DNA from: Herminiimonas sp. KBW02
Lineage (GTDB): Bacteria; Pseudomonadota; Gammaproteobacteria; Burkholderiales; Burkholderiaceae_D
NCBI RefSeq assembly: GCF_003852535.1
Contig: NZ_QAJP01000004.1
Location: 978,719 to 1,042,718, forward strand
Reading direction: 5' to 3'
DNA length: 64,000 nt
Made by a program: the position numbers and the translations under genes. The notes under the pieces are model-generated. The model saw nothing but the letters and a program-made list of their open reading frames with translations. It was not told the origin of the DNA and ran no database searches. Of the stretch, positions 1 to 64,000 are shown one piece after another; position 1 is the first letter of the stretch; each line of letters starts with the position of its first letter.

Positions 1-196
1 GTTCGGATACATCCAGCACAATGATTTGCAGATGCACATCGACCTGGGTTGCGGCCAGGCCTATGCCGTCGAGTGCATACATGGTTTGCGTCATATCGGC
101 GACCAGGCGACGGATATCCTCGTTGACCAGTTGCACCGGTGCGGCAACCGTGTGCAGACGCGGATCAGGATATTGCAGTACGGATAATCTGGTCAT
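1..196 (-). CDS. def: Peptide deformylase, N-terminal part (runs off the left edge)
   Basis: Removes the formyl group from the initiator methionine of new proteins in the cytoplasm, using a metal ion. Only the first 65 or so residues lie in the window. They begin [14 protein letters not shown] and reach the family's first motif, GIGLAATQ, at residues 44-51; the EGCLS and HExxH motifs would lie beyond the edge. The start is the ATG at 196. The neighbouring efflux operon is on the same strand and ends 49 bp upstream, but a functional link is not implied. Identification rests on the motif and the typical N-terminus and is firm, although incomplete. Confidence 0.9.
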
Positions 197-245
197 AATT
201 TACTTAAGCTAATCAACATTCAGATGCTGTTTCAAGCATTTGAAT

Positions 246-1688
246 TTATTCGACTTTTGTTTCCTTGCTGGCTTTGGCCGCATCCGGATTATCCGCCTCC
301 CAGCGTCCGGCAATGTTCTTCAACAGAATGTTCACAGCTGCCAATTGACGGTTCTGTGTACTGAGCAAACTGTTCTCGCTCGTCAATGCAGTGTTTTGTG
401 CGATCACTACATTCAGATAGCTGACCGTACCCGCGCGATATTGATCCAGCGTAATTTCCAGCGTTCTTTGCGCGGCTTCCAGGCTTTCGCGCTGTAGCTG
501 GGTTTCTTGCTGCAACTGTGCGGCAAGGATGAGATTATCTTCCACTTCCTGCAATGCCGTCAGCACGGTTTGCCTATAAGTTGACGTGGCCTGGTCGGCG
601 GCGCTTTGGGCCTGGGCACTGGCCAGACGGCGTTGACCGCCATCGAAGATGGCTTGCGCTACGGACGCACCGAGCGACCAGAACAGATTCGGTGCGCTGA
701 TCAGATTGTTCAGCGAATTGTTTTGATAACCACCACCGGCAGACAACACGAGTGAAGGGAAGTAGGCTGCATGTGCGACGCCGATTTGTGCGTAGGCTGC
801 GGCTACTCTTCTTTGTGCCGCGGCAATATCCGGCCGACGTTCGAGCAGGGTGGTCGGCAGCAGTTGTGGCACCAGTGGTGCTTGCGGTAAAGCGGCATTG
901 CGTTCCAGTGCCAATGCGGACGGCGGTACGCCCAGCAATACGGCGATTGCATGTTCCAGTATCTGCCGTTGGGCAACAGCTTCGGCCAATTGCGCCTGCG
1001 CGGCCTTGAGCTGGGTTTGGGCCTGCAGCACATCGACACGCGCCGCCACGCCACCGCCATAACGGAACTGCGTCAGGTCGAGCGAGCGCTGGTAAGCCGC
1101 CACGCTGCGTTCCAGCACCACCATTTGCGCATCTGCGGTGCGTAGCGAGAAGTATGTTTGCGCCAGCGTGGCCTGGGCCGACAAGCGTGCGGCGGCGAGG
1201 TCGTCGACGCTGGCTTGCAGGCTGGCTTGTGCGCCGGTGGTGGCTTGTGCCAGACGTCCCCACAAGTCTATCTCCCAGCTTGCATTGCCGGACAACGAGA
1301 CGTTGTTGTTCGGGTTCTGTACCGTCGTCGAACGGGTGGTGCTGGTCGCGTTGCTGGTACGCGTGCCATTCAGGCCGACCGATAAGGTAGGCAGGCGTGC
1401 GCTGTAGCTGGCGGCAACTGCCGCGCGTGCAGCCGCGACCTGCGCGACCAGTGATTTCAGGTTTTCATTGCCGACTACCAGACGGCCTTCAAGATCGTTC
1501 AGCACCGGATCGTTGAACAGGGTCCACCAGTCATCAGGCACGGTTGCGGCATTCGCTGCTGTACCTTCCTGCCACAATCCCGCTTCCTTGAATTGTGTCG
1601 GCGCAGGCGCTGCGGGCGGTGGCACAGGTGCACTGGCGCAGGCTGCCAATAGCAGTGTGGGCGCAATGATTAATAAGTAAGGGCGCAT
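246..1688 (-). CDS. RND efflux outer membrane lipoprotein, NodT/OprM family
   Basis: Outer membrane channel of a tripartite RND pump, expected to form a TolC-like trimer that exports what MdtABC collects. The 480-residue length is normal for the family. The N-terminus MRPYLLIIAPTLLLAAC is a lipoprotein signal with the lipobox cysteine at residue 17. The body shows the duplicated, alanine- and glutamine-rich coiled-coil repeats of outer membrane efflux proteins, and the typical phrase RRPDIAAAQRRVAAAYAQIG occurs mid-protein. It is the last gene of the operon, 16 bp after mdtC, with a GAGGAA ribosome site before its ATG. The substrate cannot be read from the sequence. Confidence 0.93.
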   Translation of the reverse strand: MRPYLLIIAPTLLLAACASAPVPPPAAPAPTQFKEAGLWQEGTAANAATVPDDWWTLFNDPVLNDLEGRLVVGNENLKSLVAQVAAARAAVAASYSARLPTLSVGLNGTRTSNATSTTRSTTVQNPNNNVSLSGNASWEIDLWGRLAQATTGAQASLQASVDDLAAARLSAQATLAQTYFSLRTADAQMVVLERSVAAYQRSLDLTQFRYGGGVAARVDVLQAQTQLKAAQAQLAEAVAQRQILEHAIAVLLGVPPSALALERNAALPQAPLVPQLLPTTLLERRPDIAAAQRRVAAAYAQIGVAHAAYFPSLVLSAGGGYQNNSLNNLISAPNLFWSLGASVAQAIFDGGQRRLASAQAQSAADQATSTYRQTVLTALQEVEDNLILAAQLQQETQLQRESLEAAQRTLEITLDQYRAGTVSYLNVVIAQNTALTSENSLLSTQNRQLAAVNILLKNIAGRWEADNPDAAKASKETKVE

Positions 1689-1704
1689 AAAATTCCTCTA
1701 AAAC

Positions 1705-4700
1705 TCAGGCCGTAGCCAGTTGTGGGGCCGGGCTGTGCTTATGCTTGTCGCGGCGCAGCTTATCCATCAACACAAAGACGACAGGGGTCGTGTACAGCGT
1801 CAGCAACTGGCTCAGGATCAGGCCGCCGACGATGGCGATACCGAGCGGCTGGCGCAGTTCTGCACCGTCGCCGCTACCCAGCGCCAGTGGCAAAGCACCG
1901 AAGATGGCGGCAAAGGTCGTCATCAGGATAGGGCGCACGCGTAATAACGCCGCGCGATAAATGGCAGGGCCGGCACTGATGGCGCCGTGGCGTTGCCGCG
2001 TAATCGCAAAGTCGATCATCATGATGGCGTTCTTCTTGACGATACCGATCAGCAATATGACGCCGATCAGGGCAATGATGGAGAACTCGGTATTGAACAT
2101 TTTCAGCGCCAGCAGCGCGCCGACACCAGCCGACGGCAAGGTCGACAAAATCGTAATCGGATGGATCAGGCTTTCATACAGTATGCCCAGCACCAGGTAA
2201 ATCACGATAATGGCGGCGCCTATCAGCAAGGGTTGCGACGACAGCGATTCCTGGAAGGCATTCGCCGTGCCCTGGAAACCGCCGCGTACCGATACCGGCA
2301 CGCCCAGCTTGCTGATTGCAGTATTGATGGCGACCGTCGCGTCTGACAGCGATACACCCAGCGGCAGGTTGAAGCTGATGGTGGATGCCGGGGTACCGCT
2401 TTGATGGCTGACGGCCAGCGGCGTATTCGTGGTTTCAACCCGCGTGAAGGCAGACAGCGGTACTTGTGCGCCGGTATTGCTGGTGACGTACAGGCGCTTC
2501 AGGGTTTCCGGCCCTTGCAGGAATTCCGGCGCCAGCTCCATCACGACCCGGTATTGATTCAGCGGGTTGTAGATGACGCCGACCTGGCGCTGGCCAAAGG
2601 CATTGTTGAGCGTGCTGTCTATGGTGGCGACGCTGATGCCCAGGCGTGCTGCCGCCTCACGGTCTATCACCAGCGAGGTTTGCATGCCCTTGTCCTGTTG
2701 ATCGGAGTTGACGTCTGTCAGCTCGGGGATTTGCGCCAGCGCATTGCGGATCAGCGGATCCCAGGTGCGCAGATCTTCTATCGTGTCAGCTTGCAGCGTG
2801 TACTGGTACTGTGCGTTCGATTGGCGACCGCCGATGCGGATATCCTGCACCGGCACCATGAACAGGTTGGCCCCCGGTTCATGCGCCAGTTGCTTGCGCA
2901 AACGGGCAATCACGACATCTGCCGGGACTTTGCGCTCTGCCAGCGGTTTGAGCGTGATGTAAAACATGGCCGAGTTGCTTTGTCCGCCGCCGGTATTGCC
3001 GCTCACATTGGCGACCGCCGGATCGGAGCGAATGATGTCGGAGAAGGTATCCAGTCGCTTTTGCATCATCTGGAAGGAGCTGCCCTGGTCAGCCTGCACG
3101 CCACCGATCAGGACGCCGGTATCCTGCTGCGGGAAGAAGGTTTTCGGAATCGCTACGTAGAGATGTACGTTCAATGCGACCACTGCCAGCAAAGCGATAA
3201 TCGCCAGCGGTTGATGACGCAGGGTCCAGATCAGCGTGTGACGGTAGCCGCGCATGACTGCGCGGTTGAAGCGACCGAACCATGCGGCGATACGTCCCGG
3301 ATTGCGGGTCGCGCGCTTTTGCTGGAGCAGGGTGGCGGCCATCATGGGTGTGGTGGTCAGCGAAACCACCATCGATACCAGGATGGCTGCCGTGAGCACC
3401 ACCGCAAATTCACGGAACAAGCGACCTACCACGCCTCCCATCATCAGCAAGGGGATGAAGACGGCGATCAGCGACAGGCTGATAGACACCACGGTAAAGC
3501 CGATTTCGCGCGCGCCTTTTAACGCCGCTTCGCGCGGAGTCAGCCCTTGTTCCAGATAGCGCGTAATGTTTTCCAGCACGACAATCGCGTCATCGACGAC
3601 GAAGCCGGTGGCGACCGTGAGTGCCATAGCCGATAGATTATCCAGACTATAACCACACAGATACATGACGCCGAAGGTACCCGCCAGCGAGACTGGTACG
3701 GCCACCGCAGGGATCAGCGTAGCGCGCCAGTTACGCAGAAACAGCAAGACGACCAGGATCACCAGGCCGACGGCTATCCCCATCGAACGTTCGACTTCAC
3801 GCAACGAAGCCTTGATGGTCGGGGTGCGGTCGGTAATTACATTCATCTGTATGGCCTGCGGGATGGATGCCTGCAGGCGCGGCAGGATGTCGCGTACGTT
3901 TTCTACGGTTTTAATAATGTTGGCACCCGGCTCCTTCAGCAGGAACAGCATAATCGCCGGTTTGCCGTTCGCCAGGCCATAGTTGCGCACGTCCTGCACT
4001 GAATCGACCACCTCGGCGACGTCACGCAGGCGTACTGCCGCACCTGAGCGATAGCTGATCACGACTGGTGCATACTCGGCGGCGGTACGTGCCTGGTCAT
4101 TTGCACCTATTTGCCAGTACAGATCATCCAGCTCGACCGCACCTTTCGGGCGATTTGCATTGGTATTGGTGATGGCGGTGCGTACATTGTCGAGCGAGAT
4201 GCCGATGTTGGCGAGCTTGTCCGGATTCAGTTGTACCCGCACCGCCGGCAGCGCGCCACCGCCGACATTGACCTGGCCGACGCCATCGACCTGCGACAGG
4301 CGTTGCGCGAGTACGGTCGAGGCGGCGTCATACATCTGGCCGCGCGTCAGCGTATCCGAAGTCAGCGCAATGATCATGATAGGCGCGGCTGCCGGATTCA
4401 CCTTACGGTAGGTCGGGTTGCTCGGCATCCCGGTTGGCAATAGCGTACGCGCCGCATTGATCGCGGCCTGCACATCGCGTGCTGCGCCATCGATATCACG
4501 ATTGAGGTCGAATTGCAGTACGACGTTGGTCGAGCCTAATGAAGAGCGCGAGGTGATTTCATTGACGCCGGCGATACTGCCAAGTGCGCGTTCCAGCGGC
4601 GTGGCGACGGTGGCCGCCATGGTGTCCGGACTGGCACCAGGCAGAGATGCGCTGACCGAGATCGTCGGGAAATCCACTTGCGGCAACGGTGCAATCGGCA

Positions 4701-4794
4701 GCAGGTTGAAGCCCAGTATGCCGGCCAGCGCGATGCCTATCGTGATCAGTGTGGTCGCGACTGGACGTGCAATAAAGGGCGCAGAGATGTTCAC
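1705..4794 (-). CDS. mdtC: RND multidrug efflux transporter, MdtC-like subunit
   Basis: Inner membrane proton-driven RND transporter of 1029 residues, the usual HAE-RND size. Visible marks are the N-terminal anchor ([20 protein letters not shown]), two large periplasmic loops, and the proton-relay segment [16 protein letters not shown] with paired aspartates in TM4. The pattern of two adjacent RND genes with one adaptor is that of MdtB/MdtC, which work as a heteromultimer. The start is a GTG whose first bases overlap the mdtB stop (GTGA), pointing to translational coupling. MuxC-type naming is equally possible because the families are close. Confidence 0.9.
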
Positions 4795-7700
4795 GTTGCG
4801 CTTCCACCTGCGGCACGCTCAGCGGCACGGCGTTCCTGCCATTCCTTCAGACGTTGCGCCTGTCTGGCAAAGCCAAGGTAAATCACGGGTGTGGTGAACA
4901 GCGTCAGCAACTGACTTACGATCAGGCCGCCGACCATGGTGACGCCGAGCGGATGACGCAGTTCATGTCCGGCGCCGGTACCCAGCATCAGCGGCAAGGC
5001 ACCGAGCAAGGCCGCCATCGTCGTCATCAGAATAGGACGGAAACGCAGCAGGCAGGCTTTGTAAATCGCTTCGCGTGGCGCCAGGTTTTCTTCCCGCTCC
5101 GCATACAGTGCGAAGTCGATCATCATGATCGCGTTCTTTTTCACGATACCAATCAGCAGCACGATACCGATGATGCCGACGATGCCCAGATCCAGCCCGG
5201 CAACCAGCAAGGCGAGCAAAGCACCGAGACCAGCCGAAGGCAGGGTGGAGAGAATGGTGACCGGATGGATGTAGCTTTCATACAGCACGCCGAGCACGAT
5301 ATACATGGTGACGACCGCCGCCAGGATCAGCAGCAGGGTGCTGCTGAGTGACGCGCGGAAGGCTTCCGCCGCGCCCTGGAAGCTGGTTTCCACGCTCGGC
5401 GGCAGGTTCAGCTTTGCTTCTTCGGCCTTGATGGCATCGACCGCCTTGCCGAGCGAAGCACCCGGCGCGAGGTTGAATGAAATCGTCGCGGACGGGAATT
5501 GCGCGACATGGTTAATGGCCAATGCGGTAGGGCGTTCGATGATTTGCGCCACCGAGGTCAGCGGTACTTGTCCGGTCGCGGGGAACACCAGTGTGGAGCT
5601 GGTGCCGCCAGTGCCGTTGGTGGTGTTGGTATTGTTGTTGGTGACCGGCACATACAAGCCCTCCAGCGATACCGGACCGCGCCTGCGTCCGGCTTCCGCT
5701 TCCAGCACCACGCGGTACTGGCTGGATTGCGTATAGATAGTGGAGATCAGGCGCTGGCCAAAAGCGTTATACAGAGCATTATCGATGGCCGCGACGGTGA
5801 CGCCGAGACGACCGGCGGTTTCGCGGTCTATCTGCACATAGGTTTGCAAGCCCTGGTTCTGCAGATCGCTGGCGACATCGACCAGTTCCGGCACCTCTTT
5901 CAGACGCGCCAGCAACAATTCATTCGACCTGGCGAGGTCGGCAGAGTCAGGCGAGCTGAGCAGGAATTGATACTGGGTTTTGGAGACGCGGTCTTCGATG
6001 GTCAGATCCTGCACCGGTTGCATATAGGCAGTGATGCCGGGTATGCGCGAGGTGGCGTCATTCAGGCGGCGGATGATGTCACTGGCGGAAGCGTCGCGTT
6101 CAGCAAACGGCTTCAGTGTGATTTGCATGCGCCCGGTACTCAGGGTCGGATTCGCACCATCGACCCCGATGAAGGAAGTGAGGTGTTCGACATCCTTATC
6201 CTTCAGGATCACATCCGCCAGCGCCTGCTGACGACGCGACATCGCTTCAAAGGAGCTGGTTTGAGTGGCTTCGGTAATGACCTGGATCAGGCCGGTATCC
6301 TGCACCGGGAAAAAGCCTTTTGGCACGATGACGTAGAGCAGGGCAGTCAGTGCCAGTGTCAGGCCAAATACACCCAGCGTGGCACGTGGCCGGTCCAGCA
6401 CCCAAACCAGCGCACGACCGTAAGCAGCGACCATGCGGTTGAATTGCTCTTCACTCCATTTGCCGATGCGGGTCGGTTTGTTTTCGCGCTCAGGACGCAG
6501 CAGGCGTGCGCTCATCATCGGCGTCAGCGTCAGCGATACGAAGGCAGAAATCAGGATGGCGACTGCCATCGTGATTGCGAATTCATGGAACAGGCGACCC
6601 ACCACATCACCCATGAACAGAAGCGGAATCAGCACCGCAATCAGCGATACCGTCAGCGAAATAATGGTGAAGCCGATCTGCTTGGAACCCTTGAGTGCCG
6701 CTTCCATCGGTGAGTCGCCTTCTTCGACGAAGCGCGCAATATTCTCGATCATGACAATCGCATCATCGACCACGAAGCCGGTCGAGATGGTCAGCGCCAT
6801 CAGCGTCAGATTATTAATGGAGAAGCCAGCCAGATAAATCACGCCGAAGGTACCGACCAGTGACAAAGGCACCGCCACACTAGGAATAATGGTGGCCGAT
6901 GCGCTGCGGAGGAACAGGAAAATCACCATTACCACCAGCGCGATCGCCAGCAGCAATTCAAATTGCGTATCGTCTACCGAGGCGCGGATGGTGGTGGTGC
7001 GATCCGCAACCACCTGTACATCGACCGAACCGGGCAATGAAGCCTGCAGCTTGGGCAGCAGCGCCTTGACCCTGTCCACGGTTTCGATCACGTTGGCGCC
7101 CGGCTGGCGCTGTACGTTCAGGATCACGCCGCGGGTGCGATCGACCCATGCCGCGAGGCGCAGGTTTTCTGCATCGTCAACGATTTGTGCGACATCGCTC
7201 AGACGCAGCGGATTGCCGTTTTTCCACGCGATGATGAGGTTTTGATACTCGGCGGCGGATTTCAGCTGGTCGTTGGCATCGATGGTGGACGCACGTTGTG
7301 CACCGTCGAAACTGCCTTTGGCCTGATTCACGTTGGCCGCCACGATAGCGGTACGGATGTCATCCAGCGACAGCCCGAGCGAAGCCAGGGCTTGCGGATT
7401 GCCCTGTATGCGTACGGCAGGACGCTGGCCACCGGCGATGCTGACCAGGCCCACGCCGTCCACTTGCGACAACTTCGGTGCAAGGCGGTTTTCCACCAGG
7501 TCATGCACTTTAATAATCGGCAGCGTCGGCGAGGTGATCGCTATCGTCAGTACCGGTGCATCGGCCGGATTCACCTTGCTGTAAATAGGCGGCATAGGCA
7601 AATCGCCGGGCAGTAAATTGCTACCAGCATTAATCGCGGCCTGTACTTCCTGCTCGGCGACGTCCAGCGACAGGCCCAGTGAGAAGCGCAGCGTAATCAC

Positions 7701-7967
7701 CGAAGCGCCACCCGAGCTGGTCGAGGTCATTTGATTCAGACCTGGCATCTGGCCGAACTGACGTTCCAGCGGTGCCGTCACCGTAGTCGAGATGACGTCC
7801 GGGCTGGCGCCCGGATACAAGGTGGTGACCTGGATGGTCGGGTAATCAACTTCCGGCAAGGCGGACAGCGGCAGCAAGCGATACGCCAGCAAGCCTGCCA
7901 GCAGGATGGCGAGCATCAAGAGCGAAGTGGCAACCGGACGCTCAATAAAGATGCGTGATGGATTCAT
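4791..7967 (-). CDS. mdtB: RND multidrug efflux transporter, MdtB-like subunit
   Basis: Second RND transporter of the pump, 1058 residues, paired with the downstream mdtC. It begins [20 protein letters not shown], has the TM4 aspartate pair in [18 protein letters not shown], and ends with the conserved TM10-12 region containing [18 protein letters not shown]. An Asn/Thr/Gly-rich insertion in the second periplasmic loop, around residues 780-795, looks like lineage-specific decoration. It lies 23 bp after mdtA and overlaps mdtC. In the enterobacterial system MdtB and MdtC form a 2:1 trimer; the same is inferred here from gene order only. Confidence 0.9.
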
Positions 7968-7990
7968 GGTGCAGGCTTTTTAAAACTACT

Positions 7991-9376
7991 TCAGTTGGAC
8001 GGAGCGGCTGGTTTGTCCTGCTTGTCTTTCTTGCCACCACCGTTTTGCTGGAACCATGCGCGACGTTCTTCCGGGCTCATGTTCTTCAGTTTCTCTGCCA
8101 TTTCCGGCGGGATGTTGCGACGCTTGCTGTCTGCCGGCGGCGCAGTTGCACCTGCACGCTGTTTCGGATCGGCGGCGATGACTTCAACCTTGCCGCCTTC
8201 ACGCAAGCGGTCGGTGCCATCGATTACCACTTTTTCGCCTGCTTCCAGCTTCGCTTCAACCGCCATCCAGCCGCTATCGATGGCACCCGGTTTAACCACA
8301 CGGGTGCTGACTGTGCTGTCGGCATTGACGACGTATACATAGAAGCCTTGTGCGCCGCGCAAGACTGCTGCCTGCGGCACAGTCAGTGCATCTTTTAATG
8401 TATTGAGCTGCATCACGACGCTGACCGCCTGGTTGGGGAAGAGTGCGTCGTCCAGGTTAGGGAACATCGCCTTGACCTTGATGGTGTCGGTGGTCACATC
8501 GATGGTGTTGTCAACGGTTGAAAGCTGGCCTGTCGCCAGCTTGGTTTTACCGGTGCGATCCCAGGCTTCGACCGCCATGCTTTCATTTGCACGCAAGCGG
8601 CTGGTGATGGCAGGAACGTTGGCTGACGGTACGGAAAATACCAGTGCAATCGGACGGGTCTGCGTGATGATGACGACGCCATTGGTGTCTGAAGGCTGCA
8701 CGACATTGCCGAGATCCGCTTGCTTGAGACCGACGCGGCCAGCGATAGGTGCGGTGACGCGGGTGTAGGACAGCTGCAGTTTGGCGCTATCTACCGTGCC
8801 CTGGTCGGACTTGACGGTGCCTTCAAGCTGACGCACCAGCGCTTCCTGCGTATCGAGTTGCTGTTTCGGGATGGCGTCTTTGGACAGCAGATCCTTGTAA
8901 CGGGCGAGGTCGATACGCGCATTATCGAGTTGTGCCTTGTCGCGTGCCAGCACACCTTCGGCCTGGCCCAGGGTTGCCTGGAATGCGCGCGGATCGATTT
9001 GCGCGAGCAATTGTCCGGCCTGAACTTGCTGGCCTTCCTTGAAGTTGATTTGCTGCAGTACGCCGCTGACCTGTACCCGCACGATGGCGGTGTTGGCAGC
9101 ATTGATGCTGCCGATAGCATTGACTGTTACGCGTATATCCTGGCGTCGCGCCTCCGCGACCGATACCGGTTGCACCATATTCGGCCCGCCGAAACGCCCG
9201 CCGCCATTACCTTGCGCCGATTTATTCGCGGAAGACGGACTTTTCCACCACCAGAAACCGAGGCCTGCAGCGATGAATATGATCAGTGTCCAGATCAGGA
9301 TGCGGCGGGTTTTGCCAGGACGCGTACGATGAGGGCGGGGCAGTGGTGGAGTGCTGGTGTCGGTATGGTCGGTCAT
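7991..9376 (-). CDS. mdtA: RND efflux periplasmic adaptor, MdtA-like
   Basis: Membrane fusion protein linking the MdtBC transporters to the outer membrane channel. The 461 residues start with a basic, proline-rich cytoplasmic tail, then a single membrane anchor at about residues 26-44 (ILIWTLIIFIAAGLGFWWW). Barrel-sandwich, alpha-hairpin and beta-barrel domains follow, including the hallmark SYTRVTAPIAGRVG. The C-terminal tail is unusually charged and contains MSPEERRAWFQQNGGGKKDK, a low-complexity extension common in betaproteobacterial MdtA relatives. It is the first gene of the operon mdtA-mdtB-mdtC-channel. No regulator gene is adjacent. Confidence 0.92.
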   Translation of the reverse strand: MTDHTDTSTPPLPRPHRTRPGKTRRILIWTLIIFIAAGLGFWWWKSPSSANKSAQGNGGGRFGGPNMVQPVSVAEARRQDIRVTVNAIGSINAANTAIVRVQVSGVLQQINFKEGQQVQAGQLLAQIDPRAFQATLGQAEGVLARDKAQLDNARIDLARYKDLLSKDAIPKQQLDTQEALVRQLEGTVKSDQGTVDSAKLQLSYTRVTAPIAGRVGLKQADLGNVVQPSDTNGVVIITQTRPIALVFSVPSANVPAITSRLRANESMAVEAWDRTGKTKLATGQLSTVDNTIDVTTDTIKVKAMFPNLDDALFPNQAVSVVMQLNTLKDALTVPQAAVLRGAQGFYVYVVNADSTVSTRVVKPGAIDSGWMAVEAKLEAGEKVVIDGTDRLREGGKVEVIAADPKQRAGATAPPADSKRRNIPPEMAEKLKNMSPEERRAWFQQNGGGKKDKQDKPAAPSN

Positions 9377-9580
9377 GTGCGGCGGGTGATATCTGCGCGA
9401 TTTGGGAGATTGATTATATTGCGCATTTACATAAAAAACCTGAGCGTTTAATTACTTTACAAAAGCGCTCAAAAGCGAAGGAATAACTTTACATACACAT
9501 GCTTAAAATAGCCTGAAGCCATAGAAATGTCTGTGCAGGCGACCCGTCTGGTCGGAGTTCGGTAGAAATGAGGGCAGGAA

Positions 9581-9952
9581 ATGAATAATTCCGTGTTTGT
9601 AGAGATTCAGTTCTTCATGCTGATAGTCTGCACCTTTGTGATTCCGATAGGTATTTACAGTTACATGATGTGGAAGCGCTCGATCTCGCGCAAGGTGGTG
9701 CTGATGTTCGGCGTGCTCCTGATCGCGGTGTCAGGCGGCAATATCTTCCTCTTGCATCTGCTGCGCATCATGGCGAAGGACACGCCATCCTTGCTCGACG
9801 ATAGTATTTTTGCGTCGGAGATGTCGGTGGCGCTGTATCTGATCCCGGCCATCTTCGCCGGCATAGGCGTGAACATCATCTCGCATATATTGATCAGCCA
9901 TCTGGCTGAGGCCGAGAAAAAATTCGACCGGGAACATAAAGAACGCCGGTAA
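9581..9952 (+). CDS. Small membrane protein of unknown function
   Basis: A 123-residue protein not recognised as a named family. Three hydrophobic segments are visible, at about residues 7-28, 40-60 and 82-106, followed by a charged C-terminal tail rich in Glu, Lys and Arg (EAEKKFDREHKERR). It is therefore a probable inner membrane protein with a cytoplasmic tail. The start ATG at 9581 is preceded by an AGGGCAGGAA stretch that can act as ribosome site. It is divergent from the mdt operon, about 200 bp away, and ends in a hairpin. Codon use resembles the surrounding core genes. Confidence 0.65.
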   Translation: MNNSVFVEIQFFMLIVCTFVIPIGIYSYMMWKRSISRKVVLMFGVLLIAVSGGNIFLLHLLRIMAKDTPSLLDDSIFASEMSVALYLIPAIFAGIGVNIISHILISHLAEAEKKFDREHKERR

Positions 9953-9975
9953 CGAGTACCGGCGTCCGGGTCTTA
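9943..9975 (+). terminator. Hairpin overlapping the end of the small membrane protein gene
   Basis: ACGCCGGTA (9943-9951) and TACCGGCGT (9957-9965) form a perfect 9-bp stem with a 5-base loop, followed by a T-rich but not uninterrupted tail. The stop codon of the preceding gene lies within the stem. It may serve both the plus-strand gene and the convergent gene on the minus strand. Confidence 0.5.
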
Positions 9976-9981
9976 CTTTAT

Positions 9982-10329
9982 TCAGGCTTTGTGCGCCTGA
10001 CGTGAGTCGCCAGGTGCTTCAGCTCGTTCATTCAAACCGTAATCGCGCAGTACATGCGCTACCCGCAAGCGGTAGTCGGCAAAGATGTGGTCGCGACCAG
10101 CAGCCTGCGCCTTGCGATGCACTTCCAGGTTGCGCCAGTTTTGCACCGCTGCTTCATCGCGCCAGTACGACAGCGACAACACCTTGTCCGGATTGGTCAG
10201 GCTCTGGAAACGTTCGACAGAAATGAATCCATCCATCTTTTCCAGGTGCGGGCGCAGTGCCGCGGCGGTGTCGAGGTAATTCTGTTTCAGTTCCGGATGG
10301 GGAATGACTTCAAAGATGACGGCTATCAT
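9982..10329 (-). CDS. Antibiotic biosynthesis monooxygenase (ABM) domain protein
   Basis: Small dimeric ferredoxin-like-fold protein of the ABM superfamily, whose members include quinol or heme-degrading monooxygenases and many uncharacterised stress proteins. Recognisable are the N-terminal strand MIAVIFEVIPHPE, the helix with LRPHLEKMDGFISVERFQSL and the segment SLSYWRDEAAVQNWR, the usual ABM signature. The start was placed at the ATG at 10329 because the family begins there; the frame stays open upstream to 10398. No redox cofactor motif is expected in this family. The exact substrate is unknown. Confidence 0.8.
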   Translation of the reverse strand: MIAVIFEVIPHPELKQNYLDTAAALRPHLEKMDGFISVERFQSLTNPDKVLSLSYWRDEAAVQNWRNLEVHRKAQAAGRDHIFADYRLRVAHVLRDYGLNERAEAPGDSRQAHKA

Positions 10330-10497
10330 TGTGATGCCTTTAGGGTAGACAAGACGCCCATGCAATTCTCCTCTTATGTTTGCCAGCTGAACTGACATAT
10401 GAGTGTTATTTTAGCTGAAAATCAGTCTGTCTTGTAGCGTGCCAATACAAAAGCAACGGGCGTCCCTGCTGAACCAGAACTATTTTGAGTGATGCGA

Positions 10498-11493
10498 ATG
10501 ACCAAACATACCCAATCCAGGATATCCATGGGCGCTGGAACAGCAGTTAGTGCGGACATCTACTACATGTCTTGCTCTTTAGATGATCCAGCCATCGACG
10601 AACCATGCTCCCGTCTCTTCTTTTATCAAGATCAAACCAAGGAAAAGTGGTTCTATCATGACCAGCCGGGCTGGCGAGTCGTGTCCACCTGCCTGCTTCC
10701 AGAACACGGGACGACCCCGCGCTCAGTGGTTGCGTTGAGTGAGGAAGGCGGGATTGAGGTGTACAACAGGAATGGATCGCATGTAGAAAAGATTGTTGAT
10801 GCAGGCCTGAGCGACAGCAGCAAGGGCTATGGCTATTTAAATAGAGTTCGATTGATCGGAGGAGCCCTTTTTGCTTGCGGTTACGGTGGGCAGTTATACA
10901 AAAGGGGCAGAACAGGTTGGCGGCATGTTGATCAGGGGCTTTTGCGAAAGCCGTCTCTCCCTATGCCAGCTGATCGATCAAAAATCGAAGAATGGATGAA
11001 AAATGAGGCGGAAGTAATTGATGTGTTGGACGTAAACGGAGTAAGTCAAACGGATATTTACGCCGTAGGCGACCATGGTTTCATCGCGCATTATGACGGA
11101 TCCACTTGGGTAAGCTTACGGCCAAAAACGCAATCATGCCTATACAGCCTTTACATAGAGTCAGCCAATGATGTCTGGATTGCAGGGTCTCAGGGGACTT
11201 TACTCAAAGGAAATGCCCAGTCTGGCTTCCAGGCTGTATTAAGAAAGAGTACTGAGGCGGACTTCTACGCCATGACGAAATTCAATGATGAGGTCTACAT
11301 AGGGGCAAGCGATGGCCTATACAAACTCCTCAGGGGCGATGTCATTGCAACAGAGCCAACCTTAAAGATGAAAATGACAGAAGTGGCAGATGTTGAGGCT
11401 AAAGAAGGGGTGCTGTGGGCGCTAGCATCCAAGCACCTGCTGCGATTCGATGGCAAAAAATGGGACATCTTTGAGCACATCGATAACACTTAA
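10498..11493 (+). CDS. Predicted beta-propeller-like protein of unknown function
   Basis: About 331 residues, no signal peptide. Repeated blade-like units of the type DIYAVGDHGFIAHYDGSTW, DVWIAGSQGTLLKGN and EVYIGASDGLYKLL occur at roughly 40-60 residue spacing and resemble WD40/YCF48-like propellers. The N-terminal phrase ISMGAGTAVSADIYYMSC is unusual. Starts at 10489 (GTG), 10492 and 10498 are all in frame; the last has the best-spaced GAGTGA. The base composition is lower in GC than the genes around it, suggesting transfer. No partner gene is adjacent, and the function is unknown. Confidence 0.6.
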   Translation: MTKHTQSRISMGAGTAVSADIYYMSCSLDDPAIDEPCSRLFFYQDQTKEKWFYHDQPGWRVVSTCLLPEHGTTPRSVVALSEEGGIEVYNRNGSHVEKIVDAGLSDSSKGYGYLNRVRLIGGALFACGYGGQLYKRGRTGWRHVDQGLLRKPSLPMPADRSKIEEWMKNEAEVIDVLDVNGVSQTDIYAVGDHGFIAHYDGSTWVSLRPKTQSCLYSLYIESANDVWIAGSQGTLLKGNAQSGFQAVLRKSTEADFYAMTKFNDEVYIGASDGLYKLLRGDVIATEPTLKMKMTEVADVEAKEGVLWALASKHLLRFDGKKWDIFEHIDNT

Positions 11494-11631
11494 CGCGTGT
11501 TATGAACTCGGTGGAGTGTTGAATTGCGCCGAATATTGCCCCGGTTTTTGCATCGAAATCTGACCCATCCAATTAATGTAATTTTGAGGCTAGGTAGATG
11601 CTAATCAGGTCTTTTTCTTCTTTTGGTCTAC

Positions 11632-11799
11632 ATGCTATTGATTTGCGCGCAGAGTTGCCCCTCTCTGACTGATCCACCTGCCACTGAAAAGATGCTGAAA
11701 GGCGACGATGCAGCCGCGGTACAACGTGCGGTTGCCGCGATGATGCAAATGAAGAAACCGGATATTGCGACGCTGGAGCGTGCATACAAAAATGCCTGA
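11632..11799 (+). pseudogene. Decayed C-terminal tail of a VOC/PhnB-like protein
   Basis: The frame ends with residues reading LTDPPATEKMLKGDDAAAVQ, then MMQMKKPDIATLERAY, then stop. This strongly resembles the last 40 residues of PhnB-type VOC proteins (consensus: a leucine-rich piece, D-x-D-x-A, then MxQMxKxDIAxLExAY). The upstream part of such a protein (normally about 150 residues) is missing, and the reading frame breaks off into unrelated sequence. The original terminator hairpin is still present directly after it. The upstream limit of the remnant is uncertain. Confidence 0.6.
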
Positions 11800-11833
11800 G
11801 CGGGGAATCATATCCCGACTCAGGCATTTTCAT
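11788..11833 (+). terminator. Strong bidirectional terminator
   Basis: AAAAATGCCTGAG (11788-11800) pairs with CTCAGGCATTTT (11819-11830), with a further GGG/CCC extension towards the loop. It overlaps the stop of the VOC-like remnant and lies just after the end of the convergent deaminase gene on the minus strand, so it can serve both directions. Confidence 0.8.
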
Positions 11834-11849
11834 TTCTGACAGGCTGGCT

Positions 11850-12302
11850 TCAGGCTTCGTCGCCATACAGCTGGGCTGCAGTCACACCTACATCCAGTCG
11901 TGTCAGCGGCAATGGTTGCGGCTGTAAAGTCACGCCCAGTTTCTGATACACGGTTTCGCTGGACAGGCCATACGGTGCGGCATCCTTGTTATCGAAGGCG
12001 TAGTACACCTCGTCGACACCAGTCAGCAGCATTGCCGCCAGACACATGGGGCAGGGATGGCCGCTGGCGTAAATCACACTGCCTTTCAGGTTCGGACGTC
12101 CCAGCTTCTGGCTGGCGACGCGTATCGCTTCCATTTCCGCATGTGTGGTCGGGTCATTGGTATGCACGATATTGTTGACGCCGATGGCGATTGATTCGCC
12201 ACCGACGGCCAGCACCGCACCGAATGGACGACCGCCGCGGGTTTTGTTGTCCTTGGCGAGGTTGACTGCCTGACGCAGGAATTTTTCGTGAGGGGATGGC
12301 AT
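11850..12302 (-). CDS. Nucleoside deaminase, guanine/cytosine deaminase-like
   Basis: Zinc-dependent hydrolytic deaminase of the cytidine deaminase fold, 150 residues, cytoplasmic. The catalytic signature is complete: HAE at residues 54-56 (zinc ligand and proton-shuttling glutamate) and PCPMC with Cys84 and Cys87. The sequence AYFD-type variation of TadA is not seen; YYAFDNKDAAPYGLSSETVY fits guanine deaminase (GuaD)-like members better than tRNA adenosine deaminase. It is a single gene sharing a terminator region with the VOC remnant. The substrate assignment is inference from subfamily style. Confidence 0.82.
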   Translation of the reverse strand: MPSPHEKFLRQAVNLAKDNKTRGGRPFGAVLAVGGESIAIGVNNIVHTNDPTTHAEMEAIRVASQKLGRPNLKGSVIYASGHPCPMCLAAMLLTGVDEVYYAFDNKDAAPYGLSSETVYQKLGVTLQPQPLPLTRLDVGVTAAQLYGDEA

Positions 12303-12350
12303 GTGTTGGCTCCTTTTATGATTGTTTTGCGATCTATGAATTTTTAATTT

Positions 12351-13010
12351 TCAGCGCGCACCGGCAGCGCGTAATAGCGCCACCATGGCGACATAATTGC
12401 GCTGCAGCGCATGCTGTAGCGGCCTGACGCCGTCTTTGTCTGCGAGATTTACATCCGCGCCTGCGGTTATCAGCAGATGCACGATTTCCTGGTGACGGAT
12501 GCCGCCATCGGAAAGAATGATGGCTTCCAGCAAAGCGGTCCAGCCAAGGCGATTAATGTGATCCACTTTGACGCCTGCTTCTATCAAAGTGCGGACTACC
12601 GCCACATGGCCGCGCTCGGCAGCCGGTATCAAGGCAGTACCGCCGTAACGATTGGTGCTACTAAGGTCGGCGCCATGCGCCAGTGTCATTTTGAGTATTT
12701 CCAGTCGGCCTTGTGCGCCAGCCAGCAGGTAAGGGCTGTCTTGTCGCGCATCTTTGGCATTCACGTCGGCGCCAGCGGCGATCAGTGCACGCGCGATGGC
12801 TATGCGGTTATGGTCGGTTGCCAGCAGCAAGGGCGTGCGGCCCAATTCATCACGCGTTTCCAGTTGGCTGCGTTTGGCGGGCTGCTGCAGTATGGACTGA
12901 ACGACAGTTAAATCATTGTTGGCAACGGCATTGAGCAAAGGCGTTGCATGCACAGGGAGTAAGAGCATGGAGCAGGCAAGAATGAGGAGCGAGTATAAGC
13001 GTTTCAACAT
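12351..13010 (-). CDS. Secreted ankyrin-repeat protein
   Basis: 219 residues with an N-terminal signal peptide (LYSLLILACSMLLLPVHA, about residues 4-21), so it is periplasmic or exported. The rest is built of about five to six ankyrin repeats of 33 residues, with phrases such as GRTPLLLATDHNRIAIARAL and GGTALIPAAERGHVAVVRTL. Ankyrin repeats bind proteins; periplasmic members such as AnkB-type proteins are linked to oxidative stress in some bacteria. It stands alone, divergent from the LysR gene. The partner is unknown. Confidence 0.85.
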   Translation of the reverse strand: MLKRLYSLLILACSMLLLPVHATPLLNAVANNDLTVVQSILQQPAKRSQLETRDELGRTPLLLATDHNRIAIARALIAAGADVNAKDARQDSPYLLAGAQGRLEILKMTLAHGADLSSTNRYGGTALIPAAERGHVAVVRTLIEAGVKVDHINRLGWTALLEAIILSDGGIRHQEIVHLLITAGADVNLADKDGVRPLQHALQRNYVAMVALLRAAGAR

Positions 13011-13172
13011 AGGCGTTTGAACATCGAACGTTTCAATCTGGCAAGATGGCTTATCGGTATATACATCATTCTAGGCAGGCACTTGTGGATTTGAAAATTA
13101 AATGTTTGAATGCTGATCAGTGCCTTTGCCAATACCTGAAGTTTTATCGCATCCGGAAGCCTTCCTATATAC

Positions 13173-14051
13173 ATGTCCACCCCGATGTCAGCCTCGAAAA
13201 TACTGGACCCGGTATTGTTGCGCAGTTTTCTTGCCGTCGCAGACACCGGCAGTTTCACGCGCGCCGCAGATAGTGTGCACCTGACGCAATCGACGGTGAG
13301 CCAGCAGATCCGACGTCTCGAAATCCAGTTCGGCTGCGATTTACTGGACCGTAATGGTCGCTATGTTGCCACCACACCAGAAGGCGAACGCCTGCTTGCC
13401 TATGCCCGGCGCATCATGCAATTGATGGATGAAGCGGTCGAACAGTTGACGCAAAGTGTGGAATTGGGAGAAATCCAGCTGGGCGTGCCGGAAGACTTCG
13501 CGTCACATGCCCTGACGCCGATACTGGCTGCATTCGCAGAAAACTATCCAGGCATACGACTCGAGATTACCAGTGGACTCAGCCATGAGTTGTGGCGCTT
13601 GTTCCAGCAAGGCAAACTGGATATGGCCTTGGTCAAACAACGCAAAGGCAGTGCGCCGGGTATTGCCAGCTGGCCTGAGCCGCTGTGCTGGGTTGACAGC
13701 CTGGAACGTCCTGCCGCTGCACGCAATCCGGTGCCGCTGGTAGCGTTTCCTATTGGTGGCTTGTATCGTAACGAGATGACGCATGCGCTGGATGCGACCG
13801 GGCAACGCTGGCGCATCGGCTTTGTCAGCACTAGCTTGGCCAGCGTCAGCGCGGCGGTAAAAGATGGGCTGGGCATCAGTTTGTTGCCACGTCGTATCGC
13901 GGCGCAGCACAGGATACTGGGCGAGGCGGATGGCTTTGCTGCTTTGCCTGATCTGGAACTGAGTTTGCATTTGCAGGACGGTGCCTCCACACACACCAAA
14001 ACGCTGGCGACGGAATTAGTCGCCGCTTGCGACGTCATTATGGCAACATAG
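13173..14051 (+). CDS. LysR-family transcriptional regulator
   Basis: 292 residues with an N-terminal winged helix-turn-helix (LRSFLAVADTGSFTRAADSV, then LTQSTVSQQIRRLE) and the C-terminal substrate-binding region. LysR proteins usually control a divergent gene; here that would be the ankyrin-repeat gene, 162 bp away, but the spacing and the absence of an obvious enzyme target leave the target open. The effector domain resembles the group annotated as iron- or stress-related LysR regulators only loosely. In-frame ATGs at 13173 and 13185 are both possible; neither has a strong ribosome site. Confidence 0.88.
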   Translation: MSTPMSASKILDPVLLRSFLAVADTGSFTRAADSVHLTQSTVSQQIRRLEIQFGCDLLDRNGRYVATTPEGERLLAYARRIMQLMDEAVEQLTQSVELGEIQLGVPEDFASHALTPILAAFAENYPGIRLEITSGLSHELWRLFQQGKLDMALVKQRKGSAPGIASWPEPLCWVDSLERPAAARNPVPLVAFPIGGLYRNEMTHALDATGQRWRIGFVSTSLASVSAAVKDGLGISLLPRRIAAQHRILGEADGFAALPDLELSLHLQDGASTHTKTLATELVAACDVIMAT

Positions 14052-14203
14052 AAAAATTGGCATTTACTGCGCAGGACGTGTACAACGAAACCTGGTTCGC
14101 AGCTAAATGTCACAAGCAATCATTCGTATTGGTAGTGATGTAGTCGCAGGAAACAGGTATTTTTTGTTGATTGAACGATCCATATCAAAAGAGGAGCGCG
14201 CAC

Positions 14204-14725
14204 ATGAAAACCCTTCCAGTCCTTACATTATTGACAGCTGCCGTGGTCGCCACCGGCTGTGCCAGCTACGGTTCAGGTCCGACCGCAGAGGCCGTGATGC
14301 AACCAACGGCAGGCAATACTACCAACGGCGTCGTCAGCTTCAAGCAAAGTGGCGACAAAGTACTGGTCAGCGCGCGCATTACCGGCTTGTCGCCTGGTTT
14401 GCACGGTTTCCACATCCATGAAAAAGGTGATTGCAGTGCGCCTGATGGCATGAGCACAGGTGGCCACTTTAATCCTGGCGGTAAGAAACATGGCGCACCA
14501 GGGCACTCTGAACATCATGGCGGTGACTTCGGCAACCTGTCCGCTGACTCCAACGGCAATGCGTCGCTCAGCCTCAGCACCAGCCAGATCACGCTCGATC
14601 CGAATGCCGCCAACAGCATCATAGGTAAAGGCCTGATCGTGCATGCTGATCCGGATGACTTCGTCACCCAGCCTACCGGCAACTCTGGCAAGCGTCTGTC
14701 TTGTGGCGTGATCCGTCTGAAATAA
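14204..14725 (+). CDS. sodC: Periplasmic Cu/Zn superoxide dismutase, lipoprotein
   Basis: Converts superoxide to hydrogen peroxide and oxygen in the periplasm. From the ATG at 14204, preceded by GAGGAG, the protein has 173 residues. Cys19 in VVATGC is a plausible lipobox, suggesting membrane attachment. All metal ligands are visible: His70 and His72 in HGFHIHEKGDC, His88 in GGHFNPGG, downstream His residues and Asp108 for zinc, and His147 in LIVHAD. Cys77 and Cys167 can form the conserved disulfide. An ORF start 33 bp upstream is not needed. Confidence 0.95.
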   Translation: MKTLPVLTLLTAAVVATGCASYGSGPTAEAVMQPTAGNTTNGVVSFKQSGDKVLVSARITGLSPGLHGFHIHEKGDCSAPDGMSTGGHFNPGGKKHGAPGHSEHHGGDFGNLSADSNGNASLSLSTSQITLDPNAANSIIGKGLIVHADPDDFVTQPTGNSGKRLSCGVIRLK

Positions 14726-14802
14726 CAGACCTGAAAAAAACAGAAAACATAAAGTTCTTGCGTCATTCATTTGACGCAAGGCTATTCTCAGGGGACGTAT
14801 AT

Positions 14803-15222
14803 ATGTTGCGTAAATTCGCAAAAACAGTCTTGCTTGGCTGCGCCTTTCTGGGTGTGGCAGGCGTGGTTACGGCAGACGAAAGCATACCGGTATATGCGGT
14901 CGCGTTACGCGGTACCGAGCCTGTTACATTGAAGGGCCGCTTACAGGGGCCGGAGAAATCGACCAAAGATTTTATTGTGCTCGTCAAGCAAGGCGAAACG
15001 CTTACAGTCAGCCTGAAGGCAAGCAAAGCCAACTCGACGTACTTCAATATCCTCCCACCGGATGATGCGACCGCTTTATTTGTCGGTGAAATGCAAGGCG
15101 CGAACGAGTGGCGGCAGCGCCTGGATGTGTCGGGCAATTACACGGTGCGGATTTATCTCAACCGCGCAGTGGCGCGCAAGGGCGTCAAATCCGATTACAC
15201 CTTGAAGATTTCAGCTTCGTAG
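14803..15222 (+). CDS. Exported protein resembling bacterial lysozyme inhibitors
   Basis: 139 residues from the ATG at 14803 (AGGGGA upstream), with a clear signal peptide ending VVTADE. The mature part is an all-beta protein of about 115 residues whose layout resembles PliG/PliI-type lysozyme inhibitors: an opening strand, DFIVLVKQGETLTVSL, a central ILPPDD piece and a final GNYTVRIYLNRAVARKG. This resemblance is from general pattern and is weak. It lies 77 bp after sodC on the same strand, so both could be transcribed together as periplasmic defence proteins. Confidence 0.55.
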   Translation: MLRKFAKTVLLGCAFLGVAGVVTADESIPVYAVALRGTEPVTLKGRLQGPEKSTKDFIVLVKQGETLTVSLKASKANSTYFNILPPDDATALFVGEMQGANEWRQRLDVSGNYTVRIYLNRAVARKGVKSDYTLKISAS

Positions 15223-15399
15223 AGGTCAATACGTTCGTCGTCATATTGTCCTCATCGTGAATAGGGCGAATAAAGAGAGCGCTTGCATAGCGAACTTGTC
15301 TTATACCTGCTTCTGTTTCAGCGTGATTAGACGTTATCAGGCATGATGCGCTTCTTGTTGTTATCCTCGTCGTTACGCTCTTTACACGGATGAATTTGC

Positions 15400-15981
15400 A
15401 TGGATAAACATATCGCGCCGGTCGCGCTGGAGAAGGCTTACAGATTGATTAACCATGGGCCGACCGTACTCGTGTCGTCCGGTCATGCAGGTGTAAGCAA
15501 TGTGATGGCAGCGGCATGGTGTTGCGCACTGGATTTTGCTCCGCCTAAATTGACAGTTGTGATCGACAAGGCGACCAGGACGCGTGCGCTGGTAGAGAAC
15601 AGTGGCAAGTTCGTGATCCAGGTGCCGACGGTGGCGCAACTGCAATTAACGCACGATGTAGGCAGCAAGAGCCTGTTACAGGAGCCGGACAAACTGGAAC
15701 GTGCCGGCGTGGAACTGTTCCACATAGATGGTTATGAAACGCCATTCGTCGCCGGATGCTCAGCCTGGCTGGCATGCCGCCTGATACCCGAGCCACACAA
15801 TCAGCAGGCATATGACCTGTTTATCGGTGAAGTCGTCGGTGCGTGGTCAGATACCCGCGTGTTCAGGGACGGACACTGGCATTTTGAAGATGCCAGCCCG
15901 GAACTGGGCAGCCTGCACTATATTGCTGGCGGCAATTTCTACGCCATCGGTCAGGTCTTGCAGGCGAATACCGATAAATAA
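15400..15981 (+). CDS. Flavin reductase-like FMN-binding protein
   Basis: 193 residues, cytoplasmic, of the flavin reductase-like split-barrel family. Members use NAD(P)H to reduce FMN or act as flavoprotein partners. The N-terminal NHGPTVLVSSGHAGVSNVMA, the KATRTRALVENSGKFVIQVP segment that binds the flavin phosphate, and the C-terminal LHYIAGGNFYAIG are typical. It is a single gene ending in a strong terminator. No monooxygenase component lies nearby, so its electron acceptor is not known. Confidence 0.88.
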   Translation: MDKHIAPVALEKAYRLINHGPTVLVSSGHAGVSNVMAAAWCCALDFAPPKLTVVIDKATRTRALVENSGKFVIQVPTVAQLQLTHDVGSKSLLQEPDKLERAGVELFHIDGYETPFVAGCSAWLACRLIPEPHNQQAYDLFIGEVVGAWSDTRVFRDGHWHFEDASPELGSLHYIAGGNFYAIGQVLQANTDK

Positions 15982-16009
15982 ATCTGCGTGCGTGACTGAT
16001 GAATGCTGT

Positions 16010-16038
16010 AAAAAAGGATGCTGCGCGCATCCTTTTTT
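16010..16038 (+). terminator. Bidirectional Rho-independent terminator
   Basis: AAAAAAGGATGC (16010-16021) and GCATCCTTTTTT (16027-16038) form a perfect 12-bp stem with a 5-base loop. The A and T runs on both sides let it stop the flavin reductase transcript on the plus strand and the nuclease transcript on the minus strand. Confidence 0.92.
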
Positions 16039-16043
16039 ATTCC

Positions 16044-16634
16044 TCAATGCAGGCGCTCACGCCGCGCTTTTTCATTCCTGCGCCATTCCCAGGGCGCGAC
16101 CGGGTATGCATCGGCCCACAAACCAGCACGTTTGGCTCGTGCTTCAAACTCTGCGAATTCGTATTGGCCGCGCTCTTGCGGACTTTGTTCATGCGCGTAT
16201 GCCTTGTACCACCAACCGAGGCCAACTGTAATCAGTGCGAGGCCGCTATCCAGCGTCTTCGCTCCGTTCGGGGCGGAGCGGGGCGCTACCATTACCTTGC
16301 ATATGTGACGCTTGTATTGATCGCGTGTATTGCACACCAGATTGGCTTGTCGGCCAAAGGTCAGATTGCTCAGGAGCTTGCGCGCACGGTTGCCGTAAGC
16401 TTGCTTGCGTTCCGGCGCATCGATACCGCCCAGTCGGACGATCATCGTTTTATACGCGCCCGGTTTGCCGCAGCGCGCTTTCAATGTGTCGCCGTCGGTG
16501 ACACCAACTACCAGGCAATTTTTATAGATGCGTTCATGCAAGGGCTTGGCGCGCGGTGCAGCGGATGCCGAAGCAGTTGTCAGCAACAGGCATGACAACA
16601 CTAAGGCAGGACGAAATAGGCTCTTCAAATTCAT
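16044..16634 (-). CDS. Secreted thermonuclease-family (SNase) nuclease
   Basis: 196 residues with a signal peptide (about residues 1-26, ending ASAAP), so exported. The staphylococcal nuclease-like domain shows GVTDGDTLKARCG, then VRLGGIDAPERKQAYGNRAR with the catalytic Arg and Glu, and a later DQYKRHI supplying the second arginine. It would hydrolyse DNA and RNA phosphodiester bonds with calcium. The C-terminal half is a basic, Trp/Tyr-rich extension (GLGWWYKAYAHEQSP) usual for proteobacterial members. It is a single gene, convergent with the flavin reductase. Confidence 0.9.
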   Translation of the reverse strand: MNLKSLFRPALVLSCLLLTTASASAAPRAKPLHERIYKNCLVVGVTDGDTLKARCGKPGAYKTMIVRLGGIDAPERKQAYGNRARKLLSNLTFGRQANLVCNTRDQYKRHICKVMVAPRSAPNGAKTLDSGLALITVGLGWWYKAYAHEQSPQERGQYEFAEFEARAKRAGLWADAYPVAPWEWRRNEKARRERLH

Positions 16635-16955
16635 GGCTTGCGGGTAGTTCCACTCTTAAGCAGTAAGGGCAATCTCCAACTCTGCGCGATGCACTATGCA
16701 GTGTGGAGGCAGGACTATAGCAGTCAAATTACGCTTCAACGCCTGAAAACCGAAGGAGGAGTAAAATTCCACGGGTCTGTTTCAGAAAGCTTACTCGCAG
16801 GAAAGACAGTCGCAGGTGGACGTTGCTCCGCCGTATTGAATCTTCACCATATCAGCACTGCCAGGGACACACACTGTCCTTTGGTTTGTCCATGTAGCAA
16901 GTACCGTTGCCTTACATGAAAGCCGATGTTAATTAATGAATCAAGGGATTCGATA
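16635..16955. other. 321-bp intergenic stretch before mqo
   Basis: No convincing gene. One open frame (16638-16919, plus) has no ribosome site and no protein-like composition. The part next to mqo presumably holds its promoter. An AAGGGA ribosome site lies just upstream of the mqo ATG. Confidence 0.5.
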
Positions 16956-18590
16956 ATGTTTAAAAAAAATCACCTCGCCATATTTGGCTTTATTTTTACC
17001 CTCGTAGTCACACCTCTGCACGCCGCAGAAGTAAAAAAAGTAGATGTTATGTTGATCGGTGGCGGCGTCATGAGCGCCACACTCGGAATCTGGCTCAATG
17101 AACTGGAACCCGGCTGGAGCATGGAAATGGTAGAACGTCTGGACGGCGTCGCCAAGGAAAGCTCGAATGGCTGGAACAACGCTGGTACAGGTCACTCAGC
17201 ACTCGCAGAACTGAACTACACACCAGAAACCAAGGACGGCAAGATCGAGATTGCAAAAGCGATCGAAATCAATGAAGCCTTCCAGATCTCACGTCAATTC
17301 TGGGCCTGGCAAGTCAAGAACGGCGTCCTGAAGAACCCGCGCTCTTTTATCAACTCAACCCCGCACATGAGCTTCGTCTGGGGCGACGAGAATGTCAAAT
17401 ACCTGAAGAAACGCTACGAAGCATTGCAAGCCAGCCCTTTGTTCCGTGGCATGCAGTACTCGGAAGATCCTGAACAAATCAAGAAATGGGTGCCGCTCAT
17501 GATGGAAGGCCGTCCGGCCAACCAAAAGATCGCAGCGACCTGGACGCCTATCGGTACCGACGTCAATTTTGGTGAAATCACCCGCCAATTCGTCGCCAAC
17601 CTGCAAACCAAGCCTAACTTCTCGCTCAAGCTTTCCAGTGAAGTGCAAGACATCAAGCGCAATGCTGATGGGACCTGGCGCATAGGCTATAAAAACCTGA
17701 AGGATGGAACAAAAACCGAAACCGACGCCAAGTTCGTCTTCATCGGTGCGGGTGGCGGTGCCTTGCACCTGCTACAGAAATCCGGCATTCCGGAAGCCAA
17801 TGAGTATGCAGGCTTCCCGGTCGGCGGCTCCTTCCTGGTAACCGAGAACCCTGCAATCGCTGAGCGTCATCTGGCGAAAGCCTATGGCAAGGCATCGGTC
17901 GGTGCGCCACCCATGTCGGTGCCGCATCTGGATACCCGTGTGCTGGATGGCAAGCGCGTGATCCTGTTTGGGCCGTTTGCGACTTTCTCTACCAAGTTCC
18001 TGAAGGAAGGTTCGTACTTCGACTTGCTGACCAGCACGACGACGCACAATGTGTGGCCTATGGTCAAAGTCGGTGTTGCAGAATACCCGCTGGTGGAATA
18101 CCTGGCCGGCCAGTTGATGCTGTCGGATGATGATCGCCTGAAAGCATTGCAGGAATACTTCCCGAATGCGAAGAAAGAAGACTGGCGCTTGTGGCAGGCC
18201 GGTCAACGCGTGCAAATCATCAAGCGTGATGCCGACAAGGGCGGCGCGCTGAAACTCGGTACCGAAGTGGTGGCGTCGAAAGACGGCAGCATAGCCGGCT
18301 TGCTCGGCGCATCGCCAGGCGCATCGACCGCTGCACCTATCATGCTGGATGTACTGAAAAAAGTGTTCAAGGATAAAGTCGCTACACCAGCCTGGCAAAA
18401 CAAAATCCGCCAGATCGTTCCGAGCTACGGCACCAAGCTGAATGATTCGCCGGATAAGGTTTATCAGGAATGGCTGAGCACTGGCCAGATCCTGCAACTG
18501 ACACCGCCGCCCGCGATTGATCGCACGGTCGTGCCGCAAGCAGCGCCTGCGCCAGCACCTAAACGTGAAACGGCTGACTTGGCACTTTGA
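16956..18590 (+). CDS. mqo: Malate:quinone oxidoreductase
   Basis: FAD-dependent membrane-associated enzyme that oxidises malate to oxaloacetate and passes electrons to the quinone pool. It bypasses or complements malate dehydrogenase in the TCA cycle. From the ATG at 16956 (AAGGGA upstream) it has 544 residues. An N-terminal hydrophobic leader ([18 protein letters not shown]) precedes the FAD-binding [16 protein letters not shown], and [18 protein letters not shown] follows, both diagnostic for Mqo. The leader-bearing type is common in Burkholderiales relatives. The Ala/Pro-rich C-terminal tail is probably disordered. It is monocistronic with its own terminator. Confidence 0.96.
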
Positions 18591-18614
18591 TGCATAGGTA
18601 AGAAAACGGTACTC

Positions 18615-18653
18615 GGGCGAAATGTGTGCAAGCATATTTCGCCCTTATTATTT
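18615..18653 (+). terminator. Rho-independent terminator of mqo
   Basis: GGGCGAAAT (18615-18623) and ATTTCGCCC (18636-18644) make a perfect 9-bp stem, followed by TTATTATTT. Confidence 0.85.
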
Positions 18654-18695
18654 GCGTAGCAGATGGGCATAACAGACGGAACGAGAGGGCAAGAC

Positions 18696-19055
18696 ATGCA
18701 CACCATCGCAAGCATCGCCACAGCACTAGTCGGCATTCTGCACATCTACATCCTGTATCTGGAAATGTTTTTATGGGATACACCGAAAGGCAGGCGTGCA
18801 TTCGGCCTGACGGCAGAGTTCTCGGCGGCATCGAAAGTGCTGGCCGCGAATCAGGGCCTGTATAACGGCTTCCTCGCCGCAGGCCTGCTGTGGAGCGTGT
18901 GGCTGGGTGCTGCGGGCAACGATATCAAGATATTTTTTCTTGCTTGCGTTGTGGTGGCAGGTGTTTACGGCGGAGTGACAGCTGCGCGGAAGATAATATA
19001 TGTACAGGCTTTGCCCGGACTCATCGCGCTGTTATTGGTATTGCTCGCAGGGTAA
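18696..19055 (+). CDS. DUF1304 small integral membrane protein
   Basis: 119 residues from the ATG at 18696, which follows GAGAGGG. Four hydrophobic segments fill nearly the whole length. The pieces ILHIYILYLEMFLWDTPKGR and LAANQGLYNGFLAAGL are the conserved core of the DUF1304 family, whose function is unknown. It is a single gene between mqo and a convergent TPR gene. Confidence 0.88.
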   Translation: MHTIASIATALVGILHIYILYLEMFLWDTPKGRRAFGLTAEFSAASKVLAANQGLYNGFLAAGLLWSVWLGAAGNDIKIFFLACVVVAGVYGGVTAARKIIYVQALPGLIALLLVLLAG

Positions 19056-19063
19056 TCATGGTG

Positions 19064-19375
19064 TCACTTCGGCTTCTGTAAACGTTTAACGAAGACCGTC
19101 ATTTCCTTCACCGCCTGCAAGTCGCCGTGTTCTTGCGCGACTTTTATTCCGGTATTCCACGCCAGCTCCGCCTCATCCAGACGTTCCAGTTTCCGTAAGG
19201 CGACGCCCAGCAATTTCCATGCAGCTGAATAGGATGGATCTTGCAGTGTCGCCTGCTGCAAATGGATAACAGCGCTGGCGGCATCATCTTCCTGCAAGCA
19301 GCTGTTGCCGAGGCCGAAACGGAGCAGGGCGTTGTCGCGTCCTTCCGCCAGCAACTTCTCCAGGCGTTCGCGCAT
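19064..19375 (-). CDS. Tetratricopeptide-repeat protein
   Basis: 103 residues forming about two to three TPR units (ALLRFGLGNSCLQEDDAASA, then AAWKLLGVALRKLERLDEAE), a helical protein-binding scaffold, with no signal peptide. It follows the membrane protein gene upstream by only 2 bp and is likely co-transcribed with it. The partner is unknown. Confidence 0.82.
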   Translation of the reverse strand: MRERLEKLLAEGRDNALLRFGLGNSCLQEDDAASAVIHLQQATLQDPSYSAAWKLLGVALRKLERLDEAELAWNTGIKVAQEHGDLQAVKEMTVFVKRLQKPK

Positions 19376-19377
19376 GC

Positions 19378-19866
19378 TCAGCTAATCCACTGGAAGTTGA
19401 AAAGGAAGAAGGCTGACAGCACCCATAGCAGCAAACTGATATGCGTCAGTTGCAGTTCACCCTGACGTATCCAGTATGCAAACCACAAACCGCCCAGATG
19501 CATCGCAAAGATGCAGGCGGCAAAACTGCATAAGGCGAGATTGAGCCAGGGCCGCGCGGCCTGCAGGTTGCCTGCGAGTGCCAGCTGATAACTGCCCAGC
19601 CAGCAAGCTAACGCGGCAGCGATTTGCAAGATGATCACGAACACCAGTGCCAGACGATGCAGGGTCGGTGAACTGATTGCACGTGTTTGCAAGGGAATAT
19701 CTATGCGGGGTTCCTGCGTTAGCGGCGTCATGGCCATGGTATCGCCGACTGCCCAAACCGATGCGCGGAATGCGCGCAGGTTATTGATCGCTGCGATTGA
19801 AAGCCAATTGGCCAGGCCGATAGCAAACACGACCTGGAATAGCCAGATGGAGGTAGTGACGGACAT
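19378..19866 (-). CDS. Integral membrane protein, possibly DUF2165-like
   Basis: 162 residues with four hydrophobic segments (about residues 7-27, 70-92, 107-127 and 142-160). The layout, with the phrase RAISSPTLHRLALVFVIILQ before the second segment and GLWFAYWIRQGELQLTHISL near the end, resembles DUF2165 predicted membrane proteins. That assignment is tentative. It is the first gene of a two-gene unit with the TPR protein. No function is known. Confidence 0.75.
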   Translation of the reverse strand: MSVTTSIWLFQVVFAIGLANWLSIAAINNLRAFRASVWAVGDTMAMTPLTQEPRIDIPLQTRAISSPTLHRLALVFVIILQIAAALACWLGSYQLALAGNLQAARPWLNLALCSFAACIFAMHLGGLWFAYWIRQGELQLTHISLLLWVLSAFFLFNFQWIS

Positions 19867-20359
19867 GGAAATTCCTGAAATAAGACGCTGAATATCAAAG
19901 TATAGCCTTGGATAATAATGGCGACGCTCTGTTTAAACAAGGGCGGGATGGATCACGCCCAGGATATGTCTTGAGGGAACGAATGGGTATTGGGGAAGTA
20001 ATGGCGCGGCACACGGCGCCTTAAAGAAAATTCTCGCCAGAAACAATATCAAAATTGGAGAGAAGATTTCATATGAAGATATGAGGAATCACGGTATTGA
20101 TGCGATCAAAAAACCGACGCTGGACATTGCAACGAAAACTGCCTGAAAAATCAGTTCGATGAGTATTGCAAAAATTGTACAGGTAAGAATGTCTCAGCAA
20201 ATCCAGGCGAGTCAGTAAGGCCCGAAAAGCCATCTCAGGATAAAAATACAGACGTGCCAATGGACTAAATAATGATGAAAACGATTGATTTCAGCAAAGA
20301 ATTTTTGGGTTTCAATATCGTTGATTGTGTCGCCAGGAGTAGGGATAAGTTCTATTACC
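19867..20359. other. 493-bp stretch with a possible toxin/immunity-type relic
   Basis: No complete gene. Within it the plus-strand frame 20101-20268 stays open for 55 codons without a start codon and reads like protein: CNENCLKNQFDEYCKNCTG, followed by a polar tail. A second short frame starts at ATG 20272, four bases after the first frame's stop, reads MMKTIDFSKEFLGFNIVD, and breaks off into the thioesterase 3' end at 20397. Two truncated, closely spaced frames suggest decayed gene ends. The rest shows no feature. Confidence 0.4.
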
Positions 20360-20845
20360 TTATCGTCCTTGCGCTTGCTCTCCACGCAAGGTCATGACAG
20401 AACTGATCACGGTTGCCGCGGCCTTGCCGTCCTCGCGCACTATCTCGCAAGTGTAATGAGTGATGGTGCGCCCGCTCTGTATCGGTTTTGCCGTAGCGCG
20501 TAGCCTGGTAGCCCAGACAGGCCGGAAGAAGTTGATTTTCAGATCGATGCTGGCAAACGATTCGCCTTCGGCCATCAGGGTTGAATGCGCCGTCCCGATT
20601 GCGGCATCTGCCAGCTCGCACATCAGACCGCCGTGCACGGTTGCCTGCTGATTGCCATGCAGGTCCGGTGACGCGTCGATCTCCACAGTTGCTGTACCCA
20701 GTCCGACTTCAACGATCCGTATACCCAAAGTTTGCGAAATAGGAGTGGGGTACTGCATATGTGTGGTATCGCCATCCTGCAAGGTGCCTGCCAATGACTT
20801 TTGCAGGTATTCCAGTACCGGGAGCTTGTTATTGGGTGCGGTCAT
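20360..20845 (-). CDS. PaaI-family hotdog thioesterase
   Basis: 161 residues, cytoplasmic, of the single-domain hotdog family that hydrolyses acyl- or aryl-CoA thioesters. The family signature is present: HGNQQATVHGGLMCELADAA with the catalytic Asn-free HGG helix start, then the central strand SIDLKINFFRPVWATRLRAT. The exact CoA substrate cannot be told. It is a single gene with no phenylacetate or aromatic pathway genes nearby. Its 3' end overlaps the small decayed frame on the opposite strand. Confidence 0.88.
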   Translation of the reverse strand: MTAPNNKLPVLEYLQKSLAGTLQDGDTTHMQYPTPISQTLGIRIVEVGLGTATVEIDASPDLHGNQQATVHGGLMCELADAAIGTAHSTLMAEGESFASIDLKINFFRPVWATRLRATAKPIQSGRTITHYTCEIVREDGKAAATVISSVMTLRGEQAQGR

Positions 20846-20921
20846 GATGTTCCTGTGCGATGTATTTTCCTGAATCGTGTCTGACCAGGATGGCTACATA
20901 ATACAAAGATTTCGGTAGCAC

Positions 20922-21380
20922 TCAACATCCCCAGTCGTACGCGACCCTCTGCGCTTCAAGCTTGCGCTGCCTGATCCAGTCATGTGAATAGCCTCCTTGC
21001 GGCGATCTGGCCCAGCTATCCAGATACCTGGTTTCGTTCTGCACCCAGAGACACATTTCAGCGCGTTGTGCGGGCGTGGCATTCCTTGCTGCGCCGCCTG
21101 CGCCTATAGGCATGGGATTGGGTGTCGCAATGCCGGTGCCGCGCTCATCCATCCCGGCCCTGATCCTGGCTCTGGCTGCGTTTATCGTTTCCCTGTCATA
21201 CGTCTGATTGCCCATGTATTCCGGCGTCGTATCGATGGTGGACTGTTTATTGGTTCCGATCGGGCAGGGGGATTCGGAATAGACGGTTTTTCCTTTGCTG
21301 ACGCATTTGTAGATAGGTGCCTGGGCCATAGCCGGTGGCACGGTAAAAACAAGGGCTGCGATCAGAAAAATACTTTTCAT
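20922..21380 (-). CDS. Exported DUF4124 protein
   Basis: 152 residues with a signal peptide (MKSIFLIAALVFTVPPAMAQ). The mature N-terminus has the DUF4124 core, APIYKCVSKGKTVYSESPCP, with paired cysteines. The remainder holds further cysteines (MCLWVQNETRYLDSW and the terminal DWGC) that may form a second disulfide. DUF4124 proteins are abundant in betaproteobacteria and their function is unknown; a periplasmic location is inferred. It is divergent from the macroglobulin gene. Confidence 0.85.
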   Translation of the reverse strand: MKSIFLIAALVFTVPPAMAQAPIYKCVSKGKTVYSESPCPIGTNKQSTIDTTPEYMGNQTYDRETINAARARIRAGMDERGTGIATPNPMPIGAGGAARNATPAQRAEMCLWVQNETRYLDSWARSPQGGYSHDWIRQRKLEAQRVAYDWGC

Positions 21381-21585
21381 GATTAGGGTTGGTGCTTATG
21401 GACGATGTGATGAGCTTGCTGCTACATTAAGTCGTATTTTGCCAGAGCGGCGCATTCAAGAGCCATCCCATTTATATGGCGTCGATTTTCATGATAATTT
21501 CCGACGCTACCATTCCATGACGTTTGCATTGTAGTCGTCCGAACAAGCCACTGCCCGTGTCACCATCTTGTCACAGAGGAAAACG

Positions 21586-24500
21586 ATGTCGCAGAACGAG
21601 AACGATAAGAACAATAAATCGCGTTTGCTACGCATTTTCTCCATGATCCGGGACGTCATTTCCACTCCAGTAAAACTAGCCTGGTTGGGATTGGGCTGGG
21701 TATTGCAACAGCTGTTTGGCAAGTTCGACTGGCAAGCGCCTGCCTGGGCGCGCTGGACACAAGGACGCATGCAGCAGGCAGGCACTGCCATCCGGCAGCA
21801 ACCAAAGCGCACTGCACTGTTTGCGCTGGCTTCCCTGGTGCTGATGACAGGCTCCTGGTACGCCTATGGCTGGTGGCAGGCACGGCCGCAACCGGTGGAA
21901 GTTACTTTTAAAGTCACCGCTCCGACGCGTACCGAAATTGAGCAGGAAGATCCCACCGCGCGCCTGCCTAAATCTTTGGAAATCCATTTCGATCACTCGG
22001 TCGCGCCACTGGCTGCCAGCGGCGAAGTGCTTAGCGAAGGCATTTCCACGTCGCCGACCCTGGCTGGCGTCTGGCGCTGGAGTAACGAAGATACGCTGAC
22101 CTTTACACCAGCGGCTGACTGGGCAATTGGCGCGGAGTACACGGTGCGCTTCGACGCCAGGATGTTCAAGCCCGAGGTGCGCCTGGCTGAGTATCAGACC
22201 GTATTCCGTACCCCGGCCTTTACCGCATCCATAGTTCGCGCGGAGTTTTATCAGGATCCTATCAATCCCGTCACCAAACAAGGTGTGTTTGAACTGAGCT
22301 TCAGCCATCCTGTGAATACGGCCGAGCTGGAAAAACGCATAGAGTTGCAGCTCAGCGAACAGTCTGGCGGCGTACTCGGCATAGGCAAGGAAACTACGGC
22401 CTTTAGCGTCAGCTACGACAAATTCAAACTGCACGCCTATGTGCGCTCTGCAGTATTGGCTATCCCTAAGGAAAACAGTTCGCTCGGCTTCACTCTGGAT
22501 AAAGGCGCCGTCGCCGTGCGCGACGGCCCGGCGCTGGACAAGCCCATGACACGCCGGATTGCCGTGCCCGGCTTGTATAGCTTGCGCGTGACGCAGGCGA
22601 CGCCGCTGGTTGCCAACAACGACAAGAATGAACCAGAGCAGGTACTCATGATCAGCACCAATGCGAATGTGCATGAGCGTGAAATGAAGAAGGCAGTGCG
22701 TGCCTGGGTTTTGCCGAAAACACCTCTGGATGAACAAGGTGTACCCAAGCCCTATGAATCGGGCGATCCGGTCTATAACTGGCCGCGCAAGGACATCACG
22801 GCCCAGGTTCTGAAGCAGTCGCGTGTGTTGCCGCTGGAGCAAATCCCTGCTGAGTTTGAGTACACCAGCGAACATAACTTCAGGTACAACGCCGATGTCG
22901 GCGCGCAGATTTATGTGCAGATCGATGGCGGGATCAAGTCCTTTGGCGGCTACATCATGAGCAAGGCTGTTGCGCACGTGCTGTCTGTGCTGGCATTCCC
23001 TGCTGAAATCAAGATCCTGAGCCAGGGTTCTTTGCTCGCGATGAGTGGCGACAAGAAGGTAGCAGTACTGGTGCGCGATGTACCAGGCGTGAAGGTGGAG
23101 ATCGGCCGCATCCTGCCGGCACAATTGCAGCATCTGGTGTCGCAGGCAGATGGCGATTTTGCGCATCCGCATTTTTACGGACGTTTCGGTGCAGACAACC
23201 TGACCGAACGGTTTGAATCGAAAATCCCACTGTTGGGACTGCCACAAGGCAAGGCGCATTACGAAGCCATCGATCTGAATCAGTACCTCAAGGGTGAGGG
23301 TGATGCGCGGCGCGGTATTTTCCTGCTGAATATTTCCGGCTACGATCCGCGTGCCGAGGAACGCGCGAAGAGGGAAAAAGAGCGTAACCAGCGTCAGCTT
23401 GGTGAAGCGCAAGCCAGTGATGGTGACGAGGCTGACGCGGACAGCCAGGACGCAGGCTCCACAGAGAACTATGAAAGCAAGTCTGACCAGCGCCTGGTCG
23501 TCGTGACGGATCTGGGTATCCTGGTGAAAAAATCCATTGATGGTTCGCAGGATGTCTTCGTGCAATCGATCTACACCGGCAAGCCTGTCGAAGGCGCCAG
23601 CGTCGAGATCATAGGCAAGAATGGTCAGACCTTGTTTAGCCAGAATACGGATGCCAGCGGCCGCGTGCATTTCGCCAAGATAGACGGCATGTCACGTGAA
23701 CGTGCACCGTTGATGATATTGGTACGCAAGGCCGGCGACCTGAGCTTCCTGCCGTTGAATACGGCGGATCGTTCTCTGGACATGTCGCGTTTCGATGTCG
23801 GTGGCGGCAAAAATGCGAGCGTGCCAGACCAGGTTTCTGCTTATCTGTTCAGTGATCGCGGCATTTATCGCCCCGGCGATACCTTCCATATCGGCATGAT
23901 CACCAAATCAGCCAACTGGAGCGGAGCTATCACTGGCTTGCCGCTGGAAGTTGAAGTCACTGATGCGCGTGGCCTGACGGTCAAACGCGAAAAAATCAAG
24001 TTGCCTGCTGGCGGCTTCAGCGAAATTTCGTATGCGACAGAAGAGAGTGCGGCTACCGGCACTTATAGCATCAACCTCTATCTGGTCAGGGATGGCAAGG
24101 CGGGCGCGCAAATCGGCAGCACCACCGTGAAAGTGCAGGAATTCCAGCCTGACCGCATGAAAGTAAATGCCAAGTTCACGACGCCGGATGGTATCGCGAG
24201 CACCGAGGGTTGGCTGCATCCACGTGATCTGAAAGTCGTGGTCAACGCGCAAAACCTGTTTGGTACGCCAGCAGAAAATCGCCGCGTGACGGCAGACCTG
24301 ATATTGAGCCCGGCGTTCCCGGCCTTCAAACAATACCCTGACTATCGCTTCTACGACCCGCAACGAGCGAAAGAAGGTTACACCGATCAGCTGGGCGACC
24401 AGCAGACTGATCAGAAAGGCGATAGCACTTTCGATCTCGGCCTGGCTAAATATGCGAAAGCGACCTATCGCCTGCAATTCCTGACCCGTGCCTACGAACC

Positions 24501-27500
24501 GCAAGGCGGACGTGGCGTTGCGGCGGAGGTATCCGCGCTGGTCTCAGAGCTGCCTTATCTGGTCGGCTTCAAGAGTGATGGCGCGCTGGACTTCGTCAGT
24601 CGTGGCGGGCAGCGCAATGTGTCGTTGTTGGCGATAGATCCGAAAGCGCAACGCACGGCTGTTACCGGTTTGACCTTGTTGCATATGGAGCGCAAATACG
24701 TTTCCGTATTGACCAGGCAAATCGACGGTGGCTACAAATACGAGTCACGTCGCAAAGACATCCTGCTCAAGGAAACACCTCTGGTACTCCCCGCCAACGG
24801 TTACAACCTGGCGCTAGCCAGTGATACGCCGGGCAACTACGCCTACGTCATCCGCGATGCGCAAGGCGTGGAATTCAATCGTATCGACTACAGCGTTGCA
24901 GGGCAGGGCAATGTGACGCGTAACCTCGAACGCAACGCCGAGCTGCAACTGACGCTGAATAAGAAAGACTACCTGCCGGGTGAGGAAATCGAGGTCAGCA
25001 TACGTGCACCGTATATCGGTGCCGGTCTGATTACGATCGAGCGCGATAAAGTGTTCACGCATCAATGGTTCCGTTCGACCACGTTGGCATCGGTACAGAA
25101 AATCCGCCTGCCGAAGGACTTTGAAGGGAATGGCTACATCAGCGTGCAATTCATACGTGATCCGTCATCCGATGAGATTTTCATGAGTCCGTTGAGTTAT
25201 GGCGTCGTGCCATTCGCTACCAGCCTGGCATCGCGCACCAACAAACTCAGCCTGACCGCGCCGGATCTGGTCAAGCCGGGACAAACAATGCGCATGAAAC
25301 TCACTTCATCACAGCCGACACGGGCCGTTGTGTTCGCGGTGGATGAGGGCATCTTGCAGGTGGCGCGCTACCAGACACCAGATCCGCTGGGATTCTTCTT
25401 CCAGAAGCGCATGCTGGAAGTGCGCAGCTCGCAGATACTGGATCTGATCCTGCCTGAATTCAAACGCCTGATGGCGATCAGCGCACCGGGTGGTGACGGT
25501 GACGGCGGCATAGGCAAGCATTTAAATCCGTTCAAACGCAAGCACGACAAACCGGCCGTTTATTGGTCCGGCATCGTCGATGTTAACGGCAGCAAGGAAT
25601 TCAGCTATCAGGTGCCGGATACCTTCAATGGCAGCATGCGCATCATGGCAGTCGCCATCGATGACAAAACCATAGGAACAGCGCAAACAAAAGCCCTGGT
25701 ACGCGGTGACTTTGTCATCTCGCCGAATGTGCCGCTCGCGGTAGCACCGGGTGATGAATTTGATGTCACAGTCGGCGTGTCTAACAACGTCGCTGGTTCC
25801 GGCAAGGATGCTGCTGTCAGCCTGGCATTGAAAACCTCGCCCCATCTTGCAGTAATAGGTGGCAGTGGCGCTGATGGCGTACAGACGCTAAAGATAGGTG
25901 AATCGCGCGAAGGTGTGGCCACCTACCGCATCAAGGCGCTGGACGGCGCGCAGACCATGCTGGGTTCTGCTTCACTGAGCTTTACTGCCAGCCTCGGTGG
26001 CAAGCAAAGCAAGCTGAGTACCGATGTCTCTGTACGTCCGGCGACGGCACGTTATACGCAGGTTACTGCAGGTAATTTCACCAGTTCGACCGAGGTGCAG
26101 GTCAAACGCAGCCTGTATCCGCAATATCGTGTGCTGGAAGCCGGCGTGTCTTCCTTGCCACTGGTGCTGAGTAATGGCTTGTCGGCTTATCTGGCGAACT
26201 TTCCGCATCTGTGTACCGAGCAAATGATCAGCCAGGCGATACCCGCGCTGATTTCATCCAAACGTCCCGAGTTCTTCAAGGGGCCAGCGGCACTGCCTGC
26301 TGCACGCAGCTTTACCGATGCAATCAAGTTCCTGCGCACACGCCAGAATGCAGAAGGTGGCTTTGGCCTGTGGACGGCATCGATAGAGTCGGATGAATTT
26401 GTCTCTGTCTATGCCGCACACCTGCTGCTGGAAGCGCACGAACAAGGTGAAAGCGTGCCAGCAGATATGCTGCAGAAATCCATGGCCTACATCCAGCGTC
26501 TGGCCACCAGCCCGGGTTCCGGTTTACCGGAACTGCGCGTGCGTGCCTATGCAGCTTATTTGTTGACGCGGCAGATGGTCGTGACGACGCCTATCTTGAG
26601 CGGCATACGTGAATCGCTGGAAGCCAGCTATCCGAAACTATGGAAGTCGGATCTGGCTGCAGCCTACCTAGCGGCGGCCTATCAATTGCAGAAGCAGGAC
26701 AAGGTCGCGGGCGCGCTGATGGACGTGCAGGTCGAGCAATTGATCAAGTCCGGCAAAGAAAAAACCGATCCGGCTTTCAGTGCCTACTATGGAACCGGCA
26801 TACGCAATGCGCAGGCCTTGTATCTGCTGGCGCGTCACTTCCCGGCACGCGTCAAAAACCTGCCGCCCGCGGCAATGACAACCCTGGTGCAGCCTATCGT
26901 TGACGGCTACTACAACACCTTGTCCAGTGCTTACCTGATCATGGCCTTTGATGCGTATGCGTCGGTGGCAGATCCGGCCGTACTAGGCAAACTGGGTATC
27001 GCCGAAATCAATGCTGCCGGCAAGCAAACGGCACTCAGCCTGCCAGCCAACCTGGTGCCGCGTGTCCCGTTCTCGGCGGATGCCAGCAAGCTACGCCTGA
27101 GCAACGATAGTAGTGCACAAACGTATTACTCCATTGTTGAAAGCGGCTTCGACAAAGCACCGCTGAAAGAGGAAATGCGTGCGGGTCTGGAAGTGCAGCG
27201 TGAGTTCCTCGGAGCAGATGGCAAGGCTGTGAGCAGCGTCAATGTCGGCGATGAAATCACCGTGCGCCTGCGCGTCCGTACGACTGCGCGTGACTACGTT
27301 CCAAGCGTGGCCTTGATAGACCTCACGCCGGGCGGATTCGAGCCCGTGCTTGACGCCGGTATGACACAGGAAAACGAAGCCGAAGAAGGAGATGAAGTAT
27401 CGCCTATGGCTATCCTGTCCGGCGGACGTGCGACCGGCGCTCTTGAATATGTGGATGTACGCGAAGACCGGGTCGTGTTCTACGGCACCGTAGGTAAGGA

Positions 27501-27651
27501 CATAAGCGAAATCAGTTACCGCATCAAAGCCACTAACAGCGGTCGCTTCCTGGTGCCACCGGCCTACGCTGAATCGATGTATGAACGCAGCGTGCAAGCA
27601 CGCTCCGCTGGTGGACGGATCATGACGGTAACCGCACCGGCCAAGAAGTAG
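21586..27651 (+). CDS. Bacterial alpha-2-macroglobulin, large membrane-anchored type
   Basis: Giant periplasmic protease-trapping protein, 2021 residues from the ATG at 21586 (AGAGGAAAACG before it). It is thought to capture attacking host or microbial proteases. A single membrane segment (about residues 82-100, RTALFALASLVLMTGSWYAY) anchors it instead of the lipobox found in E. coli YfhM, and about 80 cytoplasmic residues precede it. MG-type beta domains follow. The thioester motif CTEQ is intact at residues 1543-1546, within the terpenoid-cyclase-like domain. An acidic insert lies near residues 600-630. It is paired with pbpC 3 bp downstream. Confidence 0.93.
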   Translation: MSQNENDKNNKSRLLRIFSMIRDVISTPVKLAWLGLGWVLQQLFGKFDWQAPAWARWTQGRMQQAGTAIRQQPKRTALFALASLVLMTGSWYAYGWWQARPQPVEVTFKVTAPTRTEIEQEDPTARLPKSLEIHFDHSVAPLAASGEVLSEGISTSPTLAGVWRWSNEDTLTFTPAADWAIGAEYTVRFDARMFKPEVRLAEYQTVFRTPAFTASIVRAEFYQDPINPVTKQGVFELSFSHPVNTAELEKRIELQLSEQSGGVLGIGKETTAFSVSYDKFKLHAYVRSAVLAIPKENSSLGFTLDKGAVAVRDGPALDKPMTRRIAVPGLYSLRVTQATPLVANNDKNEPEQVLMISTNANVHEREMKKAVRAWVLPKTPLDEQGVPKPYESGDPVYNWPRKDITAQVLKQSRVLPLEQIPAEFEYTSEHNFRYNADVGAQIYVQIDGGIKSFGGYIMSKAVAHVLSVLAFPAEIKILSQGSLLAMSGDKKVAVLVRDVPGVKVEIGRILPAQLQHLVSQADGDFAHPHFYGRFGADNLTERFESKIPLLGLPQGKAHYEAIDLNQYLKGEGDARRGIFLLNISGYDPRAEERAKREKERNQRQLGEAQASDGDEADADSQDAGSTENYESKSDQRLVVVTDLGILVKKSIDGSQDVFVQSIYTGKPVEGASVEIIGKNGQTLFSQNTDASGRVHFAKIDGMSRERAPLMILVRKAGDLSFLPLNTADRSLDMSRFDVGGGKNASVPDQVSAYLFSDRGIYRPGDTFHIGMITKSANWSGAITGLPLEVEVTDARGLTVKREKIKLPAGGFSEISYATEESAATGTYSINLYLVRDGKAGAQIGSTTVKVQEFQPDRMKVNAKFTTPDGIASTEGWLHPRDLKVVVNAQNLFGTPAENRRVTADLILSPAFPAFKQYPDYRFYDPQRAKEGYTDQLGDQQTDQKGDSTFDLGLAKYAKATYRLQFLTRAYEPQGGRGVAAEVSALVSELPYLVGFKSDGALDFVSRGGQRNVSLLAIDPKAQRTAVTGLTLLHMERKYVSVLTRQIDGGYKYESRRKDILLKETPLVLPANGYNLALASDTPGNYAYVIRDAQGVEFNRIDYSVAGQGNVTRNLERNAELQLTLNKKDYLPGEEIEVSIRAPYIGAGLITIERDKVFTHQWFRSTTLASVQKIRLPKDFEGNGYISVQFIRDPSSDEIFMSPLSYGVVPFATSLASRTNKLSLTAPDLVKPGQTMRMKLTSSQPTRAVVFAVDEGILQVARYQTPDPLGFFFQKRMLEVRSSQILDLILPEFKRLMAISAPGGDGDGGIGKHLNPFKRKHDKPAVYWSGIVDVNGSKEFSYQVPDTFNGSMRIMAVAIDDKTIGTAQTKALVRGDFVISPNVPLAVAPGDEFDVTVGVSNNVAGSGKDAAVSLALKTSPHLAVIGGSGADGVQTLKIGESREGVATYRIKALDGAQTMLGSASLSFTASLGGKQSKLSTDVSVRPATARYTQVTAGNFTSSTEVQVKRSLYPQYRVLEAGVSSLPLVLSNGLSAYLANFPHLCTEQMISQAIPALISSKRPEFFKGPAALPAARSFTDAIKFLRTRQNAEGGFGLWTASIESDEFVSVYAAHLLLEAHEQGESVPADMLQKSMAYIQRLATSPGSGLPELRVRAYAAYLLTRQMVVTTPILSGIRESLEASYPKLWKSDLAAAYLAAAYQLQKQDKVAGALMDVQVEQLIKSGKEKTDPAFSAYYGTGIRNAQALYLLARHFPARVKNLPPAAMTTLVQPIVDGYYNTLSSAYLIMAFDAYASVADPAVLGKLGIAEINAAGKQTALSLPANLVPRVPFSADASKLRLSNDSSAQTYYSIVESGFDKAPLKEEMRAGLEVQREFLGADGKAVSSVNVGDEITVRLRVRTTARDYVPSVALIDLTPGGFEPVLDAGMTQENEAEEGDEVSPMAILSGGRATGALEYVDVREDRVVFYGTVGKDISEISYRIKATNSGRFLVPPAYAESMYERSVQARSAGGRIMTVTAPAKK

Positions 27652-27654
27652 CGT

Positions 27655-30042
27655 ATGGAGGAGGGCAGCAAGCAAAAAAGCAAATGGTATCGACCATCCC
27701 GTCGCTGGATGGTCGGTGCAGGACTGCTGGCTACAGTACTGTTCTTGCTGCGCATCCTGCCGCATGCACCACTGAGCGGGGTTGCACCGACCTCGGCTGC
27801 GATCTATGCCCGTAGCGGCGAGTTAATGCGTTTGTCGCTGGCTGCGGACGATCAATATCGTATCTGGACACCTTTATCTGAAATGGATCCGCGCCTGATT
27901 GACGCGGTATTGCTATATGAAGACAAATGGTTTTACTGGCACCCAGGCGTCAATCCGGTAGCCATAGGCAGGGCGCTAACATCCACGCTGGGCAACGGTG
28001 TACGGCAAGGCGCATCGACCATCAGCATGCAACTGGCGCGCCGCGTATATGGCATACGTAGCCAGCAGCCGCTCGGCAAACTCAGGCAAATTGCCGCGGC
28101 ATTGTGGCTGGAACTACGTTACAGCAAACGCGAAATACTCGAGGCATATCTCAACCTGGCACCTTATGGCGGCAATATCGAAGGCGTCGCCACTGCCAGC
28201 CTTATTTATTTCCATAAGCGTGTCGGTCACCTGAGCCTGCCGGAAATACTGACGCTGGCCATCATCCCGCAAAACCCGAGCAAGCGCGGCGGCATGCAAC
28301 GCCAGACCGCTGCCAACAGATACAGCTCATTGCCGGAGCCACGTGACCAGGCACGTCGCCGCCTGGCGCAACTTTGGCTGCAAGAACACCCTGAACTGCA
28401 GAACTACCAAAACGAACTGCATGCACCGCAAAGGCTATACGGCACCAACAACATGCCGTTCCTGGCACCACATGCCACGGACTATCTATTGCGCAGCCAG
28501 CGATCCGGCGAAATCTGGAGCAGTGTGGAGCTGCGGCAACAGGCAGCGCTGGAACGCATCATCCATCAGTTCATCGCCAATCACGGCGGCGCAGGCATCA
28601 ACAACGCATCGGCAATGCTGATAGAGCGCCAGACCGGTGAAGTCCGGGCTTTGGTCGGCTCATCCAACTACTTTGGCGCTGCGATAGAAGGCCAGGTAAA
28701 CGGCACACAAGCCAAGCGCTCACCCGGATCCACGCTCAAACCATTCATCTACGCGCTCGGACTCGATCAGGGCTTGATACATCCGATGAGCATGCTGAAG
28801 GACGCACCCGCCAGATTCGGCCCCTTCAGTCCGGAAAACTTTGATGGCCGTTTTGTCGGGCCTATCTCTGCACAGTTGGCGCTGATACGCAGCCGCAATG
28901 TCCCGGCCGTTACCTTGATGTCGCAACTATCCAAGCCGAGCCTGTATGAATTTTTGCAGCAAGCAGGTGTCTCCAAAATGGCAGCCGAGCGCCACTACGG
29001 CCTGGCGCTGGCACTAGGCGGCGGTGAATTGACGATGGAGGAACTAGGGCGCTTGTACCTGATGCTGGGTAACGGTGGCCTGGTTAAACCACTCAGCTAT
29101 ACCAGGACGACTGCAAACACCGAAACTAACGAAAAAAGCCGACCGCAAGCAAGCGCATCGCAGCGCTTATTATCTGAAGAAGCAGCCTTCCTTACTCTGC
29201 AAATGCTGCAGGAAAACCCGCGCCCGGAAACAGGTGAACCATCTCAACCAGCAGTCGCCTGGAAAACCGGTACTTCATGGGGTTTTCGTGATGCGTGGAC
29301 GGTCGGCATCTTTGGTCGTTACGTCTTGCTGGTTTGGGTCGGCAACTTCAATGGCGCAGGCAATCCTGCCTTCGTCGGTGTGCAAACGGCGGCACCGTTA
29401 TTCTTCCGCATCGTCGATGGCTTACGCTTGCAAACACCGGATGCCGCTATGCCTCTCAGCAAACAACCGCAGAACGTCAAACGTGTAGACGTATGCCGCG
29501 CCAGTGGTGATCTGCCGAACGCTTTTTGTCCGGACCTCACGCCGACCTGGTTCATCCCGGGTAAATCCCCGATCAAAGTCAGCGATCTGCATCGGGCGGT
29601 ACAAATAGACAGCCGAACTGGCCTGGCCACGTGCAGCAAGGGGCCATATACCAAAACCGAAGTCTATGAATACTGGCCGACCGACATGCAGAAGCTATTC
29701 AGGGATGCCGGCATGCCGCGTCGCCAGCCGCCAGCAGAAGTAAGCTGCGACCAGGCTGATATGCGTGCGTCTGGTGGTGGTAGCGTGACGATTACTGCAC
29801 CCGCCACGTCGGCAACTTACACATTGCGCCTGTCGAAGACCGCACCAATTATCCTGAGCGCGAGTGCGGTCAATGCGCGCCAGGATCTGTTCTGGTTTGC
29901 GAATGGCGGACTGATCGGCAAAGCACGCGCCGGGAACTCCATCAACTGGCTACCGGCCACACCGGGGAATTACCAGATTCGGGTTATCGATCAGGACGGG
30001 CGCTCGGATGGGCGTGAGGTGGTGGTGGAGTTTGTGCCGTAA
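27655..30042 (+). CDS. pbpC: Penicillin-binding protein 1C
   Basis: Bifunctional class A peptidoglycan synthase, 795 residues, inner membrane with periplasmic domains. After a membrane anchor (about residues 18-36), the glycosyltransferase domain shows LLYEDKWFYWHPGVNP and RQGASTISMQLAR. The transpeptidase domain has the SxxK serine in SPGSTLKPFIYALGL and the KTGTSWGF box. A C-terminal PBP1C-specific beta domain completes it. The gene follows the macroglobulin gene by 3 bp; this pairing is conserved in many proteobacteria and suggests that the cell wall is repaired where the macroglobulin defends the envelope. Confidence 0.94.
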   Translation: MEEGSKQKSKWYRPSRRWMVGAGLLATVLFLLRILPHAPLSGVAPTSAAIYARSGELMRLSLAADDQYRIWTPLSEMDPRLIDAVLLYEDKWFYWHPGVNPVAIGRALTSTLGNGVRQGASTISMQLARRVYGIRSQQPLGKLRQIAAALWLELRYSKREILEAYLNLAPYGGNIEGVATASLIYFHKRVGHLSLPEILTLAIIPQNPSKRGGMQRQTAANRYSSLPEPRDQARRRLAQLWLQEHPELQNYQNELHAPQRLYGTNNMPFLAPHATDYLLRSQRSGEIWSSVELRQQAALERIIHQFIANHGGAGINNASAMLIERQTGEVRALVGSSNYFGAAIEGQVNGTQAKRSPGSTLKPFIYALGLDQGLIHPMSMLKDAPARFGPFSPENFDGRFVGPISAQLALIRSRNVPAVTLMSQLSKPSLYEFLQQAGVSKMAAERHYGLALALGGGELTMEELGRLYLMLGNGGLVKPLSYTRTTANTETNEKSRPQASASQRLLSEEAAFLTLQMLQENPRPETGEPSQPAVAWKTGTSWGFRDAWTVGIFGRYVLLVWVGNFNGAGNPAFVGVQTAAPLFFRIVDGLRLQTPDAAMPLSKQPQNVKRVDVCRASGDLPNAFCPDLTPTWFIPGKSPIKVSDLHRAVQIDSRTGLATCSKGPYTKTEVYEYWPTDMQKLFRDAGMPRRQPPAEVSCDQADMRASGGGSVTITAPATSATYTLRLSKTAPIILSASAVNARQDLFWFANGGLIGKARAGNSINWLPATPGNYQIRVIDQDGRSDGREVVVEFVP

Positions 30043-30067
30043 TCTGCATTGTTTGCGTTCGTACGTA

Positions 30068-30095
30068 ATTTTACATAACACAAATTATACGAAGT
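30068..30095 (-). other. dif-like XerCD recombination site at the core/island junction
   Basis: Read on the minus strand, an 11-bp arm ACTTCGTATAA, a 6-bp centre TTTGTG and an 11-bp arm TTATGTAAAAT lie in the exact dif layout. By eye, the second arm matches 10 of 11 positions of the XerD half of the E. coli dif site and the first arm 7 of 11 of the XerC half. The site lies 26 bp after pbpC, where the accessory genes begin. It may be the chromosomal dif or an attachment site left by a Xer-using element. Confidence 0.5.
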
Positions 30096-30141
30096 TTATC
30101 TATGCGGATTGCAACCAACGATCACCTTTTATGGAGGCTGC

Positions 30142-30181
30142 GGAACTAAAGTTGTAAATTTGGGGGAACTAAAGATGTAAA
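30142..30181 (+). repeat. Two 17-bp direct repeats
   Basis: GGAACTAAAGTTGTAAA (30142-30158) and GGAACTAAAGATGTAAA (30165-30181) differ at one base and are spaced 23 bp apart start to start. They sit in the non-coding junction between the dif-like site and the first island gene. They could be recombinase arm sites or the relic of an insertion sequence end; neither can be shown here. Confidence 0.6.
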
Positions 30182-30277
30182 ATCTACCCCTTCGCATAGT
30201 TTTAACAACTTTACTTCCGATTCGGGTCCACTCGAACAGAGCCTTTAATCTAGAGATTTCGAGAGCGAACATTGCCC

Positions 30278-30499
30278 CTAGTTACGAATTGAGTAATCGG
30301 TGTGTAGTTTGGCATCCGATTCGGCAACGGCAAGTAATGTGTTTTTTATAAATTCAATAGGCAACTCAGGGTTGTCTTCAGCGGCCTTTCCCAAGCGAGC
30401 CCAGTATTCAATCTGCTGCGAAACTGACCTATGCGCCGCAACAGCGTATGGCGTAGCAAGATCAATTAATTCATCCGACAATTTCAACGTTGCAGCCAT
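30278..30499 (-). CDS. ParD-like antitoxin, no adjacent toxin
   Basis: 73 residues from the ATG at 30499, preceded by AGGTGA. The sequence MAATLKLSDELIDLATPYAV followed by HRSVSQQIEYWARLGKAAED is characteristic of the ParD-like antitoxin family: a ribbon-helix-helix-type DNA-binding start with the SVSQQIEYWARLG helix. Such proteins normally repress their own operon and neutralise a RelE/ParE toxin. No toxin-like frame lies immediately before or after, so it is solitary or its partner is the unrecognised gene upstream. Confidence 0.75.
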   Translation of the reverse strand: MAATLKLSDELIDLATPYAVAAHRSVSQQIEYWARLGKAAEDNPELPIEFIKNTLLAVAESDAKLHTDYSIRN

Positions 30500-30516
30500 A
30501 ATTCTCACCTATAGAC

Positions 30517-30846
30517 TTACTGAGCAGAGCTTTTAGCTGATTGTCGTACTTTCAGCGGAAAATTTGGTTCGTGCTGCGCGCTGTTTAACGTTTCGGTCAT
30601 CCAACTAATAAACGCACTCCACCCGGATTCAGTTAGTGCCATTCCTTCAGTTGGGTAGAGCTTTACCAAGGCAACAGGACCACTCATTAGTTCTATTGGC
30701 AATTCATCGATCCATTTTGCAATGATGCCTTCTAGCTCAAATGGCACATTCTTGATCAAAATACAGTTCTCTCCAGCAATGACTTCGAATCCCAATCCTC
30801 GCTGAAACCCGCAATGTAATGATCGAATTTTTTGACTGATGCTCAT
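30517..30846 (-). CDS. Hypothetical protein
   Basis: 109 residues from the ATG at 30846; an alternative TTG start at 30906 adds 20. No family is recognised. It is a mixed alpha/beta protein without signal or membrane segments and contains the phrases ENCILIKNVPFELEGIIAKW and ALTESGWSAFISWMTETLN. It lies 17 bp upstream of the ParD-like gene on the same strand and could be co-transcribed with it. The AT-rich composition fits the island and not the chromosome to the left. Its length does not match typical ParE toxins. Confidence 0.5.
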   Translation of the reverse strand: MSISQKIRSLHCGFQRGLGFEVIAGENCILIKNVPFELEGIIAKWIDELPIELMSGPVALVKLYPTEGMALTESGWSAFISWMTETLNSAQHEPNFPLKVRQSAKSSAQ

Positions 30847-30986
30847 ATTTTTACCAAAAATCAATTTTATTAATAAACGAACTTCCTTGAACGAACCTAT
30901 GTGCAAAAGACCTATCTGCGAACTTAATATGTCGCCAAATTCATTTTTTACGACGCTCAGGAAATGATCCGCCTGTTTTAAATAAA

Positions 30987-31592
30987 TTAAGAATTTACTG
31001 AAGTCATATCAACGGAGATTTTGTTAGCCGCTGCTTTCAGAAATTTGTTTAATTCAATCAAAACTTCCCAACTTTTCCCTGCCGTATCGTCGGCTAAATA
31101 GACAGCTTCCTCTGTCAATAAAATGTTCTTGGTGTCTGCGCGTTTGAACGATTCCAAAACAAGATCATAAAAAGGTAAACGATATGCTTGGGATAAACTG
31201 CCGTTGCCTGCTGCATGCCATTCAATAGTGTGGGCGTGCATGATGTAATTACATGCATCTCTCAAACCAAAATTAAGCACGCCATTGCCAGACCCCAGTA
31301 AATGGAAGCCAACGCGTTCTTTATCTCCTACTACCCTGCCCTTTAAGGTTGAGCGCTCATCTGCAGAAAGTGAACGCCATTCCGTGTCTTGTATCCTTCT
31401 AACAGAACTTGCAATGGATACCAAAAGATGGGCTGCCTCATTACTAAAGTACTTTTGGTGAAGCTCATTCAGCCATTTATTGTCGTTAAGCGTAGGGCTA
31501 TTTATATTGGCGCGATACTCAATCATTAACATGAGGCGGTAAATATCGCGTAAAACAATTTCGTAATCGAACCAGGCGGCGGAGGGCTGCAT
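30987..31592 (-). CDS. Hypothetical protein downstream of the CBASS operon
   Basis: 201 residues, soluble, mainly helical, no recognised domain. Notable pieces are MQPSAAWFDYEIVLRDIYRL at the start and GNGVLNFGLRDACNYIMHAH centrally. It lies 116 bp after the S-4TM effector gene on the same strand, so it may be an accessory cargo of the defence operon or an independent gene. The composition is AT-rich like the operon. I do not recognise a catalytic motif. Confidence 0.6.
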   Translation of the reverse strand: MQPSAAWFDYEIVLRDIYRLMLMIEYRANINSPTLNDNKWLNELHQKYFSNEAAHLLVSIASSVRRIQDTEWRSLSADERSTLKGRVVGDKERVGFHLLGSGNGVLNFGLRDACNYIMHAHTIEWHAAGNGSLSQAYRLPFYDLVLESFKRADTKNILLTEEAVYLADDTAGKSWEVLIELNKFLKAAANKISVDMTSVNS

Positions 31593-31708
31593 GCTTCTAT
31601 GCCAAAAAGTGCGACAAACCTATTTCGCAGAAAAAGTTAGAGAACATTTTTTATCTCCAAAAGCGGGTGGTAGTCATCAATTGCATGCATAAACAATCCA
31701 GACCTCCG

Positions 31709-32647
31709 TCAAGATGCTCGTGACCGCCGATACTCAGCCACATAAGACGCAGTAGTTGCACTTGTGGTGTCTTCATGTTTTCGTTTTGAGCGTCGGTGTA
31801 TCCAATCGAAAACTAGTGGATTATTTCTGCGGTTGTTATAGATGCCCGCTTGTATCGTATTTGCGAATCCTATCAATTCTTCGTTAGTGGCAACATTAGT
31901 CAAGATTCTTTGCCAAACATCGTTAATGGCCTCACGCATTGAAGCAAGTCTTGTTATGGCCTCTAGATTCTCTTGTATTACTTTAGATGCAACCGAGACG
32001 AATGGCAGAATCAATGGAACAATCAGTCCGAGAATTATAGTAATCGTACAATCCAATGCGAGAACAATAATAAGAATCACGACAAAGAGAGCAATGCCAA
32101 CAACGCGAATCATTTTATTATAGCGACGCCGAAGATCCTCATCCCACCAACAGTTGGCTCGTTGACAGATAATGCGAGCCACTTCCATCGGCAAGGCATC
32201 GACCTCAACTCGATACCAATTGGTAAACTCTTCTTTTGGTGTGCCGCTGGTAAAAGATTCTTCTGCCCATACCTCAACAATCTCTTGATCCAGCGGTTTT
32301 CCATAAGTGATATTGCACATTGGAATGCCAAGTACATCTGAGTCAAAATATTGTTGAATCTTTGCCGCAGTTTCCTTTTTATAATTCATTACAGGATTGA
32401 GATAAAGCTCTATCAACAGAAAAGACATTCCAGAAGAGAGTCCTACAAACCAGGCTATGTCTGTCTTGGGGAGACCAAACAACTCTTTGTCTAACGTTAA
32501 GGCGACAAACGCAATTAAGACAGCAACGGGTACGCTAAAAACGAACTGCGCCGCGAGAAAGTTTTTTGCACTTGAGTACAATGCACTTTGAGCAGCAAGA
32601 CGCTTAATAGAAGTTTCACTGTTCTGTTTTTTTACTATGTTATTCAT
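31709..32647 (-). CDS. S-4TM-type membrane effector of a CBASS operon
   Basis: 312 residues with two pairs of membrane segments (about residues 35-53 and 64-83, then 183-202 and 203-222) separated by a soluble stretch, and a basic C-terminal tail (HRRSKRKHEDTT). The arrangement is that of the SMODS-associated 4TM (S-4TM) family. These are expected to bind the cyclic nucleotide made by the cyclase and damage the inner membrane, aborting phage infection. An in-frame GTG at 32656 directly abuts the stop of the upstream cyclase; the ATG at 32647 has the better ribosome site. The assignment rests on topology and context. Confidence 0.75.
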   Translation of the reverse strand: MNNIVKKQNSETSIKRLAAQSALYSSAKNFLAAQFVFSVPVAVLIAFVALTLDKELFGLPKTDIAWFVGLSSGMSFLLIELYLNPVMNYKKETAAKIQQYFDSDVLGIPMCNITYGKPLDQEIVEVWAEESFTSGTPKEEFTNWYRVEVDALPMEVARIICQRANCWWDEDLRRRYNKMIRVVGIALFVVILIIVLALDCTITIILGLIVPLILPFVSVASKVIQENLEAITRLASMREAINDVWQRILTNVATNEELIGFANTIQAGIYNNRRNNPLVFDWIHRRSKRKHEDTTSATTASYVAEYRRSRAS

Positions 32648-32656
32648 CGCTGTCAC

Positions 32657-33652
32657 TTAACCAAACGTAGGAAATGTGGGGCCAAAAATTTCTCTCCATT
32701 TATTGATGGAACCCCGATAGTCTTCTTTAGATTCGAATTCCCTAGCTTCGAGGGCTTTTGCATAATCCAAAGCGCATCTAGTGGCTATTTCAACTCGTTC
32801 TGTCCAGGCAACATTATTCAAATCACCTTGAATACCTTTCGGATCAAATACCGAATGATAGACAGCGCTTCGAATGTAATTTATGACGTCTCTAAACTCT
32901 AAATCAGGATAGATATTGCAAATCGATTGCTCATAATAATCCAGCACCATATTTTCAAGCAGATATGACGGAAGTGACGGCATCGTTGGGCGGCGATTCC
33001 AAAATTTTACGAGGCGGATTACATCAAGCAGATTTTTACCGCGACTTCTTTCCAGTCGAGTAACTCTCGCCCGATCAATTCGGGGATCTGTTTTTTGCCA
33101 ATTCCCGTCTCCATCCGGTATCAGATAAAACTCAATTCCATTCACATCCGGACTAGTATAAAAACAGGGAACCAAGTCATACACCCATGGATACGAATTC
33201 AAGCTCAATACTGCAGCTTCTCCTTTTCGACCAATCTCCGCATTGCCATATTGCGGTATGTTTGATAACGCATTCACGAACTTATTGATTACACGTTTTG
33301 AATTTATGTAGTTACTATTTTCAAATCGAAGTTTGAAGAGTGCAGAAGTCTCATTCGTAGTTGATATAAATATTTTGCCGCCATACTCTTCATAAGTTGC
33401 TCCATCCGCGTGTAGGCCAATCATGATGTCGATGTCGTCCAGCGGTCTTTTTTTTGTTCTTCGTTCGAACGAACCAAAAAATATATCTCTTTCGTTATAC
33501 AACTTAGGGAAGAACTGATCAACGACAGGAAACCCATGAATACGATCCATCAACCAATCCCTGCTTCGTCGGGCTGTGTCAGTAATGGCTGAATCCAGAT
33601 TGACTTGATCTCGTAGAAAATCATCGAACGCGGCAATCGTTGTTGTCGCCAT
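32657..33652 (-). CDS. Second CD-NTase-type nucleotidyltransferase
   Basis: 331 residues of the DNA polymerase beta-like nucleotidyltransferase fold. The catalytic motif is GSFERRTKKRPLDDIDIMIG: a GS pair followed by DxD. The third acidic residue is supplied later by WVYDLVPCF. The helical C-terminal part contains RLVKFWNRRPTMPSLPSYLL, common in bacterial cGAS-like enzymes. All residues needed to make a cyclic or linear oligonucleotide are present. It starts at the ATG at 33652, directly after the stop of the E2-like gene, with AGGAG upstream. A second cyclase in one CBASS operon is unusual. Confidence 0.8.
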   Translation of the reverse strand: MATTTIAAFDDFLRDQVNLDSAITDTARRSRDWLMDRIHGFPVVDQFFPKLYNERDIFFGSFERRTKKRPLDDIDIMIGLHADGATYEEYGGKIFISTTNETSALFKLRFENSNYINSKRVINKFVNALSNIPQYGNAEIGRKGEAAVLSLNSYPWVYDLVPCFYTSPDVNGIEFYLIPDGDGNWQKTDPRIDRARVTRLERSRGKNLLDVIRLVKFWNRRPTMPSLPSYLLENMVLDYYEQSICNIYPDLEFRDVINYIRSAVYHSVFDPKGIQGDLNNVAWTERVEIATRCALDYAKALEAREFESKEDYRGSINKWREIFGPTFPTFG

Positions 33653-34138
33653 TTAAGTATCTCCTGCGCAGCGTGAACCTTCTATTACGTGCCTGGCGAT
33701 ACATTTATCGTCAGGGTGCTTCCCACCCCCTTCCCATATTCCTGTGGCTAACCAATCTTCAAAATAGCTCAGCCACTCAACTGTCCATGCAATGTAAGTC
33801 TCACGCAGCTTCATTTGTTGATTCCACTCATGTCCGGATGGCCACCACAAACAGAGCTTGGTTCCCTTCCCTTCATATGGGTATATATGCGGAATTATTT
33901 TGTCAATTGTCAGTGCGTGAAGATCCGGTGAGCGGACAACCACCCACGGAAATGGATCTCCCATTTTGATATGAAGCGTACATTGATAAAGCCGCGAGTA
34001 ATCACTCGGAGATACCGCAAAATAGAAAATTAATTCACGGCCGCCACGTAGCTCAACGCGAGAGTCTGGCAAGTGCAATTGGCGAAGTTCCCATGCCCTC
34101 TCAGCCAGAGTGGGCATTTTCTTTCGGTGAAAAGCCAT
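33653..34138 (-). CDS. E2-like ubiquitin-conjugating-type protein of type II-short CBASS
   Basis: 161 residues. The C-terminal part carries the pattern of prokaryotic E2-like proteins: HIYPYEGKGTKLCLWWPSGH with a cysteine that would be catalytic, then ETYIAWTVEWLSYFEDWLAT ending in a GGGKHP turn. In type II-short CBASS an E2 alone, without E1 or JAB protease, is reported to modify or prime the cyclase. Its ATG overlaps the stop of the preceding cyclase by one base (TAATG), supporting coupled translation. No E1 or JAB gene lies within the window. Confidence 0.75.
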   Translation of the reverse strand: MAFHRKKMPTLAERAWELRQLHLPDSRVELRGGRELIFYFAVSPSDYSRLYQCTLHIKMGDPFPWVVVRSPDLHALTIDKIIPHIYPYEGKGTKLCLWWPSGHEWNQQMKLRETYIAWTVEWLSYFEDWLATGIWEGGGKHPDDKCIARHVIEGSRCAGDT

Positions 34139-35385
34139 TACGGCTTCCCGAAAAAGTTATGACTCTTTGATCCAATAGTCATCGGAACTGCTGAAGCAGT
34201 GAGCAAAGTGACCGTCCCAGCTTTGCGTTCAGTATTTCGATGTTCCAATTGATTTTGTTGTATCGCACGGGCCGCGCGATCGCCGAACACACGTTGGATT
34301 TTTTTATGAAGAATATCGAATCCAGCCCTATCCTCGATAGATATCACCAGGTCTTTGATGTCACCAACCAACTGCGCATGCCAGACCCAAAATGCAGCTT
34401 GGTGCGCAGGTGTATTCATCCCGCTGGCCAGGTTGTCACGGCTGGTAGATGGATTGTCTAAGCGCCATTCTTCGAGACGATGCCCTACCGGTTCCCTAGA
34501 AAAATATAGTGGCAGCGAGTGCACGATATCAAGCAATAAGTCCAACGGAGTTTCGTGAGGAATTCGCGCCTGGTCTTCATAGGCCAGAGCCGCCAATGTA
34601 GTGATAAAGGTCGAGCTGGGGGCATCTTTCTTTCCGAAGAAAAACTCGTTCCGATGTAACTTCACCATCTGAACCAGCCGGCATAGCATGCGCTGGAAAA
34701 CTTCCTGTGCATCAGGCAATGGCGCGATTTCGGTCGAGCTATATACAGAATCCATAGCACTGATAGATCGCTCCACTAGCGTAAATATTGGCGAAATAGC
34801 CGCCACCTGATCAAACCATTTTGCGTAACCTCGAGGATTTGTGGAGTGGAACGCACGCTGATCCCGATCTGGAATCAAGGCGTGTGTATCACCGTATGCG
34901 GTGGCATGCTGAGGCGCGTCAATAACCGGGGCGATATCTGCGGTCATACCGCTCGCATACTCGAGCGTAACGCAACGTTCCCATTTCCTTATCTGTAACT
35001 GATGTTTGTCGGCATAGCTTTGCAATGCTTGAAACAAATTCATTAGTAATCGTGACGGCCCGCCGGTATCACTATATAAATAGTATGCAGAGTGAGGCAG
35101 GCGGGCAATCAAATCAACGTCGAAGCCATCTCGTCCTTCATCACGCGGCCTGACCAAGGTGCCTAGTTGCCGCGATCCATGCGCGTGGATTTCTTCAAAT
35201 TGGTCTTTGAAGGACGTGGATTCTGCCAGGTGCTCTGCAGTGCTTTCGTAAGCACGTTGAAGAATCGAGAATTGAGTTTGGGTCGGCTCATTGCTTTTCC
35301 CAATGACTTCGGCCAATCTAAAAAATGCTGAGCTCGAACGGCCAGAGTAGCCGTGTTTTTGGGGAGGGAAAATATCGCGTTTCAT
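34138..35385 (-). CDS. CD-NTase (cGAS/DncV-like nucleotidyltransferase), lead gene of CBASS operon
   Basis: 415 residues from the ATG at 35385 (AGAGG before it); a TTG at 35439 gives a longer, less likely product. The core motif is HAHGSRQLGTLVRPRDEGRD followed by FDVDLIARL: GS and DxD metal-binding residues. The third aspartate lies in GMTADIAPVID. This enzyme should produce a cyclic nucleotide signal on phage infection. Helical segments with the phrase QMVKLHRNEFFFGKKDAPSS follow. It is first in a tight four-gene operon with E2-like, second NTase and S-4TM genes. The signal molecule cannot be predicted. Confidence 0.82.
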   Translation of the reverse strand: MKRDIFPPQKHGYSGRSSSAFFRLAEVIGKSNEPTQTQFSILQRAYESTAEHLAESTSFKDQFEEIHAHGSRQLGTLVRPRDEGRDGFDVDLIARLPHSAYYLYSDTGGPSRLLMNLFQALQSYADKHQLQIRKWERCVTLEYASGMTADIAPVIDAPQHATAYGDTHALIPDRDQRAFHSTNPRGYAKWFDQVAAISPIFTLVERSISAMDSVYSSTEIAPLPDAQEVFQRMLCRLVQMVKLHRNEFFFGKKDAPSSTFITTLAALAYEDQARIPHETPLDLLLDIVHSLPLYFSREPVGHRLEEWRLDNPSTSRDNLASGMNTPAHQAAFWVWHAQLVGDIKDLVISIEDRAGFDILHKKIQRVFGDRAARAIQQNQLEHRNTERKAGTVTLLTASAVPMTIGSKSHNFFGKP

Positions 35386-35665
35386 TTGCCACCTCTGAGG
35401 AAGTGATCCAAATGAAATGCTAGATTGTCTTGGCGACAATCGGCCAAATGCTGAGGCATATAAGTCCTTTCTCTATGCCAAAGCGACTACAGAAACAAGC
35501 CGGTTGATCTTGACCAGTAAATGTTGCAATATAAAAACATTTACATTTAAAAGCTTTACGTCACAGATTTCTCGCTCATATAATGCAGACCGCTTTAAGT
35601 ACTAAAAATTTACCAAACAAGTTTCTTCGCGGGAGCATTGTTTGGGAGCCGTGGTGCTTTGAGTC

Positions 35666-35707
35666 AAAAGTCGGAGACGTCGAGAGGCGTCTTCGACTTT
35701 TTGTTTT
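35666..35707. terminator. Long hairpin followed by T run, bidirectional terminator candidate
   Basis: AAAAGTCGGAGACGTC (35666-35681) pairs with GGCGTCTTCGACTTTT (35686-35701) through a 4-base loop, with G-U pairs at two positions. A T-rich tail follows on the plus strand and an A-rich flank precedes it. It can insulate the CBASS operon from upstream transcription. Confidence 0.7.
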
Positions 35708-35750
35708 CAGCTCGGCAATATTAGCACTCTCTTTATGTGATTGCTAATGG

Positions 35751-35776
35751 TTTCACTGTTTTTTTTTACAGTGAAA
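35751..35776. repeat. Perfect 9-bp inverted repeat around an 8-T loop
   Basis: TTTCACTGT (35751-35759) and ACAGTGAAA (35768-35776) flank eight consecutive T residues. There is no T run after the stem on the plus strand, so it is not a classic terminator. It could be a recombinase or regulator site. Confidence 0.55.
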
Positions 35777-35984
35777 AATTAAATGCGCTTCCTAACGCCA
35801 TAAAAGACACAATTGAGCGGTTTTGGGGGCGAGTGAGGGGGTGGTGGCTATTTTTTGACAAATGCGCCCCTTGAGTGGTTATAGTCGATTTTTTGAGGGT
35901 GCGTGCATTTCTGCACTAGTTGAGAGTCGCGATTTTCGCATTCGGAATGAACGTCGCTACCTACTATAGCGCCCTGATACAGTG

Positions 35985-36917
35985 TTACGAAACGCTCGAA
36001 AGCAGATGGTTTCTAAAAGGATCTGCTGCATCTACGTACCTAGCGGCAGACTGCACATCTTTCCATCCAACGTACGACATCAATGTTTTGATATCCCATC
36101 CGCTGGAAATAGCCCAATTTGCAAATCCTCTACGCAAAGAGTGACTGCTGTAGAGTTCGCTTGATACAACGCCGTTCTCAGACAAGATTGAACGTAGAAG
36201 CGGTCCTATGCTATCGACATGCATGCCCCGCTCACCTACATGCCCCCACCGATCAATGGCTCGAAAAACAGGTCCCTCTTCTAGTTGGGCCGCATTTTGC
36301 CAATCTTGGTAGGCACTCACAGGGCATAACTTAGCCAGCGCGGGCACCTTAAATGGCGTTCCGCGATATTGCCGATCTCCTTTCGTGTGTGGAAGATAGC
36401 AAATCATGCCTTCTCCTGGCGTCACGCTAATGCTCTCAACCGCGAGCCTGGTCAGCTCATCAGCACGAAATCCGCGCCAAAATCCGATGAGCAAAAGTGC
36501 ATGATTTCGTTTAAGGCGGAGAGACAGTGGCCGGTCCCCCATTTCTTGAGCTTGAGCAGCGGCAGTACTCAGGGATATTGCTACTTGCTCTACCTCTGCT
36601 AGCAAAAGAGGCTTTGCTTGTTTTTCCTGCAATGGATGCGACGCACGGATACCGCGAAACACATTCCGCACGATCGGCGCTTTCGTTGGATCTGGAAAGC
36701 CCTGGTTGATGTGCCACTGGCCTAGTGCCGCCAAACGCTGGCGCAACGTATTTGCCGATAGTAATTCGGCATGGTCCGCAAGATAACGCGCCACACTGTT
36801 CGCAGTTGCAGGTAAAAAACCGCCCCACTCTACCTCGAAGTGTCGAACGGCTGCCTGATAACTTTTACGCGTGTTCTCGCGCGTGGCAGCATAGAGATAG
36901 TGATCAACGTTGTTCAT
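35985..36917 (-). CDS. Tyrosine recombinase / integrase
   Basis: 310 residues. The N-terminal SAM-like core-binding domain starts with YAATRENTRKSYQAAVRHFE. The catalytic domain shows GFWRGFRADELTRLAVESIS with the first arginine, a lysine in the beta-hairpin, SSHSLRRGFANW with the HxxR box, and GWKDVQSAARYVDAAD where tryptophan replaces the second histidine and the tyrosine nucleophile follows. All key residues are present, so it should be active. It likely moves this island or a part of it. A GTG at 36920 is an alternative start. Confidence 0.9.
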   Translation of the reverse strand: MNNVDHYLYAATRENTRKSYQAAVRHFEVEWGGFLPATANSVARYLADHAELLSANTLRQRLAALGQWHINQGFPDPTKAPIVRNVFRGIRASHPLQEKQAKPLLLAEVEQVAISLSTAAAQAQEMGDRPLSLRLKRNHALLLIGFWRGFRADELTRLAVESISVTPGEGMICYLPHTKGDRQYRGTPFKVPALAKLCPVSAYQDWQNAAQLEEGPVFRAIDRWGHVGERGMHVDSIGPLLRSILSENGVVSSELYSSHSLRRGFANWAISSGWDIKTLMSYVGWKDVQSAARYVDAADPFRNHLLSSVS

Positions 36918-36991
36918 CACGATAGCTTAGCCGAAAAACTCAGCTAATACTTCCCGGAATTGGCTATCGCGCGGTCGTCAGTGGGCCATTC

Positions 36992-38104
36992 TTAATATGG
37001 ATTGTTTCGACTATATTTCTCAATTAAATCCAGCCGATGCCTCTGGGCCGCATCTTCTCCGAGTTGTTGGACTTGGCAGCGAAATAGTGGCGCGAATGCA
37101 AGCATTAACGCGGCATAACAAGTCACGGCCAATGAAAGAGTTATCGTCGATAGCAATCGTACTTCCCAAAACATGCCTGTAATCACCGACAACATTAGAG
37201 CGATAGCAAATCCATAGAAAATCGTGAGCAACGACGGTCTTAGGCCTTTTTCAAAATCCATTAACGACGCTGGAATGATCGTCTCGTCGGCCAACTGCCG
37301 ATACTGAACTGGTTGCATATCAATGTCGTTAAATCTGCTGTCGGCCGAGTATGCTTTACGGTCGAATGCTTCAAATATCCGCTCCAAAGATGGATAAGAT
37401 TCTGGCCAAACTTTTTCTACCTTGACGCCATATGGCTCCAGAATTATTCGAGTTAACTCAGGACTAGCCAGGCGTTGCACGTAACGATCATCGAGAATGG
37501 CAAACGTTGCTCTGTCAAGATAAATAAGACGAATTCGTTTTGCGTCCGGGTAGTCTTGATCGCTTACCAATGCAGGGATTGGTAAATCGAGTTTCCGAAA
37601 TAATGCGACCCGATTTTTGCCCTCTGCAGCCAAGACCAGACCCAACTTCGGGATAAGGGTATAACTGGCGGCGTGTGAACTTTTCTCTTCCACGAGTGCA
37701 TTGAATGATGCCCTTACCACCGCATCGTTGTGTTCTTTTGTTTCGCTCTCTGGTGTCCATTTCCAGCTTTCCCCAATTGTTATTTCCGGAGAAACCAGCG
37801 CCTTGTAATCCGCAGATTCTTTGCTGCGCTCCCGTGGTGAGCGAAAGAATGGCAACAAGGCATGCACATAACTGTATGCGTCTATCGTTCCATAAGAATA
37901 ATGGGATCCCATCACTTGGCCAACTACAGCGGAGCCTCCTCTTTCTTTGGTGAGGAGATCTAGTAGGGATTTCGTTTTAACAAGTTGCCTTACACCCTGC
38001 CCTAGCACAGTTTCGGAAGGGGTTAGTTGAATGAGCTCATCCGCGAAGGTGCCAAATTCCGGAAGCAGGTCTTGAGGCAAAGTAAATGTGTTTGGAGCTT
38101 GCAT
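36992..38104 (-). CDS. Hypothetical protein with C-terminal membrane hairpin
   Basis: About 370 residues from the ATG at 38104 (AAGG upstream); a TTG start lies at 38137. No family is recognised with confidence. The middle contains LVLAAEGKNRVALFRKLDLP, which recalls the GxxR-type motif of ParB/sulfiredoxin-like domains but is too short to rely on. Two hydrophobic segments near the C-terminus (LLTIFYGFAIALMLSVITGM and LLSTITLSLAVTCYAALML) form a membrane hairpin. It sits between the recombinase and a divergent KfrA-like gene, a place typical of island accessory genes. Confidence 0.6.
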   Translation of the reverse strand: MQAPNTFTLPQDLLPEFGTFADELIQLTPSETVLGQGVRQLVKTKSLLDLLTKERGGSAVVGQVMGSHYSYGTIDAYSYVHALLPFFRSPRERSKESADYKALVSPEITIGESWKWTPESETKEHNDAVVRASFNALVEEKSSHAASYTLIPKLGLVLAAEGKNRVALFRKLDLPIPALVSDQDYPDAKRIRLIYLDRATFAILDDRYVQRLASPELTRIILEPYGVKVEKVWPESYPSLERIFEAFDRKAYSADSRFNDIDMQPVQYRQLADETIIPASLMDFEKGLRPSLLTIFYGFAIALMLSVITGMFWEVRLLSTITLSLAVTCYAALMLAFAPLFRCQVQQLGEDAAQRHRLDLIEKYSRNNPY

Positions 38105-38300
38105 TGTCAGCCTTAAAGAAAGCCGGGTGGTCGCCAATTCACATGAGATCCCGGTACTAGTTAATCAGGAAGTAACCGGTCCATTACACTTCAATTATTG
38201 CCGCACGACAACTAAAATCAATATCACATCGGATAACTTAATATTACCCAATCTTAATTTAATCTTGAATGAGTGAAATATAAGGGTTAAATTAGTATGT

Positions 38301-38320
38301 AATTACGTATTACGTAATAC
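38301..38320. promoter_or_regulatory. Palindromic operator candidate upstream of the KfrA-like gene
   Basis: GTATTACGTAATAC (38307-38320) is a perfect 14-bp palindrome, overlapping a second TTACGTA unit in direct repeat 7 bp earlier. It lies 27 bp before the ATG of a DNA-binding gene and within the divergent promoter region, so autoregulation is a natural inference. Confidence 0.55.
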
Positions 38321-38347
38321 ATTATCTTATTTGTAAATGGGAAAATT

Positions 38348-39364
38348 ATGGCGCGCTCAGGATTGTTAAAATCGGATGTAAAAAAAGCCCGAGATTCATT
38401 ATTGGCTCAGCAAATCAATCCCTCTGTCGATGCGGTAAGAGTCGCTCTTGGCAATACTGGATCTAAGACAACCATCCATAAATATCTCAAAGAGTTAGAT
38501 GATGCAGCTGACCGCCCTGCTCCGTCGATAAGTGAATCTCTATTGGATATCGTGAATCGTTTGGCGGCTCAATTGCAGACCGAAGCCGACTCCAAAATTG
38601 AAGAGATTCTTACGCAGAGTGACGAGAAAAATCGCGAGCACATCACCGCAATTTCTGAGCTTCAAAACACGGTTGCTGCCCTGCGTAACCAAATTGGCCA
38701 ACTTGAGGCTGATCTGTTCCAGGAGCAAACATCAAAATCTGAGATGCTAGAGCTCCTCCAAGAAGAGAAGCTTGTTCGACGCGCAGCGGATCAACAGGTT
38801 ATAAATCTTAAGGAACGCTTACTAGAAAACGAGTCATATCGCGCTTCATTAGAAGAAAAGCATCGTCACTCGCGCGAGGCGTTGGAGCATTATCGCCAAT
38901 CGATGAAGGAGCAGCGAGATCAGGATCAACGCCGTCATGAACACCAAGTTCAACAATTGCAGGCTGAAATGCGCCAGTTGCAGCAAAGTATGATCGTCAA
39001 ACAGGATGAGGTCACTCGGCTTAATCAAGAAGGCGCGAGACTAGTAACCGACTTGTCGCACGCGCAGAAATCTATTTACGAGCTCAAAAATCAAGAAAGA
39101 GAGGCCGGGCAAAAATTAGAAAAATGGCACGAAGCTCTACAACGAAACGCGCTGCTTGAACTTCAGATTGGCGAAAAAGACGTGCGTATAGAAGAGCTTG
39201 TAAAGCAAGTATTCGACACATTACTGCAGACAAATGAAATGGGCAAAGAGGCACATCGCTTAGAGTTGGCCCTGGCCGCATCCAACGCGGCGCTCGCAGC
39301 TCAGGAAAAAGTCCATGAACAGATCAGAAAGCACTGGACGCAGCAATCCACAGTTGAAAAATAA
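38348..39364 (+). CDS. KfrA-like DNA-binding coiled-coil protein
   Basis: 338 residues. The first 60 or so form the KfrA N-terminal DNA-binding domain (MARSGLLKSDVKKARDSLLA, then GNTGSKTTIHKYLKELDDAA). The rest, to about residue 330, is one long charged coiled coil rich in Gln, Glu and Lys. Plasmid KfrA proteins are autoregulated DNA-binding scaffolds linked to plasmid maintenance; chromosomal relatives ride on integrative islands next to tyrosine recombinases, as here. A palindrome just upstream fits self-repression. Confidence 0.85.
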   Translation: MARSGLLKSDVKKARDSLLAQQINPSVDAVRVALGNTGSKTTIHKYLKELDDAADRPAPSISESLLDIVNRLAAQLQTEADSKIEEILTQSDEKNREHITAISELQNTVAALRNQIGQLEADLFQEQTSKSEMLELLQEEKLVRRAADQQVINLKERLLENESYRASLEEKHRHSREALEHYRQSMKEQRDQDQRRHEHQVQQLQAEMRQLQQSMIVKQDEVTRLNQEGARLVTDLSHAQKSIYELKNQEREAGQKLEKWHEALQRNALLELQIGEKDVRIEELVKQVFDTLLQTNEMGKEAHRLELALAASNAALAAQEKVHEQIRKHWTQQSTVEK

Positions 39365-39475
39365 GTCCAGCTCTTATGTACGCCTTTTCAGGATCAATAC
39401 TTGGATGATGATAAGGCGAAAGTGGTAAATCCATTTTTACACTTGTTGCTTTTCCTTTCTTTCCATGTAAAAGCA

Positions 39476-39510
39476 TACTGGATTAAGCAATGGCTAAGCC
39501 CAATCCAGTA
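39476..39510. repeat. 9-bp inverted repeat
   Basis: TACTGGATT (39476-39484) and AATCCAGTA (39502-39510) are perfect inverted repeats with a 17-base loop, in the 271-bp gap between the KfrA-like gene and the pbr locus. No T run follows, so it is not a clear terminator. Confidence 0.5.
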
Positions 39511-39635
39511 CAGGATGCAGAATTTGGAGGCGCTGTATTAGCCCGATAGAATCGGTCAAATAATCTGGAGATAAGAACAGAAATCTGACGTGACCCTATC
39601 TTATAAAAGGTATTAATCACGGCGGTCTTAGTCTT

Positions 39636-41564
39636 CTACGTTTTAGCTGACCGAATGTTGTAAACAACGCTCGCGATAATAATTGCCACTATCAATGTTT
39701 GCGCAACGACCGTTTGCATAGTTGGAAAAATTCCGAGCAGTTCTATTTGTGGAAACGGGAGTGGGGAAATCTCGAAAACACCAACCTTCTGCAATGCTGC
39801 CACTCCTTTGCCAACCATAACGAAGGCCAGTATTGCCACTAGTGCTGAGCTGGCAGCAAAGAATTTCCCGATAGGAAGACGAGCTGAAGTGCGAAGCAAA
39901 ACAAATGCAACCACAGTCAATATCAGAATTGCTGCGCCCATACCGAGCAACATATAAATACCATTTCCACCGGTCCAAAGTGCCGCATAGAAAAGGACTG
40001 TTTCAAAAACTTCGCGATAAACTGTTACAAAGGATAAGAGGAAAAGCATCATCGCTGAGCGACGATTGAGTGCCGAGGATAGTTTTTCTTTCACGTATGC
40101 TTGCCAACGTCCCGCCATGCTTTTCTGATGCATCCAAATCCCGACTCCAAGAAGAACAACCGCGGCGAATATTGCCGAGAACCCTTCCGTCATCTCGCGA
40201 CTTGCGCCGCTTAAATCAACCAGGTAAGTCGCCACAGCCCAAGTGACGGCGCCACCGGCTAATGCCACAATCCAACCAGCATGGACGTATACCAGCACAT
40301 CACGTCGATCTGCCTTTTTCAAAAATGCGACCATCGCGACGACAACCAGCAGTGCTTCCAAACCTTCGCGTAAAAGAATGGTGAAGGCGCCAAGGAATGT
40401 TGCAAGCGGATCATCTGTAGCGGTGGCTAATGCGTCTTGCGCTTGGGTCAGCTTTACTTGCAGTTGCTGTTCCGCGTTTTTTGCTTCGTCAAGTTGACCA
40501 CGATTCACAATTGCGCGGAACGCACCCATGCCCTTTTCCAAATCATTGAACAGCTCTTTATTTTTAGCAGCGAGCGCCGGCTCAGCAATTTCAAAGCCAT
40601 CCAGATAGGCAGAAAGAGCCAGTCGAGATGCGTTTGCTTTGTCGCCCGCTTGCAATGCTTGAACGCTCTCTGACAAGCGCTTCTTCGCCAATGCAAGACT
40701 GTCCTCGTTAGAGGCCATCAATTGGTCTGGCTCGCTGCGGAGATGCGCCAAGATTGGACGTGCGTTTGATGCTATCTGCTTTTCCAAACCTGTTTCAGTG
40801 GCTTGCGTTAGGGCGTTGATATTTGGTACCGCATTGTGGAGCGATTTGTTTTCCGTCCATGCTTTCTTACCAGCCGCACGATCAGCATCGGTATAAGACA
40901 TGGTGGATGCAAAAAAGGCGATAGCCCAACGATCATCTTCAGACAGTTGAGCGAAACTTGGCATAGAGGTGCCAGCAACACCGTGGGAAATAATCTGCTG
41001 CAGCGAAAAGACACTTCGCTCTTTAGCACGTTCTTTGTCCGACAAAGCGATCGGAGGAGGATTCAAACTTTTAGCAAGCGGACCGTCACCGTTTCCTGAA
41101 GCACCATGGCACGAAGCGCAATTTGCTTGATACAGTGCTCCGCCTTTTTTGAGATCGGGTACCTGTGTTGGTGAAAGTGGCACTGGATAGACTTTGAGCA
41201 CTTCTGCTGCCAAAGCTCTCGAGTAGTTACCCACCTCTTCAGGAGGCGCTTTGGCAGCAATCATGCTTTGAAGCTTGCCTGCTTGTGCCACCAATTTCGC
41301 GCTAGCGTCTGTTTTTGGTAGCTCGGACAATTGCTTTTCTGCGTTCGCAGAGAATTCCTGCATCTCGCCATATTCGTCTTTGCTAACCACTACGCCATTC
41401 TGTACCGCTGCGCCGTAATCAACTGCCAAGTAATCCAGCACTTGCCATATTTGCTTTACCTTTTCTTGAGTCACCGTATCTTGGGCATTAGCAGAAATAA
41501 CGCTGGTTGAAAGAGCCAAGAAAACGGCAGTAATGAAAAGGCTAAACTTTGAACGGATATGCAT
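39636..41564 (-). CDS. pbrT: Cytochrome c / FTR1-family permease fusion, PbrT-like metal uptake protein
   Basis: 642 residues. A signal peptide (about residues 1-27) is followed by a periplasmic part with a cytochrome c domain: the heme site CASCH at residues 149-153 and a methionine ligand in GTSMPSF. A helical linker then leads to the FTR1-type permease, whose two REXXE metal motifs are REGLE and REVFE within about seven membrane segments. FTR1 proteins import ferric iron; PbrT of lead operons is a member. The position beside pbrBC, pbrA and pbrR argues for a role in lead resistance. An iron function remains possible. Confidence 0.85.
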   Translation of the reverse strand: MHIRSKFSLFITAVFLALSTSVISANAQDTVTQEKVKQIWQVLDYLAVDYGAAVQNGVVVSKDEYGEMQEFSANAEKQLSELPKTDASAKLVAQAGKLQSMIAAKAPPEEVGNYSRALAAEVLKVYPVPLSPTQVPDLKKGGALYQANCASCHGASGNGDGPLAKSLNPPPIALSDKERAKERSVFSLQQIISHGVAGTSMPSFAQLSEDDRWAIAFFASTMSYTDADRAAGKKAWTENKSLHNAVPNINALTQATETGLEKQIASNARPILAHLRSEPDQLMASNEDSLALAKKRLSESVQALQAGDKANASRLALSAYLDGFEIAEPALAAKNKELFNDLEKGMGAFRAIVNRGQLDEAKNAEQQLQVKLTQAQDALATATDDPLATFLGAFTILLREGLEALLVVVAMVAFLKKADRRDVLVYVHAGWIVALAGGAVTWAVATYLVDLSGASREMTEGFSAIFAAVVLLGVGIWMHQKSMAGRWQAYVKEKLSSALNRRSAMMLFLLSFVTVYREVFETVLFYAALWTGGNGIYMLLGMGAAILILTVVAFVLLRTSARLPIGKFFAASSALVAILAFVMVGKGVAALQKVGVFEISPLPFPQIELLGIFPTMQTVVAQTLIVAIIIASVVYNIRSAKT

Positions 41565-41672
41565 GATGAATATAAAAATAAGAATTATTCACATTCTAAG
41601 ATTGAATCATTTGTATGAAAAGAACAGACGTAAATTTGTCGCATGACTGTATTGATTAACATCAAAACTGAC

Positions 41673-42767
41673 CTACGGTTTCAAATGCGTGTGACGCTCA
41701 GTTGCGCTTACGTTAGTTGCTTTGCCTTGGATTAGAGTGCTTATGATAAGTAAGGCCGCTCCTGACATAATGGCGACATCGGCAAAGTTGAAGGCAGGCC
41801 AGTGCGTGTTCTGCCAGTGGAAATCTAGGAAGTCTACGACCTGCCCCCGTAACAGACGATCAGCGACATTTCCAAGCGCCCCACCTAGAATTAAGCTGTA
41901 TCCCAGAGCTTCGAGGCGTGGTAACCCCTGTTTCAGCATGCGCATCAGCCAAGCCGAAACTGCCAAGCCAAGGAGGATGAAGAAGTAGCGTTGCCAACCG
42001 TCTGCGTTTGCCAGAAAGCTAAACGCAGCCCCCGGATTCAGCACATGAACAAAATTAAAAAATGGCGTTACTTCAACCTGTTCGCCATATGCATACGTGC
42101 GGACGATGATGAGCTTTGTGAGCTGGTCAGCTATGAAGGCACAAACCGCCACCGCATACCAGACTAAAAACAACTTGTGGCGAATCACCTGCCACGCGGG
42201 AGTGGTAAGCGATATTAGTTGTCCGGCTAGAACGACACTACCCAACCCTAGGCACCAGCCCGTCACCACATCAGCCGGAAAATGCATTCCTGCAGCGATG
42301 CGCGACCAGCCAACCAAAACAGCATAGAGCACCAAGCCGATGTGGCCGCGGCGGCCCACCAAAGGCCAAAGCACGCCGAGAACTAATGCCGAATAAGTGG
42401 CATGTCCGCTTGGCAGACTATAGTTTTGTTCCCGCTCACCGATAACACGTACCAATTCGCCAAGAACGACGGGCGGACGCGGGAAGTCAAATACCAGTTT
42501 TAATACAGTGGCGGCCAGCAAGCCCAACAGGAAGGCAATAATAAAACCAATGAGCCGCTGCCAAACTGCGTCCGCGCGACCTGGATCGGTTACTTCTTTC
42601 GACCACCACCACAGCCCTGCCAGTAGCAAAGGAGCTGTCCAATAACTTCCGAAGAAGCTAAAGAACGACACCAACGGCGCAAGTGAGGCAGGTGTTCCAG
42701 TGTTAACCGCTTGGAACAACGTAACGTTAAAACCATACCAGTCATAAAGAACGAATTTCCAATTCAT
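41673..42767 (-). CDS. Fused PAP2 phosphatase and signal peptidase II (PbrBC)
   Basis: 364 residues in two membrane modules. The N-terminal PAP2-type undecaprenyl diphosphatase shows KLVFDFPRPP, PSGHATYS and SRIAAGMHFPADV, the three phosphatase motifs. The C-terminal part is signal peptidase II-like, with ADQLTKLII, GGALGNVADRLLRG and FNFADVAI carrying the two catalytic aspartates. In the Cupriavidus lead operon pbrB supplies phosphate to precipitate exported lead in the periplasm, and pbrC is a peptidase needed for other components. Here both are one protein. The start overlaps the pbrA stop (ATGA), so translation is probably coupled. Confidence 0.9.
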   Translation of the reverse strand: MNWKFVLYDWYGFNVTLFQAVNTGTPASLAPLVSFFSFFGSYWTAPLLLAGLWWWSKEVTDPGRADAVWQRLIGFIIAFLLGLLAATVLKLVFDFPRPPVVLGELVRVIGEREQNYSLPSGHATYSALVLGVLWPLVGRRGHIGLVLYAVLVGWSRIAAGMHFPADVVTGWCLGLGSVVLAGQLISLTTPAWQVIRHKLFLVWYAVAVCAFIADQLTKLIIVRTYAYGEQVEVTPFFNFVHVLNPGAAFSFLANADGWQRYFFILLGLAVSAWLMRMLKQGLPRLEALGYSLILGGALGNVADRLLRGQVVDFLDFHWQNTHWPAFNFADVAIMSGAALLIISTLIQGKATNVSATERHTHLKP

Positions 42768-45169
42768 TTACGTAACAATCTCAAACCGTTGCCCACGACA
42801 AGCAAACTAGCGCCCATATCGGCAAACACCGCCATCCACATGGTCGCGTTGCCAGTGAAGGTAAGCACCAGAAACACCGCTTTAATGCCAAGGGCCAGTA
42901 CGATGTTTTGCATCAGAACCCGAGCCGTCGCACGTGACAGCCGCACGAATGTCGGAATCTTGCGCAGGTCGTCATCCATGAGAGCCACGTCGGCCGTCTC
43001 AATAGCTGTATCGGTCCCTGCGGCACCCATGGCAAATCCGATGTCAGCGCGTGCCAGCGCGGGGGCATCGTTGATCCCGTCACCTACCATGCCGACTTTA
43101 CCTATCTTCGCCAACTGTTCTACCTCGCGCAGCTTGTCTTCAGGTAGCAAATTACCATGTGCACGATCAATGCCGGCTTGGGTGGCAATCGCCTGTGCCG
43201 TGTGTGTGTTATCGCCTGTCAGCATCATGGTGCTAATGCCAAGTGCATGCAAATCGGCTATTGCGCTTCTGCTACTTTCTTTGATGGTGTCAGCTACCGC
43301 GATGAGAGCCCGCGCACCTTTTGGCCCGACCAGTATTACTACTGTTTTACCTTCACTCTCCAGTGCATCGAGACGGCTCTCCAATTCAGGGGTGCAATGC
43401 CCTAACTCTTCGAGCATTCGATGGTTACCAAGGTGATAGACGATACCGTCAATGCTGCCGCGAACACCACGACCAGGTAGTGCAGCGAATTCGACAACCT
43501 CATGAAGCGCAACGACGTCGTCTTTCGCGGCTTGCGTGAGGGCTTTAGAAACGGGGTGGTCAGAACGCGATGCGAGACTGGCGGCAATCCGACGACTGTC
43601 GGCAGGCAACTCATCGCCCCACGCTACAAAATCGGTTTGCGCAGGTTTACCATGCGTGATCGTGCCGGTCTTATCCAGTGCAAGCCAGCGAAGTTTGCGC
43701 CCCTCTTCCAGATACACACCACCCTTGATGAGGATACCTTGACGTGCGGCAGAGGCAAGACCACTGACGATACTAACTGGGGTTGAAATCACCAATGCAC
43801 ATGGGCAAGCAACGACCAACAAAACCAGCGAACGGTAAATCCAGTCAAGCCATGCAGCGCCCATGAATAGCGGAGGAATCAGGGCAACCGCGACCGCCAC
43901 ACCAAACACGGATGGCGTGTACCAACGCGCAAACTGATCAACGAAACGTTGGGTCGGTGCGCGGCTACCTTGCGCAGCTTCTACCGCGTGAATAATGCGA
44001 GCCAATGTGGAATCGGTGGCCACAGCTGTAACCCGATACTCGAATGAACCGGATTCGTTGATAGTGGCTGCGAACACCTGATCTCCAGGGGCTTTTTCAA
44101 CTGGAAGACTTTCGCCGGTGATTGGTGCTTGGTTGATCGTAGAACGCCCCTCCAACACTTCCCCATCGAGTGCAATACGTTCACCTGGCTTGACCCTAAC
44201 CCTGCTACCAATGACCACCTTTTTCGCAGCCTCTTCGCGCCAGGAACCATCCGGTTGTTGCACCATTGCTTGCTCTGGTGCCAGATCAAGCAGGCCGCGA
44301 ATTGCGTTGCGTGCTCGGTCCAACGATTTAGCTTCAATTAACTCGGCCAAGGTAAACAGCACCATCACCATTGCCGCTTCCGGCCAGTGCCCTATCAGCA
44401 TCGCCCCCGTGACCGCTATAGACATCAAGGCATTCATGTTTAGGTTGCGGTTTTTGAGCGCAATCCAGCCCTTTTTATAAGTCGAAAGTCCGCCGGTCAA
44501 GATGGCGACAAGCGCAAGGACGACGACTGCCCAATGGTTGCCGCTGTGATACCAGTAGACTGCTTCTGCAGACATGGCAGCGACCAAAGAAATGCCAAGT
44601 GGCCACCATTTCGTCGGCGTGTCTGTGATACCTGCTGGCGAAGAAGCGACAATCTGCGTATCGAGCACTTGCGCCTCAAAATCCAGTGATTTCAGCGCAG
44701 ATAATACTTCTGGTAAGGTTTGCGCAGTATGAGTCACCAACAAAGTGCGCTGCATCAAGTTGAAATCGAGATTTGTCACCCCAATCACCGTTGTAAGCTT
44801 TTTGCGGATCAGCGCTTCTTCCGTTGGACAGTCCATCTTGGCGATGACCAATTTGGTAGTCTGTTCCCCAAAAGCTTTATTCATAAGTACGGCTTGCATG
44901 CCTATGGCTTTCAAGGCTTGCTCAACCGGGGCCAGCGAAGGCAATTCATGCCGCACGGACAAGGTGCGCTGCATTAGATTGAAATCAAGATCGAGCACGC
45001 CCGGCATCACAGCCAGCTTAGCCCTGATCAACGCTTCTTCCGTGGGGCAATCCATGTTCTCGATGCGGTAGACGGCTTGAGCCTGCCCATCCGTCAATTC
45101 AACTTGCTCGGTGGGCTGACTGATTGGCGTGGTCGAACAGCCGCATCCCTTTGAACCGCAATCACTCAT
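42764..45169 (-). CDS. pbrA: Lead/cadmium/zinc-exporting P-type ATPase, PbrA-like
   Basis: Inner membrane P1B-type ATPase of 801 residues that pumps soft divalent metals from the cytoplasm to the periplasm. The N-terminus has a cysteine cluster (SDCGSKGCGCS) and two heavy-metal-associated domains, each with the MDCPTEE motif (the first at residues 39-45). The metal-binding VACPCALV of TM6 and the phosphorylation site DKTGTITHGKP are intact, as is the GDGINDAPAL hinge. The MDCPTEE form with neighbouring pbrBC and pbrR supports lead specificity beyond that of CadA/ZntA. It is driven by a MerR-type promoter. Confidence 0.93.
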   Translation of the reverse strand: MSDCGSKGCGCSTTPISQPTEQVELTDGQAQAVYRIENMDCPTEEALIRAKLAVMPGVLDLDFNLMQRTLSVRHELPSLAPVEQALKAIGMQAVLMNKAFGEQTTKLVIAKMDCPTEEALIRKKLTTVIGVTNLDFNLMQRTLLVTHTAQTLPEVLSALKSLDFEAQVLDTQIVASSPAGITDTPTKWWPLGISLVAAMSAEAVYWYHSGNHWAVVVLALVAILTGGLSTYKKGWIALKNRNLNMNALMSIAVTGAMLIGHWPEAAMVMVLFTLAELIEAKSLDRARNAIRGLLDLAPEQAMVQQPDGSWREEAAKKVVIGSRVRVKPGERIALDGEVLEGRSTINQAPITGESLPVEKAPGDQVFAATINESGSFEYRVTAVATDSTLARIIHAVEAAQGSRAPTQRFVDQFARWYTPSVFGVAVAVALIPPLFMGAAWLDWIYRSLVLLVVACPCALVISTPVSIVSGLASAARQGILIKGGVYLEEGRKLRWLALDKTGTITHGKPAQTDFVAWGDELPADSRRIAASLASRSDHPVSKALTQAAKDDVVALHEVVEFAALPGRGVRGSIDGIVYHLGNHRMLEELGHCTPELESRLDALESEGKTVVILVGPKGARALIAVADTIKESSRSAIADLHALGISTMMLTGDNTHTAQAIATQAGIDRAHGNLLPEDKLREVEQLAKIGKVGMVGDGINDAPALARADIGFAMGAAGTDTAIETADVALMDDDLRKIPTFVRLSRATARVLMQNIVLALGIKAVFLVLTFTGNATMWMAVFADMGASLLVVGNGLRLLRK

Positions 45170-45202
45170 AGCAATTCCTTAATGTAGATTTCCGTATTGC
45201 TT

Positions 45203-45233
45203 ATTAAAGACCCTATAGCTACTATAGAGTCAA
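45203..45233 (-). promoter_or_regulatory. MerR-family promoter/operator of pbrA
   Basis: On the minus strand the -35 box TTGACT (45233-45228) and the -10 box TTTAAT (45208-45203) are separated by 19 bp, the lengthened spacer characteristic of MerR-controlled promoters. The spacer holds the dyad CTATAGTAGCTATAGGG, the expected PbrR binding site. It lies between the divergent pbrA and pbrR genes. Confidence 0.85.
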
Positions 45234-45253
45234 GCAATATATAAGGATGAACC

Positions 45254-45661
45254 ATGGAAATGAAAATTGGTGAACTTGCCAAACGGACGAGATGTGAGAT
45301 CGTCACCATCCGCTATTACGAAAAGGAAGGACTATTGCCAAAGCCAGCGCGCAGCGACGGCAATTTTCGACTATATAGCAACGCACATGTAGAACGATTG
45401 CAGTTCATCCGCCATTGCCGTTCGCTTGACATGAGACTGGGAGAAATCCAGACATTACTGAACTTCCGGGACAATCCAAATCGGGACTGCAGCGAGGTCA
45501 ATGCGCTCTTGGATGTCCATATCCAAGAGGTCAAAACCCGCGTAGAAGCGCTGTTGAAGTTGGAGAACCAATTGGTCGTATTACGCAAACGGTGTTCAGG
45601 TGTTCGGCATGTAGAAACGTGCGGCATTTTACAAGGACTAACAGGTTGTTCTTGCCATTGA
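45254..45661 (+). CDS. pbrR: MerR-family lead-responsive regulator, PbrR-like
   Basis: 135 residues. The winged-helix DNA-binding head is MKIGELAKRTRCEIVTIRYY, followed by the long dimerisation helix. Cysteines at 79, 114 and 123 match the three-thiolate lead site of PbrR, and the C-terminal CGILQGLTGCSCH adds two more. With metal bound, the dimer untwists the long-spacer promoter of pbrA. The gene is divergent from pbrA with an ATAAGGATG ribosome site. CadR proteins are close relatives, so cadmium response is possible. Confidence 0.92.
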   Translation: MEMKIGELAKRTRCEIVTIRYYEKEGLLPKPARSDGNFRLYSNAHVERLQFIRHCRSLDMRLGEIQTLLNFRDNPNRDCSEVNALLDVHIQEVKTRVEALLKLENQLVVLRKRCSGVRHVETCGILQGLTGCSCH

Positions 45662-45758
45662 ACTTCTGTAGCAGGATCGCTTATCGGTCATCAATCCGCG
45701 GTCAGAGTAGAGAAACTTCCACTCCGGCCGCTTTCCATGACGAAACCAAAGTGCCTAA

Positions 45759-46130
45759 TTACTTTTGAACTAATAGAACAGTTACTATTGCCTCGCCATT
45801 TACATTTTCAACCGTAAATTTCACTTTATCACCGGCTTTAACATTGGAAAGTAGAGCTTTGTCTTTCACTGGAAACGACATTGTCATAGGCCCCATTTCA
45901 ACTGTTGTGCTTTTGATGCGCCCGTGTTTCAAAGTAATATTGTTGCTCTCCTTATTGATGGCTTTGACTTCGCCATCCGCCAAGACTGTCGTGTTCGTTG
46001 TTTTCGCTGGCATGCCATCCATCTTCATACCTGCCATGTCCATACCTTTGCTACCTTGTTCAGCGTAGACATCCACAGCCAACAAAGAAAATCCACAGAC
46101 GGCTACCAGATTTAAAAGCGATTTTTTCAT
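45759..46130 (-). CDS. cusF: Periplasmic copper-binding protein, CusF-like
   Basis: 123 residues from the ATG at 46130 (AAGGAG upstream), with a signal peptide ending VDVYAE and a Met-rich linker (GMDMAGMKMDGMP). The small beta-barrel carries LKHGRI and MGPMTMSFPV, giving the histidine and two methionines of the copper site. The tryptophan that caps copper in E. coli CusF is not present at the expected place. It is the last gene of the cus operon and should hand copper or silver to CusB/CusA. An earlier start at 46205 is unlikely. Confidence 0.87.
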   Translation of the reverse strand: MKKSLLNLVAVCGFSLLAVDVYAEQGSKGMDMAGMKMDGMPAKTTNTTVLADGEVKAINKESNNITLKHGRIKSTTVEMGPMTMSFPVKDKALLSNVKAGDKVKFTVENVNGEAIVTVLLVQK

Positions 46131-46147
46131 TTGATACTCCTTAGTAG

Positions 46148-49100
46148 TTAAATTGATTTGGTTCGTACTGCTAAACGTAATTTGCGTTCTTGAAGCAAAC
46201 GCCATGCCGCTGGAATCACAAAAAGCGACAACAATGGTGCGGTAATCATGCCACCCACCATCGGTGCAGCAATCCTTTGCATTACTTCAGAGCCAGCACC
46301 GCTGCCGAACATAATTGGGATAAGACCGGCCAAGATAACTGCCACTGTCATGGCTTTGGGACGCACACGCAGTACAGCTCCTTCTCGTATCGCTTCCGCA
46401 ATGAGTTGCTTGCTCAGCGGTTGGCCTGACTGCAATTTTTGATTCAAGGAGTTGCGTAGATACACAAGCATCACAACGCCGAACTCAGCCGCCAGTCCCG
46501 CCAATGCAATGAACCCAACCGCAGTCGCCACCGAGACGGCATGACCCAGTAACCACACAAACCAGAAGCCGCCGATAAGTGCGAAAGGCACAGTCAACAT
46601 GAGCAGGAACGCTTCCGAGGTAGAACGGAACGCCAGATACAGAAGAATGAAGATAACCGCCAACGTTAGCGGAATGACGGTTTGTAACTTGGCGACGGCT
46701 CGCTCCAGGTATTCAAACTGTCCCGACCAGCCTATGGAATATCCAGGTGGGAGTTTTACTTCTTTTGCCACTGCTGCCTGCATTGCCTTCACCGCTGTGT
46801 GCAAGTCGGTCCCACGCACATCGACATAGACCCAGCCAGAAAGCCGCGCGTTCTCACTGCGTATCATTGGTGGCCCGTCGGTCACCTTGATGTTCGTAAT
46901 ATCCCCCAGCCTTACCTGCGCACCTCTCTCTGTGACTATAGAAAAATCACGCAATGTTTGCACAGAGTTACGGTAATCCTGAGGGTAGCGGACATTGATA
47001 GGAAAGCGCTGGCGTCCATCCACAACTTCACCAACGTTCTCACCACCAATCGCGGACGAGATAACCGATTGCACGTCCGTCACCGCAAGGCCATATCGCG
47101 CTGCTTTTGCCCGGTCGATATCGACATCGATATAACGCCCACCGCTTACGCGCTCCGCCAATGCAGAAGTCACCCCTGGCACTTTTTTGACGACGGCTTC
47201 GATTTGCGTGGCGATTCTGTCGATTTGGCCTAGGTCGGCACCAGACACCTTCACACCGACTGGTGTCTTGATTCCGGTCGAAAGCATGTCGATACGGTTA
47301 CGGATAGGCGGCACCCAAACATTCGATAGCCCAGGAACCTTGACTATCCGGTCCAATTCTTCAATGAGCTTTGCAGATGTCATACCAGGACGCCATTGGT
47401 CTTTCGGTTTGAACTGAATCGTCGTTTCAAACATCTCCAAAGGTGCAGGGTCGGTTGCAGATTCTGCACGGCCGGCTTTACCAAAGACCGTAGCGACTTC
47501 AGGCACTGTCTTAATGAGGCGGTCTGTCTGCTGCAGCAATTCGCTGGCTTTGGACGCAGACAATCCCGGCAACGCAGAAGGCATGTACAGCAAATCACCT
47601 TCGTCCAGAGGTGGCAGGAACTCGCCACCTAGCTTGGACAGCGGAATCACCGTCAGGACGAGAGCAATAAACGCTATCGCAATCGTCCATTTCGGATGCG
47701 CCAGGCTAGCATTTAACCAAGGCCTATACACTCGTATCAATACGCGATTAATCGGATTCGCAGCCTCGCTCGGGATGCGCCCGCGAATCATGTATCCCAT
47801 CAATACTGGTATCAACGTAATCGCCAGGCCAGCCGCGGCAGCCAAGGTGTAGGTTTTTGTATAGGCCAATGGTGCAAATAGCTTACCCTCCTGCGCTTCC
47901 AGGGCAAATACAGGAATGAAAGATAGCGTAACGATAAGGAGCGAGAAGAACAGCGCTGGCCCAACCTCAATCGCAGACTCTGCAATCAAATCCCATCGCT
48001 CACCCGGGCTAATTTCCTGATTTGGATGTGCGTGCGAATAGGCTTCAAGATGCTTGTGCGCATTCTCAATCATGACAATTGCCGCATCGACCATAGCACC
48101 CACCGCAATCGCGATGCCACCCAACGACATCAAATTAGCATTGACTCCTTGGTATCTCATCACAATGAAAGCCGCGAGCACGCCCAAAGGAAGCGAGATG
48201 ATGGCGACCAAGGCACTACGCAGATGAAATAGAAATATCGCGCAAACCAGTGCGACCACAACAAACTCTTCAATCAGCTTGTCGCGCAGATTGGTCACTG
48301 CCGCGGTAATCAGTTTGGAGCGGTCGTAGGTCGTGACGATTTCCACGCCTTTAGGAAGCGAACTTTGCAAAGTAGCGAGTTTTGCTTTGACTGCTTTGAT
48401 GGTTTCCAGCGCATTCTTACCAGAGCGCATGACGACGACGCCACCAGCAACTTCACCTTCGCCATTCAACTCAGCAATCCCGCGCCGCATTTCAGGCCCA
48501 ATGCGAACTGTCGCGACATCCCGAAGCAACACAGGTGTCCCTGCCTCATTTGCGTTGAGCAGAACATTGCGAAAATCCTCTAGTGAACGCAAATACCCGT
48601 GCGAACGCACCATATATTCTGTCTCAGCCATTTCGACGACCGAACCACCGGATTCCTGATTTGCCTTCGCCAATGCATCAAGCACCTTTGCATGCGAGAT
48701 ACCGAAAGCACGTAACTTGTCCGGGTCGAGGATGACTTGATACTGCTTCACCATGCCTCCGATACTGGCGACCTCGGCCACGTCTGGAACGGTTTTGAGC
48801 TCGAACTTCAGAAACCAGTCGTTCAATGTTCGCAACTGACTGAGGTCGTTTTGCCCAGTTCGGTCGACCAGCGCATATTCAAATACCCAGCCGACTCCAG
48901 TTCCATCCGGCCCAAGTTCTGCGCGTACACCCTGAGGCAAGCGACTTTGCACCTGGCTGATGTACTCCAGCACTCTGGAGCGAGCCCAGTATTGGTCCGT
49001 GGCATCGTCAAAAAGAACATAGACGAATGAGTCACCAAAAAAGGAATAACCCCGAACGGTCTTGGCGCCGGGAACGGCCAACAGCGCCGTAGTTAGTGGG

Positions 49101-49300
49101 TAAGTGACCTGGTCCTCCACTATCTGTGGTGCCTTGCCGGGATACTGAGCGCGAATGATGACTTGCGTGTCTGACAAGTCTGGCAATGCATCCAAAGGCG
49201 TTTTGTTCAACGACCAGAGCCCCCATCCTGCGATGACGAGCGCGGCAAGTAGTACCCAAAATCGATTGGTAATAGACCAGCGAATAATTCGCGCAATCAT
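46148..49300 (-). CDS. cusA: Copper/silver efflux RND transporter, CusA-like
   Basis: Inner membrane heavy-metal RND pump of 1050 residues, normal for the family. It begins [20 protein letters not shown] and has the early [20 protein letters not shown]. The proton-relay segment in TM4 reads [20 protein letters not shown], with a single aspartate, which is the copper/silver (HME4) pattern and differs from the CzcA form found later in the window. Its start overlaps the cusB stop (ATGA). It should expel Cu(I) or Ag(I) from periplasm to outside with CusB and CusC. Confidence 0.93.
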
Positions 49301-50790
49301 CGCTTGCCTCCAACCGGTTTCACGCTTTCGAGCAGATAGCCGTCATCGTATTCCTTGAACGAGAACTCAACTTCCTGCCCTGCTTTTATTTCGCTGAATT
49401 GCTCAGGACTTGACTTGTTAAAGTCCATCGTCATCGCCCCCCATTCAAGCTCCGGAATGGGTTTGTGCGACAGGGTCAATGCTTTTGGCGTTACTTTCTC
49501 CACCGTGCCTATGCCCCGGTGAACAGCAGATGCTGCCGGCTGCATTGTCTGGTTGTTTCCAGCAAACTTAGGTAGCACTGACTTCAAGCTTGCTTCCGAA
49601 TCAATAAGGAATTGTCCCGAGGCGACCACTTTCTGCCCCTCATTCAATCCACTCAAAATCTCGGTATCGTTGCCGGTATCTCGGCCAGTCGTAACCACCA
49701 CAGGTTGCATGCTGTTGTTTTCACCAACCACTAGGACGACGGATTGCTTGCCGCTTGCAATCACGGCCTCACTCGGAATCAGAAGCCGCGAAACTGGCTT
49801 CTCAGCATCCAGGCGAACACGCATGAGCATGCCAGGTGTAAGACTGCCATCACGATTATCCAGCTCCAGTCGAGCCTGCAAGGTCCGCGTTGCAGTGCTG
49901 ATACCCGGCAGGATTTCGCGAACCTTGCCGTTATACTTTCTATTCGTGTCCCCGGAGAACATCGCTTCAACCGTCATCCCGGAGCGCACGGCATTGCTGA
50001 GCGTCTCTGGTACCTCTGCTACCAGCCAAACCTTGTTTAAACCAGAAACTTTCGCGATAGTCACACCTGGCGCAACCATCGCGCCATCGCGCACGGACAA
50101 CTCGGTAATAACACCTGTAACTGGCGATGTCAGGGTGTAGTGTTTTTGTGATTGCCCGGTACGGTCCGCCTGATTTATCAATCCGTCCGGGATAGACATC
50201 GCTCGCATTCTTTGTCGAGCGGCTGCCGCCAGTTCGGTATTGCCACCACGTTTGAGTGCCAGATACTCCTCTTGCGGTGCAATCCAGTCGGGAACGAAAA
50301 TAGAAGCAATTGCCTCTCCGCGTTTAATGCGTTGCTGAGGTGAGCGGGCATACAGTTTTTCGATGTATCCCGTCACGCGACTTTGCACGACTTCCGATGC
50401 ACTCTCATCAAACTGAGTCGTGCCGACCATTTCAAATGCATCTCGTACTTCTTCACGTCTTACGGTTGCAAAGCGAATACCGAGATTCTGTTGAAGTGCT
50501 GGACTGACTTTAACCCCACCATCTTCCGAACCTTCATCCGCATAAACCGGAACCAACTGCATATCCATAAAAGGACTTTTGCCAGGCTTATCGAACTTGT
50601 TTCCCGGGACCATGGGGTCATGCCAGTACAGGACTTTGCGCCCCGTCTTTGGGTCAACTTTCCCGGTTGTCGCGCCGGATGTAGTTGCGCCCTCCATATT
50701 TCTTTGTGTCCCGAACCAATACCCGCCAAACACCAGACCAGCACCTGCTAGTACCAAGACAATCGCTTTCAATGCGAATTTTGTTTTCAT
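49297..50790 (-). CDS. cusB: Copper efflux adaptor CusB with fused CusF-like domain
   Basis: 497 residues from the ATG at 50790; the gene overlaps the cusC stop. After an N-terminal anchor or signal ([20 protein letters not shown]) comes the CusB heavy-metal-binding entry [20 protein letters not shown]. Barrel-sandwich and hairpin domains follow. The C-terminal 70 residues are a CusF-like domain: [20 protein letters not shown] and [10 protein letters not shown], with His, Trp and two Met ligands complete. This adaptor therefore carries its own metal chaperone, in addition to the separate CusF downstream. Confidence 0.92.
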
Positions 50791-52094
50791 TTCATTTCTC
50801 CTGCAGACACCATGTCGTGTGGAACCACGTGATATTCCAGCGCAGCCCAAGTCAGTGCTGCTTCTCTTTCAAGCTCAACTATTTGCAGCCGTCGTTCCAA
50901 CAACATTTTTTTCGCATTGAAAACGGCACTTAGACTGCCGGCACCCGAACGGTAAGCTGCAGTTGCCAGCTCCACCTGCTGTGATGCAGGCGGTAGCAAT
51001 TGCGTATTGAGTTGCACGACACGGGATTTGAGACTTTCCAGAGTGGATGACTGATTCTCGATTTCAGTTTGCAGGTCACGCAATGCCTCTTCGTACTGCA
51101 TCCTGGCTTTGGTACCCAGGGCAGATTTTTCAGCGATGTCGCGATTCTGTTTTTGTGCGCGATTAACCGCTAGAGGAATGCTGATGCCAAAGGACACCAT
51201 GTTTGAGTACTGGCTACCCCGTTGACTATATGACGCTTCGAACGACCAGTCAGGATGGCTTTCGCGTGTCGCGACGGTGCTGTCGGCATCAGCCAGATTG
51301 ACCGCTCGACGCGCAGATAAAAGCATTGGATGATATTTTTCAAGTTCTTCTACTGGCAACCCAGGCACATGTGAGGTCAGTGTAGGCGTCTCGTCCGCGA
51401 CAGTAGCGGCTGGCATGCCGGTCCAACGGCTTAACGCAAGGCGTGCATTTCTTAAATCCTGTGAGTTCTTTCGCGTTGCATCTTCCGCCTGAGAAAGCGT
51501 CAATTGTGCTTGCATCACGTCCGAAGCGCTTACTTTGGCACCACGATGTGCAGCATTCATCGCATTGAGGTCTGCCGCGGCCTCTTTTTCCATTGCGCTG
51601 ACCAATGCCAATGTGCGCTGGCCGTAGAGTACATTGACCCATGCCTTGGCTGCTTCTTCCCTTACCTTGGCAATGGTTTCTAGGTATGTACTTTCTTCCA
51701 TTTCGACAGCGCGTTGGGCACGTTCTGAACGTGCAGCACGCTTATCGGAAGAGACCCATTGCTGTTCGATTCCAATCCTACGCATGGTCATAAAGTCACT
51801 CGTAGTGCTGTAACGGTCGCTACCCGTCACTGGTAGATTGTCGATGCCTACTTTCAGCATCGGGTCTGGTAACTGGTCAGCTTTCGCCGCGGATTCGCGA
51901 CTGGCCGACACGGAAGCATTGGCAGCTTTGGTCAGAGATGACCGCTGCAATGAAAGCCGCAATGCTTCGTTTAATGTAAGCCCGTTAGATTGGGCGTGAA
52001 CAAGAGATGTGCCAACAGTCAGCGCCAGTAAAACGCAGACTCGACAGAGATTGCGCGACTGACAATTCAGTCGCGCGTGGATACGCAAAAACAT
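50787..52094 (-). CDS. cusC: Outer membrane efflux channel of the cus system, CusC-like
   Basis: TolC-family protein of 435 residues from the ATG at 52094 (GGGGGT upstream); 52133 is an alternative start. A signal peptide ends SLVHAQ; there is no lipobox. The two repeats of long helices are visible, for example RQSEDA-like segments and LESLKSRVVQLNTQLLPPAS. It should form the outer membrane exit for CusBA. Its sequence is of the shorter czc/cus-associated TolC group and not the NodT group seen at the left end. The stop overlaps the cusB start (ATGA). Confidence 0.87.
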   Translation of the reverse strand: MFLRIHARLNCQSRNLCRVCVLLALTVGTSLVHAQSNGLTLNEALRLSLQRSSLTKAANASVSASRESAAKADQLPDPMLKVGIDNLPVTGSDRYSTTSDFMTMRRIGIEQQWVSSDKRAARSERAQRAVEMEESTYLETIAKVREEAAKAWVNVLYGQRTLALVSAMEKEAAADLNAMNAAHRGAKVSASDVMQAQLTLSQAEDATRKNSQDLRNARLALSRWTGMPAATVADETPTLTSHVPGLPVEELEKYHPMLLSARRAVNLADADSTVATRESHPDWSFEASYSQRGSQYSNMVSFGISIPLAVNRAQKQNRDIAEKSALGTKARMQYEEALRDLQTEIENQSSTLESLKSRVVQLNTQLLPPASQQVELATAAYRSGAGSLSAVFNAKKMLLERRLQIVELEREAALTWAALEYHVVPHDMVSAGEMK

Positions 52095-52165
52095 ATAACC
52101 CCCAGTAGTAAAGACGAACGCCGACCACGGCACATTGCCGGTCAGCGGAACAACTGAGGGTTAAA

Positions 52166-52543
52166 TCAAATGCGGAGTCGTTGAGTTCGGAGATAAGGCG
52201 GGTCTACGCCTAATTCCAGAGGAGCGCTAGTCCAAGCTGATGCCAAGACGGCAGGAATAATCGGCAGAACGGCCGGAATGATGAAAGAAACGGTGCTTGG
52301 TGTCAGCGAAGGTGCTGTTGCCAAATACTCAAGTGCTTGTTCGGAACCTGATTGTTGTTCAGCACAATGAACTGGCTTTTCGATGTCCATCCCTGCACAT
52401 GGCATGTCACCCGTTGCCATTTCTTGCACCGAAACCAAAGTCTGCGGGCAGACGTAGGCAGCCATTGCTATTCCTGAGGTCAGAACAGTCATGACCAGGA
52501 GCAAGGCAATCGAACGGGAAAATAATGAAAGTGAGCGTTGCAT
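52166..52543 (-). CDS. Small exported protein heading the cus operon
   Basis: 125 residues with a signal or N-terminal membrane segment (SIALLLVMTVLTSGIAMAAY). The mature part has the possible metal ligands VCPQTL, MPCAGMDIEKPVHCAEQQ (Cys, Met and His close together) and a hydrophobic stretch IIPAVLPIIPAVLASAW. No named family is recognised; similar small Cys/Met-containing proteins often precede copper RND genes. It is the first gene of the operon, 71 bp before cusC. A role in periplasmic copper handling is inference. Confidence 0.65.
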   Translation of the reverse strand: MQRSLSLFSRSIALLLVMTVLTSGIAMAAYVCPQTLVSVQEMATGDMPCAGMDIEKPVHCAEQQSGSEQALEYLATAPSLTPSTVSFIIPAVLPIIPAVLASAWTSAPLELGVDPPYLRTQRLRI

Positions 52544-52678
52544 TAGCTGTACTTACAAAGTTTTATATAGTCTAACCTAATTTAATGAAAGAGGAGAAAT
52601 TCAGTGTGATTTAATGCATAGCTTCAAATTCGATCTCTACAGATAGGATAAGGATTCTAGTCGTACATTTTCGAATGA

Positions 52679-52831
52679 ATAACGTCAGGCGAACTAACGA
52701 CTTCGGATAGCGCCTATCCGATCCTGGAGTCAGCAGAAGCAGCAAAAAGCCGATCGCAAACAAAGGCTGAACTGAAGCAGGCCCGAACTAGCGAAGAGCC
52801 ACGAAAATTTGAACAAATATACGGCGGATAA
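52679..52831 (+). pseudogene. C-terminal remnant of a DUF4148 protein
   Basis: The frame opens after an in-frame TGA and reads ITSGELTTSDSAYPILESAE, then AAKSRSQTKAELKQARTSEE and FEQIYGG before TAA. This is the tail pattern of DUF4148 proteins (SRAxVxAELxxAxxxGE repeats with YP). The signal peptide and first repeat are missing and there is no start codon, so it is a truncated gene. It is on the opposite strand to all neighbours and still has a terminator hairpin. Confidence 0.6.
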
Positions 52832-52856
52832 ACACCTCCGAATTTCATATAGAACC

Positions 52857-52882
52857 TGGCCCTTTCAGGCCATTTTCTTTTG
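52857..52882 (+). terminator. Terminator after the DUF4148 remnant
   Basis: TGGCC (52857-52861) and GGCCA (52868-52872) form a short GC-rich stem followed by TTTTCTTTTG on the plus strand. It is probably the original terminator of the decayed gene. Confidence 0.55.
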
Positions 52883-52920
52883 TTCGCTCATCGTTAAGCA
52901 ATGCATTAATAGGGAAACTA

Positions 52921-53346
52921 CTACTTCAAATTTTTGAAAAGATCACTTAATTCCTTATATGTACTCACGGCCTGCTCCATTGCAAATTCATAGCGGATTG
53001 CGGTGGTTGTAAATACTGCTCGTTCCGCATCAAGCTCCACGGTATTGCCATCGATACTCTGTTGATAAGGGGTGCGATATAAAAGTTTAGGTAATACATC
53101 ATTCACGGCAGCTGATGGCGGTAAGGTCGTTGATGGCGCGAGCTTATTTGGCGCTGATAACGTTCGATTTAAGGCCGTCTTAAAATCAATGTCTCGCGCT
53201 TTATAGTTTGGTGTATCCGCATTCGCGATGTTAGAAGCGACGATCTCCAATCGTTTGCTAAACAACCGTACCGATGTTTCCCAGAAGCGATCATCCGAAC
53301 TTTGGTTTCCAATAGGTATGTGCCCCTTGTTTGTAACATTGTCCAT
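52921..53346 (-). CDS. Orphan flagellar basal-body rod protein FlgB-like
   Basis: 141 residues from the ATG at 53346 (AAGGAG upstream), the normal FlgB length. The N-terminal rod signature is clear: RLEIVASNIANADTPNYKAR, then DIDFKTAL; the C-terminal heptad helix FAMEQAVSTYKELSDLFKNL is also typical. FlgB normally forms the proximal rod next to the MS ring, and its gene sits with flgC in a flagellar operon. Here no other flagellar gene is present; it follows the phosphoethanolamine transferase by 11 bp in a metal-resistance island. Whether it works in motility is unknown. Confidence 0.85.
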   Translation of the reverse strand: MDNVTNKGHIPIGNQSSDDRFWETSVRLFSKRLEIVASNIANADTPNYKARDIDFKTALNRTLSAPNKLAPSTTLPPSAAVNDVLPKLLYRTPYQQSIDGNTVELDAERAVFTTTAIRYEFAMEQAVSTYKELSDLFKNLK

Positions 53347-53357
53347 TTGACCGCTCC

Positions 53358-54989
53358 TTATAAACGACGACATTGTCTTAACATGTCCAGCTTTGGCGTG
53401 TAGACAGCATTTTCAATTTCTGTCATGCCAAGAATCGTGTGATAAATGTTGTCATGACTAAACGATTTGGTTTGCAATGACTTCATGCAGTTGGCGTCAA
53501 CTGCCATCCGGCTGCGATACCCTTCCGACATCCATAACAAAAGGGGGATGTTTTTCTGGACATCTGGCGCAAAGTAATACGGTGCGCCATGCAGGAACAA
53601 ACCATTCTCACCAAGCGACTCACCATGGTCAGAGACGTATAGAAATACGGTGTCGTACTTGTCTGACAGGCCTTGGAGCATGCTGATCATTTGGCTAAGA
53701 ACATGATCGGTATAAAGAATTGTGTTGTCGTAGGCGTTATGTATCTCGTCTAGAGAACATGCCCCTAAATCCGTTGTACGACATGCTGGCTTGAAAACTT
53801 CGAAGGCTGCGGGATATCGACGCCAGTATGCTGGCCCATGACTTCCAATTTTGTGTAAGACCATTAGTTGATCTGTCGATTGTTGAGTAATTGATTCCGA
53901 CAATCCGGTGAGCAATATCTCGTCATGGCAGTAGTCCTGTTCACACAACGATGGAGCCATTTGAGGTTGCATAACGACAGTTTTAACCCTGACACAAATT
54001 CCTTTGCAGCCGCTATTATTGTCTCGCCACTCTACTGCGATGCCATTTTTAGATAGTGTATCAAGTAGATTTGTTCTGTTACGCTCGTTGACAACGTCAA
54101 AGTCTTCTCTACCTAATCCAGAAAATATGCAGGGTAATGAAACAGCTGTGGATGTTCCACAACTCGTCATGTTGGTAAAACGATAAAGATTGCTTATCGC
54201 ACTGAGTTTCGGGTTCGTCTGACGCGAATGTCCCATCAGCTGGAAATCGACTGCTCTGGCCGTCTCCCCAATGACGAGGAAGATGAGCAATGGTTTAGAA
54301 CTAGAGGTCGAAATGACGCGATGCGTGTTTCCATCAATATCTGTTACGGCAGAATCTGATGGCCTGGCTTCATGACGTGCATAATTCCAAGCTGCATACA
54401 TCAGATTGCCGGGGTTCATCATGTAACGTACTGATTTTTGCTCTCTTAAGAACGTGGCAAATTTCCCCGATTGAGGCAGTATCGCCACAAGAACAAAGAT
54501 CGCGCCAATCCAAATGAATACGATCCGTTGAAGAGCGTATCTACGAAATGAAATAGGCTGAAATTTGATCTTCCATAGCACCCATGCTGGAGCAAAGCCA
54601 AACACTAAAATATAGGCAAGAAGACGGACATTAAGCAAACCAAATGCTTCGGTTGAGTCTGTTTGCGCGACATTGCGAAACATCTCAAGGTCAATTCCAA
54701 TACCGAAATTGTCGACGAAATAAGCGCTAGAAGAAGCTACGATAATTAAGGTGACGCCTAGCAGCCTCATTGCAGTACGCCCGGGGATCAATAAAAGCAA
54801 GACGGCGTACAACCAGGTAAAAAGCAAAAGCAAAGAAAAAATGAAGGCAGCTCCGGAAAATCCAGATAGCGACATATTTTTCGTGAGCGTCGTCCAAAAT
54901 TGCCAATTACAAAGGGCGACTAAGACGATAGCCGTAGCCGAAGCAAATAAAATGTCCGGATAGGACTTAAGTAATTTGTTCGCAGGCAT
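53358..54989 (-). CDS. eptA: Phosphoethanolamine transferase, EptA-like
   Basis: 543 residues: five N-terminal membrane helices and a periplasmic alkaline-phosphatase-fold domain. It transfers phosphoethanolamine from phosphatidylethanolamine to lipid A, lowering negative charge and giving cationic peptide resistance. Visible active-site pieces are GETARAVDFQLMGH, TSCGTSTAVSLPC with the nucleophilic threonine, HKIGSHGPAYWRRYP and VSDHGESLGENGLFLHG with metal ligands; many cysteines for disulfides are present. It is preceded by a glycosyltransferase gene 9 bp upstream and followed by the orphan flgB. The substrate could be a protein instead of lipid A. Confidence 0.92.
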   Translation of the reverse strand: MPANKLLKSYPDILFASATAIVLVALCNWQFWTTLTKNMSLSGFSGAAFIFSLLLLFTWLYAVLLLLIPGRTAMRLLGVTLIIVASSSAYFVDNFGIGIDLEMFRNVAQTDSTEAFGLLNVRLLAYILVFGFAPAWVLWKIKFQPISFRRYALQRIVFIWIGAIFVLVAILPQSGKFATFLREQKSVRYMMNPGNLMYAAWNYARHEARPSDSAVTDIDGNTHRVISTSSSKPLLIFLVIGETARAVDFQLMGHSRQTNPKLSAISNLYRFTNMTSCGTSTAVSLPCIFSGLGREDFDVVNERNRTNLLDTLSKNGIAVEWRDNNSGCKGICVRVKTVVMQPQMAPSLCEQDYCHDEILLTGLSESITQQSTDQLMVLHKIGSHGPAYWRRYPAAFEVFKPACRTTDLGACSLDEIHNAYDNTILYTDHVLSQMISMLQGLSDKYDTVFLYVSDHGESLGENGLFLHGAPYYFAPDVQKNIPLLLWMSEGYRSRMAVDANCMKSLQTKSFSHDNIYHTILGMTEIENAVYTPKLDMLRQCRRL

Positions 54990-54998
54990 ATATGGAAC

Positions 54999-56045
54999 TC
55001 AATGTTTATTTGTCCACATGACAGATTCTTGATAGGAACCGATCGCAGGATTTACGCTATCTTCAGATTGAGATGGAGGCTGGTATTGTTCTAGAAGATA
55101 GAGAGGACGACGCTTACTCTCAATAAAAAGACGTCCTAAGTACTCACCGATAATTCCAATAGCCATCAATTGCAGTCCGCCGAGAATCATCACAGTGACG
55201 ATCAATGTTGGAAATCCCCTCACCGACTCGCCAATGAGCAATGTCTTTACCAAAAAATACAAGGCATAAAGAAATGCCATACTCGAAAAGACCAAACCTA
55301 GATAAGTTGCGATTTTTAAAGGTGCGACCGAAAAGCCAGTAATGCCTTCAAGTGCAAAGTTCCATAGTCTCCAGTAACGCCACTTGGTTGTGCCGGCTGC
55401 ACGGGCGTCACGGTCGTAATCCAACGTCACATGTTTGTATCCCACCCAGGCAAACAAGCCTTTCATAAAGCGATTGCGCTCTTCTAAGAGATTAAGTGCA
55501 TCTACCGCGCGTTTGCTCAGCAAACGAAAATCCCCAACGTCTGCTGGTACTGGCACATCACTTAAGCGATTAATGACTCTATAGAAAGCATGTGCGGTTG
55601 CTTTTTTTAGCCACGACTCACCGCTGCGCTGGCGCCTACGCATATTCACAATGTCGGCACCGGCCAGCCATGCCGTGATCATTTTCGGAATGAGTTCAGG
55701 AGGGTCTTGAAGATCGGAATCGATAATGATCGCAGCATCCCCGGTTGCCAAACGCAACCCAGCGCTCATGGCCTCTTCTTTGCCAAAATTTCTGGTGAAA
55801 CGAGCTATGCCGACCTTTGGGTTATCTGCACGTAGTTGCCCTAACAGAGCATATGATCTGTCAGTGCTGCCATCATCAACGTAGATAATTTCCCAATCAT
55901 GATTAAGGTCTGAAAGTACATTTTTCAAACGTTCATGAAAAATCGGCAAAACACTCTCCTCGTTGAACAGAGGGACAATTACGGACAACTTGTATGAGGA
56001 AGTCTTGACGTCTTCAAAACTAGAGATTGAATATAGGTTTTCCAT
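54999..56045 (-). CDS. Family 2 polyprenyl-phosphate glycosyltransferase
   Basis: 348 residues from the ATG at 56045 (GAGAAG upstream); a start at 56123 adds 26. The GT-A domain has LSVIVPLFNEE, IYVDDGSTD and IDSDLQDPPE, the nucleotide and metal binding sites of GT2 enzymes. Two C-terminal membrane segments (LGLVFSSMAFLYALYFLVKT and TLIVTVMILGGLQLMAIGII) place it with the GtrB/ArnC/DPM1-type group that makes undecaprenyl-phosphate sugars. It probably supplies a sugar for envelope modification together with the adjacent eptA. The sugar is unknown, and no matching flippase or GT-C gene is present. Confidence 0.88.
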   Translation of the reverse strand: MENLYSISSFEDVKTSSYKLSVIVPLFNEESVLPIFHERLKNVLSDLNHDWEIIYVDDGSTDRSYALLGQLRADNPKVGIARFTRNFGKEEAMSAGLRLATGDAAIIIDSDLQDPPELIPKMITAWLAGADIVNMRRRQRSGESWLKKATAHAFYRVINRLSDVPVPADVGDFRLLSKRAVDALNLLEERNRFMKGLFAWVGYKHVTLDYDRDARAAGTTKWRYWRLWNFALEGITGFSVAPLKIATYLGLVFSSMAFLYALYFLVKTLLIGESVRGFPTLIVTVMILGGLQLMAIGIIGEYLGRLFIESKRRPLYLLEQYQPPSQSEDSVNPAIGSYQESVMWTNKH

Positions 56046-56264
56046 CGCACTTCTCTTTTCTTTCACGACAAATTGCGGGCGCGCGTGGACGATGAATGAA
56101 TAAAGATCGAAATATTTATTCATTCATTTGAAAACTAATCCAACAAGCGCAAACAAGAGCTATCAGACGCAGCGGCTAAGGCTGCGACGAAACTTCTGTG
56201 CAAGATGTACTTTTTAGTTATTAACAGTGAACCGACAGCTGCCCACGAAATCGCAGGCGGACTG

Positions 56265-56657
56265 CTAGATTGGGAGGGCGGTGGATCGAGGGGGGCGAAA
56301 AGGTGCGTCAAATGCTGCGAGAGGGAGCTCCCTAAAATGGGGGTATGTCTTTATGATCGTAGACAGAGGAAGGAGCGAAATTTTCTGTTCTGTTCCTAAA
56401 AAATACTGTAAATGATTGGCAGCATGAAGTAATTCGTGTTCGACAGCTAAAGAGCTTGTGGCGCTAATATCGTCTGGCGACTCAACATCATGCAATGCAA
56501 CATAATCTGCCGTCGCCTGATCAGGAATGACATTCACGTTGTGTTCAAGATCATGAGTGAGCCAGTTCGAATGGTTACTCCATATGCCAACGTTGGTCAT
56601 AAATGCAAATATGACCAACATTAACAACGAGAAGTATTTCGAAAATGATATGCCCAT
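56265..56657 (-). CDS. Small exported His-containing protein, CzcI-like
   Basis: 130 residues with an N-terminal signal or membrane segment (YFSLLMLVIFAFMTNVGIW). The mature part has several His residues (NHSNWLTHDLEHN and EHELLHAANHLQYF) and ends in the proline-rich FRPPRSTALPI. The size and proline/arginine tail resemble the small periplasmic proteins (CzcI type) that accompany czc genes. This similarity is general. It lies between the envelope module and czcD, on the same strand. Confidence 0.6.
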   Translation of the reverse strand: MGISFSKYFSLLMLVIFAFMTNVGIWSNHSNWLTHDLEHNVNVIPDQATADYVALHDVESPDDISATSSLAVEHELLHAANHLQYFLGTEQKISLLPLSTIIKTYPHFRELPLAAFDAPFRPPRSTALPI

Positions 56658-56739
56658 GATTTTGTAATTTAATGCCTCTACCGACCTTTAGAAAAAGAAG
56701 AATATCACTTAAATATATGACCAATTAAATTTGCATATA

Positions 56740-56904
56740 CTATTTTTTTCTACGCAACTTCCGTCTTTTTCTCTTGGTTTTATGCTGCTTTTCATTTCGT
56801 GGTGTAGAAGATTTCGTTCCCGAACGGCCAAACCAAATTAATGCACCAAAAATGACTATGGCGATAATTATCGATACGCCAATAAGCGTATTGGCGAGAT
56901 TCAT
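56740..56904 (-). CDS. Very small membrane protein with basic tail
   Basis: 54 residues from the ATG at 56904 (63 from 56931). One membrane segment (TLIGVSIIIAIVIFGALIWF) is followed by a strongly basic tail of Lys and Arg residues. No family is recognised. It lies 68 bp after czcD on the same strand. Its small size and simple composition make it uncertain as a gene. Confidence 0.4.
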   Translation of the reverse strand: MNLANTLIGVSIIIAIVIFGALIWFGRSGTKSSTPRNEKQHKTKRKRRKLRRKK

Positions 56905-56972
56905 CGGTACCCATCTATTTTCTAAAAACATAATGTGTAATCAAGTCGAAACATTCCATTAATGGATCAGTT

Positions 56973-57917
56973 TCATTTTTCTGGTGTGAGATATTTTTCG
57001 GATTCACCAGTCGGACCAAAGGTGTGCTCGTTCGTGGCTTGATCACATGCTTCTGCCTCCATCTGTATCGTTGTATGGTGAATTTCCCATTGCTCGGCCA
57101 GTGTTGTTTGAATTTCTTTCAACAAATTATCTTTGTTAAAGGCCTCAAGATCGCTAACGACGTGCATGGTCAAACTAATTTTTCCGCTTGTAATTGACCA
57201 AACGTGCAAGTCGTGAATACTTCGGACGCCTGCAATATCGGACACCGATTTGCGCAATTTTTCTAGATCAATATGCTCAGGCACCCCCTCCAGTAGGACA
57301 TTTATACTTTCTCTTAACAAAATCCATGTCCGTGGAAGAACCCAAAATCCTATCCCGACCGCAATTACCGAATCAACCCAGGCCCATCCTGTAAAGCGAA
57401 TGATCAATGCGCCAGCGATAACGCCAACTGAACCCAACATATCGCTCCATACCTCAAGATAAGCCCCCTTGACATTGAGACTTGCATCCTTTCCGGAGCT
57501 CAGCAATTTCATACTGATCAGATTAATGATCAGTCCCAGAGACGCAATAATCAGCATCCCCATCGATTGGATTTCTATCGGTGACTTAAAGCGGCGATAT
57601 GCTTCGTAGAGAATGTACATGGCCACGAAAAACAGCATGATCGCGTTGAATGACGCAGCTAATATTTCGAAGCGATGATAGCCAAACGTGCGTCGTGAGT
57701 CGGCAGCACGTTTGGCTATTTGAATCGCTATCAGCGCAATAGCTAGTGCGCTGGCATCCGTCAGCATGTGTGCGGCATCAGACAGCAATGCCAGGCTTCC
57801 TGTTACCAACCCGCCTATTACTTCAGCGACCAGAAAAGTTGACGTTAATACGAACGCTATCAGCAGATACTTCTGATTCTGCCCTTTTGGTAGTGCATGG
57901 TTATGACCGGCGCTCAT
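56973..57917 (-). CDS. czcD: Cation diffusion facilitator, CzcD-like zinc/cobalt/cadmium exporter
   Basis: 314 residues from the ATG at 57917 (GAGGAA upstream). CDF transporters exchange cytoplasmic Zn, Co or Cd for protons. Six membrane segments are visible; the metal site residues are HMLTD in TM2 and EVWSDMLGS in TM5, where Glu replaces the usual His as in CzcD. The N-terminus SAGHNHALPKG is a short His-containing tail. The C-terminal cytoplasmic domain contains the HDLHVW motif. It belongs with czcA/czcB further right and is probably part of the same regulon. Confidence 0.92.
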   Translation of the reverse strand: MSAGHNHALPKGQNQKYLLIAFVLTSTFLVAEVIGGLVTGSLALLSDAAHMLTDASALAIALIAIQIAKRAADSRRTFGYHRFEILAASFNAIMLFFVAMYILYEAYRRFKSPIEIQSMGMLIIASLGLIINLISMKLLSSGKDASLNVKGAYLEVWSDMLGSVGVIAGALIIRFTGWAWVDSVIAVGIGFWVLPRTWILLRESINVLLEGVPEHIDLEKLRKSVSDIAGVRSIHDLHVWSITSGKISLTMHVVSDLEAFNKDNLLKEIQTTLAEQWEIHHTTIQMEAEACDQATNEHTFGPTGESEKYLTPEK

Positions 57918-57987
57918 GAGATTCCTCAAATAGATTATCTGTCTCGTTGAATATACGTTTAACGTGCAACCTTCCAGCCAACTCTTG

Positions 57988-58278
57988 TCAACGTTCCTTG
58001 CCACACTTTCCGCAGAATTTCATTCCCTGAGCCATATCTGCATTACACCCCGTACATTTATGTGGAGTCATCGACGTGCCGCATTGTTGGCAAAACCGGG
58101 CGGCACTGCTATTTGAAGTGCCACACGCATTGCACAGAGTCGATGGTGCTGCCGTGGGCTGTGATCTACCCCAGTTTTCGTCCTGATTTCTCGGATAAGA
58201 ATTGTCATATCGACCGTGATGACCACCGCCATCCCGACGATGATGTCCGCCACCTAAAAGTCGCTCAAAGATGCCCAT
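57988..58278 (-). CDS. Double zinc-ribbon protein
   Basis: 96 residues from the ATG at 58278 (AAGGAAAACATC upstream). The N-terminal half is Gly/His/Arg-rich and probably flexible (GGGHHRRDGGGHHGRYDN). The C-terminal half holds two zinc ribbons: CNAC with CQQC, then CTGC with CGKC. Its role is unknown; the His-rich start and its place between mgtC-like and czcD genes make zinc buffering or sensing a reasonable guess only. Confidence 0.8.
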   Translation of the reverse strand: MGIFERLLGGGHHRRDGGGHHGRYDNSYPRNQDENWGRSQPTAAPSTLCNACGTSNSSAARFCQQCGTSMTPHKCTGCNADMAQGMKFCGKCGKER

Positions 58279-58339
58279 GATGTTTTCCTTTTTTCTTTGT
58301 TAACTGCCATAAGATACAAATCCACTTTCCACTACCAGA

Positions 58340-58786
58340 CTACTCAGTTTCATTTTTAGCCCTGCATTTACTGCGCGTAAAACGTTTCCATCCAGGGAAA
58401 TGGTGAAGCACTAACATGCCATAGATGAGTGCAGTAGTTAGTATTGCGAGCACATACATACCGAACGCACTTGCCATACCAACAGATGCAGTCGCCCATA
58501 AGGTAGCTGCTGTCGTTAGTCCTTCTATTCTTCCTCGAACTTGGAGAATCACGCCTGCGCCAAGGAAGCCGATTCCACTCACAACTTGTGCAGCAATCCT
58601 GGTTGGCTCGCCATTAACGACATGAAGCGAGATAAGACTAAATGCACAAGAGCCGATCGAAATAGCCATACAAGTACGCACGCCTGCATCGCTTCCTTGA
58701 CGCTCTCGATCAAGGCCAATAATTGCGCCTAACAGACCTGAAAGCACGATCCTGGCGGCAAATAGCAATTCCATTTTCCAGTCCAC
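58340..58786 (-). CDS. MgtC/SapB-family membrane protein
   Basis: 148 residues with four membrane segments. The conserved N-terminal part LSGLLGAIIGLDRERQGSDA followed by GVRTCMAISIGSCAF, and VVSGIGFLGAGVILQ, identify the MgtC/SapB family. MgtC-like proteins are linked to survival in low magnesium and modulation of membrane ATPases. This is the short form without the C-terminal ACT-like domain. The likely start is a GTG at 58786 with GAGGA upstream; ATG 58774 is an alternative. It lies between czcA and the zinc-ribbon gene. Confidence 0.88.
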   Translation of the reverse strand: MDWKMELLFAARIVLSGLLGAIIGLDRERQGSDAGVRTCMAISIGSCAFSLISLHVVNGEPTRIAAQVVSGIGFLGAGVILQVRGRIEGLTTAATLWATASVGMASAFGMYVLAILTTALIYGMLVLHHFPGWKRFTRSKCRAKNETE

Positions 58787-58800
58787 ATTAGTCCTCTTCT

Positions 58801-58875
58801 TAGTACTAATACGTTCGTACTATTCAATACCTTCTTGAATAGGGGCGTCGGAGCATACTTAGCCCCGACACCCCC
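58801..58875. repeat. Cluster of inverted repeats between czcA and the MgtC-like gene
   Basis: TAGTAC/GTACTA (58801-58806 and 58817-58822), TATTCAA/TTGAATA (58821-58827 and 58835-58841) and GGGGCGTCGG/CCGACACCCC (58842-58851 and 58865-58874, one mismatch) follow each other in this 96-bp gap. The GC-rich one lies just past the czcA stop and can end that transcript. The first two may belong to the promoter of the MgtC-like gene. Confidence 0.5.
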
Positions 58876-58882
58876 CCCTCAC

Positions 58883-61800
58883 CTAGATACTTTTAGAGCT
58901 TAAATTGCCCCATTTTTTCCAGAACGCGAGTTTTTGCATGAAACTTGGTTGTGAGTTTTCGGAATCAGCAGGCCCTTCTTCGTCTCGGCGATGCGCTATC
59001 TTGTACAACAACGGCAACACCAATAAGGTCAATATCGTCGAAGAAATAATTCCGCCAATGACGACAGTGGCGAGTGGTCGCTGAACTTCTGCGCCGGTAC
59101 CTGTGGCGATCGCCATCGGTACAAAACCTAAGGACGCAACCAACGCCGTCATCAATACTGGCCGCAGTCGTGTTAATGCGCCCTCGTGTATCGCGATATC
59201 AAGCGTTCTACCCTCTTCGCGCAAACTTCGAATAAATGAAATCATCACCAAGCCGTTAAGAACAGCGACACCTGAAAGCGCGATAAAGCCAATCCCCGCC
59301 GAAATTGAAAGAGGAATGTCTCGCAGCCAAAGCGCTGCGATGCCACCGGTTAGTGCGAAAGGAACACCGGTGAAGACAAGCATCCCGTCCTTGGCATTGC
59401 CAAACATAACGAAGAGAAGCAGGAATACCAGCAATAGAGCAATTGGTACAACGATCTGTAGACGTTTTGTGGCGGATTCCAGTTGCTCAAACGTGCCGCC
59501 CCAACTGATCCAGTTGCCTGAAGGTATTTTGACGGTCTCTTGAATCTTCTTCTGAGCCTCCATTACGAACGAACCGATATCACGTCCCCGCACATTGGCT
59601 GTCACAATAACGAGACGTTTCCCATTCTCACGACTGACCTGATTAGGGCCTGGTGCGAGATTAAGGTCTGCTACTTCGCCGAGTTGCGTATAACCAACTT
59701 GACCGGGCGTAGGGCCCTCCGCAATAGGCAAACGAATAGGTATACGCTTTATAGCGTCAATATCGTTACGTAAGTCATCAGGCAAACGAACAAGGATGTC
59801 GAATCGGCGATCACCTTGAAACAATATCCCTGCCTCTCGTCCACCTACAGCAATAGACAGAGCATCCTGAATATCAGAAACATTGATTCCCAGTCTTGCT
59901 GCCTTATCTCTATCTATCTGAACTGTTAGCATAGGTAAGCCAGTAGTTTGCTCTACTTTCACGTCAGCAGAACCCGGCACGCTAGATAGTGCGTCGGAAA
60001 TCTGATCCGCAGTGGCGTTCATGACGTCCATATTGTCACCAAATACTTTCACCGCAACGTCGGCGCGCACACCTGAAATCAGTTCATTGAAACGCATTTG
60101 GATTGGCTGCGTAAATTCATAGTTATTGCCGGGGACCTGAGCTACAACCTTCTGCATAGCCATGACCAACTCTTCTTTTGTACGTTTAGGAGACGGCCAT
60201 TCAGATTCTGGCTTTAAAATGATGAAAGTGTCAGCGACATTCGGCGGCATCGGATCTGTCGCAATTTCTGCCGTACCAATTTTTGCAAAGACGCGTTTTA
60301 CTTCAGGGAAAGTTCGAAGATTCCGCTCGAGCTCCTTCTGCATTTCAATCGATTGCGTCAAACTAGTTCCAGGTATTCGCATCGCTTGCAGAGCAATATC
60401 ACCCTCATTGAGACTCGGGATGAATTCACTTCCCATACGTGTCAACAACAAGCCGCAAAGCACTACCGTAACGCTAACAGTTGTAAGAACGAGCGGTTTT
60501 CTATCCATTACCCAATCCAGCATCGGTTCATAGCGACGTTTGGACCAGCCAATCAGACGATTCTCTTTTTCAGAAACTTTGTCACCGATGAGAAGCGCTA
60601 CAGCCGCGGGGATAAAGGTAAGCGAAAGAATCATCGCTCCAAATAAAGCCACCACCACCGTAAATGCCATCGGATGGAACATTTTCCCTTCTACCCCTGA
60701 TAGGGCAAAAATCGGGAGATACACAACCATGATGATCAGTTGCCCGAAAATCAGTGGACGACGCGCCTCCTTTGAAGCTTCAAAGACTTCGTGGAAGCGT
60801 TCGTTTCGTGTCAAAGACCTTCCAGCGTGCGCTTGGGCGTGTGATAGCCGCCTAATACAGTTTTCTACGATAACAACGGCACCATCAATGATGATCCCGA
60901 AATCTAGCGCCCCCAAACTCATAAGATTGGCGCTTACCTTGTTATTGACCATGCCGGTGAACGTAAAAAGCATGGCCAATGGAATTACCATCGCGGTAAT
61001 AATTGCAGCGCGAATGTTGCCTAAGAAAAGAAAGAGAATCGCGATGACAAGTAATGCCCCCTCCATCAAATTCTTTTTAACTGTTGCAATTGCCTTATCA
61101 ACCAAAACCGTGCGGTCATAGACAGTAGCCGCCACCACACCTTCCGGTAATGTCCGGCGAATTTCGTCCATTTTTTTGTCTACGGCTTCGGCCACCGAAC
61201 GGCTATTTTCGCCAATCAGCATGAACACCGTACCTAAGACTATTTCACGAGAATTTTCTGTGGCAGCACCTGTTCGCAATTGAGAGCCAAGCATAACTTC
61301 AGCTACATCCTTGATTCGCACAGGAATACTTTGTTTGGTACCGATAACGATATTTGAAATATCGTTCAAGTCAGTCACCTGTCCTGGGGCACGAATCAAG
61401 TACTGTTCGCCACGTTTCTCAATGTAACCGGCACCGACGTTGTTGTTATTGCGTTCCAGGGCTGTAACTAAATCCGCTAAAGAAAGCCCGTAAGACATCA
61501 ATTTCCCGGGGTATGGTGCGACTTGAAATTCCTTTGCGTTGCCGCCAATAGTATTGATTTCTGTGACGCCAGGGACATTACGTAATTGCGGTTTGATAAT
61601 CCAGTCTTGGATCTCTTTCAGATCGGTCGGCGTGTAGGGCTTTCCATCCGGTTTCAATGCACCTTCTTCAGCCTCGACTGTCCACATATAGATTTCACCG
61701 AGACCAGTCGAAATTGGGCCTAGCGCTGGGACAACACCTGGAGGCAACTTATCTTTTGCTTCTTGAATTCGTTCGTTGACCAGTTGTCGAGCAAAATAGA

Positions 61801-62107
61801 TGTCGGTCCCTTCCTTGAAGATGACCGTTACTTGGGACAGGCCATACCGCGAAATGGAGCGCGTTTGCTCCAATTTAGGCAGACCTGCCATAACGGTTTC
61901 GATTGGATAGGTAATCCGTTGTTCAGACTCCAATGGGGAATAGCCTGGAGCGCTGGTGTTAATCTGAACCTGGACATTGGTAATGTCTGGTACAGCATCG
62001 ATAGGAAGTTTCTGGTAACTATAGATACCAAATGCTGCAATACCTAATGTCATTAACATGACCAGCCATCGCTGGTCGATGGCAAAGCGAATGATTTTCT
62101 CAAACAT
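58883..62107 (-). CDS. czcA: Cobalt/zinc/cadmium efflux RND transporter, CzcA-like
   Basis: Heavy-metal RND pump of 1074 residues, inner membrane. It begins MFEKIIRFAIDQRWLVMLMT. The TM4 segment LDFGIIIDGAVVIVENCIRR has the Asp-Asp-Glu set (DxxxxxDGAxxxxEN) characteristic of CzcA-type divalent cation pumps, in contrast to the CusA form upstream in the island. It would export Co, Zn or Cd with CzcB and an outer membrane CzcC presumed to lie beyond the right edge. It lies 14 bp after the PII-like gene. Confidence 0.93.
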   Translation of the reverse strand: MFEKIIRFAIDQRWLVMLMTLGIAAFGIYSYQKLPIDAVPDITNVQVQINTSAPGYSPLESEQRITYPIETVMAGLPKLEQTRSISRYGLSQVTVIFKEGTDIYFARQLVNERIQEAKDKLPPGVVPALGPISTGLGEIYMWTVEAEEGALKPDGKPYTPTDLKEIQDWIIKPQLRNVPGVTEINTIGGNAKEFQVAPYPGKLMSYGLSLADLVTALERNNNNVGAGYIEKRGEQYLIRAPGQVTDLNDISNIVIGTKQSIPVRIKDVAEVMLGSQLRTGAATENSREIVLGTVFMLIGENSRSVAEAVDKKMDEIRRTLPEGVVAATVYDRTVLVDKAIATVKKNLMEGALLVIAILFLFLGNIRAAIITAMVIPLAMLFTFTGMVNNKVSANLMSLGALDFGIIIDGAVVIVENCIRRLSHAQAHAGRSLTRNERFHEVFEASKEARRPLIFGQLIIMVVYLPIFALSGVEGKMFHPMAFTVVVALFGAMILSLTFIPAAVALLIGDKVSEKENRLIGWSKRRYEPMLDWVMDRKPLVLTTVSVTVVLCGLLLTRMGSEFIPSLNEGDIALQAMRIPGTSLTQSIEMQKELERNLRTFPEVKRVFAKIGTAEIATDPMPPNVADTFIILKPESEWPSPKRTKEELVMAMQKVVAQVPGNNYEFTQPIQMRFNELISGVRADVAVKVFGDNMDVMNATADQISDALSSVPGSADVKVEQTTGLPMLTVQIDRDKAARLGINVSDIQDALSIAVGGREAGILFQGDRRFDILVRLPDDLRNDIDAIKRIPIRLPIAEGPTPGQVGYTQLGEVADLNLAPGPNQVSRENGKRLVIVTANVRGRDIGSFVMEAQKKIQETVKIPSGNWISWGGTFEQLESATKRLQIVVPIALLLVFLLLFVMFGNAKDGMLVFTGVPFALTGGIAALWLRDIPLSISAGIGFIALSGVAVLNGLVMISFIRSLREEGRTLDIAIHEGALTRLRPVLMTALVASLGFVPMAIATGTGAEVQRPLATVVIGGIISSTILTLLVLPLLYKIAHRRDEEGPADSENSQPSFMQKLAFWKKWGNLSSKSI

Positions 62108-62121
62108 GAATTTTCCTTGAG

Positions 62122-62463
62122 CTAGAGGGCTGCGTTGCCGCGTTCGCCACTTTGTATGCGCACAATGTCATCAACCGTGGAAACGGCAATTAGACCGTCT
62201 CCTGTATTGCCGGTGTGCGACGCGCTTCGTATAGCTTCAACAACTTCTTGGGCGATGTCGTCAGAACAAAACATCAGCAGCGCAGTGTGCTCATGCATAT
62301 CTGGATTCCATTCATCCGCTGCGAATAGATGCCCTATTCCACGACCTCTTGCGTGACCCCGTACTTGAAACAAGGTAAAACCAGGCAAATGACTAAGGCT
62401 TTGCAAGGCATGTTCGACAGCGTCAAGCCTATGCGGCTGAATAATCGCGATGATCTGTTTCAT
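62122..62463 (-). CDS. PII-like signalling protein associated with a metal RND operon
   Basis: 113 residues of the PII-like fold: MKQIIAIIQPHRLDAVEHAL at the start, the T-loop region GHARGRGIGHLFAADEWN, and GDGLIAVSTVDDIVRIQSGE near the end. Classical PII T-loop tyrosine and ATP-binding signatures are only partly kept. Such diverged PII-like proteins occur between czcB and czcA in other metal islands and may regulate or sense metal for the pump. It is 10 bp downstream of czcB and 14 bp upstream of czcA, so it is clearly co-transcribed. Confidence 0.85.
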   Translation of the reverse strand: MKQIIAIIQPHRLDAVEHALQSLSHLPGFTLFQVRGHARGRGIGHLFAADEWNPDMHEHTALLMFCSDDIAQEVVEAIRSASHTGNTGDGLIAVSTVDDIVRIQSGERGNAAL

Positions 62464-62473
62464 ATCGATATCC

Positions 62474-64000
62474 TTAATGAGCGTGGCTAGCGGACGCTTT
62501 GCCTAATTCAGCTTTGATAAGGAAGCTGTTTGTCCCTGCATAGTCCTCTCCAGTCTCTAGCCCCTTCAGAACCTCAACGTACTTCGCGCCACGACGGCCA
62601 AGCTCAAGCGGTCGTGCCTCAAAGAGTTCACCATAGCGACCGAAAACAACGGTTGCATTGCCTAACGTTTGGATAGAGTCCGTCGTCACTGCCACAGGAA
62701 CGTCGACTTCATCAGACACCAACGCAACGTTAACTGCTAAGCCTGGACGCCAAGTACCTTTAGGGTTCGCCATCACTATCCGTGCTTTAGCAGCGCGCGT
62801 TTGTTCGCCTACGAGGGAACCTATATACGAAACCGTTCCAGTGCCTTCAGCATCAAATGCTGTCGCCTTCACAGTCGCTTTTTGACCAGTTTTTACGGCA
62901 TTGATATCTTGAGCGCGGACGGTCAGATCAACCCACACTGTGGACAAGTCCGAAATATCAAAGATATTTGCGTCTTCTTTCGCAACTGTTCCGGCAGAAA
63001 TACGCTTCTCAGTGATGACGCCATCAATTGGCGATCGAATTTCGTATTGAGTCAGATTTGTCGAGGATGGTGACGCACCTAAAGCAGCGAGCTTCTGTTG
63101 CGCGCTTTGTGCAATGATTTGTGCTTCCTGCATTGTGGTACGAGCTTGCAAATAATCCTGTTCAGCAGATATTTTTTCTTCCCACAATGTTTTTTCGCGC
63201 TCATAGGTAGTACGAGCTAACGCAAGACGTTTTTGAGCGGCAAGAAGTTCGCTACGTTGATCGGAAAGCGCTTGGCTAGATATCACTGCAAGTATCTGGC
63301 CCTTACGCACCCGATCCCCAGCGTTTGCACGGACCGATTCAACAATGCCCGCTAGTCTAGGTACCACTTGGACGGTGCGGTCTTCATTAAGACGAATTTC
63401 TCCGATTAGTTGCAACTCTGTTTTGATGCGGACAGGCCCTGCCTTGAGGATTTTTACGCCGTTTTTTGTTAATTGTTCGTCGCTCATAGCAACTTGGCCT
63501 TCTTCTTGCGCATATGAGAACTCATATGATTGGTCGCCTTTGGTGGCCTTGATCTGAACCTTAAATGAGTGAGGTTCTTCGATGATCGAGTTACTTTTTA
63601 AATAGTCATTCTCCTTTGAGAATGAAATACTTTGAGGGCTTCGTCCAAGTCGCTCCAGAATTACGACGGCCTTAGTCGCGGCTGGATCGATTGGCTTTCC
63701 ATCTTGGTAGGTATATATACGAAATTGAGGCTTGCCCTCATTTTCAGAAATAGTCAGCTCAAGGCTGTATCCATCTTTAGTGAATAATTTCCCGCCCTTA
63801 GGACCACTTTGAGGCGTTGATTCGGCGTGATGCTCATTGTCTTCATGCCCACCCGCATCATCATGTTTTGTCGCACTTTTTTTTCCATGATGCTCAGTGT
63901 CAGCGTGCTCCTTAGTTTCCGCATGTCCTTTGCCGGACTCTTCATTTTGCGCGCCTTTCGGATCTGAGACTAAGATCAAGCCTCCTAAAAGAAGGCCGAT
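62474..64000 (-). CDS. czcB: CzcB-like periplasmic adaptor, 5' end beyond the right edge
   Basis: Membrane fusion protein of the CzcCBA pump; about 508 residues are in the window. The frame is open to the edge, with a hydrophobic stretch (IGLLLGGLILVS) that must be the end of the N-terminal anchor or signal, so the true start is outside. A His-rich segment follows (EHADTEHHGKKSATKHDDAG, then HEDNEHHAES), suited to bind zinc or cobalt. Adaptor domains follow, with IRSPIDGVITEKRISAGTVA as the lipoyl-like signature. It is first of the visible czcB-PII-czcA set. Confidence 0.92.
   Translation of the reverse strand: MGLLLGGLILVSDPKGAQNEESGKGHAETKEHADTEHHGKKSATKHDDAGGHEDNEHHAESTPQSGPKGGKLFTKDGYSLELTISENEGKPQFRIYTYQDGKPIDPAATKAVVILERLGRSPQSISFSKENDYLKSNSIIEEPHSFKVQIKATKGDQSYEFSYAQEEGQVAMSDEQLTKNGVKILKAGPVRIKTELQLIGEIRLNEDRTVQVVPRLAGIVESVRANAGDRVRKGQILAVISSQALSDQRSELLAAQKRLALARTTYEREKTLWEEKISAEQDYLQARTTMQEAQIIAQSAQQKLAALGASPSSTNLTQYEIRSPIDGVITEKRISAGTVAKEDANIFDISDLSTVWVDLTVRAQDINAVKTGQKATVKATAFDAEGTGTVSYIGSLVGEQTRAAKARIVMANPKGTWRPGLAVNVALVSDEVDVPVAVTTDSIQTLGNATVVFGRYGELFEARPLELGRRGAKYVEVLKGLETGEDYAGTNSFLIKAELGKASASHAH

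Follow-up and report, generated by a model that had tools for sequence, protein, structure and literature searches.

A FlgB paralogue that recurs beside metal-efflux genes and may act on the host flagellum

Described relatives and the gene run of the window

Several described systems resemble the locus studied here. In Cupriavidus metallidurans, a flgB-czcP operon belongs to the czc region, and FlgB is described as being of unknown function (PMC9045368). In the same organism flgB goes up under a metal mix and flagellar genes go down under metals (PMC11647585), and a proteome study did not detect FlgB (PMC11647595). Of the genome papers, that on CH34 (PMC2864759) treats the gtrMAB genes of these islands and that on BS1 (PMC7019866) mentions flgB in the legend to a figure; among the open-licence papers searched, we found no report on the island FlgB family. 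Pseudomonas aeruginosa likewise ties metal resistance to flagella under zinc stress, where CzcR is required for swimming and flagellar gene expression and zinc abolishes swimming without CzcR (PMC9769499). Two described phosphoethanolamine transferases are also relevant: Campylobacter jejuni EptC, which modifies the rod protein FlgG, lipid A and other targets (PMC10525099), and MCR-12, whose gene lies between czcCBA and cusRS on a plasmid for metal resistance (PMC13373230).

The window, by which we mean the whole 64,000-nucleotide stretch of Herminiimonas sp. KBW02 that was analysed, has a head-to-tail run of GT2, eptA and flgB on the minus strand within a metal island. The end of the GT2 gene is 9 bp from eptA, and eptA is 11 bp from the flgB ATG. 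The run and its surroundings, in window positions, are:

56973..62107, minus strand: CDF transporter, zinc-ribbon protein, MgtC-like protein and CzcA-type RND pump, upstream of the run (Pfam for CDF, zinc ribbon and MgtC)
54999..56123, minus strand: GT2 glycosyltransferase (PgfS/ArnC/GtrB-like), first gene of the run (PF00535; best NCBIfam model NF047588, 309 bits, below its cut-off of 500)
53358..54989, minus strand: EptA-type phosphoethanolamine transferase, 543 aa (PF08019 and PF00884; NF028537 at 557.5 bits, cut-off 500)
52921..53346, minus strand: metal-island FlgB paralogue, 141 aa (TIGR01396 at 85.2 bits, cut-off 59.05)
45759..52133, minus strand: copper/silver-type efflux cluster, downstream of the run (ORFs; OEP Pfam for the outer-membrane factor only)

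From reading of the sequence, we take the genes of the downstream cluster to be CusF-, CusA-, CusB- and outer-membrane-factor-like; the RND pump upstream is, from its ORF, presumably CzcA-like. The first-pass annotation of this DNA had described an EptA-like gene followed after 11 bp by a complete FlgB-like gene, which the ORFs, Pfam, NF028537, TIGR01396 and the choice of start confirm, and had left out GT2, the third gene of the run. It had also placed the pair on a metal island, as the CDF and CzcA-like genes upstream and the Cus-like cluster downstream bear out. Its further statement that FlgB is the sole flagellar gene of the window agrees with our search, in which no other was labelled by a 75-protein reference that includes flgA, flgC-H, flgM and flgN (E 1e-6).

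The window EptA contains the stretches GETAR, TSTAVSLPC and SDHGES, all of which we take to be catalytic or zinc-binding motifs. It shares the EptA family with MCR-12 and other EptA/MCR enzymes, as its NF028537 score shows, and MCR-12 is its top-scoring MCR model, but at 659 bits on NF047438 it falls below the cut-off of 1200 and is less than 60% identical to every plasmid hit.

The flgB frame is open up to 53373. We prefer the ATG at 53346 because AGGAG lies 7 bases upstream and because, in a related genome of the same genus (G140), a stop closes the frame just before the equivalent ATG. The predicted model of the protein (mean pLDDT 83.2) matches the solved FlgB chain 8wk3_R with Z 15.2 over 108 aligned residues (2.0 A, 39% identity), against a Z of only 7.8 for the best non-flagellar structure. 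The likeness to Salmonella FlgB (PDB 8wk3, 7bin; TIGR01396) thus comprises the family score, the predicted fold, the stretch NIANADTPxYKxxDIDF and the equivalent of F45; unlike flagellar FlgB, the island copy has neither flagellar gene neighbours nor the operon setting with flgC. G140 has the same GT2-eptA-flgB three-gene run, and comparison of its flgB with that of the window gives a dN/dS of 0.043 at a dS of 1.1, which indicates that the island flgB is under purifying selection. The pMOL30 flgB of C. metallidurans (Rmet_5971) falls in the same clade and has the same type of setting (flgB-czcP operon, czc, gtrMAB), and the window FlgB is 40.6% identical to it over 83% of the query; its neighbours are CzcP and GtrMAB, whereas those of the window flgB are EptA and GT2. 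CzcR of P. aeruginosa regulates the normal flgB operon, whereas here a separate FlgB gene lies inside the island.

Other parts of the window hold further genes of interest. A KfrA_N protein (plasmid replication region DNA-binding; 38348-39364) adjoins the metal genes and hints at a plasmid-derived island, and 39636-41564 joins an FTR1 iron permease and cytochrome c domains in a single frame. A CBASS-like set occupies 31709-35439 on the minus strand, with a SMODS nucleotidyltransferase (34138-35439), an S_4TM effector (31709-32656) and two ORFs between them, and 21568-30042 encodes a bacterial alpha-2-macroglobulin-like protein and, after it, a transglycosylase-transpeptidase of the PBP1C type.

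Recurrence and phylogeny of the island FlgB

A collection of one genome per species (84,980 species) was scanned with a C-terminal alignment, which returned 179 relatives, and the best 80 were kept. Eleven of these best 80 lie within flg operons and 69 are non-operonic. A metal-efflux or resistance gene from our strong list is found within 10 kb of 62 of the 69 non-operonic copies and of none of the 11 operonic ones (Fisher p 3e-9; best 80 of 179 relatives), where the 11 operonic loci are the only control for metal context and flanks are at most 10 kb per side and shorter at contig ends, so that some neighbours are unseen. Neighbours were labelled by tblastn with our own 75-protein reference, in which a CzcA label at about 25% identity may stand for a non-metal RND pump; L129 is counted in the 69 though tblastn gave its FlgB no label. 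Seven of the 69 show no strong-list metal gene within flanks of up to 10 kb (L107, L110, L117, L123, L136, L147 and L150). Among them, L110 and L150 are short contigs, L117 sits at a contig end, and L123 and L147 carry CopK-like labels; L107 and L136 have flanks that are long enough, yet without a strong-list metal gene. The transferase and the rod-type protein had been taken in the first-pass annotation to travel together on a metal island: the FlgB half of this recurs (62/69), and EptA lies near only one of the 69 (best 80 of 179 relatives). What recurs is FlgB with metal efflux, not FlgB with EptA.

Named hosts among the 69 include Cupriavidus, Zoogloea, Undibacterium, Massilia, Herbaspirillum, Sideroxydans, Methylotenera, Achromobacter, Azospira and Accumulibacter. 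Within the family of the host, close copies occur in at least 7 of 145 genomes, its own included, a lower bound set by an E-value gap from 1.6e-34 to 2.0e-26 together with the C-terminal sequence; G032, which has the same FlhA coordinates as the L158 genome, carries a more distant copy that the E-value cut missed. Plasmid copies are found in Cupriavidus, Janthinobacterium and on one Klebsiella variicola plasmid, mostly near czc, cad, ncc/cnr or cus-type genes; for the copy on Janthinobacterium pJAB4138, no efflux gene was seen within 8 kb. The plasmid flgB genes of Sphingomonas, Piscirickettsia, Salmonella and P. aeruginosa were false leads, as they sit in whole flg operons. One 57.9-kb contig of a MAG from a marine rock biofilm carries two island FlgB copies (L091 and L104), both of which have a CzcP-like ATPase and czc-like genes nearby.

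The first-pass annotation had raised the possibility that the FlgB copy forms its own clade, and this is what the tree shows. In a tree of 108 FlgB rows and 134 columns, built after identical sequences were merged, one branch (SH-aLRT 97) separates 65 island copies from 39 operonic rows and four rows from Pseudomonas copper islands; L129, L033 and the operonic L159, L161 and L167 have no row because the motif pattern missed them. The 65 are mostly betaproteobacterial and include the K. variicola plasmid copy, one assembly labelled Geobacteraceae and unplaced MAGs, and this main clade spans at least nine named families. Because the scan had selected relatives by their C-terminal sequence, the tree was rebuilt from the part before DxNxV. 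That part alone again gives one change, with a support of only 66, and the C-part alone gives 98.

The four Pseudomonas copper-island rows group with the operonic FlgB of P. aeruginosa, the sole Pseudomonas housekeeping row, with a support of 99. A single origin of all island copies, Pseudomonas included, has an AU p of 0.054. The Pseudomonas copper-island flgB is, on this sequence comparison, probably a second recruitment. On Pseudomonas plasmids, the metal islands at L085, L035, L084 and L087 each hold a solitary flgB next to copB/copA or cus-type genes.

Docking position, ends and N-terminal extension

Full secretion of Salmonella FlgB depends on residues 9-18 and 39-58, and F45 is the residue by which it docks on FlhB (PMC9307174). 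The equivalent position is F in all 39 operonic rows and in the window copy, and among the 65 island copies it is F in 41, I in 13, L in 6, V in 3 and Y in 2, that is, always hydrophobic or aromatic. In Salmonella, I, L and V at the docking position secrete less well than aromatic residues (PMC9307174), and one of these three replaces the docking Phe in 22 of the 65 island copies.

Both ends of the protein, in contrast to operonic FlgB, are changed in the island copies: the N-terminal LDxxL is lost (alignment columns 4-8), and the C-terminal helix is altered (columns 137-149) with replacement of the A(A/V)IQG stretch. Column 144 has no residue in common between the two sets, with A in 34 and V in 5 of the 39 operonic rows versus L in 47, M in 17 and I in 1 of the 65 island copies. 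In the four Pseudomonas copies this column is still A or V, and so the remodelled C-terminal end marks the main clade only. Suppressor genetics in Salmonella place the contact of FliE with FlgB between G119 and G129 (PMC8546590), and the equivalent region falls inside the remodelled helix of the island copies.

Island copies also differ in their N-termini. Type-A copies, to which the window FlgB belongs, have short N-termini without an FxxxL extension, and type-B copies, which include most relatives outside Cupriavidus and the group of the window, carry a variable, partly low-complexity extension of 50-108 residues. Of 56 extensions, 49 have a usable Met start and 38 of these are distinct. An F-x-x-x-hydrophobic pattern is present in 38 of the 38 distinct extensions, which are related sequences, compared with a mean of 7.6 and a maximum of 16 of 38 in 2000 shuffles; it lies at residues 27-41 in 37 of them and at 61 in L113, owing to an upstream start. 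Since FlgD export needs residues 2-5 and F36-L40 (PMC9307174), the type-B extension looks, by analogy, like the export signal of an early flagellar substrate. The idea of a FliE-FlgB fusion was also considered, and comparison of the extension with a FliE profile gave an hhalign probability of 3.5% over 24 columns.

Possible roles of the island FlgB

The support from sequence and context shown here consists of a separate clade, the metal-island context, flagellated hosts, a kept docking position, changed ends and purifying selection. On these grounds we think it likely that the island FlgB acts through the flagellar export gate and the rod base. Our reading of the whole is more tentative, and we would give it somewhat less than an even chance: the island flgB may be a dedicated, metal-inducible FlgB paralogue that is exported through the gate and alters the rod base as a brake on new flagella. 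Under metal stress, the protein would be made together with the efflux genes, an induction published for C. metallidurans and presumed for the species of the window. The flagellar type III export gate of the host would recognise it by the hydrophobic residue that corresponds to F45 of Salmonella FlgB, and it would arrive at the rod base and there compete with normal FlgB, leaving the rod base stalled or altered. New flagella would in this way be held back while metal is high. We propose competition and a stalled or altered rod base because neither end is like that of normal FlgB, and the altered parts include the stretch that contacts FliE in Salmonella; we favour a brake, as a suggestion that falls a little short of even odds, because the FliE-facing ends are changed and flagellar expression falls in C. 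metallidurans. Several observations tell against the reading as a whole: FlgB was missed by the C. metallidurans proteome study, 22 of the 65 island copies have I, L or V for the docking Phe, the type-A copies, that of the window among them, lack the N-terminal extension, and the clade is weakly supported once the C-terminal part used to select the scan is left off. Put more generally, and held with greater reserve, metal islands may send a decoy FlgB through the host type III gate as a mobile motility-control module that would have been recruited at least twice, in the main, mostly betaproteobacterial clade and in the Pseudomonas copper islands.

The effect on motility could also have the opposite sign. 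The island FlgB might replace or supplement normal FlgB as a spare part, such that flagella are still built under metal and the cell swims away, a reading that we consider rather unlikely although it draws on the same export-related evidence as the brake. Two observations speak for it and against a brake. Within one lineage of copper islands (Zoogloea-/Rhodocyclales-type), 15 of 19 loci have an HD-GYP open frame whose start follows FlgB at a distance of 1 or 9 bp; HD-GYP enzymes break down c-di-GMP, which usually favours motility. The second is that P. aeruginosa needs CzcR for flagellar genes, which it keeps on, and for swimming during zinc stress (PMC9769499). A spare part is harder to reconcile with the consistent change of the ends that would be expected to pack with FliE and neighbouring rod proteins, while the hosts keep an ordinary FliE (found in 24 of 24 host genomes searched, single in 23 and doubled in G570, which also has two FlhA loci). 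Moreover, the host genome (G000) retains its normal flgB, and the flagellar genes of C. metallidurans fall under metals (PMC11647585).

The HD-GYP proteins themselves are membrane proteins encoded near the island FlgB (L143:10127-11422 and 18 similar loci). The motif HHExxDGxGYP is present in 18 of the 19, the remaining one being a shorter frame, and one protein tested has an HD_5 Pfam match.

Unlikely, and more doubtful than a spare part, is a role independent of the flagellum, in which the island FlgB would be a cytoplasmic or periplasmic protein of a metal-resistance envelope response. Such a role would suit the efflux genes that usually adjoin (62/69 among the best 80 of 179 relatives) and the envelope genes that are sometimes near (GtrMAB in Cupriavidus, EptA, PAP2 and DgkA). 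It is at odds with the docking position, which is kept, with the lack of a signal peptide evident by eye in the island FlgB, and with the hosts. FlhA, the gate of flagellar export, scores above its family cut-off in 52 of the 55 host genomes searched and in 267 of 399 genomes sampled from the order, a contrast whose p of 6e-6 overstates the evidence because the hosts are related and the background is unmatched by genus, so that these are not independent events. The host set was drawn from 49 of the 69 loci and 7 further genomes, and 55 of these 56 were searched. Three hosts lack FlhA, which would favour a flagellum-independent role: L113, a proteobacterial MAG that is unplaced; L123, which carries a Geobacteraceae label; and L135, a MAG of Sulfuritalea. 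Their assemblies, of 2.4, 2.6 and 4.9 Mb, may be incomplete or misbinned.

The first-pass annotation had suggested, beside another envelope role for the FlgB copy, a dedicated enzyme-substrate pair, with FlgB modified with phosphoethanolamine by the adjoining EptA as Campylobacter FlgG is by EptC, and this we now regard as very improbable. Both systems do combine a rod protein with a phosphoethanolamine transferase (PMC10525099), and eptA adjoins flgB, co-oriented, in the window, G140 and G274, all three outside the scan. Against this, EptA lies within 10 kb of FlgB in only one non-operonic locus, that of Massilia sp. CF038, and is absent near the other 68 of 69 (best 80 of 179 relatives, flanks of up to 10 kb), which rules out the pair as a general rule. 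The EptAs that do accompany FlgB are mutually distant, with those of Massilia and G274 being 38% and 34% identical to the EptA of the window, and the host has a second EptA elsewhere (G000:C10:363876-365459; NF028537 605 bits; 37% identical to the first). The distance of the Massilia and G274 enzymes suggests that the neighbourhood of EptA and FlgB was probably joined repeatedly and is optional.

Looser associations of the same kind occur on plasmids. A phosphoethanolamine transferase lies about 4 kb from FlgB on the K. variicola plasmid and about 5.5 kb from a copper-island flgB on a Pseudomonas kurunegalensis plasmid. PAP2 and DgkA genes are present in G274 and on the K. variicola plasmid, PAP2 in Massilia and DgkA in G099; the diacylglycerol that such transferases leave behind is recycled by DgkA. 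In Cupriavidus islands, gtrMAB often takes the place of EptA. We read EptA and GT2 as part of a set of envelope-modifying genes on the island, and not as necessary partners of FlgB.

A passive hitchhiker or misplaced housekeeping gene is hardly tenable: genes do move easily in such islands, but the dN/dS of 0.043, a single clade that spans at least nine named families and the probable second recruitment in Pseudomonas copper islands all argue against passive carriage, and misplacement, which the first-pass annotation had itself set against its proposal, is ruled out by the tree and by the separate housekeeping flgB that remains, with flagellar neighbours, on contig C15 of G000.

These results carry a warning for annotation, in that a flgB in a metal island is not evidence of a flagellar cluster or of an EptA substrate. 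The pMOL30 flgB of the model metal-resistant C. metallidurans, whose function is given in print as unknown, is now placed in a clade found in metal islands, whose hosts nearly always have flagella and whose members retain the docking site but have remodelled ends. Its placement there raises the testable question of whether metal resistance brings its own control over the flagellum. If it does, a resistance island would control motility through a structural decoy rather than a regulator.
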